A stretch of DNA of 64,000 nt from the NCBI RefSeq assembly GCF_001418015.1, contig NZ_LIQG01000024.1:1-64000 (forward strand). Reading direction: 5' to 3'. Numbering within the stretch: the stretch's first letter is position 1; every line of letters starts with the position of its first letter. The stretch comes from Lacinutrix mariniflava. GTDB taxonomy: Bacteria > Bacteroidota > Bacteroidia > Flavobacteriales > Flavobacteriaceae. The position numbers were made by a program, and so were the translations under genes. The notes below the pieces were generated by a model. It was not told the DNA's origin and searched no databases. It saw nothing but the letters and a program-made list of their open reading frames with translations. Below, one piece after another: positions 1 to 64,000 of the stretch.

Positions 1-24
1 TTTTTTTTTTTTATACTTTATAGT

Positions 25-216
25 TTATTTTGCTAAAACACATTCTTTGCAATCTTTAACTTCACCATAATACGTTTCTCTGTATTTGTGTAATGTCTGA
101 ACTGGTATACCAAGAAATCGCTTTTTAATGTAAGTTACCTTAGCGTTTAATCGTCCCATTTTAGGTCCGAATCTGTTTTCTTGAATTGTCTCTCTTTTTA
201 CTTGTATCAATCTCAT
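25..216 (-). CDS. Small conserved hypothetical protein
   Basis: A basic protein of about 63 residues ending in a short Cys-containing tail (KDCKECVLAK). I recognise the general look of a small flavobacterial protein (a KYRETYYGEVKDC-like C-terminus) but can assign no function. The open frame extends to 294. I prefer the internal ATG at 216 because translation from there begins MRLIQVKRE, directly ahead of the well-formed part. The upstream extension runs through a 24-bp palindrome (260-283) that looks non-coding. The two cysteines, three residues apart, could bind metal, but one pair is not enough to claim a zinc site. No signal peptide or membrane segment is visible. Confidence 0.55.
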   Translation of the reverse strand: MRLIQVKRETIQENRFGPKMGRLNAKVTYIKKRFLGIPVQTLHKYRETYYGEVKDCKECVLAK

Positions 217-259
217 ATGCTCTTTTCTATAGTTCTTAGAAGGTAACATGTGTTTGCTA

Positions 260-283
260 TTTATCACTTTTATAAGTGATAAA
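260..283. promoter_or_regulatory. 10-bp inverted repeat upstream of the small gene
   Basis: TTTATCACTT and AAGTGATAAA form a perfect inverted repeat around a 4-base centre. It lies 44-67 bases before the preferred ATG at 216. It could be an operator for a dimeric regulator or a hairpin in the leader. It has no T-tract on the minus strand to make it a terminator for that gene. The assignment as a regulatory site is inference. Confidence 0.3.
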
Positions 284-475
284 ATTATTAACACGCTCGC
301 TTCATAATATCTATTTCATTAAATACAAAGAAACCAAGATATAAGACCAACTACAAACATAACGAGTTAAGTCTTTGTTAACCAATTTATTAATATCACA
401 TCAATAAAAAAAAGTGGTTAAAATTATTAGACTCGTAAAGAGTTACTGTTTATTTTTAAGATTTGATAATGGGAA

Positions 476-1489
476 TTATAGTGTTTGCTGCCACTTCCAT
501 GCAGATTCCATAGCATCATCTAAAGTAGATTTTGCTTTCCAACCTAGAACCGCATTCGCTTTATTAGTATCTGCATAAGCAGAAATAACATCGCCATCTC
601 GCTTGTCTACAATTTTATAATTAAGCTTTTTATTAGAAACACGCTCGAAAGATTGAATCACTTCTAGGACAGAACTAGGTGTTCCTGTTCCTAAGTTAAA
701 AACTTCAAAATTCTCTTTATATTTTTTATTTAATAGCCTTTTAAGCGCAATTACATGAGCCTTTGCTATATCTACCACATGTATATAGTCGCGAACGCAC
801 GTACCATCTTTGGTTGGGTAATTATCTCCAAACACAGATAGCTGTTCCCGTACTCCAGCTCCTGTTTGGGTAATATATGGCACTAAATTTTGTGGTACTC
901 CAATTGGTAATTCTCCAATTTGAGCAGATTTATGCGCTCCAATAGGATTAAAGTATCGCAAAGCGATAGTATTAAAATTTTGGTTTGCCTTACAAGTATC
1001 TTTTAGTATGGCTTCTCCTATTTGTTTGGTGTTTCCGTATGGAGATTCGGCTGCTTTTATTGGCGCTTCTTCTGTTATTGGCATTTTATCTGCTTGACCA
1101 TAAACAGTGCAAGACGAACTAAAAATAAAATTAGCGTTGTCTTTTTTATTTAGCTCTTGAAGGACATAAATTAAGGTGCTTACATTATTCTCGTAATATA
1201 ATAATGGATTACCCACACTCTCTCCTACTGCTTTACTTGCTGCAAAGTGAATGACTCCAGAAAGATCGTCGTATTTTTTAAAAAACTCTTGAGTTTTAAG
1301 TTTATTTCTTAAATCGAAGTTCTCGAATTCAGGTAATTCTCCACTTATGGCTAAAATACCGTCTAAGACTTTAGTTGAGGCGTTAGATAAATTATCTATA
1401 ATTACAACTTTAAAACCCGCTTCTTGCAAAGCAACTACTGTATGCGAACCAATATAACCTAATCCTCCTGTTACTAATATCTTTGACAT
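476..1489 (-). CDS. galE: UDP-glucose 4-epimerase
   Basis: Extended short-chain dehydrogenase/reductase that interconverts UDP-glucose and UDP-galactose in the cytoplasm, feeding envelope polysaccharide synthesis. The N-terminus (MSKILVTGGLGYIGSHT) carries the NAD-binding GxxGxxG. Further on come FSSSCTVYG followed by SPYGNTK (the Tyr-x-x-x-Lys catalytic pair) and ALRYFNPIGAH, typical of GalE. Length is 337 residues, normal for the family. The frame is open 44 codons further upstream to 1621, but that part translates the structured intergenic element at 1531-1632. I therefore place the start at the ATG ending at 1489. The aminotransferase gene lies upstream on the same strand. Confidence 0.93.
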   Translation of the reverse strand: MSKILVTGGLGYIGSHTVVALQEAGFKVVIIDNLSNASTKVLDGILAISGELPEFENFDLRNKLKTQEFFKKYDDLSGVIHFAASKAVGESVGNPLLYYENNVSTLIYVLQELNKKDNANFIFSSSCTVYGQADKMPITEEAPIKAAESPYGNTKQIGEAILKDTCKANQNFNTIALRYFNPIGAHKSAQIGELPIGVPQNLVPYITQTGAGVREQLSVFGDNYPTKDGTCVRDYIHVVDIAKAHVIALKRLLNKKYKENFEVFNLGTGTPSSVLEVIQSFERVSNKKLNYKIVDKRDGDVISAYADTNKANAVLGWKAKSTLDDAMESAWKWQQTL

Positions 1490-1530
1490 TTTTTGAAACT
1501 TAAGTCTTCGGTTTTTATTACTATTTCTAG

Positions 1531-1632
1531 TCTCGCGAGAAGGATGGAAACGGCATCCTTTTTTGCTTTTTCTGCAGAAAAGATATAGTGGACAGCCTGA
1601 CTTTTGGCTCATAAAAGCCAAAAGTCTCGCCC
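1531..1632 (+). ncRNA. Structured flavobacterial intergenic element (possible Flavo-1-like RNA)
   Basis: A compact series of hairpins. AAGGAT/ATCCTT lie at 1540-1560 around GGAAACGGC. A TTTTCTGCAGAAAA palindrome follows near 1568-1581, then the single-stranded-looking block GATATAGTGGACAGCC, then ACTTTTGGCT/AGCCAAAAGT at 1600-1625. I recognise the pattern GGAAACGGCATCCTTTTT-hairpin-GATATAGyGGA-AGC as one that recurs between genes in flavobacterial genomes. The Rfam family Flavo-1 is one candidate identity, from memory and unverified. It sits between galE and the aminotransferase, both on the minus strand, so the motif reads opposite to them. It inflates the galE open frame with a spurious 5' extension. 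Confidence 0.5.
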
Positions 1633-1640
1633 AAAATAAA

Positions 1641-2798
1641 TTAATTATTGTCTATAAAATCTATTACTGTTTTGGTAATAAAATCTATTTGTTCTTGATC
1701 TAATTCTGTATGCATTGGTAGAGAAAGCACTTCTTTTACCAATTGGTTTGTTACTGTAAAATCTGCTTCATTGTAACGAGAATCTACATATGCTTTTTGC
1801 CTGTGTAATGGAATTGGATAATAGACACCACATGGAATCTGATTTTCGTTTAAATGCTTTACTAAAGCATCTCTATCTGCATCTACTATTTTAAGTGTGT
1901 ATTGGTGAAATACGTGGCAATCGCAAGTGTCGCAAATACCTTCGCAATTATTTACCGTTTTTGGTGTAATAATTTTTGAATGACCAGCGAATGCTTTGTT
2001 GTATGCCCGAGCTGCTTTTTTACGCGCATTATTATAAGTGTCTAAATGCGGTAATTTAGCATTTAAAACGGCTGCCTGAATAGAATCTAAGCGTGAATTT
2101 ACACCTACAACATCGTGGTGGTAACGTTCGTACATTCCATGATTAACGACACCTCTAATTATATGAGCTAAATCGTCATCGTTTGTAAAAATTGCGCCTC
2201 CATCTCCATAACATCCTAAGTTTTTAGATGGAAAGAAAGAAGTTGATGCTACATGTCCAATGGTTCCAGACATGGCTTTCTCTCCTTTACTATTGGTGTA
2301 TTTTGCACCAATTCCTTGTGCGTTATCTTCTATTATGTATAAATTATGTTCTTCTGCTAAAGCCATTAATGCCTCCATATTTGCACATTGTCCAAATAAA
2401 TGCACAGGAACTATAGCCTTGGTTTTCGGCGTAATTGCTTTTTTTACAGCTTCGATATCTATGTTAAAATCGTCTGGATTAACATCTACCAAAACGGGTG
2501 TTAAGTTTAACAGCGCAATGACTTCTACGGTTGCAGCAAAAGTAAAATCGGCAGTTATAACCTCATCTCCTGGTTTTAAACCCAATCCCATCATTGCAAT
2601 TTGCAAAGCATCTGTCCCATTTGCGCATGGTATAACGTGCTTGACACCTAAATAGGTTTCTAAGTTTTTTTGAAATTCGTGAACCTTAGGTCCATTTACA
2701 AAGGCTGTAGTTTCTAAAACTTCTTGAATAGAGTCGTTAACCTCTTGTTTTATTTGGGCGTATTGACCTTTTAGGTCAACCATTTGTATTTTTTTCAT
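1641..2798 (-). CDS. DegT/DnrJ/EryC1/StrS family PLP-dependent sugar aminotransferase
   Basis: Predicted to transaminate a keto-sugar nucleotide during surface polysaccharide or LPS sugar synthesis. Family marks are all present: the PCANGTDALQIA phosphate-binding turn (about 57-68), the VPVHLFGQ strand, IIEDNAQGIGA with the PLP-contacting Asp, and SFFPSKNLGCYGDGGA with the Schiff-base lysine at 192. Its 385 residues are full length. A small Cys cluster (EGICDTCDCHVFHQY) sits before the C-terminal domain, as in WbpE/WlbC-like members. Substrate cannot be fixed by eye; a UDP-2-acetamido-3-keto-hexuronic acid is one possibility. It lies upstream of galE on the same strand and divergent from waaA, all fitting envelope glycan synthesis. 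Confidence 0.88.
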   Translation of the reverse strand: MKKIQMVDLKGQYAQIKQEVNDSIQEVLETTAFVNGPKVHEFQKNLETYLGVKHVIPCANGTDALQIAMMGLGLKPGDEVITADFTFAATVEVIALLNLTPVLVDVNPDDFNIDIEAVKKAITPKTKAIVPVHLFGQCANMEALMALAEEHNLYIIEDNAQGIGAKYTNSKGEKAMSGTIGHVASTSFFPSKNLGCYGDGGAIFTNDDDLAHIIRGVVNHGMYERYHHDVVGVNSRLDSIQAAVLNAKLPHLDTYNNARKKAARAYNKAFAGHSKIITPKTVNNCEGICDTCDCHVFHQYTLKIVDADRDALVKHLNENQIPCGVYYPIPLHRQKAYVDSRYNEADFTVTNQLVKEVLSLPMHTELDQEQIDFITKTVIDFIDNN

Positions 2799-2867
2799 GA
2801 AACGAATTTACAAAATTCGCAAATGCTAAACAATGAATTATGTATTTTAGCACAAAGCTTTTTTAAA

Positions 2868-4103
2868 TTGAATTTATTGTACTCTTTTGGAATCTTAATT
2901 GCTGGTTTACTACTTAAAATTATTGCAATTTTTAATACTAAAATAAAACTTGGTGTTGAAGGTCGAGCCGATACTTTTAGTAAATTAAAAACGATTATAA
3001 CTGCTAATGATAAGACATTATGGTTTCATTGCGCATCTTTAGGTGAATATGAACAAGGCCTGCCTGTTTTTACAGAACTACGAAAGGATTACCCAACACA
3101 TAAAATTGTTCTCTCCTTCTTCTCACCATCGGGTTACGAAATAAGAAAAAATGCACCTTTTGCAGATGTTGTAATTTATCTTCCTTTAGATAGTAGAGCA
3201 AATGCGAAACGTTTTTTAGATTTAGTAAATCCTGAATTAACCATTTTTGTTAAATATGAAATATGGCCTAATATTTTAAATGAATTAAAAAAAAGAGAGT
3301 TAAAGGCTGTATTGATTTCGGCGGTATTTAGAGAGAATCAATCTTTTTTTAAGTGGTACGGTAAGCATACAAAAGAAGCCTTATTTGCTTTTGAACATAT
3401 TTTTACTCAAAATGAAGCGTCGAAACTACTTCTAGAAAGCATTGACTACAATAGTGTAACTGTTTCTGGTGACACTAGATTTGATCGCGTTACAAACCAG
3501 TTAAAACAAGACAACACTTTAGACTTTATTTCAGAATTTAAAGACGATAACCTTTGTGTAGTTATAGGAAGTTCTTGGCCTGAAGACGAAAAACTACTTG
3601 TAAATTACATAAACACTCAAGCGAACAAAACAACGAAATTTATTATTGCGCCTCACAATATAAAGACTGCACAAATTGAAAGTTTAAAACGCAGCATCTC
3701 CAAAAAATGTGTTCTATTTTCTGAGAAGAAAGGAAAAAGGCTTAACGATTATGAAGTATTAATATTAGACACCATTGGCTTACTAACTAAGGTTTACAGT
3801 TATGCTGATATAGCCTACATTGGTGGAGCAATGGGCACAACAGGTTTACACAATACGCTAGAAGCAGCGGTTTTTGGGGTGCCTATAATAATAGGTAAAA
3901 ACCACTTTAAGTTTCCTGAAGCTCAAACGATGATTAATAACATAGGTATGATCTCTATTTCTAATCAAGAAGAACTTACTAATGCTCTAGATTTATTCAT
4001 TTCAAATAATGAGCAAAGAACTAGATACGGAGAGAATAATTTCAATTATATTAAAAAAAACAAAGGTGCAGTGGTCCAAATACTCCACTTTTTACGTATT
4101 TAA
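2868..4103 (+). CDS. waaA: 3-deoxy-D-manno-octulosonic acid (Kdo) transferase
   Basis: Inner-membrane-anchored GT30 enzyme that adds Kdo to lipid A precursor. The N-terminal membrane segment (LLYSFGILIAGLLLKIIAIFN) leads into VEGRADTF. WFHCASLGEYEQG follows, containing the conserved catalytic Glu region. KYEIWPN, VSGDTRFDRV, GSSWPEDE and the C-terminal GGAMGTTGLHNTLEAAVFGVP nucleotide-sugar site are all recognisable. The frame is open from 2784, but ATGs at 2784 and 2823 would place the start inside, or very close to, the divergent gene's control region. A TTG at 2868 gives the usual short N-terminus beginning MNLLYSFG, about 411 residues. The start is therefore an inference. The gene is full length with no defect. 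Confidence 0.9.
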   Translation: MNLLYSFGILIAGLLLKIIAIFNTKIKLGVEGRADTFSKLKTIITANDKTLWFHCASLGEYEQGLPVFTELRKDYPTHKIVLSFFSPSGYEIRKNAPFADVVIYLPLDSRANAKRFLDLVNPELTIFVKYEIWPNILNELKKRELKAVLISAVFRENQSFFKWYGKHTKEALFAFEHIFTQNEASKLLLESIDYNSVTVSGDTRFDRVTNQLKQDNTLDFISEFKDDNLCVVIGSSWPEDEKLLVNYINTQANKTTKFIIAPHNIKTAQIESLKRSISKKCVLFSEKKGKRLNDYEVLILDTIGLLTKVYSYADIAYIGGAMGTTGLHNTLEAAVFGVPIIIGKNHFKFPEAQTMINNIGMISISNQEELTNALDLFISNNEQRTRYGENNFNYIKKNKGAVVQILHFLRI

Positions 4104-4217
4104 ACTGAAGTTATTGCTTTTTATCAATTAACTGTTAAAAAATATGATTTGAAAATGTTAAAATTAGTTTTCAAAATAGTAATTTCACCACTTGAATTAA
4201 TTTAAAACTAAAAACCA

Positions 4218-4619
4218 ATGAAAAAATTATTATTAAGCGCAGCTCTAGTATTAGCATTAAGCGTAACATTTACTTCTTGTAGAGAGGTAAAAGAAGGAAC
4301 GGATTCTGTAGGAGATACTTTAGAAAATGCTGCTGACGCAACAGGAGATACTCTTGAAGATGCTGTTGATGCAACAGGAGATGCACTTGAAGACGCTGGA
4401 GAAGCTGTTGGAGATGCTGCTGAAGGAGCTGTAGATGCTGCTGGAAATGCAGTTGAAGCAACTGGAGATGCTATTAAAGACGGTGCTAACTCTGTAAAAG
4501 AAGGAGCAAAAGATGCTGCTAACAAAGTAGAAGAAGGTGCTAAAAATGCTGCTGACGCGACTAAAGACGGTGTTAAAAACGCTGCTAACGCAATGAAAAA
4601 AGAAGCAGATAAATTATAA
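4218..4619 (+). CDS. Small lipoprotein made of nine 11-residue (hendecad) repeats
   Basis: A 133-residue protein. Residues 1-21 are a lipoprotein signal (hydrophobic core, lipobox FTSC, Cys21). After a short linker, residues 32-130 are nine tandem 11-residue units, each starting GD/GN or KD/KN, with Ala at fixed positions (for example GDTLEDAVDAT, KDAANKVEEGA). An 11-residue period predicts a long amphipathic helix like that of LEA-group-3 or apolipoprotein-like proteins. The first five units are acidic and the last four lysine-rich, so charge changes along the rod. It probably sits in the periplasm, anchored to a membrane. Function is unknown; stress protection, membrane association or spacing of the envelope are possibilities. 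It stands alone between waaA and a strong terminator. Confidence 0.85.
   Translation: MKKLLLSAALVLALSVTFTSCREVKEGTDSVGDTLENAADATGDTLEDAVDATGDALEDAGEAVGDAAEGAVDAAGNAVEATGDAIKDGANSVKEGAKDAANKVEEGAKNAADATKDGVKNAANAMKKEADKL
4311..4607 (+). repeat. 33-bp imperfect tandem repeat inside the lipoprotein gene
   Basis: Nine in-frame 33-base units encode the 11-residue repeats. The first three begin GGAGATACT, GGAGATACT and GGAGATGCA, and the fourth GGAGATGCTG. Units 6-9 have diverged and begin AAAGA or AAAAA. The higher identity of the first units suggests recent duplication at the 5' end, so copy number may vary between strains. Confidence 0.8.
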
Positions 4620-4646
4620 GCTTTAATAATAAAGCTTAGTATTACT

Positions 4647-4681
4647 AAAATCGTCTAAATAAATTTAGACGATTTTTTTTT
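4647..4681 (+). terminator. Intrinsic terminator of the hendecad lipoprotein gene
   Basis: AATCGTCTAAAT pairs with ATTTAGACGATT across a two-base loop and is followed by eight to nine Ts. It lies 28 bases after the stop codon. The rest of 4682-4855, up to the stop of the convergent glucosidase gene, is AT-rich with no feature I can support. Confidence 0.85.
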
Positions 4682-4855
4682 GCACTTAAATAAAATTGGC
4701 ACAGCCCATTAGTGACAATGATCTTGAATTAATTTTGCTATTAATACTTCTATAAGATTAAATGATTATTAATTTTACAATAATACCAAACCGCTTTTTT
4801 AATAAAAGGTTATTAAAAAACATTTAAATCTATAAGAATCTAAAAACATTATAGA

Positions 4856-7213
4856 TTAATCAATAACCGTAAAACTAGCTTTGTTTTTTGTTTGAGAACT
4901 ACCACCAATCCAAACATTAAATTCTCCAGGTTCAACTTCCCATATTTTATTAACGGTATAGAATTGTAATGCTTTAGAATCTATAGAAAACGTAACAGTC
5001 TTAGTTTCTCCTGATTTAAGCATGATTTTTTGAAAGCCTTTTAATTCTTTTGTTGGCCGCGTTATACTTCCTACTAAATCTCTAATGTAAAGTTGTACAA
5101 CTTCTTCTCCGGTACGATCGCCTGTATTAGTAACATTAACAGTAGCTTTTAGGATTCCATTTGATTTTATTTCCGATTTAGAAATCTCTAAATTACTATA
5201 TTCAAAAGTTGTATAGCTCAATCCAAAACCAAAAGAATACAATGCCGATTTTGGCGCATCGCGATATCCTGAAAATGTAACATGCGTAGGATTATAAGGT
5301 CTTCCAGTATTTTTCTGATTGTAATACAAAGGCTCTTGACCAACGTTATGCGGAAAAGAAATAGGTAATTTACCCGACGGATTATAATCGCCAAAAAGGA
5401 CATCTGCAATAGCATGTCCGGATTGCGAGCCTAAATGCCAGCATTCTAAAATAGAAGGCACCAATTCCGTTGGCCGACTTAAATCCATAGGTCGGCCATT
5501 CATTAATACAATAACAATATTGGGATTCACTGCCTTTACAGCATTTAATAATTCCATTTGAAGTCCTTTAAAGCCAATATCTGTTTGACTTCGTCCTTCA
5601 CCGGTTTGATATGCATCTTCTCCAATAGCTAATAAAACAACATCTGCCTGCTTTGCTACCTCAACCGCTTTTTTAATACCAGAACGATCTGTAGTATTAA
5701 ATTTTAACGGATGTAAAAATTGATTTTCACCAGGCTCAACAGTAGGTATGGTTAAATCAATTCCTTTTGCATAATGTACTTTAGTATTTTTATCAACGGA
5801 AGCTTTTACGCCTTCTAATAATGAAATAGCAGAATTATACTGAGCTTTAGCTCTCCAATTACCTAGCGGAGCATTTTTATCGTCTGCCAAAGGACCAATA
5901 ACTGCAATACTTCCAATACTTTTGGAAAGCGGTAGTATATTATTTTCATTTTTTAAAAGAACAATTGACTTTCTAGCCACATCACGCGCAATTTCTAAAT
6001 TTTCTGGAGAATACACTTCGGTACGTTCTAGTTCTTCATTACAATACTTATAAGGATCCTCAAACAATCCCAATTCAAATTTAATTCTCAAAATACGTTT
6101 TACAGCATCATCTAATTGGGCTAGATTTACTTTTTTTTCTTTTAAAAGAATTTCTAAAAATGCCTCGTAAGCATAAGATTCCATATCCATGTCACTTCCA
6201 GCATTTAAGGCAATTTCCGCTGCATGCTTTTTATCTTTAGCATAACCGTGCGCTACCATTTCACCAATACTTCCCCAATCGGAAACCATAAAACCGTTCC
6301 AATTCCATTTTCCTTTTAACAAATCTCTTTGAAGCGCCTTATGTCCTGTTGCCGGAATACCATCAATATCATTAAAAGAATTCATAAACGTCGCTACACC
6401 AGCATCTGCAGCAGCTTTAAATGGAGGTAGTATGATGTTATGCAATTCGTGTTCTCCAATATTTACCGTATTATAATCACGGCCAGCTTCTCCAAAACCA
6501 TAACCTGCAAAATGCTTTGCACAAGCTGCTATTGTAAGATTACTAGACAAATCATTTCCTTGAAAACCATTTATTCTAGCTACTCCTATTTCAGAATTTA
6601 AAAAAGTATCTTCTCCAGCACCTTCCATAACTCTTCCCCAACGCGCGTCTCTTGATACATCTATCATTGGAGCAAACGTCCAGTTTAAACCTGATGCTGC
6701 AGATTCTTTTGCTGCAATAGCGGCAGATTGCTTTATAATGTCTAAATCCCAACTTGAACTTTCTCCTAATGGGATAGGAAAAATCGTTTTATAACCATGA
6801 ATGACATCGTAAGCAAAAATTAATGGAATTTTTAACCTAGAGTTATCCATAACAATACGTTGTGTTTCTCGAATTGAAGCTACAGATGTAACATTAAGCA
6901 TTGAGCCTACTTCTCCCTTTTTAAGTTTATCTAATTTATATTGATCTCCCTTTGAAGAAGAAGGGCCAGTAACATCCCATCCACCACTATACTGAACAAG
7001 TTGCCCAATTTTCTCATTAACTCTCATTAATGCTAATACAGAGTCTACTTTTTTTTCTGTAACACTACTATAAATATTAGTAGCGTTCACTTTTGTATTT
7101 AAATAAGCCGGTAAAAGCTGATTTTTTTCTTGTGCTGATAATTTACAATAACCTGAAATTACTAAAACAACCGAAATGATAAATTTGTAAAAAAATGAAG
7201 GAGATAATCTCAT
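4856..7213 (-). CDS. bglX: Periplasmic GH3 beta-glucosidase (BglX-like)
   Basis: Exo-acting glycoside hydrolase expected to release glucose from beta-gluco-oligosaccharides in the periplasm. A signal peptide (hydrophobic 8-27, then SAQ) precedes the GH3 N-terminal barrel. That barrel has GRVMEGAGEDTFL, the KHF motif at 233-235 and the nucleophile Asp312 in MVSDWGS. The GH3 C-terminal alpha/beta domain follows (SIVLLKNENNILPL, AIGEDAYQTGEGRSQ), then a fibronectin-III-like end (NTGDRTGEEVVQLYIRD). At 785 residues it is full length. It is the last gene of a three-gene run with the EEP protein (11-base gap) and the GDPD-GH16 fusion. This suggests it finishes oligosaccharides released by that GH16 domain. 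Confidence 0.92.
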   Translation of the reverse strand: MRLSPSFFYKFIISVVLVISGYCKLSAQEKNQLLPAYLNTKVNATNIYSSVTEKKVDSVLALMRVNEKIGQLVQYSGGWDVTGPSSSKGDQYKLDKLKKGEVGSMLNVTSVASIRETQRIVMDNSRLKIPLIFAYDVIHGYKTIFPIPLGESSSWDLDIIKQSAAIAAKESAASGLNWTFAPMIDVSRDARWGRVMEGAGEDTFLNSEIGVARINGFQGNDLSSNLTIAACAKHFAGYGFGEAGRDYNTVNIGEHELHNIILPPFKAAADAGVATFMNSFNDIDGIPATGHKALQRDLLKGKWNWNGFMVSDWGSIGEMVAHGYAKDKKHAAEIALNAGSDMDMESYAYEAFLEILLKEKKVNLAQLDDAVKRILRIKFELGLFEDPYKYCNEELERTEVYSPENLEIARDVARKSIVLLKNENNILPLSKSIGSIAVIGPLADDKNAPLGNWRAKAQYNSAISLLEGVKASVDKNTKVHYAKGIDLTIPTVEPGENQFLHPLKFNTTDRSGIKKAVEVAKQADVVLLAIGEDAYQTGEGRSQTDIGFKGLQMELLNAVKAVNPNIVIVLMNGRPMDLSRPTELVPSILECWHLGSQSGHAIADVLFGDYNPSGKLPISFPHNVGQEPLYYNQKNTGRPYNPTHVTFSGYRDAPKSALYSFGFGLSYTTFEYSNLEISKSEIKSNGILKATVNVTNTGDRTGEEVVQLYIRDLVGSITRPTKELKGFQKIMLKSGETKTVTFSIDSKALQFYTVNKIWEVEPGEFNVWIGGSSQTKNKASFTVID

Positions 7214-7224
7214 AAAATATAATA

Positions 7225-8100
7225 TTAAAATTCTAATTCAACAAAAACAGGAAAATGATCTGAAGGAAACTTAAAGTCAATCGCGCTTGAAAAGACAGCA
7301 TATTTATTAACTTTTAAATTAGATAATTTAGAAATTAAAATATAATCAATTCGTCTTGTAGCAAGTTCATTATACTTAAATCCATTGAATGTACCATCTG
7401 ATCCAAATTTAACTTTTGCTATGTCTTTAGAGTCATCCATCGTTGCTTTTGTTGATGAAATGACTTCACTATTTGGTTCCACATTAAAATCACCCATTAC
7501 TACTACAGGTAGGTTTTCTTTATTTACTAAACTTATTTTATCGAGAATAAGTTTTGTTCCTTCTTTTTGAGCCTCTGCCCCTATGTGATCTAAATGCGTA
7601 TTAAATACCCAAATTTTTTGGTTATTTTCTAACACCGTAAATAGTCCAAAAGTGCATATTCTTGGATAGGCAGAATCCCAACCTTTAGACATTTCGCTAG
7701 GCGTTTTTGACAACCAAAATGTATTTTCTTGTTCTACTTTTACTTTTTTTGAATTATAGTAAATTGCAGAATACTCACCTTTATTATCACCATCTCGTCC
7801 AGTACCAATATACTTGTAATCTGTTAATGAAGTATTTAAATCTTCAATTTGATTTGGCCTTGCTTCTTGCACTCCCATAATATCGGGCTCTAAAAATAAC
7901 ACTTGAGAACTAAAAAAATCTTTCCTGTTTGGCCATGCATTTTCTCCATCTGACGCTACATCTAAACGCATGTTATAGGTCATTACCTTTAGAAGTATTG
8001 GAGTTATATCATTTTCTGTATTTTGATTGGAGTTTCTTTTGGTTTCGCAACTAGCAAAAGCAATAAATACAAATCCAATAAATAATGTATTCCATTTCAT
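7225..8100 (-). CDS. Endonuclease/exonuclease/phosphatase (EEP) family lipoprotein
   Basis: A 291-residue lipoprotein (lipobox FASC, Cys18) with a complete EEP hydrolase domain: TYNMRLD, GVQEA (metal Glu), FNTHLDH, MGDFNVEP, RRIDYIL and SDHFPV. The fold covers DNase I, inositol-phosphate phosphatases and sphingomyelinases, all metal-dependent phosphoester hydrolases. The exact substrate cannot be read from sequence. Being exported and placed 3 bases after the GDPD-GH16 gene and 11 bases before the GH3 gene, it more likely acts on phosphoesters of an extracellular glycan or lipid than on nucleic acid. That is inference from context. No truncation or missing motif was noticed. Confidence 0.85.
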   Translation of the reverse strand: MKWNTLFIGFVFIAFASCETKRNSNQNTENDITPILLKVMTYNMRLDVASDGENAWPNRKDFFSSQVLFLEPDIMGVQEARPNQIEDLNTSLTDYKYIGTGRDGDNKGEYSAIYYNSKKVKVEQENTFWLSKTPSEMSKGWDSAYPRICTFGLFTVLENNQKIWVFNTHLDHIGAEAQKEGTKLILDKISLVNKENLPVVVMGDFNVEPNSEVISSTKATMDDSKDIAKVKFGSDGTFNGFKYNELATRRIDYILISKLSNLKVNKYAVFSSAIDFKFPSDHFPVFVELEF

Positions 8101-8103
8101 ATT

Positions 8104-9672
8104 TTAATGTTCTTTTTGGTAAACTCTAACATAATCTATCATCATTCTATTTGGAAAAGATTGTTCATCAATTCCTTTTCTCCCACCTAACATTCCGCCA
8201 ATTGCTACGTTAATCTTTAAATGAAAATCCTGATCGAAAGGCCACTCATGAGTTGTTTTGTGTTCATTTTTTATGTGGTTATAAACTTTTCCATCGAGGA
8301 TAAAATCCATGTGTTCTGGTGTCCATATAAGTGTATAGGTGTGGAACATATCATAAGGTTTATCAATGTAAATCTTTTTTCCTTTTTGAGTACCTTTCAT
8401 GTGGTTGTAAGATTTTGTATGAATGGTTCCAAAAATAGAATCAGCATCAAAACCAACATGTTCCATAATATCTATTTCTCCACATTCGGGCCAGCCAACA
8501 TTGCTATAATTTGCGCCTAACATCCAGAAGGCAGGCCACAATCCTACTCCTTTTGGGAGCTTTGCTTTAATATCAATACGGCCATATGTCCACTCAGCTA
8601 AATTTTTAGTGGTTAAACTTGCCGCAGTGTAATCTGCAAAGGCTTGATTTTTCCTCCAATTTTTAACGTCTTTATTTTCAAACCCAGCATTTTTAATTTG
8701 TTCTTTGTGAGATTCTAAGATTAGATAACCTTTTTCGACTCTTGCATTTTTTAAACTATCTGTATAATATTGTTTTTCTTGATTACGCTTCAACCCTATT
8801 TCATGACTCCATTTTAAAGAATCTGGTTTTCCGGAGTAATTAAATTCATCGCTCCAAACCAATTTATAATTAGATTGTGTTGGACTCACTTTTATTCTAT
8901 CAAAAACCAATTCTGGCTCATTGGTTGTAACATAGTCAAAGTCATTAGCTAAGAACCAATCAATATCGTCTGTTTTATTTATAGTCCAAGCATTTAAAAC
9001 TAAATTTAAACCTTTAGCCTCTTTAATCCATTCTGGGTTTTTTGAAAATTTATACCCTAAATAATCTAAGCCATCAATACCGTCTTTTTTAATCTCTTTT
9101 GGAGCTTTTGAACCATCTAAGTATTGAGTTTTTGCATTAGCATCTATTTCCTCTATACGCTTAAGAATTTCGTAACTAAAACTTATATAATAAGAAATGT
9201 AATTCTCTGCATTTAGGTCTTTAACTAATGCCATTACTTTATTGGTAATTTCAATATTTCTTGGTTTTATTTTAGATGGTTTTATTTCACATACCAATCC
9301 TGTGGAATTATTATTACTCATCCCAGCCAAAATATATTCTTTTAACGTTGGAAGTGACTCTCCATTAGCTAGCTTATGCACCGCTAATTCTTTATAGGTA
9401 GACTCCTCAACATTAAGATTGTTATAAGTAGCATCATGAGTAACAATAAGCACATTGTCTAGTGTCATTCTAACATCAAACTCTGAACCCGCGCAGTTTA
9501 ACTCTATTGCATGTTTTAACGAAGCAATAGAGTTCTCAGGAAGCCCATTGGCTTTCCAAGCACCACGATGTGCTATAACTTGATTATCTGCAAAAACAAT
9601 ATCTTTTGTAGTTATAGATGAGTCGCAAGAATTGAAACAAATAAAAACTAAAACAATAAAACTAAAACGCAT
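8104..9672 (-). CDS. Bifunctional lipoprotein: glycerophosphodiester phosphodiesterase + GH16 beta-glucanase
   Basis: One 522-residue frame holds two enzymes. After a lipoprotein signal (FNSC, Cys16), residues about 30-256 form a GDPD domain with all expected active-site residues: His35 in AHRGAW, PENS, metal ligands Glu64 and Asp66 in SEFDV, His79 in THD, and Glu129 in CEIKP. GDPDs release glycerol-3-phosphate from glycerophosphodiesters. Residues about 268-520 are a GH16 domain starting LVWSDEFNY, with GLWPAFWMLG and the catalytic EIDIME (nucleophile Glu399, acid/base Glu404). That motif has the extra residue seen in laminarinase/beta-1,3-glucanase members. Both halves look intact. It heads a tight run with the EEP and GH3 genes. 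The fusion suggests a beta-glucan with phosphoglycerol substituents; substrate is inferred. Confidence 0.9.
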   Translation of the reverse strand: MRFSFIVLVFICFNSCDSSITTKDIVFADNQVIAHRGAWKANGLPENSIASLKHAIELNCAGSEFDVRMTLDNVLIVTHDATYNNLNVEESTYKELAVHKLANGESLPTLKEYILAGMSNNNSTGLVCEIKPSKIKPRNIEITNKVMALVKDLNAENYISYYISFSYEILKRIEEIDANAKTQYLDGSKAPKEIKKDGIDGLDYLGYKFSKNPEWIKEAKGLNLVLNAWTINKTDDIDWFLANDFDYVTTNEPELVFDRIKVSPTQSNYKLVWSDEFNYSGKPDSLKWSHEIGLKRNQEKQYYTDSLKNARVEKGYLILESHKEQIKNAGFENKDVKNWRKNQAFADYTAASLTTKNLAEWTYGRIDIKAKLPKGVGLWPAFWMLGANYSNVGWPECGEIDIMEHVGFDADSIFGTIHTKSYNHMKGTQKGKKIYIDKPYDMFHTYTLIWTPEHMDFILDGKVYNHIKNEHKTTHEWPFDQDFHLKINVAIGGMLGGRKGIDEQSFPNRMMIDYVRVYQKEH

Positions 9673-9747
9673 AATTTTGACTTTTAAAGCTAATCAATGA
9701 TTTTGTTGTACAGCGATTATAGCTGCTATTAATCAGGGAATTATTAT

Positions 9748-9796
9748 AAAATAAAAAACTCACCATTAGACTAATTATAAAAAAATTAATGATGAG
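9748..9796 (-). terminator. Terminator after the SusD gene
   Basis: On the minus strand, CTCATCATTA pairs with TAATGGTGAG (one G-T wobble) and is followed by TTTTTTATTTT. It separates the susC-susD transcript from the GDPD-GH16/EEP/GH3 run. The enzymes may therefore be made from read-through at lower level or from their own promoter. Confidence 0.75.
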
Positions 9797-9839
9797 CTTA
9801 TTACTATTTATTTTTTTTTAAAAACTATCTAATTAGAGA

Positions 9840-11438
9840 TTAATATCCATCATTTTGAGGATAGCTAGCACCTAGCAAATCTAAATCTCTTTGTGCAATT
9901 GGCCAGTTAATGAAATGAGGCATCCAGTTAGTTCTAGGATCTTTTGTACCTAAATTTGCAGGAAATGCATCACCATCTCCAGCATAACTTGTTATTTGCG
10001 CATCTATTACATTTTGTCCCATACGTTTTAATGTAAACCAACGCTGCCCTTCGAAAGCTAATTCTCTTGCGCGTTCATCTAAAATAGCCTGCTCATCTAC
10101 ACTTGTTAAAAGTGAAGCATTTGCTCTATCTCTTACAGCATTAATATAAGGCAAAGGATCTCCTGATGATCTCATAATTGCTTCTGCAGCTATTAAATAA
10201 GTTTCCGCTAACCTATATACTAAAACGTTACCTCTTATTAAATATGAATCTTCATTACCATCTTCTTGACTAAACTTTATACAAGATGGGTGCATTCTCT
10301 TATAATAATTTTGATATGAACTAGCAGGAAATGGTGCATAATTATTTACTTCTTGACCAATATCATCTCCTGAAGTATAATAGTATTTTAATCTAAAATA
10401 GGTCTCGTTATCTCTGGTATCGTTAGGATCTTCAGCTATAAGGTTTAATAAATATTCATTTGGCAAAATACGCGAAAACCCTCTTCCTCCTTGATCGTTA
10501 TTAGATTCTATACCCGATATTTGAAAATACTGAGTAACATAGTTTGCATTCATCATTGTCTCTGCTCCTCCACCAAGAACCTCATCTATTGGAGATTGTA
10601 TTACAAATAACGATTCAGAATTATTTCTATCACCTGCAAAAACATCTGCAGTAGAACTCACTAAACTATGCGGTGTATCTGGACCTTCAATAACATCCAA
10701 GGCTTGTGCTTTAGCTTCTACCCAATCACCTTGCCACATAGCAACTTTAGCCTTCACATGCTTTGCTGTCCCTTTAGTTACTCGTCCAAAATCACGTATC
10801 CACTCTAAGTTTTCTAAAGCATAGTCTAAATCATTATTTAATAATGTGAAAATTTCTTCTTCAGACGATTTATCATTTACAACATCGAAAGCATTATCAA
10901 CTGTAACAGTTTCGGTAGTTACATAGATATTATTAAACATTCTATATAAATAGAAATAAGCGTGTGCTCTAAAGAATTTTGCTTCTGCTATAATCTCTTT
11001 TCTAACATCTTCATCCACACCTTCAACTACCTCAGCAGCATTGATAAGAGCTGTCGCTTTATTTGCAATATTATAATAGTGTTTCCAGAATAAAGTAGAT
11101 ACAAAATTAGCACCTTGATCGATAGGAGAAATACCTCTTTCGTATCTTCCCATAAGACCTGTATATCCTGTTCTACTAAAAGCCAAGTCGCTTCTAGAAG
11201 ACATTAAAACAGAACCCATGAAGTCTTCAGTACCATTATCATAACGATCTCTTTCAAACTTATATAAACTTACGACACCTGCTTTTAATCCTGACTCTGT
11301 GGTAAACACATAATCTGCATCAATTAATGTACTTGGTTGCTCTTCAAGATATTCTTCACATGAAGAGAAAGTAAATAGTAAGGTTAACATTAACAACATA
11401 CTATACTTTGTATTTTTATAAAAAAGTATTGTTTTCAT
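9840..11438 (-). CDS. susD-like: SusD/RagB-family surface glycan-binding lipoprotein
   Basis: Outer-membrane lipoprotein that captures oligosaccharides and lids the SusC channel. The signal ends in lipobox FSSC (Cys27), followed by acidic residues (EEYLEEQ) as is common in surface-exported Bacteroidota lipoproteins. TPR-like SusD helices are visible (AEAKFFRAHAYFYLYRMFN, LAETYLIAAEAIMRSSG, RERAFEGQRW-type segment ARELAFEGQRWFTLKRMG). At 532 residues it is normal length. It starts 19 bases after the SusC stop, so it is co-transcribed with it. Binding specificity cannot be read from the sequence; the linked GH16 and GH3 enzymes point to a beta-glucan. Confidence 0.92.
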   Translation of the reverse strand: MKTILFYKNTKYSMLLMLTLLFTFSSCEEYLEEQPSTLIDADYVFTTESGLKAGVVSLYKFERDRYDNGTEDFMGSVLMSSRSDLAFSRTGYTGLMGRYERGISPIDQGANFVSTLFWKHYYNIANKATALINAAEVVEGVDEDVRKEIIAEAKFFRAHAYFYLYRMFNNIYVTTETVTVDNAFDVVNDKSSEEEIFTLLNNDLDYALENLEWIRDFGRVTKGTAKHVKAKVAMWQGDWVEAKAQALDVIEGPDTPHSLVSSTADVFAGDRNNSESLFVIQSPIDEVLGGGAETMMNANYVTQYFQISGIESNNDQGGRGFSRILPNEYLLNLIAEDPNDTRDNETYFRLKYYYTSGDDIGQEVNNYAPFPASSYQNYYKRMHPSCIKFSQEDGNEDSYLIRGNVLVYRLAETYLIAAEAIMRSSGDPLPYINAVRDRANASLLTSVDEQAILDERARELAFEGQRWFTLKRMGQNVIDAQITSYAGDGDAFPANLGTKDPRTNWMPHFINWPIAQRDLDLLGASYPQNDGY

Positions 11439-11457
11439 AATATTCTTTTTTTTTAAA

Positions 11458-14400
11458 TTAAAATTTTAAACGCATTCCAAAAGTGAAACTTCTAGCATCT
11501 GGATAACCTGTATCTGCATTAGAAAATGTGCTTCTAATGTTTACTTCTGGGCTGTAGCCAATGTAATCTGTATGTGTAAATAAATTTGATCCTGTTACAT
11601 AAAATCTAATTTGGTCTAAACCAATTTGTTCTAAAGCCGAATCTGGTAAAGAGTATCCTAAGCTAACAGTTCTTAATCTAACATAAGAAGCATCCTTCAC
11701 GGCCAACGCATTTAAATATAACGGCGTAGCATCGTTATTAGGTCTAGGAAATGTTGTAGACGGATTTTCTGGCGTGTAATAATCGACCTTTACACCATTT
11801 ACTTTTCCTTGTAAAGTTCCTCCATTATTAAAGTCTGATAAAAATGGGTTAACTTTTGTTGCTCCTTCTACCACATAGAAGTCTACAAACAAATCGAAAC
11901 CTTTATATTCTAAATTTGTAGAAAATGAACCAAACCAATCTGGATTTTGATCTGTAAACACACGATCATCTTGTGTTATTACTCCATCGCCGTTTACATC
12001 GGCAATTTTAATATCTCCAGGTCTTAAATCTGGTTGAGAAATAGTAGAATCTGGATTTGCTTGAGGTGCATTTGCGAAATCCTCACCTTCTTGCCAAATA
12101 CCATCAAATTGATATTGTCTAATAACTCCCACAGACTGTCCAACAAAATAATTGTATGTATCGTCTTCTAAAACAGGATTTCCGTCTCCATCGTTATATA
12201 ATTCTAATAACTTGTTCTCATTGTTAGACCAGTTAGTAGAAACAGACCATTTTAAATCGTCATTATTAATAATATTAGCCGTTAAGCTCACCTCTATACC
12301 TTTATTCTGTAGTTCTCCAGCATTAAAGTATGTAAAATTGTAACCTGTAATTGCAGGTACACCACGTTTTAATAATAAATCTGTTGTTCTAGCATCGTAA
12401 TAATTTACGTTTCCAGTTAATATATTATTAAATACACCAAAATCTAATCCTAAATTTAAGGTTGTAATTCTCTCAAATTTCAAGTTTGGATTAGGTAAGA
12501 TTGTAGATGGCGCATAACCTGAAGCCGACTGATCATCCAAAATATAATTTTGAGCATCTACTGTAAAAAGCGATGTATAAGCACGTCCTAAACTATTAAC
12601 TAAAGAACCATAACTTGCTCGTAGTTTTAGTTCTCGAATAGATTCTACGTTTTCTAAAAAGCTTTCTTTATGCATTTTCCATGCAAAAGAACCTCCGCCA
12701 TTGTTACTCCACTTATTATCTGCAGAATTAACAGAAGCTCCATCTCGTCTTACTGTTGCTTCTATTAAATACTTATCCATAAAATTATAACGTGCTCTAC
12801 CTAAGAAACCAACTAATCTCTGTTTGTTTTGATCTCTTTCAACAGAAACAAGACCAATAGCATTGGTTATTCCATTATAGCCTAAATCTTCGTTTGTAAA
12901 CCCTTGTCCTTGCGTAAAAGTTCTACTAAACTCTGTTTCTTGAGCAGACTGCACTAAAGTAACATCGAACTTATTGTTTTCGTTTATTGTCTTCTTGTAA
13001 GTTAATATGTTTTCAATTAAATAAGATTCTCTTAATTGATTATCTATTCTAGCAATACCATTATCATCATCTCCGGCAGAACTTAAAGAAGACAAATATT
13101 GACCTCTTTCAGAATTCCTTCTCGTAAAGTTTGTTTTTAGTTGGTATTGTAAATTATCTGTAATTTGCCATTGTGGCGTTACATTAATAACAAAATCGTT
13201 TCCTTTCTCATCATTATCCTGCTCTCTAAGATTCCATAATGGATTTGTTGCAGATGATTCTTCTCCACTAGGAAATTGTGTTAAATTTCCATTATCGTCG
13301 TAAGCTCTTCCTAATGGTGAAAATGTTATAACGTTTACATTGGCTGCTCTCTCGGTATCATCGTTTAATATATTTAAATCGAAATTAACAGAGACCTTAT
13401 CACTAATTTTTTGATCTACATTTAACCGTAATGTTTTTCTTGTATAGTTGGAAGTAGGTATTAATCCTTCCTCTTTAAAATAGTTAATACTACCAAAAAC
13501 CTTGGTACTTTCAGTTCCACCACTAATACTAATAGCCTGACTATTTACTATACCACTTTTTACTAATTCTTCTTCCCAATCTACAAATTGGTTATTGGCT
13601 ATAGACTCTAATTCAAGTTCAGAGAAAACAAAATCATCATCGGAATAAGAATCGTCTGCATTAGTCGCTCTGAAGGCTTCTCTTTTTAGTTGTGCAAATT
13701 CTTGACCACTATAAACGTCGAAGTTTTTTTCTATAGATTTTGTAGATAGAAAACCATGATAGCTCACCTGTATTTTTTTATTCTTCCCTCTTTTGGTTGT
13801 GATTAATACAACACCATTTGCTCCTCGAGAACCGTAAATTGCTTGAGCAGAAGCATCTTTTAAAAATTCGATAGACTGAATGTCGTCTGAATCTATATCC
13901 TCAATACCACCATCTCTAATAATACCATCTACTACGTAAATAGCGCTTACATTACCTTCAATAGAACCTTGACCTCTAAAAATAATATCTGAAGTTCCTC
14001 CAGGCCTTAAGGTTCCACCACCTACATTAACTTGTAGACCAGCAATTCGACCTCTCAACATTTCGTTAACATCTGATGTTGGTGTTAAAGTAGCTTTCGT
14101 TAAATCTGTTGTTGCTACAGCATTTACTAAATCACTTTTTCTTTGCGTACCATAACCAACAACTACCACTTCGTCTAGAGCATTAGCATCTACTTGTAAA
14201 ACTATAGTAGTTACTCCTCCTTTAATAGTTACGTCTTGAGGTATAAAACCTACATAAGAAACTAATAATAGACCTGCCGAATCTTTTACATTTAGAGTAA
14301 AGTTTCCATCAAAATCTGTTGATACTCCATTGCTTGTTCCCTTCTCAATAACCGAAGCACCTATTAAAGGCATATTATCTTCGGCGGAGAGCACAATACC

Positions 14401-14496
14401 TGTTACAGTAGTTTGAGCTAAAACAGCAAACGAACTACATATTAATAAAAGGCTACATAGCATTTTAATTTTTGGTTGTCGTAATTTAAATTTCAT
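11458..14496 (-). CDS. susC-like: SusC/RagA-family TonB-dependent outer-membrane transporter
   Basis: Imports oligosaccharides across the outer membrane using TonB energy. A signal peptide is followed by a carboxypeptidase-regulatory-like domain (TGIVLSAEDNMPLIGASV). Next come the TonB-box-like VVVGYGTQRKSDL, a plug (RGRIAGLQV, IYVVDGI, IQSIEFLKDASAQAIYGSRGANGVVLITTK) and a long beta-barrel ending in Phe (GMRLKF). The frame is open to 14529, but the ATG at 14496 (MKFKLRQPK) gives a cleaner signal sequence, about 1012 residues. The partner SusD follows 19 bases on. Expression is probably controlled by the adjacent membrane regulator through the repeats at 14757-14798. Confidence 0.93.
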   Translation of the reverse strand: MKFKLRQPKIKMLCSLLLICSSFAVLAQTTVTGIVLSAEDNMPLIGASVIEKGTSNGVSTDFDGNFTLNVKDSAGLLLVSYVGFIPQDVTIKGGVTTIVLQVDANALDEVVVVGYGTQRKSDLVNAVATTDLTKATLTPTSDVNEMLRGRIAGLQVNVGGGTLRPGGTSDIIFRGQGSIEGNVSAIYVVDGIIRDGGIEDIDSDDIQSIEFLKDASAQAIYGSRGANGVVLITTKRGKNKKIQVSYHGFLSTKSIEKNFDVYSGQEFAQLKREAFRATNADDSYSDDDFVFSELELESIANNQFVDWEEELVKSGIVNSQAISISGGTESTKVFGSINYFKEEGLIPTSNYTRKTLRLNVDQKISDKVSVNFDLNILNDDTERAANVNVITFSPLGRAYDDNGNLTQFPSGEESSATNPLWNLREQDNDEKGNDFVINVTPQWQITDNLQYQLKTNFTRRNSERGQYLSSLSSAGDDDNGIARIDNQLRESYLIENILTYKKTINENNKFDVTLVQSAQETEFSRTFTQGQGFTNEDLGYNGITNAIGLVSVERDQNKQRLVGFLGRARYNFMDKYLIEATVRRDGASVNSADNKWSNNGGGSFAWKMHKESFLENVESIRELKLRASYGSLVNSLGRAYTSLFTVDAQNYILDDQSASGYAPSTILPNPNLKFERITTLNLGLDFGVFNNILTGNVNYYDARTTDLLLKRGVPAITGYNFTYFNAGELQNKGIEVSLTANIINNDDLKWSVSTNWSNNENKLLELYNDGDGNPVLEDDTYNYFVGQSVGVIRQYQFDGIWQEGEDFANAPQANPDSTISQPDLRPGDIKIADVNGDGVITQDDRVFTDQNPDWFGSFSTNLEYKGFDLFVDFYVVEGATKVNPFLSDFNNGGTLQGKVNGVKVDYYTPENPSTTFPRPNNDATPLYLNALAVKDASYVRLRTVSLGYSLPDSALEQIGLDQIRFYVTGSNLFTHTDYIGYSPEVNIRSTFSNADTGYPDARSFTFGMRLKF

Positions 14497-14756
14497 TGGT
14501 TGTTGAGTTATATTAAAATTAGATATCAAAATTATCTCTTCGCACCGATGGCTTTATTTAAACCCACAATACGTTTTTGTAAATTTAAAAGCTTAATAAT
14601 GATAGTATGGTAAATTTTACCTCGATAAAAAACGAACATCGCAATATAAAACTCTAATTTTAAGAAAAATACACTCAAACATACAGTAAACACGGTTGCA
14701 AGGCCTTAATATTAAAATCCTATAAAAAAGAACCGAATTTAAAAAAAAAGACCTCT
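14497..14756 (-). other. Leader and promoter region of susC
   Basis: About 260 AT-rich bases without a gene between susC and its putative operator repeats. On the minus strand TATAGGATTTT near 14719 could be a -7 region lying about 30 bases downstream of the operator array, which would give a long 5' leader. I see no second open frame or clear terminator here. The promoter position is a guess. Confidence 0.35.
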
Positions 14757-14798
14757 GTAGTGGTAAAGTCGTGGTAAAAAACAACGCCGTCGTGGTAT
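14757..14798 (-). promoter_or_regulatory. Three phased direct repeats, putative operator for susCD
   Basis: Read on the plus strand: GTAGTGGTAA (14757), GTCGTGGTAA (14768) and GTCGTGGTAT (14789). The copies are 11 and 21 bases apart, about one and two helical turns, so all lie on one DNA face. Read on the minus strand the unit is TTACCACGAC. The array lies in front of susC and touches the stop codon of the LuxR-type regulator gene. I did not see a copy upstream of the GDPD-GH16 gene. Binding by the adjacent regulator is inference from position and repeat geometry. Confidence 0.6.
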
Positions 14799-17569
14799 TA
14801 GAATTTTAAGATATAATTAACTAAGCTATCATCATGGTTCAAATTCAGTCTTTTTCGTAATCTATATCTTTTGGTTTCCACGCTTTTAGTCGAAATATTT
14901 AATAATGGCGCAATTTCTTTAGACGATAAATTGAGTCTTAGATAGGCACAAAAACGTAGATCGTTAGGTGTTAACTCTGGATGTTGAGCTTTAATTTTAT
15001 CTAAAAAATCTTTATCGGCATTATTAAAAGCTTGCTTAAAGAATTTCCAATCCTTATTATTATTTAAATTAGTATCTATTAAATTTATTGCATCACCTAA
15101 ATCTTCTTTCGTAGTACTATTCTTCAACTCCTTTTTAATTTTATTTAGGAGTTCATTCTTTTTAATAATACTCATTGTGGAAATCACCAATTCTCTATTT
15201 TTACTTTCTATATCTTGATTTAATTTCTCATTTTGAATTTGAATGATTGTTTTTTCATTCTTTATCTGCTCATGCTTTAAAATTCGAAAGAAATAAAATT
15301 TGTAAGCCTTATGAATTAAAAAACCAAGACCTATCAAAACTAAAAAATAAATAACAAGTGCCATGTTAGAAAAAAACCAAGGTCTATTTATCTTAAAATT
15401 ATAATGACTTATGTTTTGCGACAACTTATTACCAACTTTCGCCCTAACCTCAAACATGTAATCCCCAAATGGTAAATTTTCGAATTGAACGCTGGTTTTA
15501 TGAGTCCAATCACTCCATTTATCTAAATGCCCATTTAATCTATATTGATAATTGACATCAAGATATTTATCAAACTGAGGTACAGAATATCCAAAAGTTA
15601 TTATTCCATTTTTATGATGAAAAACTCCATTTTTTTTAAGTGAAACGCCCTGAACTTTTTCTTCTAAATTTTTAATATTTATTTCGTTAAGATAAATACT
15701 ATACTCTTTTTGGTTTGCTATGCTCGCTAAATCTATAGTTAAATAACCATTAGTAGTTCCTAAAACATAAACTTCATTTTTTATGTGTTGAATATTTTCA
15801 AAACCCAAAACACCAGCCCTTAAATAAGACGGAATTGGAATATTGGTAATCTCGGGCTTATTAGTAAGGTTATTATTTTTTATAAAACTAATGTTGTTTT
15901 TAGAAAAGACCCAAAGTTTTCCTGTTTCGTCATATTCCATTTTACCAGAAGTATAATCCGTAGGAATTAACAAATTACTTAATAGTGTATCCTTACTAAA
16001 AACTGATGTATCTTTTTCATATTTAAAAATCCCATCATTGGCTGCATATAAAATAGTGTTACGGTAAGAGATTAAACTAGAACTTTTACTAATTGGAACT
16101 TCCGTATGTTGTATTAAGGACTTAACTTGATCTAACGACTTATTCAATTGCATACTATACAAACCTTTGTACTCATGATTAACAAAAATTTGATTAGAAG
16201 AATTGATTTCAAAAAATCTAGAAGAATTATTAAAACCATCTACTTTATGTTTTAATCTCCAATTACCATTAGTTTTTTCAAAAAGATACAACCCACTATA
16301 ATTACCTTGTAATAGCAAGTCTTCATGATTTGGTATTTTCTTATAATTCCAAGCCCCTAAAACAGAACTAATACTCTTGGCTTTATTGTTTTCAATTAAA
16401 AAAGTTCCAAGATGGTGTCCGCAGATTAAATTCTTATCGTTATCATTATAAAGACTCCAAACCTGGCCAGAAGTCCCTTCAATAAATTCAAAATCTTGAT
16501 TTTCAAAATCCAAAGATTTACTAAAAAGTCCTTGATTAGTACCAACGTAGAGTTTATTATCAAAAATTACAGTAGCATAAACAGTTCCTAAAACACCTTC
16601 ATAGTCAATAAACGTTCTAATTGGAGATGTTATATTAATACAGTTAATTCCATTATCTAAACCAGTCCAAACATTATGATCACTATCTTCAAAGAGAGAA
16701 AGAACAGTATTATTACTTAAACCCTTTTTTTGATTAATAATATACTCAACTTCTCCATTAGTATTTATTTTAAAAATACCATTGGAAATCGTACCAATAA
16801 TATAACTTCCATCTTCTAACTGAATACTATTAAACGCACTAATTCCTTTTAATTTCTCAATACCTGAAACCTCCCATTGTTCAAGTTTGTTATTATTTAA
16901 AAAGAAAAAACCCGAACTTCTAGTTAATAAAAGTATCTGATTGTCATGCTCAAAAATATTAATAACTCGATCTTTTAAAACAACAGAATCATTATTAACT
17001 AAACTTGGGTTTCCGTCAATTATCTTATAAACACCTTCGTTAGCGACATGATAGTAAATTTGATCACCAACCAAAAACACTTTATAAATAATATTTTTTG
17101 TTGAAATTATTTTAAAAGTTTCACTATTCTTATTGTAGAAGTAAAGACCATTTCCAGATTGAAATAAAATCCATTCATTATAATCGATAATATTCCAAAT
17201 ATGATCATCTTTTAAGCCTTCGTCCTTCAACTTAGGAATTAATGATTTGTATTCCAATTGCTTAAACTCGTTTTTACTCCAAAAGCCAAACTCCTCATAA
17301 CAACCTGTGTAAACTTTATCATCTATAACATTTACTGCTCGCATAACAGAATTATTTGGAGAACCATAACTCCTCCAAACCGAACCATTAAATTCTAACA
17401 AGCCTTTATTATTAGCCACGTATATAAACTTATCGCGTCCTTGAGAAATCATCCAATTTTGATTATCACCACCATAATCTGTAGCTATAAATTTTTCAAT
17501 AGGAGGTAAATCTTGCGCTTGAAGCGACAAGGTGAAAAACAAAATAATAATTGAGAAAATATGTTTCAT
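14798..17569 (-). CDS. Membrane-spanning propeller (Reg_prop/Y_Y_Y) LuxR-type regulator of the SusCD locus
   Basis: A 923-residue one-component regulator. A signal peptide (MKHIFSIIILFFTLSLQAQ) exports a large sensor of propeller repeats (for example NNTVLSLFEDSDHNVWTGLD, GNGLYFYNK). A Y_Y_Y domain follows (VNYQYRLNGHLDKWSDWT, FGDYMFEVRAK), then one membrane helix (near MALVIYFLVLIGLGFLI) and a cytoplasmic coiled coil. The C-terminal helix-turn-helix (about 866-923: LTPNDLRFCAYLRLNLSSKEIA, STKSVETKRYRLRKRL) is LuxR-like. Unlike hybrid two-component PUL sensors it has no kinase or receiver domain. The frame is open to 17671, but that extension translates the terminator at 17641-17676, so the ATG at 17569 is chosen. 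It likely activates susCD on sensing glycan fragments in the periplasm. Confidence 0.88.
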   Translation of the reverse strand: MKHIFSIIILFFTLSLQAQDLPPIEKFIATDYGGDNQNWMISQGRDKFIYVANNKGLLEFNGSVWRSYGSPNNSVMRAVNVIDDKVYTGCYEEFGFWSKNEFKQLEYKSLIPKLKDEGLKDDHIWNIIDYNEWILFQSGNGLYFYNKNSETFKIISTKNIIYKVFLVGDQIYYHVANEGVYKIIDGNPSLVNNDSVVLKDRVINIFEHDNQILLLTRSSGFFFLNNNKLEQWEVSGIEKLKGISAFNSIQLEDGSYIIGTISNGIFKINTNGEVEYIINQKKGLSNNTVLSLFEDSDHNVWTGLDNGINCINITSPIRTFIDYEGVLGTVYATVIFDNKLYVGTNQGLFSKSLDFENQDFEFIEGTSGQVWSLYNDNDKNLICGHHLGTFLIENNKAKSISSVLGAWNYKKIPNHEDLLLQGNYSGLYLFEKTNGNWRLKHKVDGFNNSSRFFEINSSNQIFVNHEYKGLYSMQLNKSLDQVKSLIQHTEVPISKSSSLISYRNTILYAANDGIFKYEKDTSVFSKDTLLSNLLIPTDYTSGKMEYDETGKLWVFSKNNISFIKNNNLTNKPEITNIPIPSYLRAGVLGFENIQHIKNEVYVLGTTNGYLTIDLASIANQKEYSIYLNEINIKNLEEKVQGVSLKKNGVFHHKNGIITFGYSVPQFDKYLDVNYQYRLNGHLDKWSDWTHKTSVQFENLPFGDYMFEVRAKVGNKLSQNISHYNFKINRPWFFSNMALVIYFLVLIGLGFLIHKAYKFYFFRILKHEQIKNEKTIIQIQNEKLNQDIESKNRELVISTMSIIKKNELLNKIKKELKNSTTKEDLGDAINLIDTNLNNNKDWKFFKQAFNNADKDFLDKIKAQHPELTPNDLRFCAYLRLNLSSKEIAPLLNISTKSVETKRYRLRKRLNLNHDDSLVNYILKF

Positions 17570-17640
17570 CTGTCTTGTAAAGATACTATTATACCATTGC
17601 AACTTTAAAATAGTAATAATAATTTTAAAAAAATGATCGA

Positions 17641-17676
17641 AAAAAAATGCCATTTCAACATGAATTGGCATTTTTT
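17641..17676 (-). terminator. Terminator downstream of glpF
   Basis: AAAAAATGCCA and TGGCATTTTTT flank a 13-base loop. With A-runs on one side and T-runs on the other it can work on either strand. It lies 23 bases past the glpF stop, so the glp transcript ends before the regulator gene. Confidence 0.8.
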
Positions 17677-17698
17677 ATTTTATGAGTTATCTACTATT

Positions 17699-18427
17699 TT
17701 AAGAAAGCCCCAACATTAGTAAGGCTGCTAAGCTACCACCAACTAAAGGAGCTACAACCGGAATCCAAGCGTAAGACCAATCGCTTTTCGCTTTATTTTT
17801 AATTGGAAGAATAGCATGCATAATTCTAGGTCCCAAATCACGAGCAGGATTAATAGCATAACCAGTTGTACCTCCAAGAGATAAACCAATTGACCAAACT
17901 AAAAAGGCAACTGGTAACGCTCCAAGAGAACCTAAACCAACTACAGTTTCGGTATCTGTAATACTAGCGTTTGTGAAATAAAATATAGTGAAGAGTAACA
18001 CAAAAGTTCCTATTGCTTCACTAAAAAAATTTGTAAATGTATTTCTAATTGCCGGAGCAGTACAGAAAACTGCTTTTTTTGCACTTGCGTCTTCTGTAGC
18101 TTCAAAGTGACTTTTATACATGAGCCAAACGGTTGAAGACCCAATCATGGCTCCAATCATTTGAGCTAAAACAAACAATGGAACATCTGCCCATGGAAAC
18201 TTTCCTGCTACTGCCAAAGCAACTGTTACTGCTGGATTAATATGCGCACCACTATGAGGTCCTGCAATAACCACCGCAACATAAACTGCTAAAGCCCATC
18301 CTGTTGTAATAACAATCCAACCACTATTGTTCCCAATGGTTTTATTTAATACAACATTAGCTACAACACCTCCTCCTAATAAAATTAAAATGGCGGTTCC
18401 AATAATTTCTGCTACAAATGGTGTCAT
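17699..18427 (-). CDS. glpF: Glycerol facilitator (aquaglyceroporin)
   Basis: MIP-family inner-membrane channel for glycerol uptake. Six hydrophobic segments surround two NPA half-helices: NPA at 64-66 (GAHINPAVTVA) and NPARD at 193-197 (GYAINPARDLGPR). An Asp following the second NPAR is characteristic of glycerol channels rather than water-only aquaporins. At 242 residues it has normal length. It starts 5 bases after the glpK stop, so it is translated from the same transcript as glpD and glpK. Confidence 0.95.
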   Translation of the reverse strand: MTPFVAEIIGTAILILLGGGVVANVVLNKTIGNNSGWIVITTGWALAVYVAVVIAGPHSGAHINPAVTVALAVAGKFPWADVPLFVLAQMIGAMIGSSTVWLMYKSHFEATEDASAKKAVFCTAPAIRNTFTNFFSEAIGTFVLLFTIFYFTNASITDTETVVGLGSLGALPVAFLVWSIGLSLGGTTGYAINPARDLGPRIMHAILPIKNKAKSDWSYAWIPVVAPLVGGSLAALLMLGLS

Positions 18428-18432
18428 CTTTT

Positions 18433-19935
18433 TTATTTTAAATTATTAGTTGTCCAGTATTCGAGAGCATCAATTGCTCTGTACCAACCTTTAATATTGG
18501 TTTCAGTTTCTGTTCTATCTTCAATTGGTTTAAACGTTTTATCTATTTCCCAAATATTTTGAATTTCTTCAGTACTTTCCCAATAACCAACAGCTAATCC
18601 CGCCAAAAATGCTGCGCCCATTGCTGTGGTTTCTACTGTTTTTGGTCGAACGGTTTGCGTGTTTAACACATCAGACTGAAATTGCATCAACATATTATTA
18701 ATCGTTGCACCACCATCTACTCGTAATTCTTGAATAGAAATATCCGCATCTGCCTCCATGGCTTTTAAAATATCCATAGTTTGAAATGCTATAGACTCCA
18801 AGGCAGCTCTTGCAATATGAGCATCTGTACTCCCTCTAGTTAACCCGAACAGTGTTCCTTTGGCATGTTGATTCCAATGCGGAGCTCCTAAACCTGCAAA
18901 AGCAGGTACAAAATAAACACCATCTGAACTATCTACAGAACAGGCAAGTTTCTCTACTTCAGAAGAATTTCTAATAATCTTTAAACCGTCACGTAACCAT
19001 TGTACAACGGCTCCAGCTATAAACACACTCCCTTCTAGAGCATAAGTTGTTTTTCCATTAATCTTCCAAGCGACTGTTGTTAATAAATTGTTTTTTGAAA
19101 CAATAGGTTTATCTCCAATATTCATGAGCATAAAGCAACCTGTACCATATGTATTCTTTACCATCCCTGGTTTTGTACACATCTGCCCAAATAATGCAGC
19201 TTGTTGATCGCCCGCAATACCGGCAATTGGAATTTTTGTATCGTAAAATGTTGATTTTGTGTGACCGTACACTTCACTAGATTGTTTTACTTTAGGCAAC
19301 ATGCTTTTTGGAATTGTTAACAATTCTAAAAGCTCATCGTCCCAATCCATTGTATTAATATTAAACATCAAGGTTCTGGATGCATTAGTAACATCTGTAA
19401 TGTGTTGTTCTCCTTTCGTAAAGTTCCAAATTAACCACGTATCAATAGTTCCTAAAATTAAATCTCCGGCTTCAGCCTTTTCGCGAGCGCCTTCAACATT
19501 ATCAAGAATCCATTTCACTTTAGTTCCAGAAAAATACGAATCTATAACCAATCCTGTTTTTTCTCTAACAAGATCATTCTTACCTTGTTTTTTTAACTCA
19601 TCACAATAATCTGATGTTCGCTTATCCTGCCATACAATAGCATTATACACTGGCTTCCCAGTATTCTTATCCCAAACAACAACGGTTTCTCGTTGGTTAG
19701 TGATACCAATAGCTGCAATATTCTGCGAATCGAGTCCTTTTTTTGCAAGCGCCTCTGCAGCCACACCCGTTTGTGTAGACCAAATTTCTAATGGATCGTG
19801 CTCTACCCATCCTGGCTTTGGAAAATATTGGGTAAATTCTTTTTGTGCCATAGACACGATATTACCTTTTTTATCAAAAACAATAGCCCTAGAGCTCGTT
19901 GTTCCTTGATCTAATGACAGAATATATTTTCCCAT
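18433..19935 (-). CDS. glpK: Glycerol kinase
   Basis: FGGY-family kinase converting glycerol to glycerol-3-phosphate with ATP in the cytoplasm. Begins [21 protein letters not shown], the family's phosphate-1 motif. It then shows [37 protein letters not shown] and the C-terminal [18 protein letters not shown] and [16 protein letters not shown] signatures. Its 500 residues are full length. It lies between glpD (53-base gap) and glpF (5-base gap) in a complete uptake-and-oxidation cassette. Confidence 0.97.
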
Positions 19936-19988
19936 TATAGTGAGTTTTAGTTAAAATTTATTGAAGAAAATTTTCGAATAAATGTATA

Positions 19989-21554
19989 TTATTTTAAAAC
20001 GTATTGGTCTGAAATTTCTATGAATTCAGATATTTGCTGTGTTCTCCAACCGTCTGTTTCATTTAGCTCCAAACGAATAATTTCACCAACCATTGGTGCA
20101 ATTTCTATAGCAGCTTTAGCATCTAAAAATAGCACTCTCACACGTCTTGCTAAAACATCTTCAATGGTTCTTGCCATTTCATGTCGTACCGCAAAAACAA
20201 CCTCAGCTTTTGTAAATTGTAATCTTGGATGCAAGCGTTCAGACAAACTAGGATTTTCTTCAATTAATTTCTCAATTTTCTTTTTATCCGTTCCATAAAT
20301 ATATAAATGGTTGGAACGATCTACAGTACCATTTGCTCCATGAATAAGTAAATCTTTCGTTGCGCACTTCGCGCTAGGTAATTTTTTTAATTCAATTATC
20401 TTATCTACAGTATCTTGAGCCATACGTCTATAAGTAGTCCATTTCCCTCCAGTGATGGTGATTAATTCAGAATCTGAAACTATAATTTTATGACTTCTAG
20501 AGATTTCTTTAGTTTTTTCAGATTTATCTTTTGGAGCCGCTAATGGGCGCAAACCAGCAAAAACACTCAACACATCGTCCTTAGTTGCTTTTTTATTTAG
20601 ATACCTATTGGCAGTTTCAAGGATAAAATCTACTTCTTCGTCTAATGGTTTTGGCTCTAAACTATGACTATCTAATAATGTATCTGTTGTTCCTACAACT
20701 ACTTTATCATGCCATGGCACCAAGAATAATACACGACCATCATCCGTTTTCGGGATCATGATTGCATCGTTTCCTGGCAAGAACGACTTATCAAAAACCA
20801 AATGAACACCTTGACTTGGTCTAATAGTGTTTTTAGCAGAAATATCATCCATTTTTAAAACCTCATCGGTAAAAACACCTGTGGCGTTAATTACTGTTTT
20901 TGCATGTAATACATATTCTTTATTTGTTTCTGCATCAATCGCGACAACACCATTAACTATGCCTTTTTCATCCTTTAAAAGATTTTTAACTTTACAATGA
21001 TTTATAGCAGTTGCTCCATTTTCTATGCAACTTTGCGCAATGTTTATGGCTAACCTAGAATCATCAAACTGACCATCATGATATACCACTCCTCCTTTTA
21101 GACCAGACGCCTTTAGAGTAGATAACCTTGATATAGTTTCAGATTTCTTTATTCTAACAGATTTCCCGAAGCTCAATTTCCCTGAAAGAAAATCGTAAAC
21201 CTTTAATCCAACCGTGTAAAAAATATTATCCCACAATCTATAATTAGGAATAATAAAAGATTGATTACTCACTAAATGTGAAGCATTTTTAAGCATTAAG
21301 CCTCTCTCGTACAAAGCTTCACGCACGAGATCAATATTACCTTGAGCTAAATACCTAACACCTCCATGCACCAACTTAGTACTTCTACTTGACGTTCCTT
21401 TTGCAAAATCGACTTGCTCTAGCAATAATGTTTTATATCCTCTCGTTGCACAATCTAAAGCAACTCCCAATCCTGTCGCACCACCACCAACGATAATAAC
21501 ATCCCAGTTTTTAGGAGTTTCTATCTCATTTATTAAGGCTTCTCTTTTGAACAC
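19989..21554 (-). CDS. glpD: Glycerol-3-phosphate dehydrogenase (FAD-dependent)
   Basis: Membrane-associated flavoenzyme oxidising glycerol-3-phosphate to dihydroxyacetone phosphate and passing electrons to the quinone pool. The Rossmann FAD motif (WDVIIVGGGATGLGVALDCATRG) lies near the N-terminus. GTSSRSTKLVHGGVRYL, TINATGVF-type NATGVFTDEVL, RPSQGVHLVFD and ITGGKWTTYRRMA mark the family. Its 521 residues are typical. The start codon is GTG (21552-21554); no ATG is near and the following residues are in family register. A TAnnTTTG box at 21583-21590 fits as its promoter, and the repeats at 21607-21647 fit as its operator. First gene of glpDKF. Confidence 0.95.
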   Translation of the reverse strand: MFKREALINEIETPKNWDVIIVGGGATGLGVALDCATRGYKTLLLEQVDFAKGTSSRSTKLVHGGVRYLAQGNIDLVREALYERGLMLKNASHLVSNQSFIIPNYRLWDNIFYTVGLKVYDFLSGKLSFGKSVRIKKSETISRLSTLKASGLKGGVVYHDGQFDDSRLAINIAQSCIENGATAINHCKVKNLLKDEKGIVNGVVAIDAETNKEYVLHAKTVINATGVFTDEVLKMDDISAKNTIRPSQGVHLVFDKSFLPGNDAIMIPKTDDGRVLFLVPWHDKVVVGTTDTLLDSHSLEPKPLDEEVDFILETANRYLNKKATKDDVLSVFAGLRPLAAPKDKSEKTKEISRSHKIIVSDSELITITGGKWTTYRRMAQDTVDKIIELKKLPSAKCATKDLLIHGANGTVDRSNHLYIYGTDKKKIEKLIEENPSLSERLHPRLQFTKAEVVFAVRHEMARTIEDVLARRVRVLFLDAKAAIEIAPMVGEIIRLELNETDGWRTQQISEFIEISDQYVLK

Positions 21555-21582
21555 TGATTCTTTTATTTTTTACAATTAGTTT

Positions 21583-21615
21583 CAAATATATTAAAATTAA
21601 TCCAAAATGAAACAA
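21583..21615 (-). promoter_or_regulatory. Promoter of glpDKF
   Basis: Minus-strand TATATTTG (21590-21583) matches the Bacteroidota -7 consensus TAnnTTTG. A TTG lies 22 bases upstream (21615-21613). The predicted start of transcription falls a few bases past the box, leaving a leader of about 20-25 bases before the GTG. Confidence 0.65.
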
Positions 21616-21647
21616 AACGAAACTAAATTTTGATAAACCGAAATAAA
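21607..21647. promoter_or_regulatory. Phased direct repeats between glpD and glpR, putative GlpR operator
   Basis: TGAAACAAA (21608), CGAAACTAA (21618) and CGAAATAAA (21639) are near-identical copies 10 and 21 bases apart. The first overlaps the upstream promoter element of glpD and the last faces glpR. DeoR-family repressors commonly bind repeats in the shared control region with their target. Assignment to this GlpR is inferred from position. Confidence 0.45.
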
Positions 21648-21684
21648 CTATAGAATATAATCACTTCATATTGCTTCGTTTTTA

Positions 21685-21692
21685 TATATTTG
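21685..21692 (+). promoter_or_regulatory. TAnnTTTG box just before the glpR start codon
   Basis: TATATTTG lies only 5 bases before the ATG at 21698. If this box is used, the mRNA would begin at or next to the start codon, giving a leaderless or nearly leaderless message. No TTG is seen at the usual spacing; the nearest, at 21671, is only 11 bases upstream. Confidence 0.4.
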
Positions 21693-21697
21693 TTTAT

Positions 21698-22453
21698 ATG
21701 AAGAGACACGAAGACATACTAAATAGGCTTGCTAAAGAAAAACACCTCGAAGTTTTAGAACTATGTGAGATTTTAGATGTATCTGCAGTAACAATTAGAA
21801 AAGACTTAAAACTTCTAGAACAAAAAGGACTATTACATAGAACTCACGGCGGAGCATCTCTAGAAAATCCTTACATCAACGAACGTACTGTTATTGATAA
21901 GGAGAAGGTTTCCGTAGAAGAAAAAAATGGCATAGCCCAAATGGCTGCTAGCAGAATTGTAGAAAACGACTCTATATTAATTGCATCAGGAACAACGGTT
22001 CAAGCACTATCTAAATTTATTCAACCAAAAAACAAATTAACAGTAATTACATCTTCTCTTCATGTTGTGTTAAACTTAATTCACGATAAGAGTATTGAAA
22101 TCCTTCAACTTGGTGGCTACATTAGACATAGTTCCGCTTCTGTTATTGGTAATTACACTGAATATATCTTAAAGAATATTTCATGTAGTAAATTATTTTT
22201 AGGTGTTGATGGTATTGATTTGGAATATGGTTTATCGACAACCAATTTAGAAGAAGCTGAACTGAACAAAAAAATGCTGAATTCTGCTCAGAAAATTATT
22301 GTTTTAGCCGATTCTTCAAAGTTTGGAAAAAAGAGTTTTGCTCGCATATGCGACCTGTCTCAAATACATGAAATAATTACCGACAAAGGCATCTCCAGTT
22401 CCATTATAAAAAAACTTAAAGAGAAAGATATTAAAGTAACCATCGTTAATTAG
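21698..22453 (+). CDS. glpR: DeoR-family transcriptional repressor, probable glycerol regulator
   Basis: A 251-residue DeoR-type protein. The N-terminal winged helix (MKRHEDILNRLAKEKHLEV, VSAVTIRKDLKLLEQKGLLHRTHGGA) is followed by the sugar-phosphate sensor domain (ILIASGTTVQALSKFI, KLFLGVDGID, IIVLADSSKFG). Such repressors usually release DNA on binding a phosphorylated metabolite, here most likely glycerol-3-phosphate given the divergent glpDKF. The frame opens at 21671, but the ATG at 21698 begins the standard DeoR N-terminus and the longer form would overlap the promoter. It is followed 17 bases later by a sulfatase gene on the same strand, so the two may be co-transcribed. Confidence 0.85.
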   Translation: MKRHEDILNRLAKEKHLEVLELCEILDVSAVTIRKDLKLLEQKGLLHRTHGGASLENPYINERTVIDKEKVSVEEKNGIAQMAASRIVENDSILIASGTTVQALSKFIQPKNKLTVITSSLHVVLNLIHDKSIEILQLGGYIRHSSASVIGNYTEYILKNISCSKLFLGVDGIDLEYGLSTTNLEEAELNKKMLNSAQKIIVLADSSKFGKKSFARICDLSQIHEIITDKGISSSIIKKLKEKDIKVTIVN

Positions 22454-22470
22454 AAATAAAATAAATTAAG

Positions 22471-23952
22471 ATGAAACAACCGCTATTAATCCTCTTATTA
22501 ATCACCCTACTTTCTTGTAACTCACAAAATAATAAGGAAATAGCTATAACTCAAGAAAAACCTAACATCCTCCTAATTATAGTTGACGACCAAGGTTATA
22601 ATGATTTCTCTCCTTTTAAAGATCACGACAAAACCATTTCTACACCCAATATCACCAGACTTGGACAAGCTGGAACTGTGTACGCACAAGCTTATGTTAC
22701 CGCACCCGTCTGCAGCCCATCGAGAGCAGGAATTATAACAGGAAAAAACCAATTTAGATGGGACAAACCCGCAAGTTGGGGACCAGGATTACCAAGTAAT
22801 GTTAAGACAATTGCCGAATATCTAAAAGAAGCTGGTTATGCAACTGCTAAAATTGGTAAAAATGATTTAGGTAGAAATTTTCACAAAAATGATGTTAGAG
22901 AATACCCATTAAATCATGGTTACGACGAGTTTTTAGGATTTTCTGCTCACGCACATGATTATTGGCTAAATTCTCAAAGTATTAAAGACCGCACGCCAGA
23001 TCCATTTGGCACCAGCGCTTTACTTGGCCCACTAATGCATAACATGGGTGAGAAAAGTTATGAAGAAGGCTATTTAACAGATATCTTTACAGATGAATCT
23101 ATAGCATTTTTAAAACAAAAACGTACCAAGCCTTTCTTTTTAACTCTATCTTATAATGCAGTCCACCATTTAATTCACGAAGTGCCAAAAAAATATTTAG
23201 ATAAGTATAACGTCAAAGAAATCCCAAATTACGAACCAGACAGCTTGATGGCTTTTAAAAAACACGATGCAGGAACATACTCTGCTTATTATGACAAATA
23301 CTCTAGAATTGGAGCCATAAATAAAAATGATTTACGCTACTACTACTTAGCCAACTTAAATTGTTTAGATGATAATATTGGACGCATACTTGACGCATTA
23401 ATAGAACAAGAATTAGACAAGAATACATTGATTGTTTTCATATCAGATAATGGAGGCTCTCCATTAACAGGTTCTAACAACGCACCACTAACAGGAGGAA
23501 AATATTCACTTTGGGAAGGCGGTATAAGAGTACCAATGGCAGTAAGTTGGCCAGGAAAAGTAGAAGCCGGAAGAATAGAAACTAAATACGTATCTGCAAC
23601 AGATATTTTGCCAACCCTAGCAAAAGCTGGAGGCGCAGTTATTACAGATAAAGACATTGACGGAATAGACCTTTTCGAAGACGCTAAAGACGATAGACTA
23701 TTGGTGTGGAAATGGCAAAAAACTTGGGCAGTACGTAAGGGTAAATGGAAAATAACAAACGCAAAAGAAAACCATTGGAAGAGCGAACCATCTACTCAAT
23801 ACATAGCTCCAATTAGAGACGATTTAACTATTAAGCTATTTGATGTAGAAAATGATCCTGGAGAACGTAACGACGTATCTAAAATGCATCCAGAAATTGT
23901 AAAAGAACTAGAAGACAACTATAAAGCTTGGTGCGAAGTTAATATCAAATAA
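22471..23952 (+). CDS. Exported S1-family sulfatase (lipoprotein)
   Basis: A 493-residue formylglycine-dependent sulfatase. The signal ends in a lipobox-like LLSC (Cys16). The metal-binding IIVDDQGYND is followed by the activation site APVCSPSRAGIITG, where Cys81 would become formylglycine. IGKNDLGRN, SDNGGSPLTGSNNAPLTGGK and SLWEGGIRVPMAVSWPG are typical of the family. It hydrolyses sulfate esters, probably on a polysaccharide, in the periplasm or on the surface; no subfamily is claimed. It starts 17 bases after glpR. No formylglycine-generating enzyme gene occurs in this window, so maturation must rely on one elsewhere. Confidence 0.9.
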   Translation: MKQPLLILLLITLLSCNSQNNKEIAITQEKPNILLIIVDDQGYNDFSPFKDHDKTISTPNITRLGQAGTVYAQAYVTAPVCSPSRAGIITGKNQFRWDKPASWGPGLPSNVKTIAEYLKEAGYATAKIGKNDLGRNFHKNDVREYPLNHGYDEFLGFSAHAHDYWLNSQSIKDRTPDPFGTSALLGPLMHNMGEKSYEEGYLTDIFTDESIAFLKQKRTKPFFLTLSYNAVHHLIHEVPKKYLDKYNVKEIPNYEPDSLMAFKKHDAGTYSAYYDKYSRIGAINKNDLRYYYLANLNCLDDNIGRILDALIEQELDKNTLIVFISDNGGSPLTGSNNAPLTGGKYSLWEGGIRVPMAVSWPGKVEAGRIETKYVSATDILPTLAKAGGAVITDKDIDGIDLFEDAKDDRLLVWKWQKTWAVRKGKWKITNAKENHWKSEPSTQYIAPIRDDLTIKLFDVENDPGERNDVSKMHPEIVKELEDNYKAWCEVNIK

Positions 23953-24360
23953 GAAGACCATGTCGTTCTTTACATCACCATTGCGTTTTTTAGCACAAAC
24001 AAGATTTAGCACCACCGAAAGAAGCATCCTGAAGCCCAAAAGTTCCTGCTTTCGAAAATGTACAATACTTCTTCATCTTCTAAATTAAAAAAACTGTGAA
24101 TTCAATAAAAAAAGACCTTTTACGCTTTAAATTGAGAATAACTTAATACAATGTTCTGGCAACAGTAGTGATGATTATCTACATCGAATACTTACCTTAA
24201 AAATTTAAAAAAATATAATTGGTTTTTCGACTCTTACTCTCATAAGGCTATATAACAATTGAGAGGTTGATTCTATTGAAGACTAAAATTAAAATCAAGG
24301 TTCATAAAAAAAAAAACATCACTTTTAGCTTACCATAAAAGAGGATTCTGAAATGTCTTT
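23953..24360. other. Intergenic stretch after the sulfatase
   Basis: About 400 bases of AT-rich sequence between the sulfatase stop and the tRNA terminator. The only coding-like item is a 28-codon minus-strand frame at 23990-24076 (see its own entry). I see no clear terminator for the sulfatase, no repeat family and no further RNA. Confidence 0.5.
23990..24076 (-). CDS. Possible 28-residue small ORF
   Basis: ATG at 24076, stop at 23990-23992. The peptide begins MKKYCTFSKAG and ends FGGAKSCLC, with Cys at 5, 26 and 28. The start follows a run resembling TAGAAG on the minus strand. The composition is not the random Lys/Asn/Ile mix expected of AT-rich spacer. The Gly-Gly followed by a short Cys-containing tail resembles a leader/core layout of some ribosomal peptides. 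There is no neighbouring maturation or export gene, so I give this low weight; it may be chance or a gene remnant. Confidence 0.2.
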   Translation of the reverse strand: MKKYCTFSKAGTFGLQDASFGGAKSCLC

Positions 24361-24396
24361 AAAACAGAAAAGTCGAAACTTTCGTTTCGACTTTTC
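24361..24396 (-). terminator. Terminator of the tRNA transcript
   Basis: AAAAGTCGAAAC and GTTTCGACTTTT form a long stem with a four-base loop. On the minus strand it is followed by CTGTTTT. It lies just past the 3' end of tRNA-Leu. Confidence 0.75.
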
Positions 24397-24401
24397 TTTT
24401 G

Positions 24402-24485
24402 TACTGAAGACGGGACTTGAACCCGTACGTCCTAATGGACATTGGATTTTAAGTCCAACGTGTCTACCAATTCCACCACTTCAGC
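24402..24485 (-). tRNA. tRNA-Leu (anticodon UAA)
   Basis: The minus strand folds as a cloverleaf. Acceptor GCTGAAG pairs with CTTCAGT, followed by discriminator A. The D arm (GTGGAATTGGTAGACAC) has the Leu type. The anticodon arm TTGGA-CTTAAAA-TCCAA has anticodon TAA. A variable arm (about TGTCCATTAGGACGT) is longer than in class I tRNAs. The T arm is ACGGG-TTCAAGT-CCCGT. CCA is not encoded. Length 84. Confidence 0.93.
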
Positions 24486-24515
24486 ATTGGAATTATTTTA
24501 ATAAAAATATCTCAG

Positions 24516-24587
24516 AGCGAAAGACGAGATTTGAACTCGCGACCCCCACCTTGGCAAGGTGATGCTCTACCCCTGAGCTACTTTCGC
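24516..24587 (-). tRNA. tRNA-Gly (anticodon GCC)
   Basis: Acceptor GCGAAAG pairs with CTTTCGC, discriminator T(U). The D arm is AGCTCAGGGGTAGAGC. The anticodon arm TCACC-TTGCCAA-GGTGG has anticodon GCC, and the T arm contains GTTCAAATC. Length 72, CCA not encoded. It lies 30 bases upstream of tRNA-Leu in the same transcript. Confidence 0.94.
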
Positions 24588-24625
24588 AGTGTTTTTATGA
24601 ACAAACAATATTGCTATTGCGGTTG

Positions 24626-24654
24626 CAAATTTAAGTCTTTTTTACAAATACCAA
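24626..24654 (-). promoter_or_regulatory. Promoter of the tRNA-Gly/tRNA-Leu transcript
   Basis: Minus-strand TTG (24654-24652), 18-base spacer, then TAAATTTG (24633-24626), an exact TAnnTTTG match. Transcription would begin about 30 bases before tRNA-Gly. Confidence 0.75.
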
Positions 24655-24683
24655 AGCGTTTTCGTAAAAACTTTTGATTTTTT

Positions 24684-27296
24684 TTATTTTTTTTCAGTCT
24701 TCACCAGCATACGCTTAATTTCATTTAATTTCATGAGCGCTTCAACAGGCGTAAGCGTATCAATATCAGTTGATAGTATTTCATCTTTAATTTGTAGCAG
24801 TAATGGGTCGTCTAAATTAAAAAAACTTAATTGCATCTCATCTTTTATCGATTTCACCTTATCTGTGAGTTCTTCGCTTGAATGTGATCGTTCTAATTTC
24901 TTTAAAATGGTATTTGCACGATGCAAAACCTGCTGAGGCATACCTGCTAATTTTGCAACATGAATTCCAAAACTATGCTCACTACCTCCTTCAACGAGTT
25001 TTCTTAAGAAAAGAACATTGTCTTTTAATTCTTTCACCGAAACATTGAAATTTTTAATACGACCAAATGTTTCGGTCATTTCATTAAGCTCGTGATAATG
25101 CGTTGCGAATAACGTTTTAGCTTTTGCTGGATGCTCATGTAAATACTCACTAATTGCCCAAGCAATCGAAATACCATCATAAGTACTAGTTCCTCTTCCT
25201 ATCTCATCTAAAAGCACCAAACTCCTTTCTGAGATATTATTAAGGATTGATGCCGTCTCATTCATCTCTACCATAAAAGTAGATTCTCCCATAGAAATAT
25301 TATCGCTTGCGCCTACTCTAGTAAAGATCTTATCCACTAAACCTATTCTTGCACTTTTTGCAGGCACAAAACTTCCTATTTGAGCCAATAGAACGATTAG
25401 AGCTGTTTGTCGCAGTATTGCAGATTTACCAGACATGTTTGGCCCAGTAATCATTATTATTTGCTGCGTTGTTCTATCTAAAAACACGTCGTTAGCAATA
25501 TACGCTTCACCAATTGGTAATTGTTTTTCAATTACTGGATGGCGACCATCTTTTATTTCTAAATCGTGAGAATCGTCTATTGTAGGATAAACGTATTTAT
25601 TATCTTTTGCTAATTGTGCAAAACCACATAAACAATCTAGTTGTCCAATTAAGTGTGCATTTTGTTGAACAGGCTTTATATATTGATGCATCCAAATCAC
25701 TAACTCCGAAAACAATTGTTGTTCGATTGCTAATATTCTTTCTTCGGCTCCAAGTATTTTACCTTCGTATTCTTTTAACTCTTCGGTAATGTAACGCTCT
25801 GCATTTACTAAGGTTTGCTTTCTAATCCATTCTTCTGGAACCTTATCTTTATGCGTATTACGTACTTCTATATAATAACCAAAAACATTGTTAGAGGCTA
25901 TTTTCAAGGAAGTGATTCCAGTACGTTCACTTTCTCTTTTAAGCATTTGATCCAAGTAGTTTTTACCTGAAGTCGATAATCCTCTAAGCTCATCTAATTC
26001 GGTAGAAAAGCCTTCAGCTATACTATTTCCTTTTAAAACATTTACTGGAGCTTCTTCGTTTAGTGTTTGTTTGATTTTACCTCTCAACACATCGCAGCTC
26101 TGTAAAGTATCTCCAATAATTTTTAGAGATTCATTTTCACTTTTAGATGACAATTCTTTTATTGGAGTTATAGCTTCTAAAGAATTTTTAAGTTGAATAA
26201 CCTCTCTAGGACTCACCTTCCCTGTAGCTACTTTAGATATTAAACGTTCAATATCTCCAATACTTTTTATGTGATCTTGAATTTTTTGATGTACATTTTT
26301 ATTACCCTTTAAAAAAGACACCACTTCGTGACGTTGTTTTATTTTTTCGACATTCTTTAATGGCAGTGCTAACCAACGTTTTAATAAACGGCCTCCCATT
26401 GCTGAACTTGTCTTATCGATAACATTAAGTAAGGTTACAGCATTATTATTTGTAGAATTGTATAATTCTAAATTTCTAATAGTAAATCGATCCATCCAAA
26501 CATACTCATCTTCGGCTATTCTAGAAACCGAGGTTATATGCTGTAATTTATTATGTTGCGTTTCTGCTAAATAATGAAGAATAGAACCTGAAGCAATAAT
26601 CCCTTCGTTTAAATCTTCGATCCCAAAACCTTTTAACGATTTTGTACTAAAATGCTTAAGTAATGTTTCGTTAGCGTAATCGGTTTGATATACCCAATCT
26701 TCTAAATTAAAAGTATGAAAATCGCTACCAAAACTCTCGTTAAACTGAAGTCGTTTTTGCTTAGACACCAACACTTCACTTGGATTAAAATTCTGAAGTA
26801 ATTTATCTATATATTCTTGATTGCCTTGACTAGTTAAAAACTCACCAGTTGAAATATCTAAAAACGAAACTCCAATTGTAGTTTTCCCGAAGTAAACAGA
26901 ACATAAAAAATTGTTTGTTTTAGACTGTAAAACCTCATCATTAAATGCAACACCAGGCGTTACCAATTCTGTAACACCACGTTTTACAATATTCTTTGTT
27001 TGTTTTGGATCCTCTAACTGATCGCAAATAGCAACACGCTCTCCAGCTTTTACCAGCTTAGGCAAATAGGTGTTTATAGAGTGGTGCGGAAAACCAGCAA
27101 GCTCTATTTCACTTTCGCTTCCTGCTCCTCTTTTGGTAAGAGTAATCCCCAAAATACCAGCAGCTTTTATAGCATCGCTTCCAAAAGTTTCGTAAAAATC
27201 TCCAACACGAAATAGCAATAAAGCATCTGGATATTTTGCTTTTATAGCATTATACTGCTTCATTAACGGTGTTACTTTTTTCGTTTTTGCTGCCAA
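24684..27296 (-). CDS. mutS: DNA mismatch repair protein MutS
   Basis: Recognises mismatches and small loops and recruits repair partners. Domain I has the mismatch-wedging GDFYETFG (Phe-x-Glu). The core and clamp are followed by the ATPase with Walker [10 protein letters not shown] near residue 616, [14 protein letters not shown], Walker [17 protein letters not shown] and [11 protein letters not shown]. The C-terminal dimerisation region is present. Its 870 residues are full length. It is transcribed alone towards the tRNAs and divergent from the RNA methyltransferase. Confidence 0.97.
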
Positions 27297-27478
27297 AGAA
27301 ATTTTGTTTTGAATGTTATTGGATATAAGTTTGCAATGTAACTAAATATTGATTTTTTTTGAAATCAATTTTAATTTAGTTATTTATTAATTATTCACAA
27401 TTTAATTAGAAGAGATTGCTACAATTCAACTGCTCATAATGCAGACTTAGCAAACTTGCAACAATAATAGATTGATTT

Positions 27479-28018
27479 ATGCGCAAACTAAAAAATAGCG
27501 AACTCGACAGATTAAGTGTTGATGGCTTTAAACAAGCCAACAAAACACCTATAATTGTTGTTCTTGATAATATTAGAAGTTTAAACAATATTGGTTCTGT
27601 TTTTAGAACAAGTGATGCCTTTTTAGTAGAAAAAATTTACCTATGTGGCATAACCGCAACTCCACCACACAAGGATATTCACAAAACAGCATTAGGAAGC
27701 ACAGATACGGTAATCTGGGAACACGTTGAGAACACTGTTGAATTAATTGAGAAGCTAAAAGCTGAAAATGTAAAAATTTGCGCGATAGAACAAGCGGAAA
27801 ATGCAACGATGTTAAATGATTTTAAAGCTGAAGCCGATACAACTTATGCTCTTGTTTTTGGGAACGAAGTTAAAGGCGTTGCTCAAGATGTGGTTTCAAA
27901 AAGTGATGTCGTTATTGAAATTCCGCAGTTTGGAACTAAACATTCTCTTAACATCTCTGTTAGTTGCGGTGTTGTAGTTTGGGACTTGTTTTCGAAATTA
28001 AATACTTTAAAAGCTTAA
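27479..28018 (+). CDS. SpoU/TrmH-family RNA 2'-O-methyltransferase
   Basis: SPOUT-fold methyltransferase acting on tRNA or rRNA ribose. Motif 1 is LDNIRSLNNIGSVFRTSDAF. Motif 2 is ALVFGNEVKGV and motif 3 is IEIPQFGTKHSLNISVSCGVV, forming the SAM-binding trefoil knot. At 179 residues it is a single SPOUT domain without an RNA-binding extension, so the target base cannot be named. It is divergent from mutS across a 182-base AT-rich gap and is followed by a frameshifted lipoprotein gene 6 bases on. Confidence 0.88.
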   Translation: MRKLKNSELDRLSVDGFKQANKTPIIVVLDNIRSLNNIGSVFRTSDAFLVEKIYLCGITATPPHKDIHKTALGSTDTVIWEHVENTVELIEKLKAENVKICAIEQAENATMLNDFKAEADTTYALVFGNEVKGVAQDVVSKSDVVIEIPQFGTKHSLNISVSCGVVVWDLFSKLNTLKA

Positions 28019-28024
28019 ATTTAT

Positions 28025-28613
28025 ATGAAAATAAAATTTTTAATATTAGCCGTTTTACTTGTAACAATTACGAGCTGCACAAAAAACAAATACAATCTAA
28101 CAGTAGCCGACAAAGCCTATTTAAACAAAACGGTAGACTCTATTTTTGATTTAGACCAGAACGTTAGACTTCATTTTAATACTATAGATAAAAAAATACA
28201 ACGTTAATAAGAATACGTTCTCTAAAACTGAAGATTTTAAAAGACGGTATTTAGATTCATTAACCTACCCTATTTACCAAAAATCTATAGATAGCGTTTG
28301 GAGCATCTTAAAAATTAACGATAGCCTAAACACCAAGTTACTAATAGACTTAACAAAGGACTATGGATTCCCTAACAATAGAAGATTAGGAGTGCAAAGA
28401 TCTAAAGCTTATATGATATTTACACATACGGCAAACTATTATAAAAAAGAAGTTGAAGGCTTGGTTAACAAAGAACATGAAGCCGGTAGAATGATAGAAT
28501 ATAAAAAAGAATATATTTTATGGCATATTCGAGGTAGAAACGGGTTACCTCCAGCATCAAGCCCTAAAGAAAAAGCTATTTGGCAGAAACCTTTGGATAG
28601 AGAAAACAAATAA
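28025..28613 (+). pseudogene. Frameshifted lipoprotein gene (single +1 shift in an A7 run)
   Basis: The first frame (28025-28207) encodes a lipoprotein signal with lipobox TITSC, then about 40 residues to a stop. A second frame is open from 28188 to 28613 and continues the protein (for example KRRYLDSLTYPIYQKSI, LTKDYGFPNNRRLG, ILWHIRGRNGLP). The two overlap at GATAAAAAAATAC, seven As at 28190-28196. Removing one A joins them into a protein of about 195 residues with no internal stop. The continuing frame looks fully coding, with no other lesion. The cause may be a sequencing error, a recent inactivation or slippage at the A-run. The C-terminal part vaguely resembles DUF6624-type proteins, which I cannot confirm. 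Confidence 0.8.
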
Positions 28614-28630
28614 AATCTAATTCTATTTTC

Positions 28631-30979
28631 TTAGTCAAACTTAGCGTTTTCTAATTTAGAAAAGCCACTAATTAATTGGCCTTGATTTGAAAAACCTTGA
28701 ACGGAAAATAGTAGCCCTTTTTCTAAAAATTCATCTTTAAGTTTAAAAACGACTTCTCCATTTGCATTGGATATTAAATTTGGCTTCCAGTCTATTTCTT
28801 GATTCTTCTTGTCTGAATTTGTAGAATATAATGGTACATAATATTTTTTTGCTTTATTATACCCATCTTTAAAAACGTAGTTTCTGAAATTATTTGTTGT
28901 ACCATTTTTGTAAAATTTATTTGTAAAAATAGCAAGCCCATCTGCATAAGGAAGAACTAAAGGATGAAAAGCGATATCTTCAATTAAACTCATATCAATG
29001 CTAGTTATCGATTCTAGAGGCATACCAAAATCTAACGGAAACACCGGACTACCATCTATTGTTACAACAACAAGCCTTCTACCATTTATAATAAAGCTAC
29101 CCTGAACAGTTTTACGTATATCATAAGCTCTGTCTTTTTTCAAGTAATCCTCAAGTGTGAAATTTTCCATTTTAAATTTTTCTGGTATCTCCAATAAAGA
29201 ATATGCACCAATCTTAAAAACCTCTTTCCTATGCTTTTTATCAAAGGCTTTTCTATCTAAAAAAGCTTGACTTTTTTTCTTAGTTTCTAGATCTACTGTT
29301 TCTAAATTATAAACACCATCTTGTTTATCATAACTAGAAACTACAGTAGAACTATTTAAGTTTTTCCTTTCAGATAATTTAAATTCTTTTACATACTTAT
29401 GGCTAAAAACATAACTAAGCTTATGGTTTTTTGGTGAAATAGAATCGAATTTAATTTTTTTTGGCCTCCTTTTCACAACCTCTTTTTCTATGAAAGCCAG
29501 TTTTACAGAATCCCCTTTAAAAGCTACTAAACTATTAAACGAAAAAGCGGTTTGACTATTTAAAAATTGCCTAGTAATTAATTGACCACCCGTTGTAAAC
29601 ACACCTAGATTATTTGTTAACACCGGACTTAATTCTCCTTTTACAGAAAATCCTGTTTCGGAAGCATGTGTTAATTTTGGATTTAGTTTATTAACAAATG
29701 TATCCTGAGAATACTGTGTCCAACCCTGAGTTAACAATAACAAATCTAAATACGCTTCTCGATTTTTATGTTCTTTATTAAAATAAAAACTAGGCTTCTC
29801 TATAAAACCCTTCACATAAGGCGTTAAATACATTGCACTAGCAATATCCGTTTCGCTTGTATAATTAGCATTTGAAGATAAAACAGAAAGACTAATATTA
29901 CTTTTTGAGGTTACGTCTTTCATCTTAAGTTTATATATAATTGAGTCTTCGAGCTTGTTTAATCTTTCTATTAAAAAATCGTTTTTAATTTTCCCTCGCA
30001 CAAAAAACTTACGCTCTAACACAGGCTTGTTATTTTCTAAAACAGAGACAGCATTCACACCTTCTAAAAAATCTTCTTTACTAAAAGTAAAAGTCTTCTT
30101 ATTAGAATCTTTAAAATTAACTTCAAGATGATCTATAATATTATTATTCTGATGAAATAACAATACATAATCATTTAAATCTTTGCTATCACTTGCCAAT
30201 AATTGAAACTTAACGACGTCTTTATTACTCCCAATTCTACTAATAGCAACACCTGTTTTACTAGCTATTGGTAATGCTTTATTTAGTATAGTATCGTTTA
30301 CTTCTATTATAGCCTTATAGCTTTCGTTTTTCTCGTATTTAAATTGCGATTTAGACATTCCTAAATGCATACTTGAGAACAATGCAACTTCCTCGTTTTT
30401 GGAATTAACTATTCTTCCCTTATAATCACATCCTTTCCCATTTATTAAAACCTTAACACCAACTGTATTTTTAACATTTTCTAAAAAACGCCCACCTTCT
30501 GGAAAAAACTGAATATCGTAAATAGCCTTTGAAGTTATTTTATTCTGAACGTTTTCACCAATTGTAATTTTGGTAATAAACTTATTTTGCTCTCCAAAAT
30601 TTAACATGTTATTTGTATGTGCTTGGATAAAATACTCGCCAGAAGCTAAATTTTCATTAAGCTCAAACTGATTATTCCCAACGCCATCTTTTATATAAAC
30701 GTTTTTTGTTTCAATTAGATTTCCATCTCTAGAAAACAAACTAACATATACTAATGCCGTTTTAGACGAAGGTTTATTATTGTTGTTAGCAACATAGACT
30801 TTATACCAAATGACATCTTCATTTAAATAAGTTGTTTTATTTGTATGAATAAATATTTTCTCAAAAAGCAATTGCTCTTTCTCTAATGAAGAAATAATTG
30901 AATCAATAGGTTTGTTTTGACTAAATACATTAAATGAAAAATAAAGGAAAACTAACAAAAAGAGTGTAATTATTCTCAT
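28631..30979 (-). CDS. Large secreted protein with MG2-like N-terminus (function unknown)
   Basis: A 782-residue exported protein with a signal peptide ending VFSQ. Residues about 35-140 (EKIFIHTNKTTYLNEDVIWYK, ASGEYFIQAHTNNM) match the MG2-like beta-sandwich found at the start of alpha-2-macroglobulin-related and many Bacteroidota secreted proteins. More beta-rich segments follow (FFPEGGRFLENVKNTVGVKV). Near 610-690 a region reads like a TonB-plug-type fold (RRLVVVTIDGSPVFPLDF, IDMSLIEDIAFH), without a barrel. The enzyme thioester motif of macroglobulins is absent. Likely periplasmic or outer-membrane-associated; no substrate is proposed. It is convergent with the frameshifted lipoprotein gene, 17 bases apart. 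Confidence 0.75.
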   Translation of the reverse strand: MRIITLFLLVFLYFSFNVFSQNKPIDSIISSLEKEQLLFEKIFIHTNKTTYLNEDVIWYKVYVANNNNKPSSKTALVYVSLFSRDGNLIETKNVYIKDGVGNNQFELNENLASGEYFIQAHTNNMLNFGEQNKFITKITIGENVQNKITSKAIYDIQFFPEGGRFLENVKNTVGVKVLINGKGCDYKGRIVNSKNEEVALFSSMHLGMSKSQFKYEKNESYKAIIEVNDTILNKALPIASKTGVAISRIGSNKDVVKFQLLASDSKDLNDYVLLFHQNNNIIDHLEVNFKDSNKKTFTFSKEDFLEGVNAVSVLENNKPVLERKFFVRGKIKNDFLIERLNKLEDSIIYKLKMKDVTSKSNISLSVLSSNANYTSETDIASAMYLTPYVKGFIEKPSFYFNKEHKNREAYLDLLLLTQGWTQYSQDTFVNKLNPKLTHASETGFSVKGELSPVLTNNLGVFTTGGQLITRQFLNSQTAFSFNSLVAFKGDSVKLAFIEKEVVKRRPKKIKFDSISPKNHKLSYVFSHKYVKEFKLSERKNLNSSTVVSSYDKQDGVYNLETVDLETKKKSQAFLDRKAFDKKHRKEVFKIGAYSLLEIPEKFKMENFTLEDYLKKDRAYDIRKTVQGSFIINGRRLVVVTIDGSPVFPLDFGMPLESITSIDMSLIEDIAFHPLVLPYADGLAIFTNKFYKNGTTNNFRNYVFKDGYNKAKKYYVPLYSTNSDKKNQEIDWKPNLISNANGEVVFKLKDEFLEKGLLFSVQGFSNQGQLISGFSKLENAKFD

Positions 30980-31066
30980 ATGACTGTTGGCTTAAAACTA
31001 AATATAAACTTTCTAACCAAAATAACAAAATTCTAGCACTTTTTACGTTAAAAAACTAATTGCTAG

Positions 31067-32191
31067 CTATTTACAAATAGCATCTAAAACAAATAAATAA
31101 TCTTCACGGTTTTTTACAAAATCACGATCTGAGATATCGATTATCTTTACATTAAGTTCTGTTTGGTTTTTTAAAAAATCTAAATAACCAGAGTTAATTT
31201 TATCAAGATACTCGCTATCTATATTCTGCTCGTATTTTCTACCGCGTTTCTTAATGTTTTCTTTAAGTCTTTCTGTGTTTTGATACAAATAAACGTAAAG
31301 TTGAGGCTTTGCAATATCTTTATACATTAAGTAGAACAGCTTTCTATATAACTTAAACTCGTCTGGTTGCAGTGTGATTTTAGAAAAAATTAGCGACTTA
31401 AAAATATCATAATCGCTAACAATAAAATCCTTAAACAAATCGAGCTGAGATAAATCGTCACTTATTTGCTGGTACCGATCTGCAAGAAAAGACATTTCTA
31501 AAGTAAAAGCGTAACGCTGTGCATCTTCATAGAACTTTGGAAGAAAAGGATTGTCTGCAAAACGTTCTAAAATGAGTTTAGCATTATAATCTTGAGCTAT
31601 TTTTGTAACCAAACTTGTTTTTCCCGCTCCAATATTTCCTTCAATTGCAATGTAATTGTATTTCGAAAAGTCGTGTTGCTTACTTGGGTTTTTCAACCAA
31701 ATACTTACTGCTTCTAAAGCACTTTCATCTTCACATTCGGCTAACAAAACAGAAATCTGTTTACCTAAAACAGGATGCTTATATTTAGATGCAATAGAAT
31801 GCAAAGGCTCTAAAACAAACTTACGGTTGTGCAATTCTGGATGCGGCACTTTAAGAGACTTAGTATCAATCAACAGCTCGTCTATAAATAAGATATCTAA
31901 ATCTATAATTCTAGATTCATAACCCTTTTTTCTAGTTCTAATTCTACCTAAGTCTGTTTCTATCGCTAACAACTCTCTAAGTACTTTATTAGGTGTCAAA
32001 TAACTCTCAACCAATAAACAGGCATTAAAAAAATCGTCTCCCTCAAAACCCAAAGCAGGAGTTTTAAAAATTTTAGATATAATTTTTACTGTTCCAATTT
32101 TTAAATGAATAGCATCCACAGCAGCTTGCAAATTTTTAAATTTGTCGCCTTTATTGCTTCCAAGAGATATATAAATTTTTTGTGAATCCAT
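31067..32191 (-). CDS. folK: HPPK (FolK) - deoxynucleoside kinase fusion
   Basis: Two enzymes in one chain of 374 residues. Residues 1 to about 155 are 6-hydroxymethyl-7,8-dihydropterin pyrophosphokinase: IYISLGSNKGDKFKNL, ALGFEGDDFFNACLLVE, and RIIDLDILFID with the catalytic Asp pair at about 97 and 99. This step belongs to folate synthesis. Residues about 178-374 are a deoxynucleoside kinase: P-loop EGNIGAGKTSL (about 184-194), LERFADNPFLP, FIVSDYDIFKSLIF and RGRKYEQNIDSEYL, for nucleoside salvage. Such HPPK-dNK fusions are known from flavobacteria, where the kinase half prefers deoxyadenosine. The ATG at 32191 is chosen over 32209 because it begins MDSQKIYISLGSN. Confidence 0.92.
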   Translation of the reverse strand: MDSQKIYISLGSNKGDKFKNLQAAVDAIHLKIGTVKIISKIFKTPALGFEGDDFFNACLLVESYLTPNKVLRELLAIETDLGRIRTRKKGYESRIIDLDILFIDELLIDTKSLKVPHPELHNRKFVLEPLHSIASKYKHPVLGKQISVLLAECEDESALEAVSIWLKNPSKQHDFSKYNYIAIEGNIGAGKTSLVTKIAQDYNAKLILERFADNPFLPKFYEDAQRYAFTLEMSFLADRYQQISDDLSQLDLFKDFIVSDYDIFKSLIFSKITLQPDEFKLYRKLFYLMYKDIAKPQLYVYLYQNTERLKENIKKRGRKYEQNIDSEYLDKINSGYLDFLKNQTELNVKIIDISDRDFVKNREDYLFVLDAICK

Positions 32192-32531
32192 TTTTAATCG
32201 AGAAGGCAAAATAACTAAAAGTAAATGGTTTACTTTAAATTTAGTTCAAGAACTTATTAACGAATCTATAGAAAGATTTTTACAAATACCTAGACTGCGC
32301 TCTACAAGACACTTGCAAACAAAAACAATCGTAAAACCTAACGTTTTTTTTACATTGGTATGTTTATTTCTATTAGTAAAACCTTGATTTTAAAATTAAA
32401 TGAAGAAATTAGCCTTTTATTATAAATGCTAAACTTTTATTAAAATCTTTGATAACACAACTAAATACTTAGATTGTACGTAAATACTAAACTTAACAAA
32501 ACTAAATCTATCCCCTAACTCGGGTTTAAAT
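32192..32531. other. Divergent intergenic region between folK and the AsmA-like gene
   Basis: About 340 AT-rich bases that must hold promoters for both flanking genes. I found no good TAnnTTTG box with correct spacing. AAATGCTAAACTTTTA and AAATACTAAACTTAA are loosely repeated near 32427 and 32482, too weak to interpret. No open frame of note. Confidence 0.4.
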
Positions 32532-35222
32532 ATGAAGAAAATATTAAAAATCACAGGTATCTCGCTGTTAATTATAGTTATACTTTTATTAGTTGCGCCC
32601 TTTATTTTTCAGAATCAGATAAAGAACATGGTTCGTAACTTTATTAATAATAGCGTGAATGCCAATGTTGAGTTTGCTGATGTTAGCTTAAGTTTTTTAA
32701 GTAGTTTTCCGCAGGCCAATGTTACAGTCGATGTTCTTAAAATAACCAATTTTGAACCTTTTAAGGATGAAACGCTAGCGAGCGTAAAATCCTTATCCTT
32801 CGATATGTCTATTAAAGAACTTTTTAAAAAGGCAGATGAAGGGCCAGTTGTTGTTAATTCTATTTATATAGATGAAGCACTTGTTAACCTAAAAATAAAC
32901 AAATTTGGAGATGCTAATTACGACATTGCCAAGGAGAAAGAAAACACAGACGCAAGCACTACAGAAAGTGGAAATTTCTCTTTAAGTATTGAAGATTATG
33001 CGATAACAAAAAGTGTATTCACCTATTTAGATGAAGGATCGAATACAAAACTTCATGTTACAGAATTGGATCACTCTGGAAATGGAACGTTTTCTGAAAG
33101 TGTTTCTGAACTAAATACAAAAAGTGAAGCTAATGTTACACTAAGTATTGATAGTACCGAATACTTGAGTAACAACCGCATTAAATTAGATGCTTTAATA
33201 GATCTTGATTTAGAAAACAGCAAATACACTTTTAAAGAAAATAAAGGTTTGGTAAATGACCTCCCTTTAGAATTCTCAGGTTATTTGCAACTGGTTGAAG
33301 GTGGTCAAGATATTGATATTACTTTCCAAAATCCTGGTTCAACTTTTAAAGACTTTTTAGCAGTTATTCCTAAAACATACTCTAAAAACATTAGTAATGT
33401 TGAAACTAGTGGAAACTTTAAAGTAAATGGAAAGATTAAAGGATTGGTAACTGAAACAACTATACCTACTTTAGATATCAACATTGCATCTAATAACGCA
33501 TCGTTTAAATATCCAGACTTACCAAAACGTGTTGAAAATATTAGCATTAATGCTGCTATAAAAAATACTACTGGTAATGTGGATGATACTTTTTTAGACT
33601 TAAAAACACTTAATTTTAAAATTGACGAAGATGAATTTAAATCTTCGGCTGTTGTAAAGAACCTTACCAAAAACATGCTTGTAAACGCCAATATTGATGG
33701 TGTTTTAAATTTAGCAAACGTTACTAAGGCCTATCCTATAGAACTTGAAAATAAACTTAGCGGTATTATTAAAGCAAAGCTTAACACTAGTTTCGATATG
33801 AATGCGATAGAAACAAATGCTTATGATCGTATTAAAAACAATGGTAATATTAGTGTAAATGATTTCGTGTTTTCGTCTGCAGACATTGTCAATCCATTAA
33901 ATATATCTCAAGCTAATGTTAGCTTTCAACCAGGTACTGTAACCTTAGAAAATTTTAAAGCTACAACTGGAAAAACAGATTTAAACGCAACAGGAACCAT
34001 TAATAATCTATTAGGCTTTTTATTAAGCGATAAGAAGCTAAAAGGTGATTTTAATGTTATCTCAAACACCTTTTTAATTAGCGATTTTATGGTTGAAGGC
34101 GGAAGCGACAGGCCTGTAAACCAAAGCGCAGAACCAAACGATGCTCTTAAAATTCCAGCATTTCTAGACTGTACAATTACAGCAGATGCAAAAACGGTGG
34201 TTTACGATAATTTAACGCTTACTAATGTAAAAGGTAAATTATTAATTAAGGACGAAACTGCTAATCTACAGAACGTAACTTCAGATTTATTGGGCGGAAA
34301 CCTTAACATGTCTGGCTTAGTAAACACTAAAAGCAAAACACCTACTTTTAAAATGGATTTAGGTATGAGCAATTTTGATATCTCTCAATCTTTTAAAGAT
34401 TTAGATATGCTTCAAAACTTAGCGCCTATTGCAAAAGTACTGCAAGGAAAACTAAACAGTGCGATTACCCTAAGCGGAACTTTAGGAGATGACTTTACAC
34501 CTCTTATGAGCTCTATTTCTGGTGGTGCTTTAGCCGAATTACTAACCACTAAGGTAGAGCCAAAAAATGCGGCTTTATTTGATGCTTTAACAAGTAAATT
34601 AAGCTTTATCGATTTCGATAATCTAGATTTAAAAGATTTAAAAACAGCTTTAAAATTTGAAAATGGCCGTGTAAACATCGCACCTTTTAATCTAAACTAC
34701 AAAGACGTTGGTATTACAGTGGCAGGAAATCATGGTTTCGATAAATCTATGGATTACAATGTTGTTTTTAATGTACCTGCAAAGTATTTAGGAGGAGAAG
34801 TTAATAGACTTATTGGTAAAATAAACGATAATGACGTTAATAAAATAAGCATTCCTATAACGGCAAATTTAACTGGGTCGTTTACAAGTCCTACTGTAAA
34901 AACCGATTTAACAAGTGGCGTAAAAGACTTAACAACTCAGTTAATAGAAATTGAGAAGCAAAAACTCCTTAACGATGGAAAAGATAAAATTAAAAATCTG
35001 CTAGGCATTAACGGAAGCAACCAAACCACTAACGACAGTACTAGCACTCAAACTAACTCTCCTGTTAAAGATGTTATAAAAGATATTTTCTCAAGCGGAA
35101 ATACACCAAGCACAAACCCAAGTACACCTACAGATTCGACTAAACAACCTGTTAATGTCGTAAAAGATGTTTTAGGTGGATTGTTTGCAAAAAGCAAGAA
35201 GAAAAAAGACACAATTAAATAA
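32532..35222 (+). CDS. AsmA-family envelope protein
   Basis: An 896-residue protein with one N-terminal membrane anchor (ISLLIIVILLLVAPFIF). It is followed by the AsmA-type opening (NQIKNMVRNFINNSVNANVEFADVSL) and a very long beta-rich periplasmic region. Near 560-720 comes the AsmA C-terminal pattern (LLGGNLNMSGLVNTKS, GKLNSAITLSGTLGDDFTP). The family is related to proteins that bridge inner and outer membranes for lipid transport. The last 90 residues are Thr/Ser/Asn-rich and end in a basic tail (KSKKKKDTIK). No partner gene is adjacent. Confidence 0.85.
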   Translation: MKKILKITGISLLIIVILLLVAPFIFQNQIKNMVRNFINNSVNANVEFADVSLSFLSSFPQANVTVDVLKITNFEPFKDETLASVKSLSFDMSIKELFKKADEGPVVVNSIYIDEALVNLKINKFGDANYDIAKEKENTDASTTESGNFSLSIEDYAITKSVFTYLDEGSNTKLHVTELDHSGNGTFSESVSELNTKSEANVTLSIDSTEYLSNNRIKLDALIDLDLENSKYTFKENKGLVNDLPLEFSGYLQLVEGGQDIDITFQNPGSTFKDFLAVIPKTYSKNISNVETSGNFKVNGKIKGLVTETTIPTLDINIASNNASFKYPDLPKRVENISINAAIKNTTGNVDDTFLDLKTLNFKIDEDEFKSSAVVKNLTKNMLVNANIDGVLNLANVTKAYPIELENKLSGIIKAKLNTSFDMNAIETNAYDRIKNNGNISVNDFVFSSADIVNPLNISQANVSFQPGTVTLENFKATTGKTDLNATGTINNLLGFLLSDKKLKGDFNVISNTFLISDFMVEGGSDRPVNQSAEPNDALKIPAFLDCTITADAKTVVYDNLTLTNVKGKLLIKDETANLQNVTSDLLGGNLNMSGLVNTKSKTPTFKMDLGMSNFDISQSFKDLDMLQNLAPIAKVLQGKLNSAITLSGTLGDDFTPLMSSISGGALAELLTTKVEPKNAALFDALTSKLSFIDFDNLDLKDLKTALKFENGRVNIAPFNLNYKDVGITVAGNHGFDKSMDYNVVFNVPAKYLGGEVNRLIGKINDNDVNKISIPITANLTGSFTSPTVKTDLTSGVKDLTTQLIEIEKQKLLNDGKDKIKNLLGINGSNQTTNDSTSTQTNSPVKDVIKDIFSSGNTPSTNPSTPTDSTKQPVNVVKDVLGGLFAKSKKKKDTIK

Positions 35223-35256
35223 TATTAAAATAAATTATAAAAATTGTATAAGTCTA

Positions 35257-35287
35257 TTGTTTAAATTAAAAGATAAACTTATATTTG
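35257..35287 (+). promoter_or_regulatory. rpsU promoter
   Basis: TTG (35257-35259), 20-base spacer, TATATTTG (35280-35287). This is a close match to the Bacteroidota housekeeping promoter (TTG and TAnnTTTG). The ATG is 37 bases past the box. Confidence 0.8.
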
Positions 35288-35323
35288 CAACCTGAAATTT
35301 AAGAATACACATAATATAAAGAT

Positions 35324-35518
35324 ATGTTAAGAATAGAAATTAAAGACGGAGAAAATATAGAAAGAGCTTTAAAACGTTACAAAAGAAAGCACCGTAACAT
35401 TAAAGTAATGCAGAACTTAAGAGAAGGTCAACACTTTACTAAGCCATCTGTAACACGTCGTCGCCAAATTCAAAAAGCATCTTATATCCAAGGATTAAGA
35501 GACGCAGAAAACGTATAG
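35324..35518 (+). CDS. rpsU: 30S ribosomal protein S21
   Basis: A 64-residue basic protein: MLRIEIKDGENIERALKRY, then KRKHRNIKVMQNLREGQHF and SVTRRRQIQKASYIQGLRD. This is the S21 pattern with the Bacteroidota C-terminal end. In this phylum S21 is linked to how the ribosome handles the 16S tail, which is known biology and not visible here. Single-gene transcription unit with its own promoter (35257-35287) and terminator (35546-35578). Confidence 0.95.
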   Translation: MLRIEIKDGENIERALKRYKRKHRNIKVMQNLREGQHFTKPSVTRRRQIQKASYIQGLRDAENV

Positions 35519-35545
35519 TACATACTTTTTCTTTTATAATATACA

Positions 35546-35578
35546 AACCTTGCATTCTTTTGAATGCGAGGTTTTTTT
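35546..35578 (+). terminator. rpsU terminator
   Basis: AACCTTGCATTC and GAATGCGAGGTT (one G-T pair) around a TTTT loop, then seven Ts. Confidence 0.88.
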
Positions 35579-35739
35579 GGTTTGTTCTGTTTAGATGATT
35601 TATATTTAAAGAATGAACTTCGTTTTTACTGAGTTTGCATCAATTTAATAAAGATTGAGAATGGATTGGAGATTTAACACGATATGGTTTGAATAAATAA
35701 ATCAAAAAAAAAACTTAAAATCAAATCTGAATTTAATAA

Positions 35740-36067
35740 ATAAAAATACTAAAAGTTTTAAGACTAAGCTCTTGTGAGAATTTAGAAAACTTAGATTTCC
35801 TAAAGAAATTCCCTAACTTAATAGACTTCAGGTTTAGCAATACAACAATATTAAATGGCGATTTAACTCCAATTCTAAATCATCCTACGATTTCGTTTAG
35901 TTGGCTTTACGAATAAACATCATTACAACTATAAAGACACACAAACAACAAATGAACTGAGTCTTAAATCATCAAATGAGTTTAAAGATTTTGTTTACAT
36001 AGGAGACTATATAACTTTCAAATATAAAAACACAAATATTAACATTCTAAAAATCACTTTTTTATAA
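35740..36067 (+). pseudogene. Decayed leucine-rich-repeat protein gene (3' remnant)
   Basis: Two frames read as one degraded protein. From 35740, KVLRLSSCENLENLDFL and KKFPNLIDFRFSNTTILNG form clear LRR units (LxxLxL, NLxxFxF spacing) up to a stop at 35914. A second frame from about 35900 continues as VGFTNKHHYNYKDTQ to a stop at 36065-36067. The joint near 35890-35900 needs one frameshift. An in-frame stop at 35737-35739 cuts off anything upstream, and no convincing start codon exists. The first 150 bases after the rpsU terminator show no readable remnant. The end overlaps the convergent Clp-N-like gene by 14 bases. Recognition is by LRR pattern only. Confidence 0.65.
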
Positions 36068-36548
36068 ATCTAGGAAAACCTATTGTCACAAAAAATATAT
36101 TTTTTCCTAAAATCTCAAAAAACGATTTTGTATTAGTTTCTTTTAAGATTTGATAGTCTTTTTTAAAAGAACTATAAGTAACCCCAATACTCCTAAGATG
36201 TTTTCCCGCTAAGCTATCTTTATCGGCTAGCATTGCAAAAAGAACATGTTCTGGCTTAACTGTATGTTGATTATAAACCCAAGAATAAAAATTTGAATTC
36301 TTGATAGAGTTCTCAAACTCTCTTAATAAAAAGTACTTATCAAGAATCTCTGTCGCTTCATCTCTGAGCAAAGCCTCTTCAATAGGACCAAAATCCCAAT
36401 TATTACTTTTTATTATTTTTCCAGCAATACCTTTAGAATCTTTTAATGCTAAGAGAAAGTGGTAGGAAAAAATAAATCTACTTTCATACTGAATAGCTAG
36501 GTCTCTACTATTTTTGATTATATTATTAAATTCCTCATTAAACACCAT
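36054..36548 (-). CDS. Stand-alone Clp N-terminal (R) domain protein
   Basis: A 164-residue cytosolic protein with both halves of the Clp N-domain repeat. The first half is NSRDLAIQYESRFIFSYHFL followed by ALKDSKGIAGKIIKS. The second is VKPEHVLFAMLADKDSLAGK followed by HLRSIGV. In ClpA, ClpB and ClpC this domain binds substrates or adaptors, but here no AAA+ module follows. It may be a decoy or adaptor for a Clp ATPase, or an immunity-type protein, given the decayed LRR gene beside it. These roles are inferences. The C-terminal 35 residues are hydrophobic/basic and unlike the family. It is separated from the DUF2797 gene upstream by only 12 bases, so the two may be co-transcribed. Confidence 0.75.
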   Translation of the reverse strand: MVFNEEFNNIIKNSRDLAIQYESRFIFSYHFLLALKDSKGIAGKIIKSNNWDFGPIEEALLRDEATEILDKYFLLREFENSIKNSNFYSWVYNQHTVKPEHVLFAMLADKDSLAGKHLRSIGVTYSSFKKDYQILKETNTKSFFEILGKNIFFVTIGFPRFIKK

Positions 36549-36560
36549 TTCAAAAAAAAC

Positions 36561-37355
36561 TTAAACAATCTCAATACTGACTACTTTCCCTTCATTACCT
36601 CGAATATTACAAACAGTATCGTCTTCAAAAATAAGATACTGTCCTTTTATACCTTTTAAAACACCTTCAAAACTACCTACTTTTTCAATGTTTAGACTTT
36701 TAGGTTTAACAGGATAAGATAGTACAGGAAACTCTAAATGTGTTTCATTATTATTTTCTATAAAATACTCTTGAGCTTCGGCAGGAATGTATTGTTTTAG
36801 CTTGTCTTTCCACTCTACCAAACTTTCATCGACTACATCGTTTTTAAGCATGGTTCGCCAGTTGGTTTTATCTGCTACATAATCTTTTAAAGCAACTTCT
36901 GTAATACCTGCAAGATAGCGATTAGGTACTTCTACAACTTCTATAGCTTCGTGGGCACCTTGATCTATCCAACGTGTTGGCACTTGTGTTTTTCTAGTTA
37001 CTCCAACTTTTACATTGCTAGAATTCGCTAGATACACAATATGTGGTTTTAACTGTACTTTTTTTTCGTATTCTAAATCGCGATCTTCTTTATCTAAATG
37101 CGCAGTACTTAATTCCGGTCTCATAATCCAATCTCCTGCTTGAGGCATATCGAAAAAACAACTTTTACAAAAGCCTTGTCTAAAGATTGGTTTGTCTAAA
37201 CTACAGTTTAAACATTGGTGCTTAACAAATTTAAACTTCAATGTTTTATTTAATAATTGATTCATATTAATGAAATCGTTTTCGAAAACTAAATAATATT
37301 GAATTGGGCTAGAAAATTCTGTTGCCATTTTTGTTAGCACGCCTTGGTAAGTCAT
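36561..37355 (-). CDS. DUF2797 family protein with zinc-knuckle cysteines
   Basis: A 264-residue cytosolic protein of unknown function. Four cysteines (48, 51, 63, 66 in HQCLNCSLDKP and GFCKSCFFDMP) form a probable zinc site. A stretch HIVYLANSSNVKVGVTRKTQ with RWIDQGA resembles the GIY-YIG-like core reported for DUF2797. The C-terminal part (GSFEGVLKGIKGQYLIFEDD) is a beta-rich segment repeated in the N-terminus (YQGVLTKM). It faces the GH3-type gene across 43 bases. Confidence 0.82.
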   Translation of the reverse strand: MTYQGVLTKMATEFSSPIQYYLVFENDFINMNQLLNKTLKFKFVKHQCLNCSLDKPIFRQGFCKSCFFDMPQAGDWIMRPELSTAHLDKEDRDLEYEKKVQLKPHIVYLANSSNVKVGVTRKTQVPTRWIDQGAHEAIEVVEVPNRYLAGITEVALKDYVADKTNWRTMLKNDVVDESLVEWKDKLKQYIPAEAQEYFIENNNETHLEFPVLSYPVKPKSLNIEKVGSFEGVLKGIKGQYLIFEDDTVCNIRGNEGKVVSIEIV

Positions 37356-37398
37356 AAAAAAAAGTATTATTTTTAGTGTCTAAATATACCATAAATAT

Positions 37399-38913
37399 AT
37401 GCCAATTACTTTAGTAAATTCTATAGCTTCATGGTTTTTAAAGAAACGGTTTCACCAAATCGATTTATTCTTAAAATATCCAAACGAAGTACAAGAAGAA
37501 TTATTATTTAACTTAATTGAAACAGCTAAAGGCACTGAGATTGGTAAACAGTATGATTATTCTTCTATTAAAACTTATGCAGAATTTGCCAATAGAGTTC
37601 CTGTAAAAAACTACGAAGGCTACCAAGATTTATTTGAGCGGTCTAGACTAGGAGAGCATAATATATTTTGGCCTTCCCCAATAAAATGGTTTGCAAAATC
37701 TAGCGGTACAACTAGTGCAAAGAGCAAGTTTATACCGGTGAGTCAAGACTCTTTAGAAGATTGTCACTACGCTGCAAGTAAAGATTTATTGTGCATGTAT
37801 CTAAATAATAATGAAAACTCACAACTCTTTACAGGAAAAGGTTTAAGACTAGGCGGAAGTAAAGAATTATATAAAGAAAATGGAACTGCTTTTGGAGACT
37901 TAAGCGCCATATTAATAGATAATATGCCTTTTTGGGCAGAGTTTAGCAGTACTCCAAGCAACAAAGTTTCTTTAATGAGCGATTGGGAGAACAAAATGGC
38001 TGCTATTGTAAACGAAACGATAAATGAAAATGTGACTAGTTTAGCAGGCGTGCCTTCGTGGATGCTAGTTTTACTTAATGATGTTCTAGATAAAACCGAA
38101 AAGGACTCGCTATTTGATGTTTGGCCAAATCTAGAAGTTTACTTTCATGGAGGCGTTAGTTTTAACCCATATGTTCTACAATACAAAAATATTTTACCAA
38201 AAAAGGATTTTAAATATTATGAAATCTATAATGCCTCTGAAGGTTTTTTTGCTATTCAAGACTTAAACCATTCTAGTGAGTTATTATTAATGCTTGATTA
38301 TGGTATTTTCTATGAGTTTATTCCAATGGACGTTCATGGTACGCCTAGCGAACGTGTTATTCGATTAAGCGAAGTAGAAAAAGGCAAAAATTACGCAGTA
38401 ATTATCACTACAAATGCTGGGTTATGGCGTTACAAAATTGGTGACACTGTTAGATTCACATCTATTTCACCTTATAGAATAAAGGTTTCAGGAAGAACAA
38501 AACATCACATTAATGCCTTTGGTGAAGAGTTAATTATTGAAAATGCAGAAGATGCATTAAAGAAGGTTTGTAAGAAAACGAAAAGTGAAATTGTAGATTA
38601 TACTGCTGCTCCAATATTTATGGAAGGCAAAGAAAAAGGTGCTCATGAATGGTTAATTGAGTTTAAAACACCTCCAAAAGATATTGACTACTTTAACGAA
38701 TTGTTTGACAATGCCTTGAAGGCCTTAAATTCGGATTATGAAGCCAAACGCTACAATAACATTACATTAAATAAGCCAAAAATAAACATAGCTAGAACAA
38801 AATTATTTTATGATTGGCTGAAACAAAACAACAAATTGGGCGGACAACATAAAGTACCACGCTTATCTAACACTCGAGATTATATCGACGAATTAATAAA
38901 ATTGAATAATTAA
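37399..38913 (+). CDS. GH3 (auxin-responsive)-type acyl-acid amido synthetase homologue
   Basis: A 504-residue member of the firefly-luciferase-type adenylating superfamily, GH3 branch. The ATP-binding loop is FAKSSGTTSAKSKFIP. YFHGGVSFNPY, YNASEGFFAIQD and LWRYKIGDTVRFTS precede a mobile C-terminal lobe (VSGRTKHHINAFGEELI). Plant relatives conjugate acyl acids such as auxin or jasmonate to amino acids. Bacteroidota members are common but their substrate is, to my knowledge, not established. Not to be confused with glycoside hydrolase family 3. Single gene with hairpins downstream. Confidence 0.87.
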   Translation: MPITLVNSIASWFLKKRFHQIDLFLKYPNEVQEELLFNLIETAKGTEIGKQYDYSSIKTYAEFANRVPVKNYEGYQDLFERSRLGEHNIFWPSPIKWFAKSSGTTSAKSKFIPVSQDSLEDCHYAASKDLLCMYLNNNENSQLFTGKGLRLGGSKELYKENGTAFGDLSAILIDNMPFWAEFSSTPSNKVSLMSDWENKMAAIVNETINENVTSLAGVPSWMLVLLNDVLDKTEKDSLFDVWPNLEVYFHGGVSFNPYVLQYKNILPKKDFKYYEIYNASEGFFAIQDLNHSSELLLMLDYGIFYEFIPMDVHGTPSERVIRLSEVEKGKNYAVIITTNAGLWRYKIGDTVRFTSISPYRIKVSGRTKHHINAFGEELIIENAEDALKKVCKKTKSEIVDYTAAPIFMEGKEKGAHEWLIEFKTPPKDIDYFNELFDNALKALNSDYEAKRYNNITLNKPKINIARTKLFYDWLKQNNKLGGQHKVPRLSNTRDYIDELIKLNN

Positions 38914-38914
38914 T

Positions 38915-38985
38915 ATAAAGACGAGTCTTTATTTATTAAAAAAAACAATAATAAATAAAATAATTATTTGAAAATCAAATAATTA
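38915..38985 (+). repeat. Two inverted repeats downstream of the GH3-type gene
   Basis: ATAAAGAC-GA-GTCTTTAT (38915-38932) starts right after the stop codon and is followed by TTATT. ATAATTATTTGA-AAA-TCAAATAATTAT (38959-38985) follows. The first may serve as a weak terminator. The second, a perfect 12-bp repeat with a 3-base centre and no T-tract, is unexplained. Confidence 0.5.
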
Positions 38986-39057
38986 TCGTTAAATTCACTT
39001 TGCTATTATTCGACTATATCCAAATTGAAGAGGTATTAATTAGTTAATCCATATTCA

Positions 39058-39098
39058 AGAAAAACCACTCCTAATTTTTTATGAGTGGTTTTTTATTT
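39058..39098. terminator. Bidirectional terminator between convergent genes
   Basis: AAAACCACTC and GAGTGGTTTT flank a 12-base T-rich loop. T-runs lie on one side and A-runs on the other, so it can stop both the GH3-type gene and the acetyltransferase gene. Confidence 0.7.
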
Positions 39099-39614
39099 CT
39101 CTAAAGTATATATTCTATTTTTTGGAAAACCTGGATCTTCTCTTTCTTCCTCAAATACAAACCCATTTGCAATCAGTAGTTTCTTTGAGTCTTCATTTTC
39201 AGTATGCGTAAAAGCCTCAATTGTATTTAAATTAAGATCTTTAAACCCTAAACAAATAACTACTTGTAAAGCCTCAGACATGTAACCTTTCTTAAAATAG
39301 TCCGGTAACAAATCGTAACCAACCTCAGCTGTTTTCCTATCTTCAGAAAAATTCCATAAACAAATACTTCCAATTTTTTTATTAGATTCCTTATCTATTA
39401 AAGTCCAACTAATAGATTTATCTTCCTCTAAGAAACCCATTAGTTTATTAATGTGAGCCACTGCTTCTTCTTCCTTTGTATACAAAGGTTGCATAATGTA
39501 TTTTCTAACAATTGGACTAGATCTAGAAGCATAAACATGAGCAACATCCTCCATGTTGGTATTTGTAAACACAAGCCTATCTGTTTCAGGATTTTTTAAA
39601 TTTGATAGTTTCAT
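39093..39614 (-). CDS. GNAT family N-acetyltransferase (RimJ/RimL-like)
   Basis: A 173-residue acetyltransferase. It opens with the RimJ/RimL-type TDRLVFTNTNMEDVAHVY. IGSICLWNFSEDRKTAEVGYDL is the motif A/D region, PDYFKKGYMSEALQVVI is the acetyl-CoA pyrophosphate loop, and ENEDSKKLLIANGFVFEEE closes the fold. The target may be a protein N-terminus, an antibiotic or a small amine; the sequence cannot say. It lies downstream of clpX on the same strand but beyond a terminator, so it is probably transcribed separately. Confidence 0.86.
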   Translation of the reverse strand: MKLSNLKNPETDRLVFTNTNMEDVAHVYASRSSPIVRKYIMQPLYTKEEEAVAHINKLMGFLEEDKSISWTLIDKESNKKIGSICLWNFSEDRKTAEVGYDLLPDYFKKGYMSEALQVVICLGFKDLNLNTIEAFTHTENEDSKKLLIANGFVFEEEREDPGFPKNRIYTLEK

Positions 39615-39623
39615 TTTATAAGA

Positions 39624-39658
39624 AATAAAAAAGCCTACTTTATAAAAAAGTAGGCTTC
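39624..39658 (-). terminator. clpX terminator
   Basis: On the minus strand AAGCCTACTT and AAGTAGGCTT form a 10-bp stem followed by TTTTATTT. It ends the clpP-clpX transcript. Confidence 0.8.
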
Positions 39659-39680
39659 AATTAATAGTGTCATTATATTT

Positions 39681-40913
39681 TTAAGAAACTGCCTTTAATT
39701 TCTTAATAGTATTTTTAGATATTTTTTGTTCGGCGTAAGCCTTAGTAACATTTATTTTCTTAGTATCACTTCCTGGTAGTTCGAACATTGCATCTGTTAA
39801 AATCTCTTCACATAAAGAACGCAATCCTCTTGCTCCTAATTTATATTCTATAGCTTTACCAACTATAAAATCTAAAGCACCATCTGTTATACTAAACTCT
39901 ATCTCATCCATAGAGAAAAGCTTTTTATACTGCTTAATAATAGCATTTTTAGGCTCTGTTAAAATAGCTCTAAGCGTTGCAGCATCTAAGGGATCCATAT
40001 AGGTTAACACAGGTAATCTTCCAATAATTTCTGGAATTAAACCAAAGTCTTTTAAATCTTTAGGAATAATATACTGTAATAAATTATCGTTATCTACAAC
40101 ATCATCACTAATTGACGCGCTATAACCAACGGCTTGCATGTTTAATCTTTTAGAGATCACACGATTTATACCATCGAAAGCTCCACCAGCAATAAATAAA
40201 ATATTCTCTGTATTTACTTCTATAAATTTTTGATCTGGATGTTTACGACCTCCCTTTGGCGGCACATTTACCACTGTTCCTTCTAATAATTTAAGTAATG
40301 CTTGTTGCACACCTTCTCCGGAAACATCTCGAGTTATGGAAGGATTATCACTTTTACGAGCAATTTTATCTATCTCATCTATAAAAACAATACCTTTTTC
40401 GGCTTTCTCTAAACTGTAATCTGCTGCTTGTAACAAACGTGTTAATATACTTTCTACATCTTCACCTACATATCCTGCCTCAGTTAATACTGTTGCATCT
40501 ACGATAGCTAAAGGCACATTAAGCATTTTAGCTATTGTTTTCGCCATTAAAGTTTTACCTGTTCCAGTTTCACCAACCATAATAATATTCGATTTTTGAA
40601 TTTCGATATCATCATTTGATGGTGGCTGCAATAGACGTTTATAGTGGTTATATACTGCTACAGACATCACTTTCTTAGTAGACTCTTGCCCAATAATATA
40701 CTCATCTAAGAACGTTTTAATTTGCTGTGGTTTACGCAACATAAGCTCCGCAGATAAATCTTCGCTATCGCTCTCCTTAGATTCCTCTATTACAATACCA
40801 TGCGCTTGCTCTATACAGCGATCACAAATATGTGCATCTAAACCTGCAATTAATAAACTTGTTTCTGGCTTTTTTCTACCACAAAACGAACATTCTAATT
40901 CTTCCTTTGCCAT
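39681..40913 (-). CDS. clpX: ATP-dependent Clp protease ATP-binding subunit ClpX
   Basis: AAA+ unfoldase delivering proteins to ClpP. The N-terminal zinc-binding domain has Cys8, Cys11, Cys30 and Cys33 ([18 protein letters not shown]). Walker A is GETGTGKT (114-121), Walker [11 protein letters not shown], and the GGAFDGI loop and sensor region ([24 protein letters not shown]) follow. Its 410 residues are normal. It follows clpP with a 96-base gap that contains a 7-base tandem repeat. Confidence 0.97.
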
Positions 40914-40925
40914 TTTCTTTCAGTT

Positions 40926-40953
40926 AAAAGTGAAAAGCGAAAAGTGAAAAGTT
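40926..40953. repeat. 7-bp tandem repeat between clpP and clpX
   Basis: Four copies: AAAAGTG, AAAAGCG, AAAAGTG, AAAAGTT. The tract lies in the clpX leader, so copy-number change could alter the spacing or stability of the leader. That effect is inference. Confidence 0.6.
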
Positions 40954-41009
40954 CTTACTCGATCTTTTCAAAGTTCATTTAACTTAACTCACTAATGCAT
41001 TATATAATT

Positions 41010-41684
41010 TTATTTACGAGCTAAAATCTCGTCAATCATTCCGTACTCTTTTGCTTTATCAGATTTCATCCAATAATCACGATCACTGTCCTCGAAGACT
41101 TTGTCGTAATCTTGACCAGAATGCTTACTTATAATTTTATAAAGCTCTTCCTTTAAAATTAAGATTTCGCGAGCTGTAATTTCTATATCACTTGCTTGAC
41201 CTTGTGCTCCACCTAAAGGTTGATGAATCATGACACGAGAATGTGTTAAACCACTACGTTTCCCTTTTGCTCCTGCACACAATAAAACAGCTCCCATTGA
41301 GGCTGCCATTCCTGTACAAATAGTTGCTACATCTGGTTTAATAAATTGCATAGTATCATAAATACCTAATCCTGCATATACACTTCCTCCTGGAGAGTTT
41401 ATATACATTTGAATATCCTTATTAGCATCTACACTTTCTAAAAATAAAAGCTGTGCTTGTACAATATTTGCAACATTGTCGTTAATTCCCGTCCCTAAAA
41501 AAAGGATACGATCCATCATTAATCTTGAAAACACATCTAATTGCGAGATGTTTAATTGACGCTCTTCAATAATATAAGGCGTCATGTTTTGAGGTGTAAC
41601 ACTACTAATGATTTTATCATAGTACGTACTACTTATTCCTTGGTCTTTTATAGCAAATTTTTCGAATTCTTTTCCGTAATCCAT
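41010..41684 (-). CDS. clpP: ATP-dependent Clp protease proteolytic subunit
   Basis: Tetradecameric serine protease. Catalytic Ser129 lies in TGMAASMGAVLL, His154 in RVMIHQPLGG, and the Asp in EDSDRDYW. The INSPGGSVYAGLGIYD strand and loop are intact. Its 224 residues include a longer N-terminus than E. coli ClpP, starting MDYGKEFEKFAIK, as is common in flavobacteria. It lies between tig and clpX in the classic tig-clpP-clpX order, with a terminator after tig. Confidence 0.97.
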   Translation of the reverse strand: MDYGKEFEKFAIKDQGISSTYYDKIISSVTPQNMTPYIIEERQLNISQLDVFSRLMMDRILFLGTGINDNVANIVQAQLLFLESVDANKDIQMYINSPGGSVYAGLGIYDTMQFIKPDVATICTGMAASMGAVLLCAGAKGKRSGLTHSRVMIHQPLGGAQGQASDIEITAREILILKEELYKIISKHSGQDYDKVFEDSDRDYWMKSDKAKEYGMIDEILARK

Positions 41685-41794
41685 ATGTATTTATTGAATT
41701 TGATATTTTTGTTTAGCTCCTGAATCACTTCAGGAACGCTTAAATGTATGGCTAAATCAACAGTTGTCAAACTTTTTATGTTGAATTTAACGCT

Positions 41795-41835
41795 AATAAA
41801 ATAGGCATTGAATTGTAATTAATTCAATGCCTAAA
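41795..41835 (-). terminator. tig terminator
   Basis: TAGGCATTGAATT and AATTCAATGCCTA form a 13-bp perfect stem with a 6-base loop. On the minus strand it is followed by TTTTATTAG. It separates tig from clpP. Confidence 0.8.
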
Positions 41836-41901
41836 TATAATGATTTTATAATTAAATTCCCCAAGTACTACAACTGCACTTAGTGAGACATTTTAATAAA
41901 A

Positions 41902-43230
41902 TTATTTATCTCCGTAAACCTCTTTTACAAACTTATCGTAACTTAATTCTTTAGTTTTTACGTTTGCTTTTTCTTTGTAAAGTCCTAATAGTTTCTGGCT
42001 CACCACTTGTTCGCTTAAGCGCTTTACTTCTTCTTGGTTAGATAATACTCTAGCTGCTATATCGTCAAGCTCTTTATCACTAGGATTCGTTTGACCAAAT
42101 TGTGCCATTTGCACTTTAATCATTGCCTTAGCACTTTCTTTTACATCTTCGAAATCAACTTTAATATCATTAGCCTGCATTAACTTAGCTTCAATTAACT
42201 GGTAGCGTAAGCTCTTTTCAGACTTCTGGTATTCCTCTTTTGCAGTTGCCTCATCCATAGGATTCTCTCCCGCAGATTGCATCCATTTTGTTAAAAATTC
42301 TGCTGGTAAATCGAATTTAGTATTTGCTACTAAATCTTCTGTAACATCATTTAAAAACTTCTGATCTGATTGCTGAATGAATTGCTTTTCAGCATCCTCT
42401 TTAATCTTCTCTTTTAATTCTGAAACTGTTTTTACGTTATCTTTTCCAAATAACTTATCAAATAGCTCTTGATCTAATTCTGCTGGCTCACGTTTATTAA
42501 TTTCAGTGACTTCAAAAGCAACTTCAATATCTAAACCGTGTGCTTTATCATGCTCTAATTTTAATGCATGCATTAACTCGTGATCATCTTCGTAAAGGCC
42601 TTTTGTATTTAATGTAATAACATCTCCAGCCTTAGCTCCTACAAATTTCTTTTCTGTTGCTTTACCTTTAAACTTATCTAAAGTTAAAGTTACAGTGTTT
42701 TCAATTTCTTCAGCTTCATTTTTATAAACTCCAGTAATTTCACTGTCTTTAGCAACTTCTGTTAAAGCTACTAATGTTCCGTATTGCTTCTTGATGTTTT
42801 CAACTTGATCATCAATTAACTTGTCGTCTGCAACAATATTATAATGTGTAATATCTTTTTTACCTGCTAAATCTACATCAAATTCTGGTGCAAGACCTAA
42901 TTCGAAATCAAAAGAAAAACTATCTGAATCCCAATTGATATCGTCCTGAGCTTTTGGTAAAGGTTGACCTAAAACATCTAACTTTTCTTCAGCTAAATAT
43001 TTATTTAATCCTTCTTGAATTAGTTTATTAACCTCATCAACTAATATCGCTTTACCGTATTGCTTCTTAACCATTCCCATAGGCACTTGACCTTTTCTAA
43101 ATCCAGGAATGTTTGCCGTTTTTCTATAATCGACTAAGATTTTTTCAACTTTAGCTGTATAATCATCTTTCTCGATTAATACTGTTACTACAGCATTTAA
43201 TGCGTCTTTATTTTCTCTTGTAATATTCAT
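41902..43230 (-). CDS. tig: Trigger factor chaperone
   Basis: Ribosome-associated chaperone. The N-terminal ribosome-binding domain has the signature TANIPGFRKGQVPMGMVKK near 35-53. The middle region (about 160-250) is in the FKBP position but is weakly conserved, as usual in Bacteroidota, so isomerase activity is doubtful. The long helical C-terminal arms (EDVKESAKAMIKVQMAQF) complete the 442 residues. Upstream of clpP/clpX. A TATTTTTG box at 43268-43275 (minus strand) fits as its promoter. Confidence 0.95.
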   Translation of the reverse strand: MNITRENKDALNAVVTVLIEKDDYTAKVEKILVDYRKTANIPGFRKGQVPMGMVKKQYGKAILVDEVNKLIQEGLNKYLAEEKLDVLGQPLPKAQDDINWDSDSFSFDFELGLAPEFDVDLAGKKDITHYNIVADDKLIDDQVENIKKQYGTLVALTEVAKDSEITGVYKNEAEEIENTVTLTLDKFKGKATEKKFVGAKAGDVITLNTKGLYEDDHELMHALKLEHDKAHGLDIEVAFEVTEINKREPAELDQELFDKLFGKDNVKTVSELKEKIKEDAEKQFIQQSDQKFLNDVTEDLVANTKFDLPAEFLTKWMQSAGENPMDEATAKEEYQKSEKSLRYQLIEAKLMQANDIKVDFEDVKESAKAMIKVQMAQFGQTNPSDKELDDIAARVLSNQEEVKRLSEQVVSQKLLGLYKEKANVKTKELSYDKFVKEVYGDK

Positions 43231-43255
43231 CTTGAATAATCTATTTAATGTAACT

Positions 43256-43293
43256 AAAAATGGAGTGCAAAAATACTAATTTTTTACACTCCA
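43256..43293 (-). terminator. Hairpin ending the upstream transcript, with the tig promoter box inside it
   Basis: On the minus strand TGGAGTG and CACTCCA, extended by A-run/T-run pairing, form a stem followed by TTTTT, a good terminator for the holin-like gene. The 3' half contains TATTTTTG (43275-43268), an exact TAnnTTTG box positioned to drive tig. One short sequence thus appears to serve as both terminator and promoter. Confidence 0.6.
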
Positions 43294-43327
43294 TCAAAGT
43301 TTTTAACGTATTGGATTTCAACCCTTA

Positions 43328-43681
43328 TTATACTTTCTCTTTATCTGTTTTCATAAATGAATGCAGCACCGATTGCAAGATTGACAATAGGATACTAAAT
43401 AAAATTGCCCACCAGATATTAACTACCGAGAAACCATCGATTAATTTATCTGCAAAAAGAATTATTGCTGCATTTATTACTAATAAAAACAATCCTAATG
43501 TTACTATTGTTATTGGTAATGTTAGTATAACCAATAATGGCTTTACTAATAAGTTTAAAATTGATAATACAACTGCTACAATTATTGCAGACGCATAGCC
43601 ATCTACTTGCACACCACTAAGAACATTAGCTAATACAAATACGGCTAACGCATTTAAAAGAAGTTTAATTATTAAGTTCAT
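43328..43681 (-). CDS. 4-TM phage-holin-family membrane protein
   Basis: A 117-residue protein with four hydrophobic segments (LIIKLLLNALAVFVLANVL, ASAIIVAVVLSILNLLV, LPITIVTLGLFLLVINAAII, IWWAILFSILLSILQSVL). The VKPLLVILTLPITIVTLGLF motif is that of the bacterial 4-TM holin superfamily (pfam04020-like). These chromosomal proteins are widespread and not evidence of a prophage. Function is unknown. It lies 22 bases from the hydrolase gene upstream, so the two are probably co-transcribed. Confidence 0.85.
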   Translation of the reverse strand: MNLIIKLLLNALAVFVLANVLSGVQVDGYASAIIVAVVLSILNLLVKPLLVILTLPITIVTLGLFLLVINAAIILFADKLIDGFSVVNIWWAILFSILLSILQSVLHSFMKTDKEKV

Positions 43682-43703
43682 GATTGTTTGTTTTTAAATA
43701 TTT

Positions 43704-44468
43704 TTAATTTACAAAATTGATTACTGCACTGTAAAAATCTTTAGGATTTTCAGCATGCAACCAATGTCCTGCATTTTCGATAGTTTCAATTTTAGCGTTT
43801 GTGAAATGAGATTTAATTATAGGTTCATCTTGAGTTGCTATGTACTCACTTTTATCACCTTTTAAAAATAGTGTATTACCTTCAAATTTTGAGTGTATTG
43901 GTAATGCCTCCCCAACTTCACTAACATTATCTGTTAGCGCTTCAAGATTCATTCTAAGCCCTAAAACTCCTTTCTCTACCCAATATAGGTTTTTTAAAAG
44001 AAACAGCCGTGTTCCATAATCACTAACATAATTAGACAACTGCTCCTCTGCTTCTCCTCTGCTTTTTAGTGCATTAAAATTCAAATTAGCTAAACCTTCT
44101 AATATAGCATCGTGATGAATTGGGTAAAAACGTGGTGAAATATCTGCTATTATTAATTTGTTGACATATTCGGGAAATTGCGTAGAAAACAACATTGCTG
44201 TTTTTCCTCCCATAGAATGACCAAGTAAAATAATATCTTTTAAGTCATGCGTATCGCAATAGGCTTTTAAATCTTGAGATAAAAGATCGTAATTAAAATC
44301 TGCACTATGAAAACTTCTACCATGATTTCTCTGATCTACTAAATGTACTTGAAAACCTGCTTCGGCAAATTGTTTCCCTAAAGTTTTCCAGTTATCGCTC
44401 ATACCTAAAAAGCCATGAAGTATTACAAATGGTTTTCCCTCTCCTATTATATTAGAATGTAATTGCAT
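43704..44468 (-). CDS. Alpha/beta hydrolase, YbfF-type esterase
   Basis: A 254-residue cytosolic hydrolase. The oxyanion region is LHGFLGMSDNW, followed by VDQRNHGRSFHS. The nucleophile is Ser85 in LGHSMGGKTAM and the catalytic His lies in ENAGHWLHAENP. Acyl-ester or thioester substrates are likely by family; the sequence does not say which. It lies between pdxJ and the holin-like gene on the same strand. Confidence 0.88.
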   Translation of the reverse strand: MQLHSNIIGEGKPFVILHGFLGMSDNWKTLGKQFAEAGFQVHLVDQRNHGRSFHSADFNYDLLSQDLKAYCDTHDLKDIILLGHSMGGKTAMLFSTQFPEYVNKLIIADISPRFYPIHHDAILEGLANLNFNALKSRGEAEEQLSNYVSDYGTRLFLLKNLYWVEKGVLGLRMNLEALTDNVSEVGEALPIHSKFEGNTLFLKGDKSEYIATQDEPIIKSHFTNAKIETIENAGHWLHAENPKDFYSAVINFVN

Positions 44469-44631
44469 TGTTTATTTGTTACACAGAGATTCGCTGTGGG
44501 TTAAACTCGAGTTTTTCTTGACACAATCTACACCTGCGTTCACAGATCGTTCATGCTTACTCTTATTTTATAATTTCATTAATTTATGAATTAATTTTCA
44601 TTTGAAACTGTAACTTCAACTAAAAACTATT

Positions 44632-45345
44632 CTACTTCAACTTATTCAAATACATATTAACAACATTTTCTATACCTAAATATAAACTTTCTGAAATTAA
44701 AGCATGCCCAATAGACACCTCTAATAATCCTGGAATATTTTGCTTAAAAAACTGAATATTATCTAGAGACAAATCGTGACCTGCATTTACGCCTAATCCT
44801 ATTTTATTTGCAAGTTCAGCACAATCTGCATATGGCACTATTGCATTTTTATTTCCTAAATGGTATTGCTCCGCAAACCCTTCAGTATACAATTCTATTC
44901 TATCTGTTCCTGTTGCTTTTGCTCCTTCAATTTGCTTGTTATCTGGATCTACAAAAATGGATGTACGAATATTATTTCGTTTAAATTCTGCAATAACTTC
45001 GCTTAAAAAATCTTTATGCTTTATAGTGTCCCAACCTGCATTACTCGTTAAAGCATCTATACTATCTGGAACTAATGTTACTTGCGTTGGCTTTATCTCA
45101 AGAACCATATCTACAAATTTCGAGATTGGATTACCTTCGATATTATATTCTGTGTGTACAATTGGTTTTAAATCGTAAGCATCTTGGTAGCGAATATGCC
45201 TTTCGTCTGGTCTTGGATGTATAGTTACACCTTCTGCTCCAAAACGCTGTACATCTTTTGCAAACTGAACTACATTTGGAGTATCTCCTCCTCTAGAATT
45301 TCTTAATGTTGCTATTTTATTTATGTTTACGCTTAATTTTGCCAT
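44632..45345 (-). CDS. pdxJ: Pyridoxine 5'-phosphate synthase
   Basis: Condenses 1-deoxy-xylulose-5-phosphate with the PdxA product to form pyridoxine 5'-phosphate (DXP-dependent vitamin B6 route). The barrel begins LSVNINKIATLRNSRGGDTP. HPRPDERHIRYQDAYDL, TLVPDSIDALTSNAGWD, FVDPDNKQIEGAKATGTDRI, GVNAGHDLSLDN and EVSIGHALI are typical. Its 237 residues are full length. Divergent from the CBS/nadK run. Confidence 0.96.
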   Translation of the reverse strand: MAKLSVNINKIATLRNSRGGDTPNVVQFAKDVQRFGAEGVTIHPRPDERHIRYQDAYDLKPIVHTEYNIEGNPISKFVDMVLEIKPTQVTLVPDSIDALTSNAGWDTIKHKDFLSEVIAEFKRNNIRTSIFVDPDNKQIEGAKATGTDRIELYTEGFAEQYHLGNKNAIVPYADCAELANKIGLGVNAGHDLSLDNIQFFKQNIPGLLEVSIGHALISESLYLGIENVVNMYLNKLK

Positions 45346-45438
45346 TTTAAATATGATTTAATATGTACAAAAATACAAAGTAGATACACGAGATTGTTCT
45401 TATTTTTAATTAATTTGCATAAAATTGAAAGACACACT

Positions 45439-46098
45439 ATGAATCTTCTAGATTACATAATAAACGATATTAAACCACTATTAAATACTGACAAAGTTAA
45501 AGAGATTCAGTTACTTTTTAATCAGTTAACCTATTCTCACATTCCAATTAAAAATGCGGAAGATGTTTATTTAGGTTGCATTTCTGAAAACGATGCACAT
45601 TGTTTTGATAGCGAAAAACCAATTCAAGACTATCGCTATTCTGGCGAAGGTTTTTTTGTAAGAGAAGACACCAATTGGTTAGATGTACTTGAGGCGTTTG
45701 CTCAAAACTCAGCTAACATCATGCCTGTTTTAAGCAACAAAAATGTCTATTTAGGCTATTATGAATTGAATGACATTATTACTCTTTTTAACGAAACACC
45801 ATTTTTTTCGGAAGCTGGAGCTGTATTAATTATAGAAAAAGGAATAGCAGATTATTCTTTTAGTGAAGTTAGCCAGATTGTAGAATCTAACGATGGGAAA
45901 ATTTTAGGCGCATTTATTTCTAAATTAGAAAATGATGTCGCACAAATTACTTTAAAAATAGGTAATGCTAATTTAAACGAAATCATGCAAACCTTTAGAC
46001 GCTACAGCTATAACATATTATCTGGACACGAAGACGATAGTTATTTAATAGGCCTTAAAGAACGTTCTGATTATTTAAACAAATACCTAAATATATAA
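45439..46098 (+). CDS. CBS-domain protein
   Basis: A 219-residue protein whose N-terminal about 120 residues form a CBS pair (QLTYSHIPIKNAEDVYLGCI, WLDVLEAFAQNSANIMPVL). CBS pairs usually bind adenosine nucleotides. The C-terminal half (GAVLIIEKGIADYSFSEVS, AQITLKIGNANLNEIMQTF) looks ACT-like. The frame opens at 45394, but the ATG at 45439 (MNLLDYIINDI) gives the standard N-terminus. It ends 2 bases before nadK, so the two are coupled and it may be a regulator of that step. That link is inference. Confidence 0.85.
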   Translation: MNLLDYIINDIKPLLNTDKVKEIQLLFNQLTYSHIPIKNAEDVYLGCISENDAHCFDSEKPIQDYRYSGEGFFVREDTNWLDVLEAFAQNSANIMPVLSNKNVYLGYYELNDIITLFNETPFFSEAGAVLIIEKGIADYSFSEVSQIVESNDGKILGAFISKLENDVAQITLKIGNANLNEIMQTFRRYSYNILSGHEDDSYLIGLKERSDYLNKYLNI

Positions 46099-46100
46099 CC

Positions 46101-46976
46101 ATGAAGGTAGCCATTTACAGTCAGTACCCTAAAAAACAATCTAAAGATTCTTTAAAAGTACTTACAAAAGAACTTCTTGCTCTAAACGCTTCGCTTTTTT
46201 TAGAACATAATTTTTATAACGATATTGAAACTGAACTTACTAATGCTTCAGTTTACAATACTTTTAAAACTCTAGACAAAAGCTTCGATTTATTTGTAAG
46301 TATTGGTGGAGATGGTACTATTTTAAGAGCCATCACTTTTGTAAAAGATTTAAACATCCCTATAATTGGAATAAACACTGGAAGATTAGGTTTTTTAGCA
46401 ACCATTCAACCAGAAGATATAAAAGAAGCCATTCAGGATATTTATAATAAAAAGTACACCTTAAGTAAACGCACCTTATTATCGATAGAAACTTCTCCAG
46501 AAAATGATGATATAAAAGATTTAAATTTTGCCTTAAATGAAATTGCGGTAAGTAGAAAAAACACAACCTCTATGATTACTGTTGAAACAAAATTAAATGG
46601 TGAGTTTTTAACTTCTTATTGGAGTGACGGTTTAATAATAGCGACACCTACAGGTTCTACAGGTTATTCTTTAAGTTGCGCTGGTCCAGTTATTACTCCA
46701 GACACTACTAGTTTTGTACTAACACCTATTGCTCCACATAATTTAAGCGCAAGACCTTTGGTGATTGAAGACTCCTTTACAATAGAACTAAAAGTAAGTG
46801 GTCGTGAAGAAAACTATTTAGTGTCTTTAGATTCAAGAATTGCGACACTTTCTAACGATACTATTATTACAATAAAAAAAGCACCGTTCACTATTAATAT
46901 GATAGAATTAAACTCTGAAAGCTTCTTAACAACCTTAAGAAAAAAGCTCCTTTGGGGAGAAGATAAGAGAAATTAG
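46101..46976 (+). CDS. nadK: NAD kinase
   Basis: Phosphorylates NAD to NADP. It carries the GGDGT motif at 69-73 (VSIGGDGTILRA), IIGINTGRLGFLATI, FALNEIAVSRKN, and the C-terminal TPTGSTGYSLSCAGPVITP and APHNLSARPLV. Its 291 residues are typical. It follows the CBS-domain gene with a 2-base gap. After it comes a 141-base gap with a new promoter. Confidence 0.96.
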   Translation: MKVAIYSQYPKKQSKDSLKVLTKELLALNASLFLEHNFYNDIETELTNASVYNTFKTLDKSFDLFVSIGGDGTILRAITFVKDLNIPIIGINTGRLGFLATIQPEDIKEAIQDIYNKKYTLSKRTLLSIETSPENDDIKDLNFALNEIAVSRKNTTSMITVETKLNGEFLTSYWSDGLIIATPTGSTGYSLSCAGPVITPDTTSFVLTPIAPHNLSARPLVIEDSFTIELKVSGREENYLVSLDSRIATLSNDTIITIKKAPFTINMIELNSESFLTTLRKKLLWGEDKRN

Positions 46977-47093
46977 TCATCTATTTTTAGCGATTATTGC
47001 ATGCATACCATTCATTTCTACAATAAATTCTAGTAAATACTGTTTTAAACAGTAACTATTTAGCTGAAATCACAATAGGCTAATCTTATTTAT

Positions 47094-47101
47094 TATATTT
47101 G
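47094..47101 (+). promoter_or_regulatory. TAnnTTTG box before the DUF6089-like gene
   Basis: TATATTTG at 47094-47101, 16 bases before the ATG. No TTG is found at the usual spacing. It probably drives the DUF6089-uppS-bamA run. Confidence 0.5.
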
Positions 47102-47117
47102 CAAACTTTGAAGATTT

Positions 47118-47813
47118 ATGAGGTATTTAACGCTTTTAATAATAGCATTCTTTAGCATACAACTAAGTAGCGCTCAAATTAACGAATTTGGAATTTTCGT
47201 TGGTGGCAGTAACTTTATTGGAGATGTAGGTGCGACAGACTATATAGCACCTAAGCAATTAGCTTTTGGCGCAATTTATAAGTGGAATAGAAGCAAAAGA
47301 CATTCCTATAGAGTGTCTTTAACTTTTACAGAATTAGAAGGAGACGATAATAATTCTGACGATCCTAGTAGACAAATTAGAGATTATAAGTTTAATAATA
47401 ACATTTTAGAACTTTCAGCCGGAATGGAATTTACTTTTTTCGATTTCGATTTACACAATGGCGGTACTGTTTCAACTCCTTATTTATACTCTGGAGTAAG
47501 TGTAGCTAAACATGATAATTTCTTTTTCAATCCAGATGGTACTATTGAAGATGAAGATACTACAAGCTATGCTTTTGGTGTCCCTATAGTTTTAGGATAT
47601 AAAGTAGCAGTATCAACTGATTTTATTTTAGCTTTCGAAATTGGAGCACGTTACACATTTTCAGACGAATTAGATGGAAGTGTCCCAGATGCTGAAGAAG
47701 CTTTTGAAAGTAGAGCTTTCGGAAACACTAATAATAATGACTGGTACACCTTTACAGGTATTACACTAACTTACACATTTGGCAGAAACCCATGTTTTTG
47801 CCCAGGAGGATAA
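47118..47813 (+). CDS. DUF6089-type outer-membrane beta-barrel protein
   Basis: A 231-residue exported protein. A signal peptide (ending LSSAQ) precedes an 8-strand-like barrel with alternating hydrophobic strands (EFGIFVGGSNFIGDVG, AFGAIYKWNRSKRHSYRVSL, LILAFEIGARYTF-like end) and terminal GITLTYTFGR. The GGSNFIGDVG opening is what I associate with DUF6089. The function is unknown. Position directly before uppS and bamA is typical in Bacteroidota and suggests a role in envelope assembly. The last residues (CFCPGG) overlap the longest possible uppS frame. Confidence 0.8.
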   Translation: MRYLTLLIIAFFSIQLSSAQINEFGIFVGGSNFIGDVGATDYIAPKQLAFGAIYKWNRSKRHSYRVSLTFTELEGDDNNSDDPSRQIRDYKFNNNILELSAGMEFTFFDFDLHNGGTVSTPYLYSGVSVAKHDNFFFNPDGTIEDEDTTSYAFGVPIVLGYKVAVSTDFILAFEIGARYTFSDELDGSVPDAEEAFESRAFGNTNNNDWYTFTGITLTYTFGRNPCFCPGG

Positions 47814-47814
47814 T

Positions 47815-48552
47815 TTGGATACAAGCAAAATAAATACAAGCAAGCTACCTAAACATGTTGCCATTATAATGGATGGCAATGGACGTTGGGCTAAACAGAA
47901 AGGTCTTCTTCGTGCTATTGGGCACGAAAATGGCACAAAATCTGTAAGACAAACCGTCGAGGCTAGTGCTCAAATAGGAATAAAAAACCTAACACTATAC
48001 GCCTTCTCCACAGAAAACTGGAAGCGGCCAAAATTAGAAGTAGATACACTAATGAGACTATTAGTTTCTGCTTTAAAAAAAGAAATAAAGACACTTCAAG
48101 ATAATAACATTAAGCTTAACGCTATTGGCAACCTTACTAATTTACCAAAAAAGGTGTACAAAGAACTTAATGAAGTAATAGAAAGCACAAAAAACAATAC
48201 GCACATGACACTAACCTTAGCTCTAAGCTATGGATCTCGTGACGAATTAGTAAATGCAGTTAAGGAAATAAGCAATAAAGTTAAAAATAATATAATTTCT
48301 TCGGAAAATATTGACGAATCGATTATTAATGAGCATCTTTACACGCAAAATTTACCAGATGTAGACCTACTTATTAGAACTAGTGGAGAGCAACGTATCA
48401 GTAATTTTTTACTCTGGCAAATAGCTTATGCTGAATTGTATTTCACAAAAGTATTATGGCCAGATTTTACACAGCAACACCTTTGTGATGCTATTATCGA
48501 ATATCAAAATAGAGAAAGACGCTTTGGGAAAACAAGTGAACAAATTAGTTAA
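47815..48552 (+). CDS. uppS: Isoprenyl (undecaprenyl) diphosphate synthase
   Basis: Cis-prenyltransferase that makes the C55 lipid carrier for peptidoglycan and O-glycan. It carries HVAIIMDGNGRWAKQKG with the catalytic Asp, TLYAFSTENWKRP, LALSYGSRDEL, LIRTSGEQRISNFLLWQ and RERRFGKTSEQ. The frame is open from an ATG at 47779, overlapping the previous gene by 35 bases. The TTG at 47815 follows an AGGAGG-like sequence and gives the usual short N-terminus, so I prefer it. The exact start remains uncertain. It overlaps no other function and leads into bamA. Confidence 0.93.
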   Translation: MDTSKINTSKLPKHVAIIMDGNGRWAKQKGLLRAIGHENGTKSVRQTVEASAQIGIKNLTLYAFSTENWKRPKLEVDTLMRLLVSALKKEIKTLQDNNIKLNAIGNLTNLPKKVYKELNEVIESTKNNTHMTLTLALSYGSRDELVNAVKEISNKVKNNIISSENIDESIINEHLYTQNLPDVDLLIRTSGEQRISNFLLWQIAYAELYFTKVLWPDFTQQHLCDAIIEYQNRERRFGKTSEQIS

Positions 48553-48562
48553 AAACATACAA

Positions 48563-51136
48563 TTGAAAACATCTTTAAAGTACACATTGGCAATACTATT
48601 TGCGCTATCTAGTTTTTTAACTCAAGCACAAAACCTCTCTTACGAGGATAGTAAGACTTACACAATAGCAGATATTAAAGTTGTTGGTAATACAAGCTTT
48701 AGTGAGCAAACTATTATCACTTATTCTAAACTTAAAAAAGGAGATGAAATATTAATTCCTGGTGAAGAAATAAGTACAGCGATTAAAAAATTATGGACAT
48801 CAAACCTGTTTAGTGACATTGAAGTTTATATATCAAAAATTGAAGGTAACGCTGCATACCTTGAAATAAGATTATCAGACCTACCTGCACTAAACGAATT
48901 AAAAATCGTTGGTGTTAAAAAGGGTAAAAAAGAAGCTTTAATTAAAGAAAACAAGCTTAATCAAGGTGTGAAAATCACTGAAAACCTTATTACCACTACT
49001 AGAAATTATATTCAGACAAAAAATAGAAAAGCAGGTTTTCTAAATACCAAGGTAAATATTAACACCATTCCTGTTGTAGATTCTTTAGATAATGCTAGAG
49101 TTAATATGGTATTAACTGTGGACAGAGGTGAAAAAGTGAAAATTGACAAAATTAATTTTGATGGCAATACTATATTAAGTGATAAAAAACTTAGAAAAGC
49201 CATGAAGAATACGAAGCAAAAGAAATTACTTCGATTATTAAAGCGTTCTAAATATATTGAAGCAGATTTTAAAGAAGACCTAGGTAGTGTTATAAATAAG
49301 TATAAAGAAAGTGGATACAGAGATGCTCGTGTTATTTCAGATTCTTTAATTGTAAATGATGCTAAAACAGTTAATTTAAATATTAAGGTTGAAGAAGGTG
49401 AAAAATACACATTTGGAGACATTACATTTATTGGTAATACTGTATACACAGACGACTTTTTAAGACGTAAATTACGAATTGAAAAAGGAGATACTTATAA
49501 TGGTGTTTTACTAGAAAAACGTATTGCAGACAATTCGAGCCCAGATGCCGATGATATTACCAACCTTTACCAAGATCATGGTTATTTATTTTCTACTATT
49601 AATCCAGTAGAAGTAAGTGCAGATGGTAATGTAATAGACATGGAGATTAGAATTTCTGAAGGTAAACCTACCTATTTTAATAAAATTACTGTAGTTGGAA
49701 ATGAAAAAACAAACGATCATGTTATCTACAGAGAGATAAGAACACGTCCAGGAGAATTATATAGCAAATCTAATGTTGTACGTACCGTTCGTGAGTTAAG
49801 TCAGTTAGGGTTCTTCGATGCAGAGCAAATTGATCCTCAATTTAAAAATGCAAGCCCAGAAGATGGTACCATAGATATAGAATATGGCGTTGTAGAATCT
49901 GGATCTAGCCAAATAGAGCTACAAGGTGGTTATGGCGGTGGTGGTTTTATTGGTACATTAGGTTTGTCGTTTAATAACTTTTCTTTAAAAGATATATTTA
50001 AGAGAGATGCTTATAGACCAATACCAACAGGAGATGGACAAAAATTAGCGTTACGTTTACAAGCGAGTCGTTTTTACCGCACATATAGTTTTCAGTTCTC
50101 TGAACCTTGGATGGGAGGAAAAAAACCTGTACAATTCTCTACATCTGTATCACATACCCAGCAATTTTTATATGATGCTTCAACAGGAAATGCCGATAAA
50201 GACAAACGTTTTAATATAACAGGTCTTACATTTGGATTAGCTAAACGCTTATCTGTTCCAGATGATTATTTTACACTATCTCAAGCTCTAAGTTTCCAAC
50301 ACTATAATTTAAAAAATTATAATACTGGCCTCTTTACTTTTGGAGATGGTTATTCAAATAACTTATCTTATACTATTGGATTAAGTAGAAACAATACTTT
50401 TAACGATCCTGTTTTTCCAACCGGAGGATCAAGTTTCGCTGTTACAGCTAAACTATCGTTACCATATTCTTTACTTAATGGAACAGACTACGCATCTTTA
50501 AGTGAAGAAAGAGAAGCAAACCAAGCCATTATAAGTGACACAAATAATGATCTTGAGGACAGAACTGCTGCCTCAGATAGAGTTTCAGAAATAGATCAAG
50601 AACGTTTTAAGTGGTTAGAATTTTACAAAGTAAAATTTAAAGGAGATTGGTACACTAAGTTAGTAGACAAATTTGTTTTTAAATCTAGTTTAGAATTTGG
50701 ATACTTAGGAGCTTATAACCAAGATAGAGGTATTATTCCTTTCGAACGTTTCTTCCTTGGAGGTGATGGATTAGGAAGTTATAGTTTAGATGGTAGAGAA
50801 GCAGTTGCCTTAAGAGGTTACCCAAACCAAGCACTATCGGAAACAGATGGAGGAACGATTTTTAATAAATTCTCTTTAGAGTTACGTTACCCAATTACAT
50901 TAAAACAATCGGCAAAAATTTACGCTTTAGGTTTCTTAGACGCTGGAGCATCTTACAATAGTTTTAAAGACTATAACCCTTTTAACGTAAAGCGTTCTGC
51001 AGGTTTAGGTATTAGAATATTCATGCCTGCCTTTGGTTTATTAGGTATCGATTTCGGTCACGGTTTCGATCCTCTTCCAGGAAGCACCGTAAAGAATGGT
51101 TGGGAAACACACTTTATTATCGGACAACAATTTTAA
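48563..51136 (+). CDS. bamA: Outer-membrane assembly factor BamA
   Basis: Inserts beta-barrels into the outer membrane. The signal peptide is LKYTLAILFALSSFLTQAQ. Five POTRA-type units follow (for example TIADIKVVGNTSFSEQTI, YTFGDITFIGNTVYTDDFL, PTYFNKITVVGNEKTNDHVI). The Omp85 barrel follows (FNKFSLELRYPITLKQS, LGIDFGHGFDP) and ends in Phe (FIIGQQF). The frame is open from 48428 inside uppS. The TTG at 48563, 11 bases after the uppS stop, gives a proper signal peptide of an 857-residue protein. A long loop (LNGTDYASLSEEREANQ) lies in the barrel. Confidence 0.95.
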   Translation: MKTSLKYTLAILFALSSFLTQAQNLSYEDSKTYTIADIKVVGNTSFSEQTIITYSKLKKGDEILIPGEEISTAIKKLWTSNLFSDIEVYISKIEGNAAYLEIRLSDLPALNELKIVGVKKGKKEALIKENKLNQGVKITENLITTTRNYIQTKNRKAGFLNTKVNINTIPVVDSLDNARVNMVLTVDRGEKVKIDKINFDGNTILSDKKLRKAMKNTKQKKLLRLLKRSKYIEADFKEDLGSVINKYKESGYRDARVISDSLIVNDAKTVNLNIKVEEGEKYTFGDITFIGNTVYTDDFLRRKLRIEKGDTYNGVLLEKRIADNSSPDADDITNLYQDHGYLFSTINPVEVSADGNVIDMEIRISEGKPTYFNKITVVGNEKTNDHVIYREIRTRPGELYSKSNVVRTVRELSQLGFFDAEQIDPQFKNASPEDGTIDIEYGVVESGSSQIELQGGYGGGGFIGTLGLSFNNFSLKDIFKRDAYRPIPTGDGQKLALRLQASRFYRTYSFQFSEPWMGGKKPVQFSTSVSHTQQFLYDASTGNADKDKRFNITGLTFGLAKRLSVPDDYFTLSQALSFQHYNLKNYNTGLFTFGDGYSNNLSYTIGLSRNNTFNDPVFPTGGSSFAVTAKLSLPYSLLNGTDYASLSEEREANQAIISDTNNDLEDRTAASDRVSEIDQERFKWLEFYKVKFKGDWYTKLVDKFVFKSSLEFGYLGAYNQDRGIIPFERFFLGGDGLGSYSLDGREAVALRGYPNQALSETDGGTIFNKFSLELRYPITLKQSAKIYALGFLDAGASYNSFKDYNPFNVKRSAGLGIRIFMPAFGLLGIDFGHGFDPLPGSTVKNGWETHFIIGQQF

Positions 51137-51141
51137 TAATC

Positions 51142-51176
51142 TAAAGGTCTTTTTATCAAAAAAAAGACCTTTGTTT
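51142..51176 (+). terminator. bamA terminator
   Basis: AAAGGTCTTTTT and AAAAAGACCTTT with a short loop, then GTTT. It ends the transcript before the ompH genes. The remaining gap to 51371 is AT-rich; TATTTTTG at 51200-51207 is a possible promoter box. Confidence 0.7.
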
Positions 51177-51371
51177 ATGTTTAAATATCAACAATTATTT
51201 ATTTTTGGCACGATATTTTCAATGATGACTTTGAGGATTTGATACAAGAATTAAAATTTTTACAATTAAAATTCGTTATTTTGGAAACTGATTGATTCAG
51301 AAGAAGACAGAATCAAAATCTAAACTGTCTGTTTTTTGAATTTATGTTATTAAATATTAAAATTTAACCAG

Positions 51372-52367
51372 ATGAAAATTAAAGTTCTTTTTGTATTGAC
51401 CATAGTATTACTACTATCATTTCAGGCAAACGCACAGCGTGGAGTTAGAATTGGCTATATAGATACAGAGTATATTTTACAAAACGTACCTGAATATTCT
51501 GAAGCAACTTCACAGTTGGATTCTAAAGCTCAGAAATGGAAAAACGAAATTGATAAAAAATTAAAAACTGTAGAACAAAAGCGTACCGACTTAAATAACG
51601 AGAAAGCGCTTTTAACTAAAGAATTAATTGAAGAGCGCGAAGAGGATATTACATTTGAAGAAAAGGAAGTATTAGATTATCAACAAAAACGATTTGGACC
51701 TAATGGAGATTTAATGATCCAAAAGAGACAACTAATGCAACCTGTTCAAGATCAAATTTTTCAAGCTGTCCAAGATATAGCTAAAGCAAAAAAATACGAT
51801 TTTGTTTTCGATAAATCTGCAGACGTAGTTATGTTATATTCGGCAGATCGTTTTGATATGAGCGAGCAAGTTTTAAGAACCATTACACGTTCTTCAAAAA
51901 GGAAGCAATTAAAGTCTAATAAAGACAAAAGAGAAGCTAAAGACGAAGATGTTACTGTAGAGATAGACGAAAGTAAAGATGCAAGGCAATTAGCTTTAGA
52001 CAAGAAAAGAGAGGAAAGAGTAGTTAAAGAAGAAGCAAGAAAAAAAGAAATAGCAGATAAAAGGGCTGCAGCTGTTGCAGCTAGAGAAAAAATAAAGCAA
52101 GATAAATTAGACGCTAGAAATAAAGACAAAGAAGACACAAAAGAGGACACTATTGATACAGAAACTACTGAAGATAAAAAAGTAGAAACTGAAGATGCTC
52201 CTAAAACTAAAGAAGAGATTCTTGAAGCTAGAAAACAAAAGAAACTAGCAGACAGAGCTGCTAGAAAAAAATTACTTGACGAAAAAAGAAAAAAAACCTT
52301 AGAGGATCGCAAGAAAGCAAAAGAAGAAAAAGACAGTGCTCCAGAAGACGAAAATCAAGACGATTAA
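51372..52367 (+). CDS. OmpH/Skp-like chaperone with long charged C-terminal extension
   Basis: A 331-residue exported protein. The signal peptide ends ANAQ. Residues about 25-170 are the OmpH/Skp domain (RIGYIDTEYILQNVPEYSEA, a helical coiled coil, then QAVQDIAKAKKYDFVFDKSA), which holds unfolded outer-membrane proteins. Residues about 175-331 are an extra tail made almost only of Lys, Glu, Asp, Arg and Ala (KKREERVVKEEARKKEIADK), probably a single charged helix or disordered. Such a tail is absent from the next, 169-residue, OmpH. It sits with bamA and a second ompH in the outer-membrane assembly cluster. Confidence 0.9.
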   Translation: MKIKVLFVLTIVLLLSFQANAQRGVRIGYIDTEYILQNVPEYSEATSQLDSKAQKWKNEIDKKLKTVEQKRTDLNNEKALLTKELIEEREEDITFEEKEVLDYQQKRFGPNGDLMIQKRQLMQPVQDQIFQAVQDIAKAKKYDFVFDKSADVVMLYSADRFDMSEQVLRTITRSSKRKQLKSNKDKREAKDEDVTVEIDESKDARQLALDKKREERVVKEEARKKEIADKRAAAVAAREKIKQDKLDARNKDKEDTKEDTIDTETTEDKKVETEDAPKTKEEILEARKQKKLADRAARKKLLDEKRKKTLEDRKKAKEEKDSAPEDENQDD

Positions 52368-52403
52368 CATTAATAACTATAACACACAAATACTATTTTA
52401 AAA

Positions 52404-52913
52404 ATGAAACAAATTAAGACATTATTAATTGCAGCAACATTATTTTTTGGAGCTACTAGTTTTACAAATGCACAATCTAAAATTGCTCACATTAATACAA
52501 CAGAATTAATTCAAGCAATGCCTTCAATGAAAACTGCTCAAGCAGATATGGAACGTATTGGTAAAACGTACCAAGCCGATATTACGGCGATGAAAAAAGA
52601 CTTAAAAACTAAGACAGATCTTTATGAATCTCAAGTAGCTACGAAAACTCAAGAAGAGAACGAAAAGCGTTATGTTGAAGTACAGACAGACCAACAATCT
52701 ATTCAGCAATATGCTGCAACTGCACAACAGGAATTACAAAAAAAGGAAATGGAGCTTTTAAAGCCAATTACTGAAAAAGCTAAAGCTGCTATATTAAAAG
52801 TAGGTAAAGCTCAAGGTTTTGACTATATATTAGATTCTTCTCCTCAAGCTGGAGTAATTATGGCTGAAGGTAAAAATTTACTTGCAGATGTAAAAAAAGA
52901 ATTAGGATTCTAA
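52404..52913 (+). CDS. OmpH/Skp-family periplasmic chaperone
   Basis: A 169-residue exported protein with signal peptide ending FTNAQS. The Skp pattern is clear: KIAHINTTELIQAMPSMKTA, long helical arms rich in Lys/Gln/Glu, and ending AKAAILKVGKAQGFDYILDS. It would act on outer-membrane proteins on their way to BamA. It follows the longer OmpH with a 36-base gap and ends at a strong terminator, so the pair form one transcript. Confidence 0.93.
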   Translation: MKQIKTLLIAATLFFGATSFTNAQSKIAHINTTELIQAMPSMKTAQADMERIGKTYQADITAMKKDLKTKTDLYESQVATKTQEENEKRYVEVQTDQQSIQQYAATAQQELQKKEMELLKPITEKAKAAILKVGKAQGFDYILDSSPQAGVIMAEGKNLLADVKKELGF

Positions 52914-52936
52914 GAAAATCTTAAAACAAATAATAC

Positions 52937-52973
52937 CAAAAGCCGACTTATTAAGTCGGCTTTTGTATTTTTA
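52937..52973 (+). terminator. Terminator after the ompH pair
   Basis: AAAAGCCGACTTA and TTAAGTCGGCTTTT form a near-perfect palindrome followed by GTATTTTT. Confidence 0.88.
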
Positions 52974-52990
52974 TATAGTAAATAAAACTT

Positions 52991-53776
52991 ATGAGTAAAC
53001 AACCTATTGGTATTTTCGATTCTGGAGTTGGTGGTACTTCTATTTGGAAGGAGATTCACGCATTATTGCCATCTGAAAATTCAATTTACTTAGCCGATAG
53101 TTTTAATGCGCCTTATGGTCCAAAAGGTAAAGACGCCATTATATACCTTAGTATTAAAAACACTGAATTCCTTTTAGAAAAAGACTGTAAACTTATTGTA
53201 GTTGCTTGTAACACCGCAACAACAAATGCTATTAGTGTTTTAAGAGAAAAATTTAATATTCCCTTTATTGGTATTGAGCCTGCTATTAAACCAGCAGCTC
53301 TAAACACACAAACCAATGCTATTGGCATTTTAGCTACTAAAGGCACATTATCTAGTGCTTTATTTCACAACACCTCTAGTTTATACGCAAACGAAATAAC
53401 CATTATAGAACAAATTGGCGAAGGCATTGTACAGTTAATTGAAAACGGAAACTTAGAGTCGGTTGAGATGGAAAGATTGCTTAAAAGCTATTTAAAACCA
53501 ATGCTTGATGCCAACATAGATTATCTAGTGCTTGGTTGCACACATTATCCTTATCTAATTCCAATGCTTCTTAAATTACTTCCCAAGCATGTTAAGATTA
53601 TAGATTCTGGTCTTGCCGTTGCTAAACAAACTAAAACTGTTTTAGAAAAGTATAATTTATTAAATACTGAAATTCTAAATACTAATAACGAATTTTATAT
53701 CAATTTAAAAAACACAGCAGTAATGCAGTCACTTTTGGGTAATCATCGCACTAAAGTTAATTATTTAGAGTTTTAA
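52991..53776 (+). CDS. murI: Glutamate racemase
   Basis: Makes D-glutamate for peptidoglycan. It begins IGIFDSGVGGTSIWKEI. The two catalytic cysteines lie in VACNTATTNAI and LGCTHYPYLIP, and NAPYGPKG is the usual substrate-contact loop. Its 261 residues are typical. It is read in the same direction as the ompH pair but beyond a terminator. Confidence 0.96.
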   Translation: MSKQPIGIFDSGVGGTSIWKEIHALLPSENSIYLADSFNAPYGPKGKDAIIYLSIKNTEFLLEKDCKLIVVACNTATTNAISVLREKFNIPFIGIEPAIKPAALNTQTNAIGILATKGTLSSALFHNTSSLYANEITIIEQIGEGIVQLIENGNLESVEMERLLKSYLKPMLDANIDYLVLGCTHYPYLIPMLLKLLPKHVKIIDSGLAVAKQTKTVLEKYNLLNTEILNTNNEFYINLKNTAVMQSLLGNHRTKVNYLEF

Positions 53777-53780
53777 TATA

Positions 53781-54131
53781 ATGGAACTACTTTTTGTTTA
53801 CAACGCTAACTCTGGAATAGGAAATAGTGTTTTAGATGTAGCGCATAAGATTTTTAGTCCAAAAACATATAATTGCAATTTGTGTGCTATTACATTTGGA
53901 ACCTTTTCCGAAGATAAAGACTGGAAACTTTTTAGAACAACATCTCATGTTAATATGATCTTTTTACATATTGATGAGTTCGAAAAACGACATCCTAGTT
54001 ACAAATATGATTATCCGGTAGTTCTTTCTAAATTTGAAGATGAACTATCACTATTAATTTCTGCTAAAAGGATTGAGACTATCTCCTCAACAAAAGCCTT
54101 AATTAGTGAAATAAAAAAACTTACACCTTAG
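53781..54131 (+). CDS. Small conserved protein, function unknown
   Basis: A 116-residue protein starting MELLFVYNANSGIGNSVLDV and continuing SPKTYNCNLCAITFGTFSE. I associate this opening with a family often labelled GTPase in Bacteroidota genomes, but no P-loop (GxxxxGKS/T) or NKxD is present, so the label is not supported. The CNLC pair might bind metal. There is no signal peptide or membrane segment. It starts 4 bases after the murI stop, so it is co-translated with it. Confidence 0.75.
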   Translation: MELLFVYNANSGIGNSVLDVAHKIFSPKTYNCNLCAITFGTFSEDKDWKLFRTTSHVNMIFLHIDEFEKRHPSYKYDYPVVLSKFEDELSLLISAKRIETISSTKALISEIKKLTP

Positions 54132-54167
54132 AACTATAAAAAGTCGTTCTAAACTTACTTACAGCAA

Positions 54168-54683
54168 CTACTCTTTATACCATCCCGAATACTTTACATA
54201 ATTTTCTGCAATGCGGTTTATCTCATCATGTATTAATTCTTTACTAATGTCTTTTACTTTTTTCGCTGGAACTCCTGCATAAATGGTCCCAGACTCAACA
54301 ACTGTATTTTGAGTAACAACTGCTCCTGCTGCAACAATACTATTACTTTCTACAACACAATTATCCATAACAATACTTCCCATTCCAATAAGCACATTAT
54401 CTTGAATAGTACAACCATGAACTATTGCGTTATGCCCAATAGAAACATTATTACCTATAGTAGTTGGGTATTTTTGGTACGTACAATGTACTACTGCTCC
54501 ATCTTGTACATTTACCTTATTACCTAATTTTATATAATGTACATCGCCTCTTAAAACAGCATTAAACCATATACTGCATTGTTTTCCTACTTGCACATCT
54601 CCAATTATTGTAGCATTTTCAGCTATGTAGCAATCTTCTGGTAATTGTGGCGATTTTCCGTTTAATGTTTTTATTATTGGCAT
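54168..54683 (-). CDS. Gamma-carbonic-anhydrase-like hexapeptide protein
   Basis: A 171-residue left-handed beta-helix protein with repeated hexapeptides (ATIIGDVQVGKQCSIWF, TTIGNNVSIGHNAIVHGC, VLIGMGSIVMDNC, SIVAAGAVVTQNTVV). His residues fitting the metal site lie in VVHCTYQK, NVSIGHNA and VHGCTIQ. This resembles gamma-class carbonic anhydrases; some relatives lack activity or act in acyl transfer. Length fits the family. It has its own promoter region between the LytTR gene and here (54684-54808), where no clear box was seen. Confidence 0.88.
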   Translation of the reverse strand: MPIIKTLNGKSPQLPEDCYIAENATIIGDVQVGKQCSIWFNAVLRGDVHYIKLGNKVNVQDGAVVHCTYQKYPTTIGNNVSIGHNAIVHGCTIQDNVLIGMGSIVMDNCVVESNSIVAAGAVVTQNTVVESGTIYAGVPAKKVKDISKELIHDEINRIAENYVKYSGWYKE

Positions 54684-54808
54684 AGTTTATTCCGTTTTTT
54701 TTGTCATTGCGAATTAAATGAAGTAATCCGTTTAATCTTATCGAATAATAATTTAGTTTCAATTTAAAAGATTACCACATCGCTGCTTTCCTTATTAATG
54801 ACGTTATG

Positions 54809-55543
54809 TTATTTAAAATAAGATAATAATTCAGATTTTCTAGATGGTGAAACCATCACTTCTTTTCCGTTGCTTAATATTACACTTCCTCCTTTTCCTT
54901 TTACATATTTAACGACTTCATTAACATTAACCAAGTAACTTTTATGTACACGTGCAAAATTAGAATCGTGCAAGGCTTCTTCAAAATACTTAAGTGTTTT
55001 ACTTACCACTTTCTTTTTGTTGTTTAAATGAATTTCGGTGTAATTATCATCGGCTTTACAAAACAAAATATCAGCAATGCTTATAACTTCGAAGCCATTT
55101 TGCTGTGGAATAGTAATTTTACCTTCTACATTATTACTTGTTTTTGGCACTAAAACCTGATCTTGAAGCGCATCTTCTTTGGTCTTAATTTCTACTACAT
55201 AATCTACTGCTTTTATTAAATCGTCTATTGCAATAGGTTTCATTAAATAATAGCTTGCGTGTGCATTTAAAGCATCTATCGCATAATTATTGTAAGCAGT
55301 TACAAAAATAGTTTCGAAATCTCTATCGCCTACTTTATCTAACAAATCGAAAGCATTACCATAAGGCATTTCTACATCTAGAAAAACCAAATCTAACTCG
55401 TTGCTTCTTATTAACTCTAAGCCTTCGTTTATGTTTGCGGCTTCTCCAACAACGTTTACATTCGGGCAATATTTTTTGAGATAGTTTTTAAGTATCTCTC
55501 TGCTCGCTTGCTCGTCTTCTACTATTATTGAATTTAGTTTCAT
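54809..55543 (-). CDS. LytTR-family response regulator
   Basis: A 244-residue regulator. The receiver domain has the acidic pair VEDEQ and phospho-acceptor Asp56 in LVFLDVEMPYGN. The C-terminal LytTR DNA-binding domain has QNGFEVISIADILFCKADDN, KVVSKTLKYFEEAL and FARVHKSYLVNVNEVVKY. Its partner is the LytS-type kinase at 55924-58107, from which it is separated by a small lipoprotein gene. All three are on one strand. Confidence 0.93.
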   Translation of the reverse strand: MKLNSIIVEDEQASREILKNYLKKYCPNVNVVGEAANINEGLELIRSNELDLVFLDVEMPYGNAFDLLDKVGDRDFETIFVTAYNNYAIDALNAHASYYLMKPIAIDDLIKAVDYVVEIKTKEDALQDQVLVPKTSNNVEGKITIPQQNGFEVISIADILFCKADDNYTEIHLNNKKKVVSKTLKYFEEALHDSNFARVHKSYLVNVNEVVKYVKGKGGSVILSNGKEVMVSPSRKSELLSYFK

Positions 55544-55576
55544 ATGTATTTCCTGCGTAAGTAGGAGTCTTATTAA

Positions 55577-55921
55577 TTATTTAATTTTATCTAAACATTT
55601 ATTTGTCGTTATTATTAGAACGCCATGTAAAGCACCATCTAACTGCCTACCATTTGCTCCCTTAATACTATTTACCGTTAATATGTTTCTATTTTCTATT
55701 AATTCTAAAATTTCATTTTTTGAAGACACAACACCATCTCTAACCCATACAACTTTTTCAAAATCAACATATCCTTCAACATGAATTTTAAATTCGTCAA
55801 AAGAATTAATTTCTAATTCTTTTTTCCCATCAACAAATTCTAAACATTGTTTTTTTTCTTTAGCTGCTTTGCAACCAAAACAAATTATGAAAACCAATAA
55901 AAATAAAACTACAGGTTTCAT
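55577..55921 (-). CDS. Small lipoprotein embedded in the LytS/LytTR operon
   Basis: A 114-residue lipoprotein (lipobox FGCK, Cys17) with no recognised domain. Segments SFDEFKIHVEGYVDFEKVV and NSIKGANGRQLDGALHGVLI suggest a small beta-rich fold. It starts 2 bases after the kinase stop and ends 33 bases before the response regulator, so all three are probably translated from one message. Its periplasmic position suggests a possible sensory or modulating role with the kinase. That is inference only. Confidence 0.78.
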   Translation of the reverse strand: MKPVVLFLLVFIICFGCKAAKEKKQCLEFVDGKKELEINSFDEFKIHVEGYVDFEKVVWVRDGVVSSKNEILELIENRNILTVNSIKGANGRQLDGALHGVLIITTNKCLDKIK

Positions 55922-55923
55922 GT

Positions 55924-58107
55924 CTAATCTCGTTTTAAAGTAACCACAACCTTAGTTCCTGTATCGCCTTCAGCTTGAAAATCGTCTATAGAAACATCAA
56001 CTTTATCTTTATACATTTGATTTAAAATAGCGACACGTTTTTTTATATTTCCCATGCCTTTAGAATTCTGTTTTTGCTGGTTTGCTGTTTTTAGAGATTT
56101 AGATTTTTCGCGACCAATACCATTATCTACAATGGTTACAATAATTTCATCTTCACTCTTTTTACTAATAGTAATATCCAGTTGTCCTTTTTCTTGTTTA
56201 TAACGTAAGCCATGCCAAACTGCATTCTCTATATAAGGTTGCAGCAACATTGGAGGAATTTGGTAATCTGAAACGTTTATAGCTTCATCAACAGTAATTG
56301 TATAATCGAACTTATCTTGAAATCTAAAATGCTCTAATTTTGTATACAATTGCAATAGATCTATTTCTTTTTCCAACGGAATAAAATCCTGTTCGCTATT
56401 CTCTAAAACTGCTCGCATTAACTTAGAGAAATCGCTTAAATATTTATTAGCTGTCCGCTCATCGTTAGTGGCAATAAAACTATTTACAGAGTTTAATGCA
56501 TTAAATATAAAATGAGGATTCATTTGACTTCTTAAAGACCTTAAAGCCAATAAATTATTTGCTAAACGTTGTTGTTTTATGTATTTATACATTAAATAAG
56601 CAGCAAAAAGTAATAATAACAATCCACCAATAAGAGAGTAAATTATTAGTTTCTGACTCTTATTCTGTTCTTGGTTTAGGTTGTATCTACTTTGAGATAA
56701 TTCCCGATCACTTTCTAGCGAAGTGATTCGGTTTTGTTGTTCTGCAATATTCTTGTTAAAACGTGCTGCTTGTGTAATTTGCTGCTCCTTTTTAATATAA
56801 AGTGCTTCTACAGACTTGGTATATGCTTCATATGTTTTTAACGCATTTTCGTAATCTCCAGATTCTTTAAAAACTTCAGATAACTTACGTGTTGCATCTT
56901 TATCGACTACTAAATCCTTACGTTCTTTTGCTTCGACCCTACTTTTTTCTAAATATGGTATGGCATCTTCATAATTACGCTGCATATATAAAGCATTACC
57001 AATTTTATAGTTTTGCTTTTGGGTAGTAAAATCGCTTTCAATATCAATTACAGAATCTGTTTCAATATCTTTTATATCTAGAATAGCTTCTTGTCTTAAG
57101 CGAATTTCGTCATCAAAATTTTGATTAGAATTATTAAAGTCTGCAAATTTAATTTTCTCCTCTACTGCACGTTTTTTATTTTCTTTCGATGCAAGATTTA
57201 GCGAATTATTATAATATTGTTCTGCTTTTTCTGTACTTCCGTTAGCATCAAAAGTTTGTGCTATTTTAGAATTTAAATCGGTTACTTTTGGTGCAATTAA
57301 ATGCTGCTGAGCAATACTCAATGCTGTGTTATAATACGCTACAGACTTTGTATAATCCATCATTCTATAATACACGTCTCCAAGTCCTTCGTTCAATTCA
57401 ACTAATTGATAATTGGATAATTCACTCTGATTTAATTCTTCTAAAACCGAAATGCTTTCTTGATAATTATTATTCATCATATAAGCTTTTCCTAACTTTA
57501 GTTTCACTTCATTAAACTTAAAACTATTAAGGCTTATTCTGTAATTAGACACTGCTAAATCATATTGCTTCCAGTACATATAGACATCTGCAAGTACTTC
57601 AAAAGCTTCAGCATTTTGCTTAACAGAACTACTACTTTTTATACTTTCGGTTACAAATTGAATACTTTTTTCGGCAGATTTCTTTTTATAAACTAACGCA
57701 GAATCAATTAAGTTATTAAATGACGTGTCTTGTTTTCGTTTAAACGAATTAACACCAGACTGCGACGATTTCACTAATACATTTACAGTAATACGATCGT
57801 TACTCTCAATTGTGTGATAAATAGTTTCAAAATCTTTATGACTTATAATAAGTTCGTCTCCAATTTTTGCACGTACTCTAAATTCACCAATAGCATTAGA
57901 CGATGTATATCCGCCACCATTAACTTGAACATTTACATCTTCAATGGCTTCGTTAGTACCGTCTTCCTTAACCAGTCCTCGAACATCGAAAAAATCTTTT
58001 TCAATAGTTAGATTCTGTTTATTAACAGCGCTATTTTGCTGCGAATACATAATTAACGTACTGCACGCAATAAGAATACAACTGATATATAATTTTATTT
58101 CTTTCAT
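55924..58107 (-). CDS. TPR-containing LytS-type sensor histidine kinase
   Basis: A 727-residue kinase. The signal peptide (ending MYSQQ) precedes a carboxypeptidase-regulatory-like domain (about 42-110: FDVRGLVKEDGTNEAIEDVN, FRVRAKIGDELIISH), which is unusual at the front of a kinase. Several tetratricopeptide repeats (about 150-440) and a coiled coil follow. There is one membrane helix (LIIYSLIGGLLLLLFAAYLM) and a His_kinase domain with His532 in QMNPHFIFNAL. The N-box is ENAVWHGLR and the ATP site DNGIGREKS. It feeds the LytTR regulator downstream. The periplasmic TPR sensor suggests protein-protein signals. Confidence 0.92.
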   Translation of the reverse strand: MKEIKLYISCILIACSTLIMYSQQNSAVNKQNLTIEKDFFDVRGLVKEDGTNEAIEDVNVQVNGGGYTSSNAIGEFRVRAKIGDELIISHKDFETIYHTIESNDRITVNVLVKSSQSGVNSFKRKQDTSFNNLIDSALVYKKKSAEKSIQFVTESIKSSSSVKQNAEAFEVLADVYMYWKQYDLAVSNYRISLNSFKFNEVKLKLGKAYMMNNNYQESISVLEELNQSELSNYQLVELNEGLGDVYYRMMDYTKSVAYYNTALSIAQQHLIAPKVTDLNSKIAQTFDANGSTEKAEQYYNNSLNLASKENKKRAVEEKIKFADFNNSNQNFDDEIRLRQEAILDIKDIETDSVIDIESDFTTQKQNYKIGNALYMQRNYEDAIPYLEKSRVEAKERKDLVVDKDATRKLSEVFKESGDYENALKTYEAYTKSVEALYIKKEQQITQAARFNKNIAEQQNRITSLESDRELSQSRYNLNQEQNKSQKLIIYSLIGGLLLLLFAAYLMYKYIKQQRLANNLLALRSLRSQMNPHFIFNALNSVNSFIATNDERTANKYLSDFSKLMRAVLENSEQDFIPLEKEIDLLQLYTKLEHFRFQDKFDYTITVDEAINVSDYQIPPMLLQPYIENAVWHGLRYKQEKGQLDITISKKSEDEIIVTIVDNGIGREKSKSLKTANQQKQNSKGMGNIKKRVAILNQMYKDKVDVSIDDFQAEGDTGTKVVVTLKRD

Positions 58108-58315
58108 TTTTTTTTAAATACTAAAAGATAAACTTACACACTTTAATTGGCATATTAAAATGCCTTTAATCCAAATTATAGTAATAGCTAAACAAAACGA
58201 CCTTGTTTACTCATCTACAAACAGATATTACTCATTATAAAGTAGCGTTCACTCATTACTGTTTTTAATTAATAAGAGTTAGACATAGGTTTACACTCTA
58301 ATTTATAACAAACAA

Positions 58316-59338
58316 ATGAAATACTCTATTTACATAATCTTACTATTATATTTCTCTAATTTAAATGCGCAAATTAAAGGGAATGCAACCACTATTTCTA
58401 GGCAAAATGTTATCCGAGCAGAATCACTTGGTAACGCCAATACTTATGGAAATAACTTGAATACTTTTAGACAGCAAACCTTAGTGCCAAATCCTGTAAT
58501 TACTATTAATGTAAAAGCGCTTAACAATATTGTTGCAGATTCTTACACAGCTGTCTTTAATTTAGTTCAAATTGGTGAAACGGCAGAAGACACTAATAAA
58601 CTAATGAACGAACGTGTTAATCGCTTAAAAAGCACTTTAACGACTCATGGCATTCTTAGTAATGACTTTATTATAGATGTAATTTCTTTCGTTCCTGTTT
58701 ACGAAACTATAGTTGAAAAAAAATTATTTAGTAAAACATATACTGAAGTACCCAAAGGATTCGAATTACAACAAAACTTACATATTAAATTCACTAAGGT
58801 TAACCAATTTGAAAAAATATTAGCCGCATGTGCTAAGAATGAAATTTACAACTTAGTAAAAGTAGATTATTTTATAAATAACATTGAAGCCATCTATTCA
58901 AACTTAAGAGCTGAAATACTAAAGACATTAAAAGACAAAAAACAATTTTACAATGACTTAGGTTTCGATTTAACAAATTATAATCCAACTATGGCAGATA
59001 TAAAGTACTGCCACTTTCCACGCGAATTCTATAAAAACTATCAAGCGTTTAATAGCATTTCTTTAGAAGCTATAAAAAAACCTAAGGGTGTCTTAAAAGC
59101 AAAAAAACAAACCTCTTATTATTACGACCCATTGTCTTTTAAAGACTATGATATTGTAATTAACCCATCTATTGTAGAACCTGTTATTCAAATTGGCATG
59201 GAAATAAAAATTCAATACAGAGAGAAGCCTAAAGAACCACAGATTATAGAAAATGTAAAAGAGATTATAAAAAACAAATATTTTATACTGTCTAAAGATG
59301 GGGAAATTAAAGCAAAAGAATTAAAACTTGAAAACTAA
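58316..59338 (+). CDS. SIMPL/DUF541-domain exported protein
   Basis: A 340-residue exported protein with a signal peptide (LLLYFSNLNAQ). Residues about 60-240 follow the SIMPL (DUF541) layout: TINVKALNNIVADSYTAVFN, MNERVNRLKSTLTTHGI, SFVPVYETI and KGFELQQNLHIKF. The C-terminal region (KDYDIVINPSIVEPVIQIGM) is beta-rich. SIMPL proteins are periplasmic or outer-membrane with unclear function. It ends 5 bases before the vWA lipoprotein gene, which suggests the two proteins work together. Confidence 0.75.
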   Translation: MKYSIYIILLLYFSNLNAQIKGNATTISRQNVIRAESLGNANTYGNNLNTFRQQTLVPNPVITINVKALNNIVADSYTAVFNLVQIGETAEDTNKLMNERVNRLKSTLTTHGILSNDFIIDVISFVPVYETIVEKKLFSKTYTEVPKGFELQQNLHIKFTKVNQFEKILAACAKNEIYNLVKVDYFINNIEAIYSNLRAEILKTLKDKKQFYNDLGFDLTNYNPTMADIKYCHFPREFYKNYQAFNSISLEAIKKPKGVLKAKKQTSYYYDPLSFKDYDIVINPSIVEPVIQIGMEIKIQYREKPKEPQIIENVKEIIKNKYFILSKDGEIKAKELKLEN

Positions 59339-59343
59339 AAATT

Positions 59344-60507
59344 ATGAAAACAATAATTAAACAAATCTCAATAGCCTTGATAGCCTTTTTCTTTTTGGCT
59401 TGTAACGCTAACAACAAAAAGCAAACTGAGCGTTATGCTTTAAATGAAACAATTAAAACTATTTCAAAGCCAGATAAGCAATACATAAAAGTTGCATTAC
59501 TATTAGATACCAGTAATAGTATGGATGGTTTAATAGACCAAGCAAAAGCACAACTTTGGGAAATTATAAACGAGTTATCTTATGCAAAATGTAAAGACGA
59601 CAAACCTAATCTAGAAATAGCACTTTACGAATATGGAAACGATAATTTAAACGCAGAAGAAGGTTACATTCGACAAGTATTAGCATTTAGTGATGATTTA
59701 GACGAGATTTCTAAACAACTCTTCTCTTTAACTACAAAAGGAGGTAATGAGTATTGTGGTTACGTAATTAATACTGTTTTAGAACAATTAGAATGGAATG
59801 ACAGCCCAGACGACTTAAAGCTTATATTTATTGCTGGAAATGAACCTTTTACGCAAGGAAAAATAAATTACAAAGGTGCATCTAAACGCGCCCATAATAA
59901 CGATATCACTATAAACACTATTTTTTGTGGTGATTATAATCAAGGTATTTCTGGTTACTGGAAAGATGGAGCAGATTTGGCACATGGAGATTATATGGCT
60001 ATTAATCATAACCAAGAAACCGTTCATGTTGCAACACCATACGACGACGCTATTTTAGCACAAAACAATAAACTAAATAAAACTTATGTAGCTTATGGTC
60101 GCCAAGGCAATCTAAAAATGAAATTACAGGCGGAACAAGATGATAATGCTGAAGGTTACAGTAATGCTAATGCAGTAAGTAGAACCGTTAGTAAAAGTTC
60201 TCATTTGTATAAAAATTCTTCTTGGGACTTAATAGATGCTTCAAAAGATAAAGCTTTTAAATATGAAACTTTAGATGAAAGTGAACTACCTCAGGAGCTT
60301 AAAAACAAAAGTACTTCAGAAATTAAATCATATGTTTCAAACAAAATTAAAGAGCGTGAAATAATTCAGAAAGAAATTCAAAAATTAAATAGTAAACGAA
60401 AAGATTACATTCTAAAAGCTAATAAAAATAATAGCAACGGATTAGAGAACGCCATGATAAAAGCAATAAAATCTCAGGCTAAAGCAAAAAACTATACATG
60501 GAAATAG
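59344..60507 (+). CDS. von Willebrand factor A-domain lipoprotein
   Basis: A 387-residue lipoprotein (lipobox FLAC, Cys20). The vWA domain spans about 45-235 with an intact MIDAS start, DTSNSM (Asp55, Ser57, Ser59), and the downstream metal-loop TTKGGNEYCGYV and FIAGNEPF. The rest is helical (KSTSEIKSYVSNKIKEREII), ending basic. It likely mediates protein binding or assembly in the envelope. It is coupled to the SIMPL gene 5 bases upstream. This pair lies divergent from the LytS operon; regulation by that system is only a possibility. Confidence 0.85.
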   Translation: MKTIIKQISIALIAFFFLACNANNKKQTERYALNETIKTISKPDKQYIKVALLLDTSNSMDGLIDQAKAQLWEIINELSYAKCKDDKPNLEIALYEYGNDNLNAEEGYIRQVLAFSDDLDEISKQLFSLTTKGGNEYCGYVINTVLEQLEWNDSPDDLKLIFIAGNEPFTQGKINYKGASKRAHNNDITINTIFCGDYNQGISGYWKDGADLAHGDYMAINHNQETVHVATPYDDAILAQNNKLNKTYVAYGRQGNLKMKLQAEQDDNAEGYSNANAVSRTVSKSSHLYKNSSWDLIDASKDKAFKYETLDESELPQELKNKSTSEIKSYVSNKIKEREIIQKEIQKLNSKRKDYILKANKNNSNGLENAMIKAIKSQAKAKNYTWK

Positions 60508-60577
60508 TTTTATACTTTAATAATTACCAATAAAAAATGCTCGATAAGATATATTTTTATAAAGTATGTTTTTGTAT

Positions 60578-61594
60578 TTAGTTAATAGCAGGACAATTAC
60601 AACTGTAACGTTCTTTAGCACAACCAAAGTTATATCCAAAAGTTAATTGATGAAAACCACCGTTATTAAACACTACTGCATTAGTTTGGTAACTATAAGT
60701 ATAAGCAAACATGAAATCGTTTAAATTAACACCTAAAAGTGGCGTTATATATTGTAATTTTTGGCTACTTACACCGTCTCCATCTCTAAAATCTGCTCCA
60801 TCTAAACTTCTTCTGTAAGATATACCTCCCCAAACTTTACCAAAATCCATTGTTTTATAAGCTTTAAGGTTAACGTCAATTGAAGCTTCCTCTGTCGCGT
60901 CTCTATACATAAACATAACCGAAGGTTCAAAACTCCAATCGTTACTATAACTGCTAAATGTATTTCCAACAGAAACTAAATAGGTTCTTAAATTACTAAA
61001 GTTAAGGTCTCCAGGATTGTTATTAAAATTCACTCCATCATTCTCTAATAAATTCTTAACTGTAGCATGTGCATAAAAATCATACAAGTGGTAAGAAAAT
61101 CCAAAATCAACATTAAAATTAGTTGCAGATTGTTCAATTCCACCAATAAGAGGATCTGGACCATCAGCTAAAAAAGTAGTTTCATCTAGTTTATATTGAA
61201 TTGCTCCAAGACTTAAACCAAAAGAAAGCATGTTTAAATCTACTTCACTTCTAGAAAACATAATATGGTGTGCATAGGTTAAATATGCTCCTGTTTGTGA
61301 GTGATAACCGTTTTTATCAGAATATACAATCCCTCCTATTCCAGATTGAGACTCCCCAATTCTACCATTTATACTTGCTGTTAATAATGCAGGTGCATCA
61401 TCATCACCAAACCATTGTTGACGACCAGTAATTCTAACTTTAGAACAATTAGCAGCTCCAGCCATAGACGGATGGATAAGATAGTAGTTATCTGTTAAGT
61501 AATCTGAATATATTGGAAGCCCTTCTTGTGCTTTAGCAAATTGAGTGCTAAAAAACACTATAACTGCCAATACTAATAACCTTTGTAATCTCAT
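60578..61594 (-). CDS. PorP/SprF family type IX secretion-related outer-membrane protein
   Basis: A 338-residue outer-membrane protein. The signal peptide (FFSTQFAKAQ) is followed by QEGLPIYSDYLTDNYYLIHP and SMAGAANCSKVRITGRQQW, the PorP/SprF opening. The barrel continues to QLTFGYNFG and ends in a short Cys-containing tail. PorP/SprF proteins work with T9SS substrates, often adhesins with CHU_C (B-type) sorting domains. Such an adhesin end is present at 63239-64000. Start at the ATG at 61594 rather than 61609. A minus-strand TATATTTG at 61683-61690 could be part of its promoter. Confidence 0.9.
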   Translation of the reverse strand: MRLQRLLVLAVIVFFSTQFAKAQEGLPIYSDYLTDNYYLIHPSMAGAANCSKVRITGRQQWFGDDDAPALLTASINGRIGESQSGIGGIVYSDKNGYHSQTGAYLTYAHHIMFSRSEVDLNMLSFGLSLGAIQYKLDETTFLADGPDPLIGGIEQSATNFNVDFGFSYHLYDFYAHATVKNLLENDGVNFNNNPGDLNFSNLRTYLVSVGNTFSSYSNDWSFEPSVMFMYRDATEEASIDVNLKAYKTMDFGKVWGGISYRRSLDGADFRDGDGVSSQKLQYITPLLGVNLNDFMFAYTYSYQTNAVVFNNGGFHQLTFGYNFGCAKERYSCNCPAIN

Positions 61595-61830
61595 AATATC
61601 TTTTTTCAAGGTAGATGTTGGTTCAAAAATGTATAGCTTATGCTACTATAACTATATTTCGTATAATAAATTTTACTATTGCCAAATATATAAATTTCAT
61701 TTGTAATATTTAGGCTCTCAAAAGTTAAAGCTACCAATATAGAAAGGATTTAACAAAAAAGCTAAATTTTTAGTCCTATTGACGCTATCTTTTAAGTATC
61801 AAATATATCGATATCTCTACTTACTTTTAG

Positions 61831-61838
61831 TATTTTTG
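61831..61838 (+). promoter_or_regulatory. TAnnTTTG box of the Nfu gene
   Basis: TATTTTTG at 61831-61838 lies 18 bases before the ATG. No upstream TTG is seen at the usual distance, so the match is partial. Confidence 0.45.
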
Positions 61839-61856
61839 CATAAAAATTGTTGCAAA

Positions 61857-62759
61857 ATGAACACATTTAAAATTACTACACAAGAAACTTCTAATCCAAC
61901 CATATTAAAATTCGAAGTAAATCAATTTATTACTCAACATCAGAGTTTCGAATTTAACAATATAGATGAAGCTAAAGCCTCTCCTTTGGCTCAGCAATTA
62001 TTCTATCTTCCTTTTGTAAAAAAAGTCTATGTAACCAGCAATTTTGTTGCTATAGAGCGTTTTAATATTGTAGAATGGAAAGACGTTGAAAATGAGGTTT
62101 CTGAACAAATTGAAAACTACCTAAATGAAGGTAACCAAGTAATAAATCAAGACATTGCTCCTAAAAAGACACCTGTTACAGTATATGCTGAAAGCACTCC
62201 AAATCCGAGTGTTATTAAGTTTGTTGCTAATAAAAAAATAGCAAATGCTGCTTTTGAGTTTACTTCAATAGACACTGCTAAATCTTCACCTCTAGCTACA
62301 GAGCTCTTTCATTTCCCTTTTGTTAAAGGCGTTTTTATAGATGAAAACTATGTATCTGTGACAAAATATGATGTCGCCGAATGGAATGACATCACTAATG
62401 AACTACGTGAATTTATTAGAGGATATATTGAAAATGGAAAAGAAATAATTTTAGCGAATGCTCCTGAGGTGATAGAAAAGTCTACAGAAAAAGTTGAAGC
62501 ACATTTTGAAAGCTTGGATGATATCTCTAAAGAAATCATTAATATCCTTGAAGAATATGTTAAGCCTGCAGTTGCTAGTGATGGAGGAAATATACAGTTC
62601 GATTCTTACGATGAAGCTACTAAAACTGTAAAAGTAATATTACAAGGTGCTTGTAGTGGATGTCCTTCTTCTACGTTTACACTAAAAAATGGTATAGAAA
62701 ACATGTTAAAAGAAATGTTAAAAGGTAAAGTAAATACAGTTGAAGCTATAAACGGTTAA
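61857..62759 (+). CDS. nfu: Nfu-type iron-sulfur scaffold with duplicated N-domain
   Basis: A 300-residue iron-sulfur carrier. Two tandem Nfu N-terminal domains are visible: ETSNPTILKFEVNQ with DEAKASPLAQQLFYLPFVK, and ESTPNPSVIKFVANK with DTAKSSPLATELFHFPFVKG. The NifU C-terminal domain carries the cluster-binding pair Cys266 and Cys269 in GACSGCPSSTFTL. The usual layout has one N-domain. The frame opens at 61779, but the ATG at 61857 (MNTFKITTQETSNP) matches the family and follows a promoter box. It transfers Fe-S clusters to target proteins. Single gene next to dodecin. Confidence 0.92.
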   Translation: MNTFKITTQETSNPTILKFEVNQFITQHQSFEFNNIDEAKASPLAQQLFYLPFVKKVYVTSNFVAIERFNIVEWKDVENEVSEQIENYLNEGNQVINQDIAPKKTPVTVYAESTPNPSVIKFVANKKIANAAFEFTSIDTAKSSPLATELFHFPFVKGVFIDENYVSVTKYDVAEWNDITNELREFIRGYIENGKEIILANAPEVIEKSTEKVEAHFESLDDISKEIINILEEYVKPAVASDGGNIQFDSYDEATKTVKVILQGACSGCPSSTFTLKNGIENMLKEMLKGKVNTVEAING

Positions 62760-62809
62760 TCTTATAAATAAACCTTTCATCGGTTTAGCTCTTTTTAAAA
62801 TAACTCCAT

Positions 62810-62840
62810 TTGTCGATTTTTATAAAATTCTGTAATTTAG
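62810..62840 (+). promoter_or_regulatory. Dodecin promoter
   Basis: TTG (62810-62812), 20-base spacer, TAATTTAG (62833-62840), one mismatch from TAnnTTTG. The ATG is 28 bases past the box. Confidence 0.55.
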
Positions 62841-62868
62841 AGTCAATATTAATTTAAAACTCAAAATT

Positions 62869-63069
62869 ATGGCTGTATTAAAAGTTATTGAAGTATTATC
62901 AAATTCTGAAAAAAGTTGGGAAGATGCAACTAAAAAAGCGGTAAAGCATGCTTCTAAAAGTATAAAGAACATTCGTTCAGTATACGTTCAAGATCAAAGT
63001 GCAAGCGTTAAAGATGGCGAAGTATATGACTTTAGAGTTAACTTAAAGATTACGTTTGAAGTAAACTAA
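62869..63069 (+). CDS. Dodecin (flavin-binding protein)
   Basis: A 66-residue protein: MAVLKVIEVLSNSEKSWEDA, then KAVKHASKSIKNIRSVYVQD and YDFRVNLKITFEVN. This is the dodecin fold, which assembles into a hollow dodecamer storing flavins. WEDA (Trp17) supplies the residue that stacks on flavin in relatives. It has its own promoter and a strong terminator. Confidence 0.93.
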   Translation: MAVLKVIEVLSNSEKSWEDATKKAVKHASKSIKNIRSVYVQDQSASVKDGEVYDFRVNLKITFEVN

Positions 63070-63090
63070 CTACATTTAAAACATACTATA

Positions 63091-63126
63091 AAAAACGCCT
63101 GAAGATATCTTCAGGCGTTTTGTTTT
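63091..63126 (+). terminator. Dodecin terminator
   Basis: AAAACGCCTGAAGAT and ATCTTCAGGCGTTTT, a perfect 15-bp palindrome, then GTTTT. Confidence 0.9.
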
Positions 63127-63180
63127 AATAACACTTCTTTATTTAAGTTGCTCCTAACATTAAGTCGCATCTTATATTCT

Positions 63181-63220
63181 AAATAGAAAAGCCTGAACAT
63201 ATGTTCAGGCTTTTCTATTT
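63181..63220 (-). terminator. Terminator of the T9SS adhesin gene
   Basis: A perfect 40-base palindrome centred at 63200/63201, with arm AAATAGAAAAGCCTGAACAT. It can fold on both strands, and on the minus strand ends TTTTCTATTT after the GC-rich core. It lies 19 bases past the stop of the minus-strand gene and has the same core (GCCTGAA/TTCAGGC) as the dodecin terminator. Confidence 0.8.
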
Positions 63221-63238
63221 AATAATTAGTATTACTAT

Positions 63239-64000
63239 TTATCTCTTAAGCGTAAAGTGGCTACGTAAAGATTTCTTAGCATTACTGCTTGGTTCTCTAT
63301 ATTCTAATGTAAACCAGTAGTCACTTGTTGGCATTGGGTTACCATTGTAGGTTCCATCCCATCCTGCGCCTGTTGGACTTAATTGTTTTAAGAGTTTACC
63401 ATAACGATCGAATATGTAAATTACTGCATCTGGCTGTGTTCCAATATCGTAAACATTCCATGTATCATGGTAACCATCGCCATTTGGTGTAAAGTATAAT
63501 GGGTAATCCATAACCATAACTGGTATTGTTGTTTCTCCACAACCTATCGTGTCTCTTACCGTTACAGTGTGTTCTCCTGCTTCAATATCTGTAAAAGTAT
63601 ACGTGTATTCTCCTGCTGCATTTAACGTTCCTAGTTCCCAACTTCCGCCATCAATACTAAACTCGTATACTGCTATTGAAGTACTTGTTGTTCCTGTTGC
63701 GGTAATTACTACATCGTGTTGATCGGCAAAGGCTAGTGTTGTTATCTCTGATGTTACTACTGGTGGCTCGCTTACTGTTACTAAAGTATTCACTTCAATA
63801 CTTGAACATCCTGTTGCAATATCTGTTGCTACAACACCATAGGTACCGCCTTCTGTTGGTTCTATAAACTCTGCCGTTTCTCCTGGAAGCACTGTACCGT
63901 TTAAGTTCCATTCAAAAGTATATAATGCAGGATCTAATCCTGTGTTTACCACTGGTGAATTAACGATTTCACTGCCATTAGTATTAATACATAATAAATA
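63239..64000 (-). CDS. T9SS B-type (CHU_C) sorting-domain surface protein, 3' end only
   Basis: The frame stays open to the window edge (64000), so the 5' part is missing. The visible 253 residues hold Ig-like/PKD-like repeats (FTDIEAGEHTVTVRDTIGC, ATDIATGCSSIEVNTLVTV). They end in the gliding-motility-associated C-terminal domain (YPLYFTPNGDGYHDTWNVYD, IYIFDRYGKLLKQLSPTGAG, TSDYWFTLEYRE). That domain directs export through the type IX secretion system and surface attachment. The full protein is probably a large repeat adhesin. A PorP/SprF partner is encoded 1.6 kb away. Confidence 0.95.
   Translation of the reverse strand, partial: YLLCINTNGSEIVNSPVVNTGLDPALYTFEWNLNGTVLPGETAEFIEPTEGGTYGVVATDIATGCSSIEVNTLVTVSEPPVVTSEITTLAFADQHDVVITATGTTSTSIAVYEFSIDGGSWELGTLNAAGEYTYTFTDIEAGEHTVTVRDTIGCGETTIPVMVMDYPLYFTPNGDGYHDTWNVYDIGTQPDAVIYIFDRYGKLLKQLSPTGAGWDGTYNGNPMPTSDYWFTLEYREPSSNAKKSLRSHFTLKR

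Follow-up and report, generated by a model that had tools for sequence, protein, structure and literature searches.

A fused GDPD-GH16 enzyme in a SusCD locus of Lacinutrix mariniflava and its possible role in the use of glycerophosphorylated beta-glucan

The combination of a glycerophosphodiester phosphodiesterase (GDPD) domain with a glycoside hydrolase family 16 (GH16) domain in one protein is not new: it is already in the PDB as 7WW4 and 7WWC, both of the Pedobacter terrae protein A0A1G7XNR7. Their release dates from February 2023, hence the architecture and the domain placement have been public since then. They are deposited as beta-1,3(4)-glucanase only, 7WWC with laminaritriose bound, and no report of GDPD activity for this protein was found in the literature. 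What was deposited as a plain glucanase bears a second catalytic domain, apparently intact. In an excerpt of PMC12448869, 7WWC is assigned to Pedobacter terrae, with no accompanying publication. A 2015 metasecretome (PMC4666044) places the secreted Sphingobacterium RWS13-16, in the portion available, in CAZy GH16 and gives their best hits the name glycerophosphodiester phosphodiesterase. This double naming implies the same GDPD-GH16 fusion; RWS13-16 are entered as (hemi)cellulose enzymes, and in that portion of the paper the fusion passes without comment.

Each of the two domains also has single-domain relatives of solved structure. The best single-domain GH16 structure (phmmer) is the Rhodothermus marinus laminarinase 3ILN (TMt 0.90), which has no GDPD domain. 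The Parabacteroides distasonis GDPD 3NO3 shares the fold of the GDPD domain (TMt 0.94, 34% identity) but is a single domain without glucanase. As for a possible substrate, the ndvB-dependent cyclic beta-(1,3)-glucan of Pseudomonas carries glycerophosphate (excerpts of PMC2997053 and PMC10237404), so that both bond types occur in one polymer. There is no evidence that the organism studied here meets or uses this glucan, and no title on how glycerophosphorylated glucans are consumed was found in the literature.

We analysed a stretch of 64,000 nucleotides of L. mariniflava DNA, called the window throughout. Its initial annotation had described one uninterrupted frame joining GDPD and GH16, with His35, Glu64, Asp66, His79, Glu129, Glu399 and Glu404 in place and both active sites looking intact, and this description holds. 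By open reading frame analysis the frame is unbroken over its whole length (Table 1), and PF03009 and PF00722 score 75.7 and 80.4 bits on the protein against curated Pfam cut-offs of 23.6 and 22. The seven residues are invariant in all 24 aligned fused proteins, the window's included, as are Arg36, Asp80, Lys131, Trp394 and Asp401; judged from the sequence, both active sites appear intact. L034, a duplicate of G153, was left out of this alignment, in which L037 and L038 are 95% alike and the homologues are 45-68% identical to the window protein. We take His35, Arg36, Glu64, Asp66, His79 and Glu129 to be the catalytic set of the GDPD family (His/Arg, Glu/Asp, His, Glu). The ExDxxE catalytic motif of GH16, with its nucleophile and acid/base glutamates, is present as EIDIME (Glu399, Asp401, Glu404). 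Cys16 follows a hydrophobic N-terminus, and by eye a cysteine stands there in most Flavobacteriaceae homologues too; the fusion is probably a lipoprotein. In its own genome it is the only full-length GH16 match, a second match covering 41 model positions, and two GDPD matches exist besides it.

Table 1. Positions of the fused enzyme, its domains and neighbouring genes in the window, and of the phospholipase C genes beside the Pedobacter-group fusions
Feature	Coordinates	Strand	Remarks
GDPD-GH16 fused enzyme	8104..9672	-	522 aa; ATG start; short linker; lipoprotein-like N-terminus (Cys16)
GDPD domain	8911..9570	-	PF03009, residues 35-254
GH16 laminarinase-type domain (Pfam core)	8128..8637	-	PF00722, residues 346-515
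EEP (endonuclease/exonuclease/phosphatase) family protein	7225..8100	-	3 bp downstream of fusion
GH3 BglX-type beta-glucosidase	4856..7213	-	NF011678 over cut-off
SusD-like glycan-binding lipoprotein	9840..11438	-	
SusC-like TonB-dependent transporter	11458..14529	-	
Regulator	14798..17671	-	Reg_prop, Y_Y_Y matches; LuxR-type HTH (GerE just under cut-off)
MIP-family channel, GlpF-like	17699..18427	-	glycerol specificity inferred from neighbours
Glycerol kinase GlpK	18433..19935	-	TIGR01311 over cut-off
Glycerol-3-phosphate dehydrogenase GlpD	19989..21554	-	above cut-off for Pfam DAO and DAO_C; best NCBIfam match below cut-off
DeoR/GlpR-type repressor	21671..22453	+	DeoRC, HTH_DeoR over cut-off; divergent from glpD
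S1-type sulfatase	22471..23952	+	CSPSR motif
Phospholipase C genes, Pedobacter group	L122:16040-18475; L125:114-2516; L127:334-2703		TIGR03396

Modelling of both domains, proposed as a check by the initial annotation, agrees with the architecture. The AlphaFold2 model, built from a 22-sequence alignment (window and pattern-scan loci), has a pLDDT of 90.9 and a pTM of 0.84. Its top two Foldseek matches in the PDB are 7WWC and 7WW4, the multidomain beta-1,3(4)-glucanase. Over both domains it superposes on 7WWC with a TM of 0.88 (query) or 0.95 (target), an rmsd of 2.0 A and 46% identity in about 500 columns. The order and relative placement of the two domains are the same over residues 29-520. 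The joint between them, from the last GDPD helix to the first GH16 strand, is short and of nearly constant length in model and alignment. The closest structures to the GH16 domain are laminarinases (7WWC, SCLam 6XOF and 3ILN).

Other proteins with both domains, which the annotation had advised searching for, are found in many genomes. In the family scan the full-length fusion is present in at least 14 of 397 genomes, the window's own among them. The class scan finds it in 8 of 395 (own, G125, G119, G711, G634, G475, G567, G733), three of these overlapping with the family scan's matches. A pattern-seeded scan in which each species was represented by a single genome yielded 25 loci, six of them with the full fusion: those of Winogradskyella luteola, Algibacter pacificus, A. 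miyuki, a Saccharicrinis MAG, a groundwater Bacteroidetes MAG and a Chitinophagaceae MAG, where one of the six, L034, duplicates the record G153. An assembly or frameshift artefact is thus ruled out by fused homologues in other genomes.

On the minus strand of the window the genes run GlpD, GlpK, GlpF-type channel, regulator, SusC, SusD, fusion, EEP, GH3. With SusC and SusD paired, and carbohydrate enzymes and a regulator next to them, this region has the make-up of a polysaccharide utilisation locus (PUL). Structure searches with SusD, SusC and GH3 did not narrow the substrate range. The nearest solved relatives of the EEP protein are 3MPR and 4C1R (4C1R being a mannosyl-6-phosphatase; E 2.1e-47), and we propose that it is the phosphatase of the locus. 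The EEP family also includes nucleases and phosphodiesterases. 3MPR and 4C1R presumably serve in yeast-mannan loci, whereas their relative in the window belongs to a beta-glucan locus. A DeoR/GlpR-type gene stands beside GlpD in other loci too. Homologues of the sulfatase, 68-78% identical, occur in nine other loci at varied positions near EEP, GH3 or glp genes, and the sulfatase is more conserved than the fusion itself. Among solved structures its closest relatives are carrageenan sulfatases; we could assign it no sulfate-related role in a beta-glucan locus, and the gene is not predicted by a locus for phosphoglycerol-bearing glucan. Elsewhere in the window, at 31067-32209, a single 380-aa frame contains HPPK (FolK) and deoxynucleoside kinase, both over the Pfam cut-off.

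For comparison, 28 loci with GDPD and GH16 were tabulated, the window excluded; a 29th, G312, has both, with the GDPD at its far end. Seventeen of the fused loci are of Flavobacteriaceae type (13 from the family scan plus L033, L035, L036 and G711), and the EEP gene adjoins the fusion in 16 of them. Within 15 kb they hold SusC in 17/17, GH3 in 11/17, GlpK in 9/17 and a sulfatase match in 8/17, while EEP and GlpK are found within 15 kb in none of the six other fused loci (L037, L038, G634, G475, G567, G733). Among the tabulated loci the flanks extend to just 10 kb for L033, L036, L037 and L038 and less far for G047 and, at one end, for L035. GlpK is also near two of five split GDPD and GH16 loci (G225, G133). 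In 12 control GH16 loci without GDPD, 20 kb each and picked by hand from GH16-only rows of the family scan, there was no EEP, no sulfatase of the window type and no GlpF, GlpK or GlpD; GH3 was present in six.

The SusCD setting that the initial annotation had proposed to look for is present in the Flavobacteriaceae-type loci and absent from the Pedobacter group (G475, G567, G733), none of whose three loci has a match to SusC, EEP or glp genes within 15 kb. The name of this group follows from G713, which has the same genus label and equals L045, Pedobacter quisquiliarum. A large gene divergent from these fusions was considered as SusC and rejected, as it is DUF4175. Downstream of the fusion all three loci carry instead a phosphocholine-specific phospholipase C (TIGR03396 over cut-off), on the same strand and about 20 to 230 bp away. 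The window fusion differs from these three in lying in a SusCD-EEP-glp locus.

The phospholipase C suits the degradation of lipids, or phosphocholine-bearing glucans. In the first case the fusion would have two substrates, GH16 acting on algal or fungal wall beta-glucan and GDPD on membrane-lipid glycerophosphodiesters, the two being joined for the eating of dead cells. Homologues acting on unrelated substrates were what the initial annotation had named as counting against a common one, and the gene beside all three Pedobacter-group fusions keeps this case alive. Glycerol catabolism suits lipid head groups equally well, and G373 and G336 combine SusC and calcineurin-like phosphoesterases with GDPD and glp genes but have no GH16, so that GDPD and glp genes would serve other phosphodiesters there. 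However, among the compared loci the phospholipase C is limited to those of the Pedobacter group: a phmmer search of their 1472 ORFs (some loci counted twice) returned only the three genes, and a tblastn search of the window was negative. The Flavobacteriaceae-type fusions have in common one SusCD pair, often GH3, and a sugar-phosphatase-like EEP. Moreover, the short conserved linker and the 7WWC-like domain arrangement suggest one substrate over mere co-secretion. We consider two separate substrates, the chief alternative to a common one, unlikely.

The glycerol genes allow a closer look at what the GDPD domain may release. Rows were picked by hand from the matches listed, a single GH16 row for each genome; among them GlpK is no more than 20 kb away in 10 of 20 GDPD and GH16 loci against 0 of 43 GH16-only loci (Fisher p 1.4e-6, relatedness ignored). 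The 43 controls are genomes with a listed GlpK; GH16 and GlpK are on different contigs in 33 of them, and in the ten same-contig pairs the distance is about 250 kb or more. The ten coupled loci, among the matches listed, belong to nine genera and show four gene orders. In the first the glp genes lie upstream of SusC, in most cases preceding the regulator; in G070 they come after GH3, in G133 they follow GH31 and esterases, and G225 has the order GlpK-GlpF-GDPD-GH16. With four orders and nine genera, inherited order alone is hard to accept as the cause, and chance synteny as the sole cause is rejected by the four orders together with the GH16-only comparison. In the other ten of the 20 loci, among the matches listed, glp genes are not nearby, G047 being uninformative (7.9-kb contig); for four of these ten (G153, G173, G181, G312), no GlpK is found in the genome at E<=1e-60.

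The same coupling is seen at GDPD loci without GH16 (G157, G373, G336), hence it follows GDPD and not the glucan. This suggests that the GDPD in these loci serves to catabolise a glycerol diester; to place that diester on the glucan is one step more, taken from the fusion. In L130:1469-19259 and L131:4136-17979, SusC, calcineurin-like phosphoesterases and a GDPD stand by GlpF, GlpK, GlpD and a DeoR gene without GH16, and a SusD-like gene was confirmed in L131. These two are candidate loci for the use of other glycerol phosphodiesters.

The GDPD domain might also act on a different glycan phosphodiester, of sugar-phosphate-sugar or teichoic-acid-like type, with glycerol incidental. GDPD-fold enzymes of the agrocinopine type work on sugar phosphodiesters, the EEP relative is named mannosyl-6-phosphatase, and half of the loci, among the matches listed, have no glp genes nearby. 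The repeated coupling with GlpF, GlpK and GlpD in differing arrangements argues against this possibility, which we find quite unlikely.

Free glycerol phosphate is probably dephosphorylated before uptake, since no GlpT passes the cut-off of its model in 22 genomes; weaker matches occur in 12 of the 22, the best at 185 bits against 632. The cut-off is strict, being reached in only 2 of 14 control genomes, and the presence of a divergent transporter is therefore possible. The need for dephosphorylation would account for the EEP gene and for the pairing of glycerol channel and kinase. In osmoregulated glucans the phosphoglycerol comes from phosphatidylglycerol and would yield sn-glycerol-1-phosphate, which is no direct substrate of GlpD. 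If the group is added in this way, the product of the fusion may be sn-glycerol-1-phosphate, which EEP would convert to glycerol, to be re-phosphorylated and catabolised through the glp genes.

The history of the two domains is not that of a single unit. Neither the fused GDPDs (AU p 3e-8) nor the fused GH16s (AU p 2e-7) form one clade, and both trees reject a single ancestral fusion, merely inherited, as the whole story. The main Flavobacteriaceae GDPD clade includes GDPDs without an attached GH16 (G157, G269), thus the GH16 half seems to be lost at times. In the split loci G133, G322 and G143 the GDPD is near the fused clade and the GH16 is of a different lineage (p 4.5e-5, for a group defined post hoc from the tree). 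Because both domain trees are non-monophyletic and split loci hold another GH16 lineage, the pairing appears to have been made or remade repeatedly, by fusion, fission, loss or swapping. Two further arrangements were seen. The stretch of G157 (L089:9796-11541) has the order regulator-SusC-SusD-GDPD-EEP with glp genes upstream and no GH16. In G225 the GDPD and GH16 genes are adjacent and share a reading frame, but a stop codon separates them, which contradicts the listed 557-aa open frame.

These results bear on whether the GDPD domain could be a structural or binding module of a plain laminarinase for ordinary laminarin, as the deposition of 7WW4/7WWC simply as beta-1,3(4)-glucanase and the laminaritriose in 7WWC would allow. 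Yet all checked GDPD catalytic residues are invariant in the fused proteins, the domain is retained in loci that seem to have lost their GH16 or exchanged it for another (G157, G269, G133, G322, G143), and all 12 ordinary laminarinase loci are free of EEP and glp genes. We regard such a passive role as very improbable.

We therefore lean, with some reserve, towards a fusion whose target is a glycerophosphorylated beta-1,3-glucan, which it would cut open and free of its glycerol phosphate, a phosphatase then releasing glycerol for GlpF, GlpK and GlpD. The fusion would be a surface or periplasmic enzyme of the SusCD polysaccharide-utilisation locus. Its GH16 domain would make internal cuts in the glucan backbone, and its GDPD domain would take off glycerol phosphate, so that the charged substituents no longer block digestion. 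SusC and SusD would take up the glucan pieces, from which GH3 would release glucose. Acting as a phosphatase, EEP would split phosphate from the glycerol phosphate set free, or from sugar phosphate left over, and so yield a neutral product. Glycerol would then enter through the GlpF-type channel and be burnt by GlpK and GlpD. We infer that phosphodiester and glucan belong to one molecule, in which direction GDPD cleaves, that EEP acts as phosphatase, and where in the cell the fusion is located.

As for the glucan itself, the initial annotation had suggested a beta-glucan with phosphoglycerol groups, such as bacterial periplasmic glucans. The first part is supported by the SusCD locus, the phosphatase relationship of EEP and the coupling to glycerol catabolism, the substrate still being deduced from these; the second is too broad, as the GH16 domain is laminarinase-like. 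From such a domain a beta-1,3 glucan is expected, perhaps a 1,3/1,6 one, given the GH30 gene that follows the fusion in L037 and the same family in L038. A glycerophosphorylated beta-1,3-glucan of the Pseudomonas ndvB type fits better than a beta-1,2 backbone of the E. coli type, which we judge unlikely as substrate from what is known of the GH16 family. Enzymes for a beta-1,2 backbone are the beta-1,2-glucanases of GH144, GH162, GH186 or GH189, and the endo-enzyme of the window is a GH16. It is quite possible, though we put this forward tentatively, that these loci form an undescribed class of PULs dedicated to glycerophosphorylated beta-1,3-glucans, with a two-headed enzyme, an EEP phosphatase and dedicated glp genes; the logic of such a locus (fusion, SusCD, EEP and glp genes) was not found in print in the literature.

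If this is true, phosphoglycerol-bearing beta-1,3-glucans would be common enough, above all in the habitats of Flavobacteriaceae, for the two domains to have been paired repeatedly. The fusion and its locus would then be a concrete enzyme and locus for the removal of glycerophosphorylated glucans and would provide a genetic marker for this polymer in environmental communities. For the bacterium itself, they would open a route to sugar, glycerol and phosphate from one molecule.
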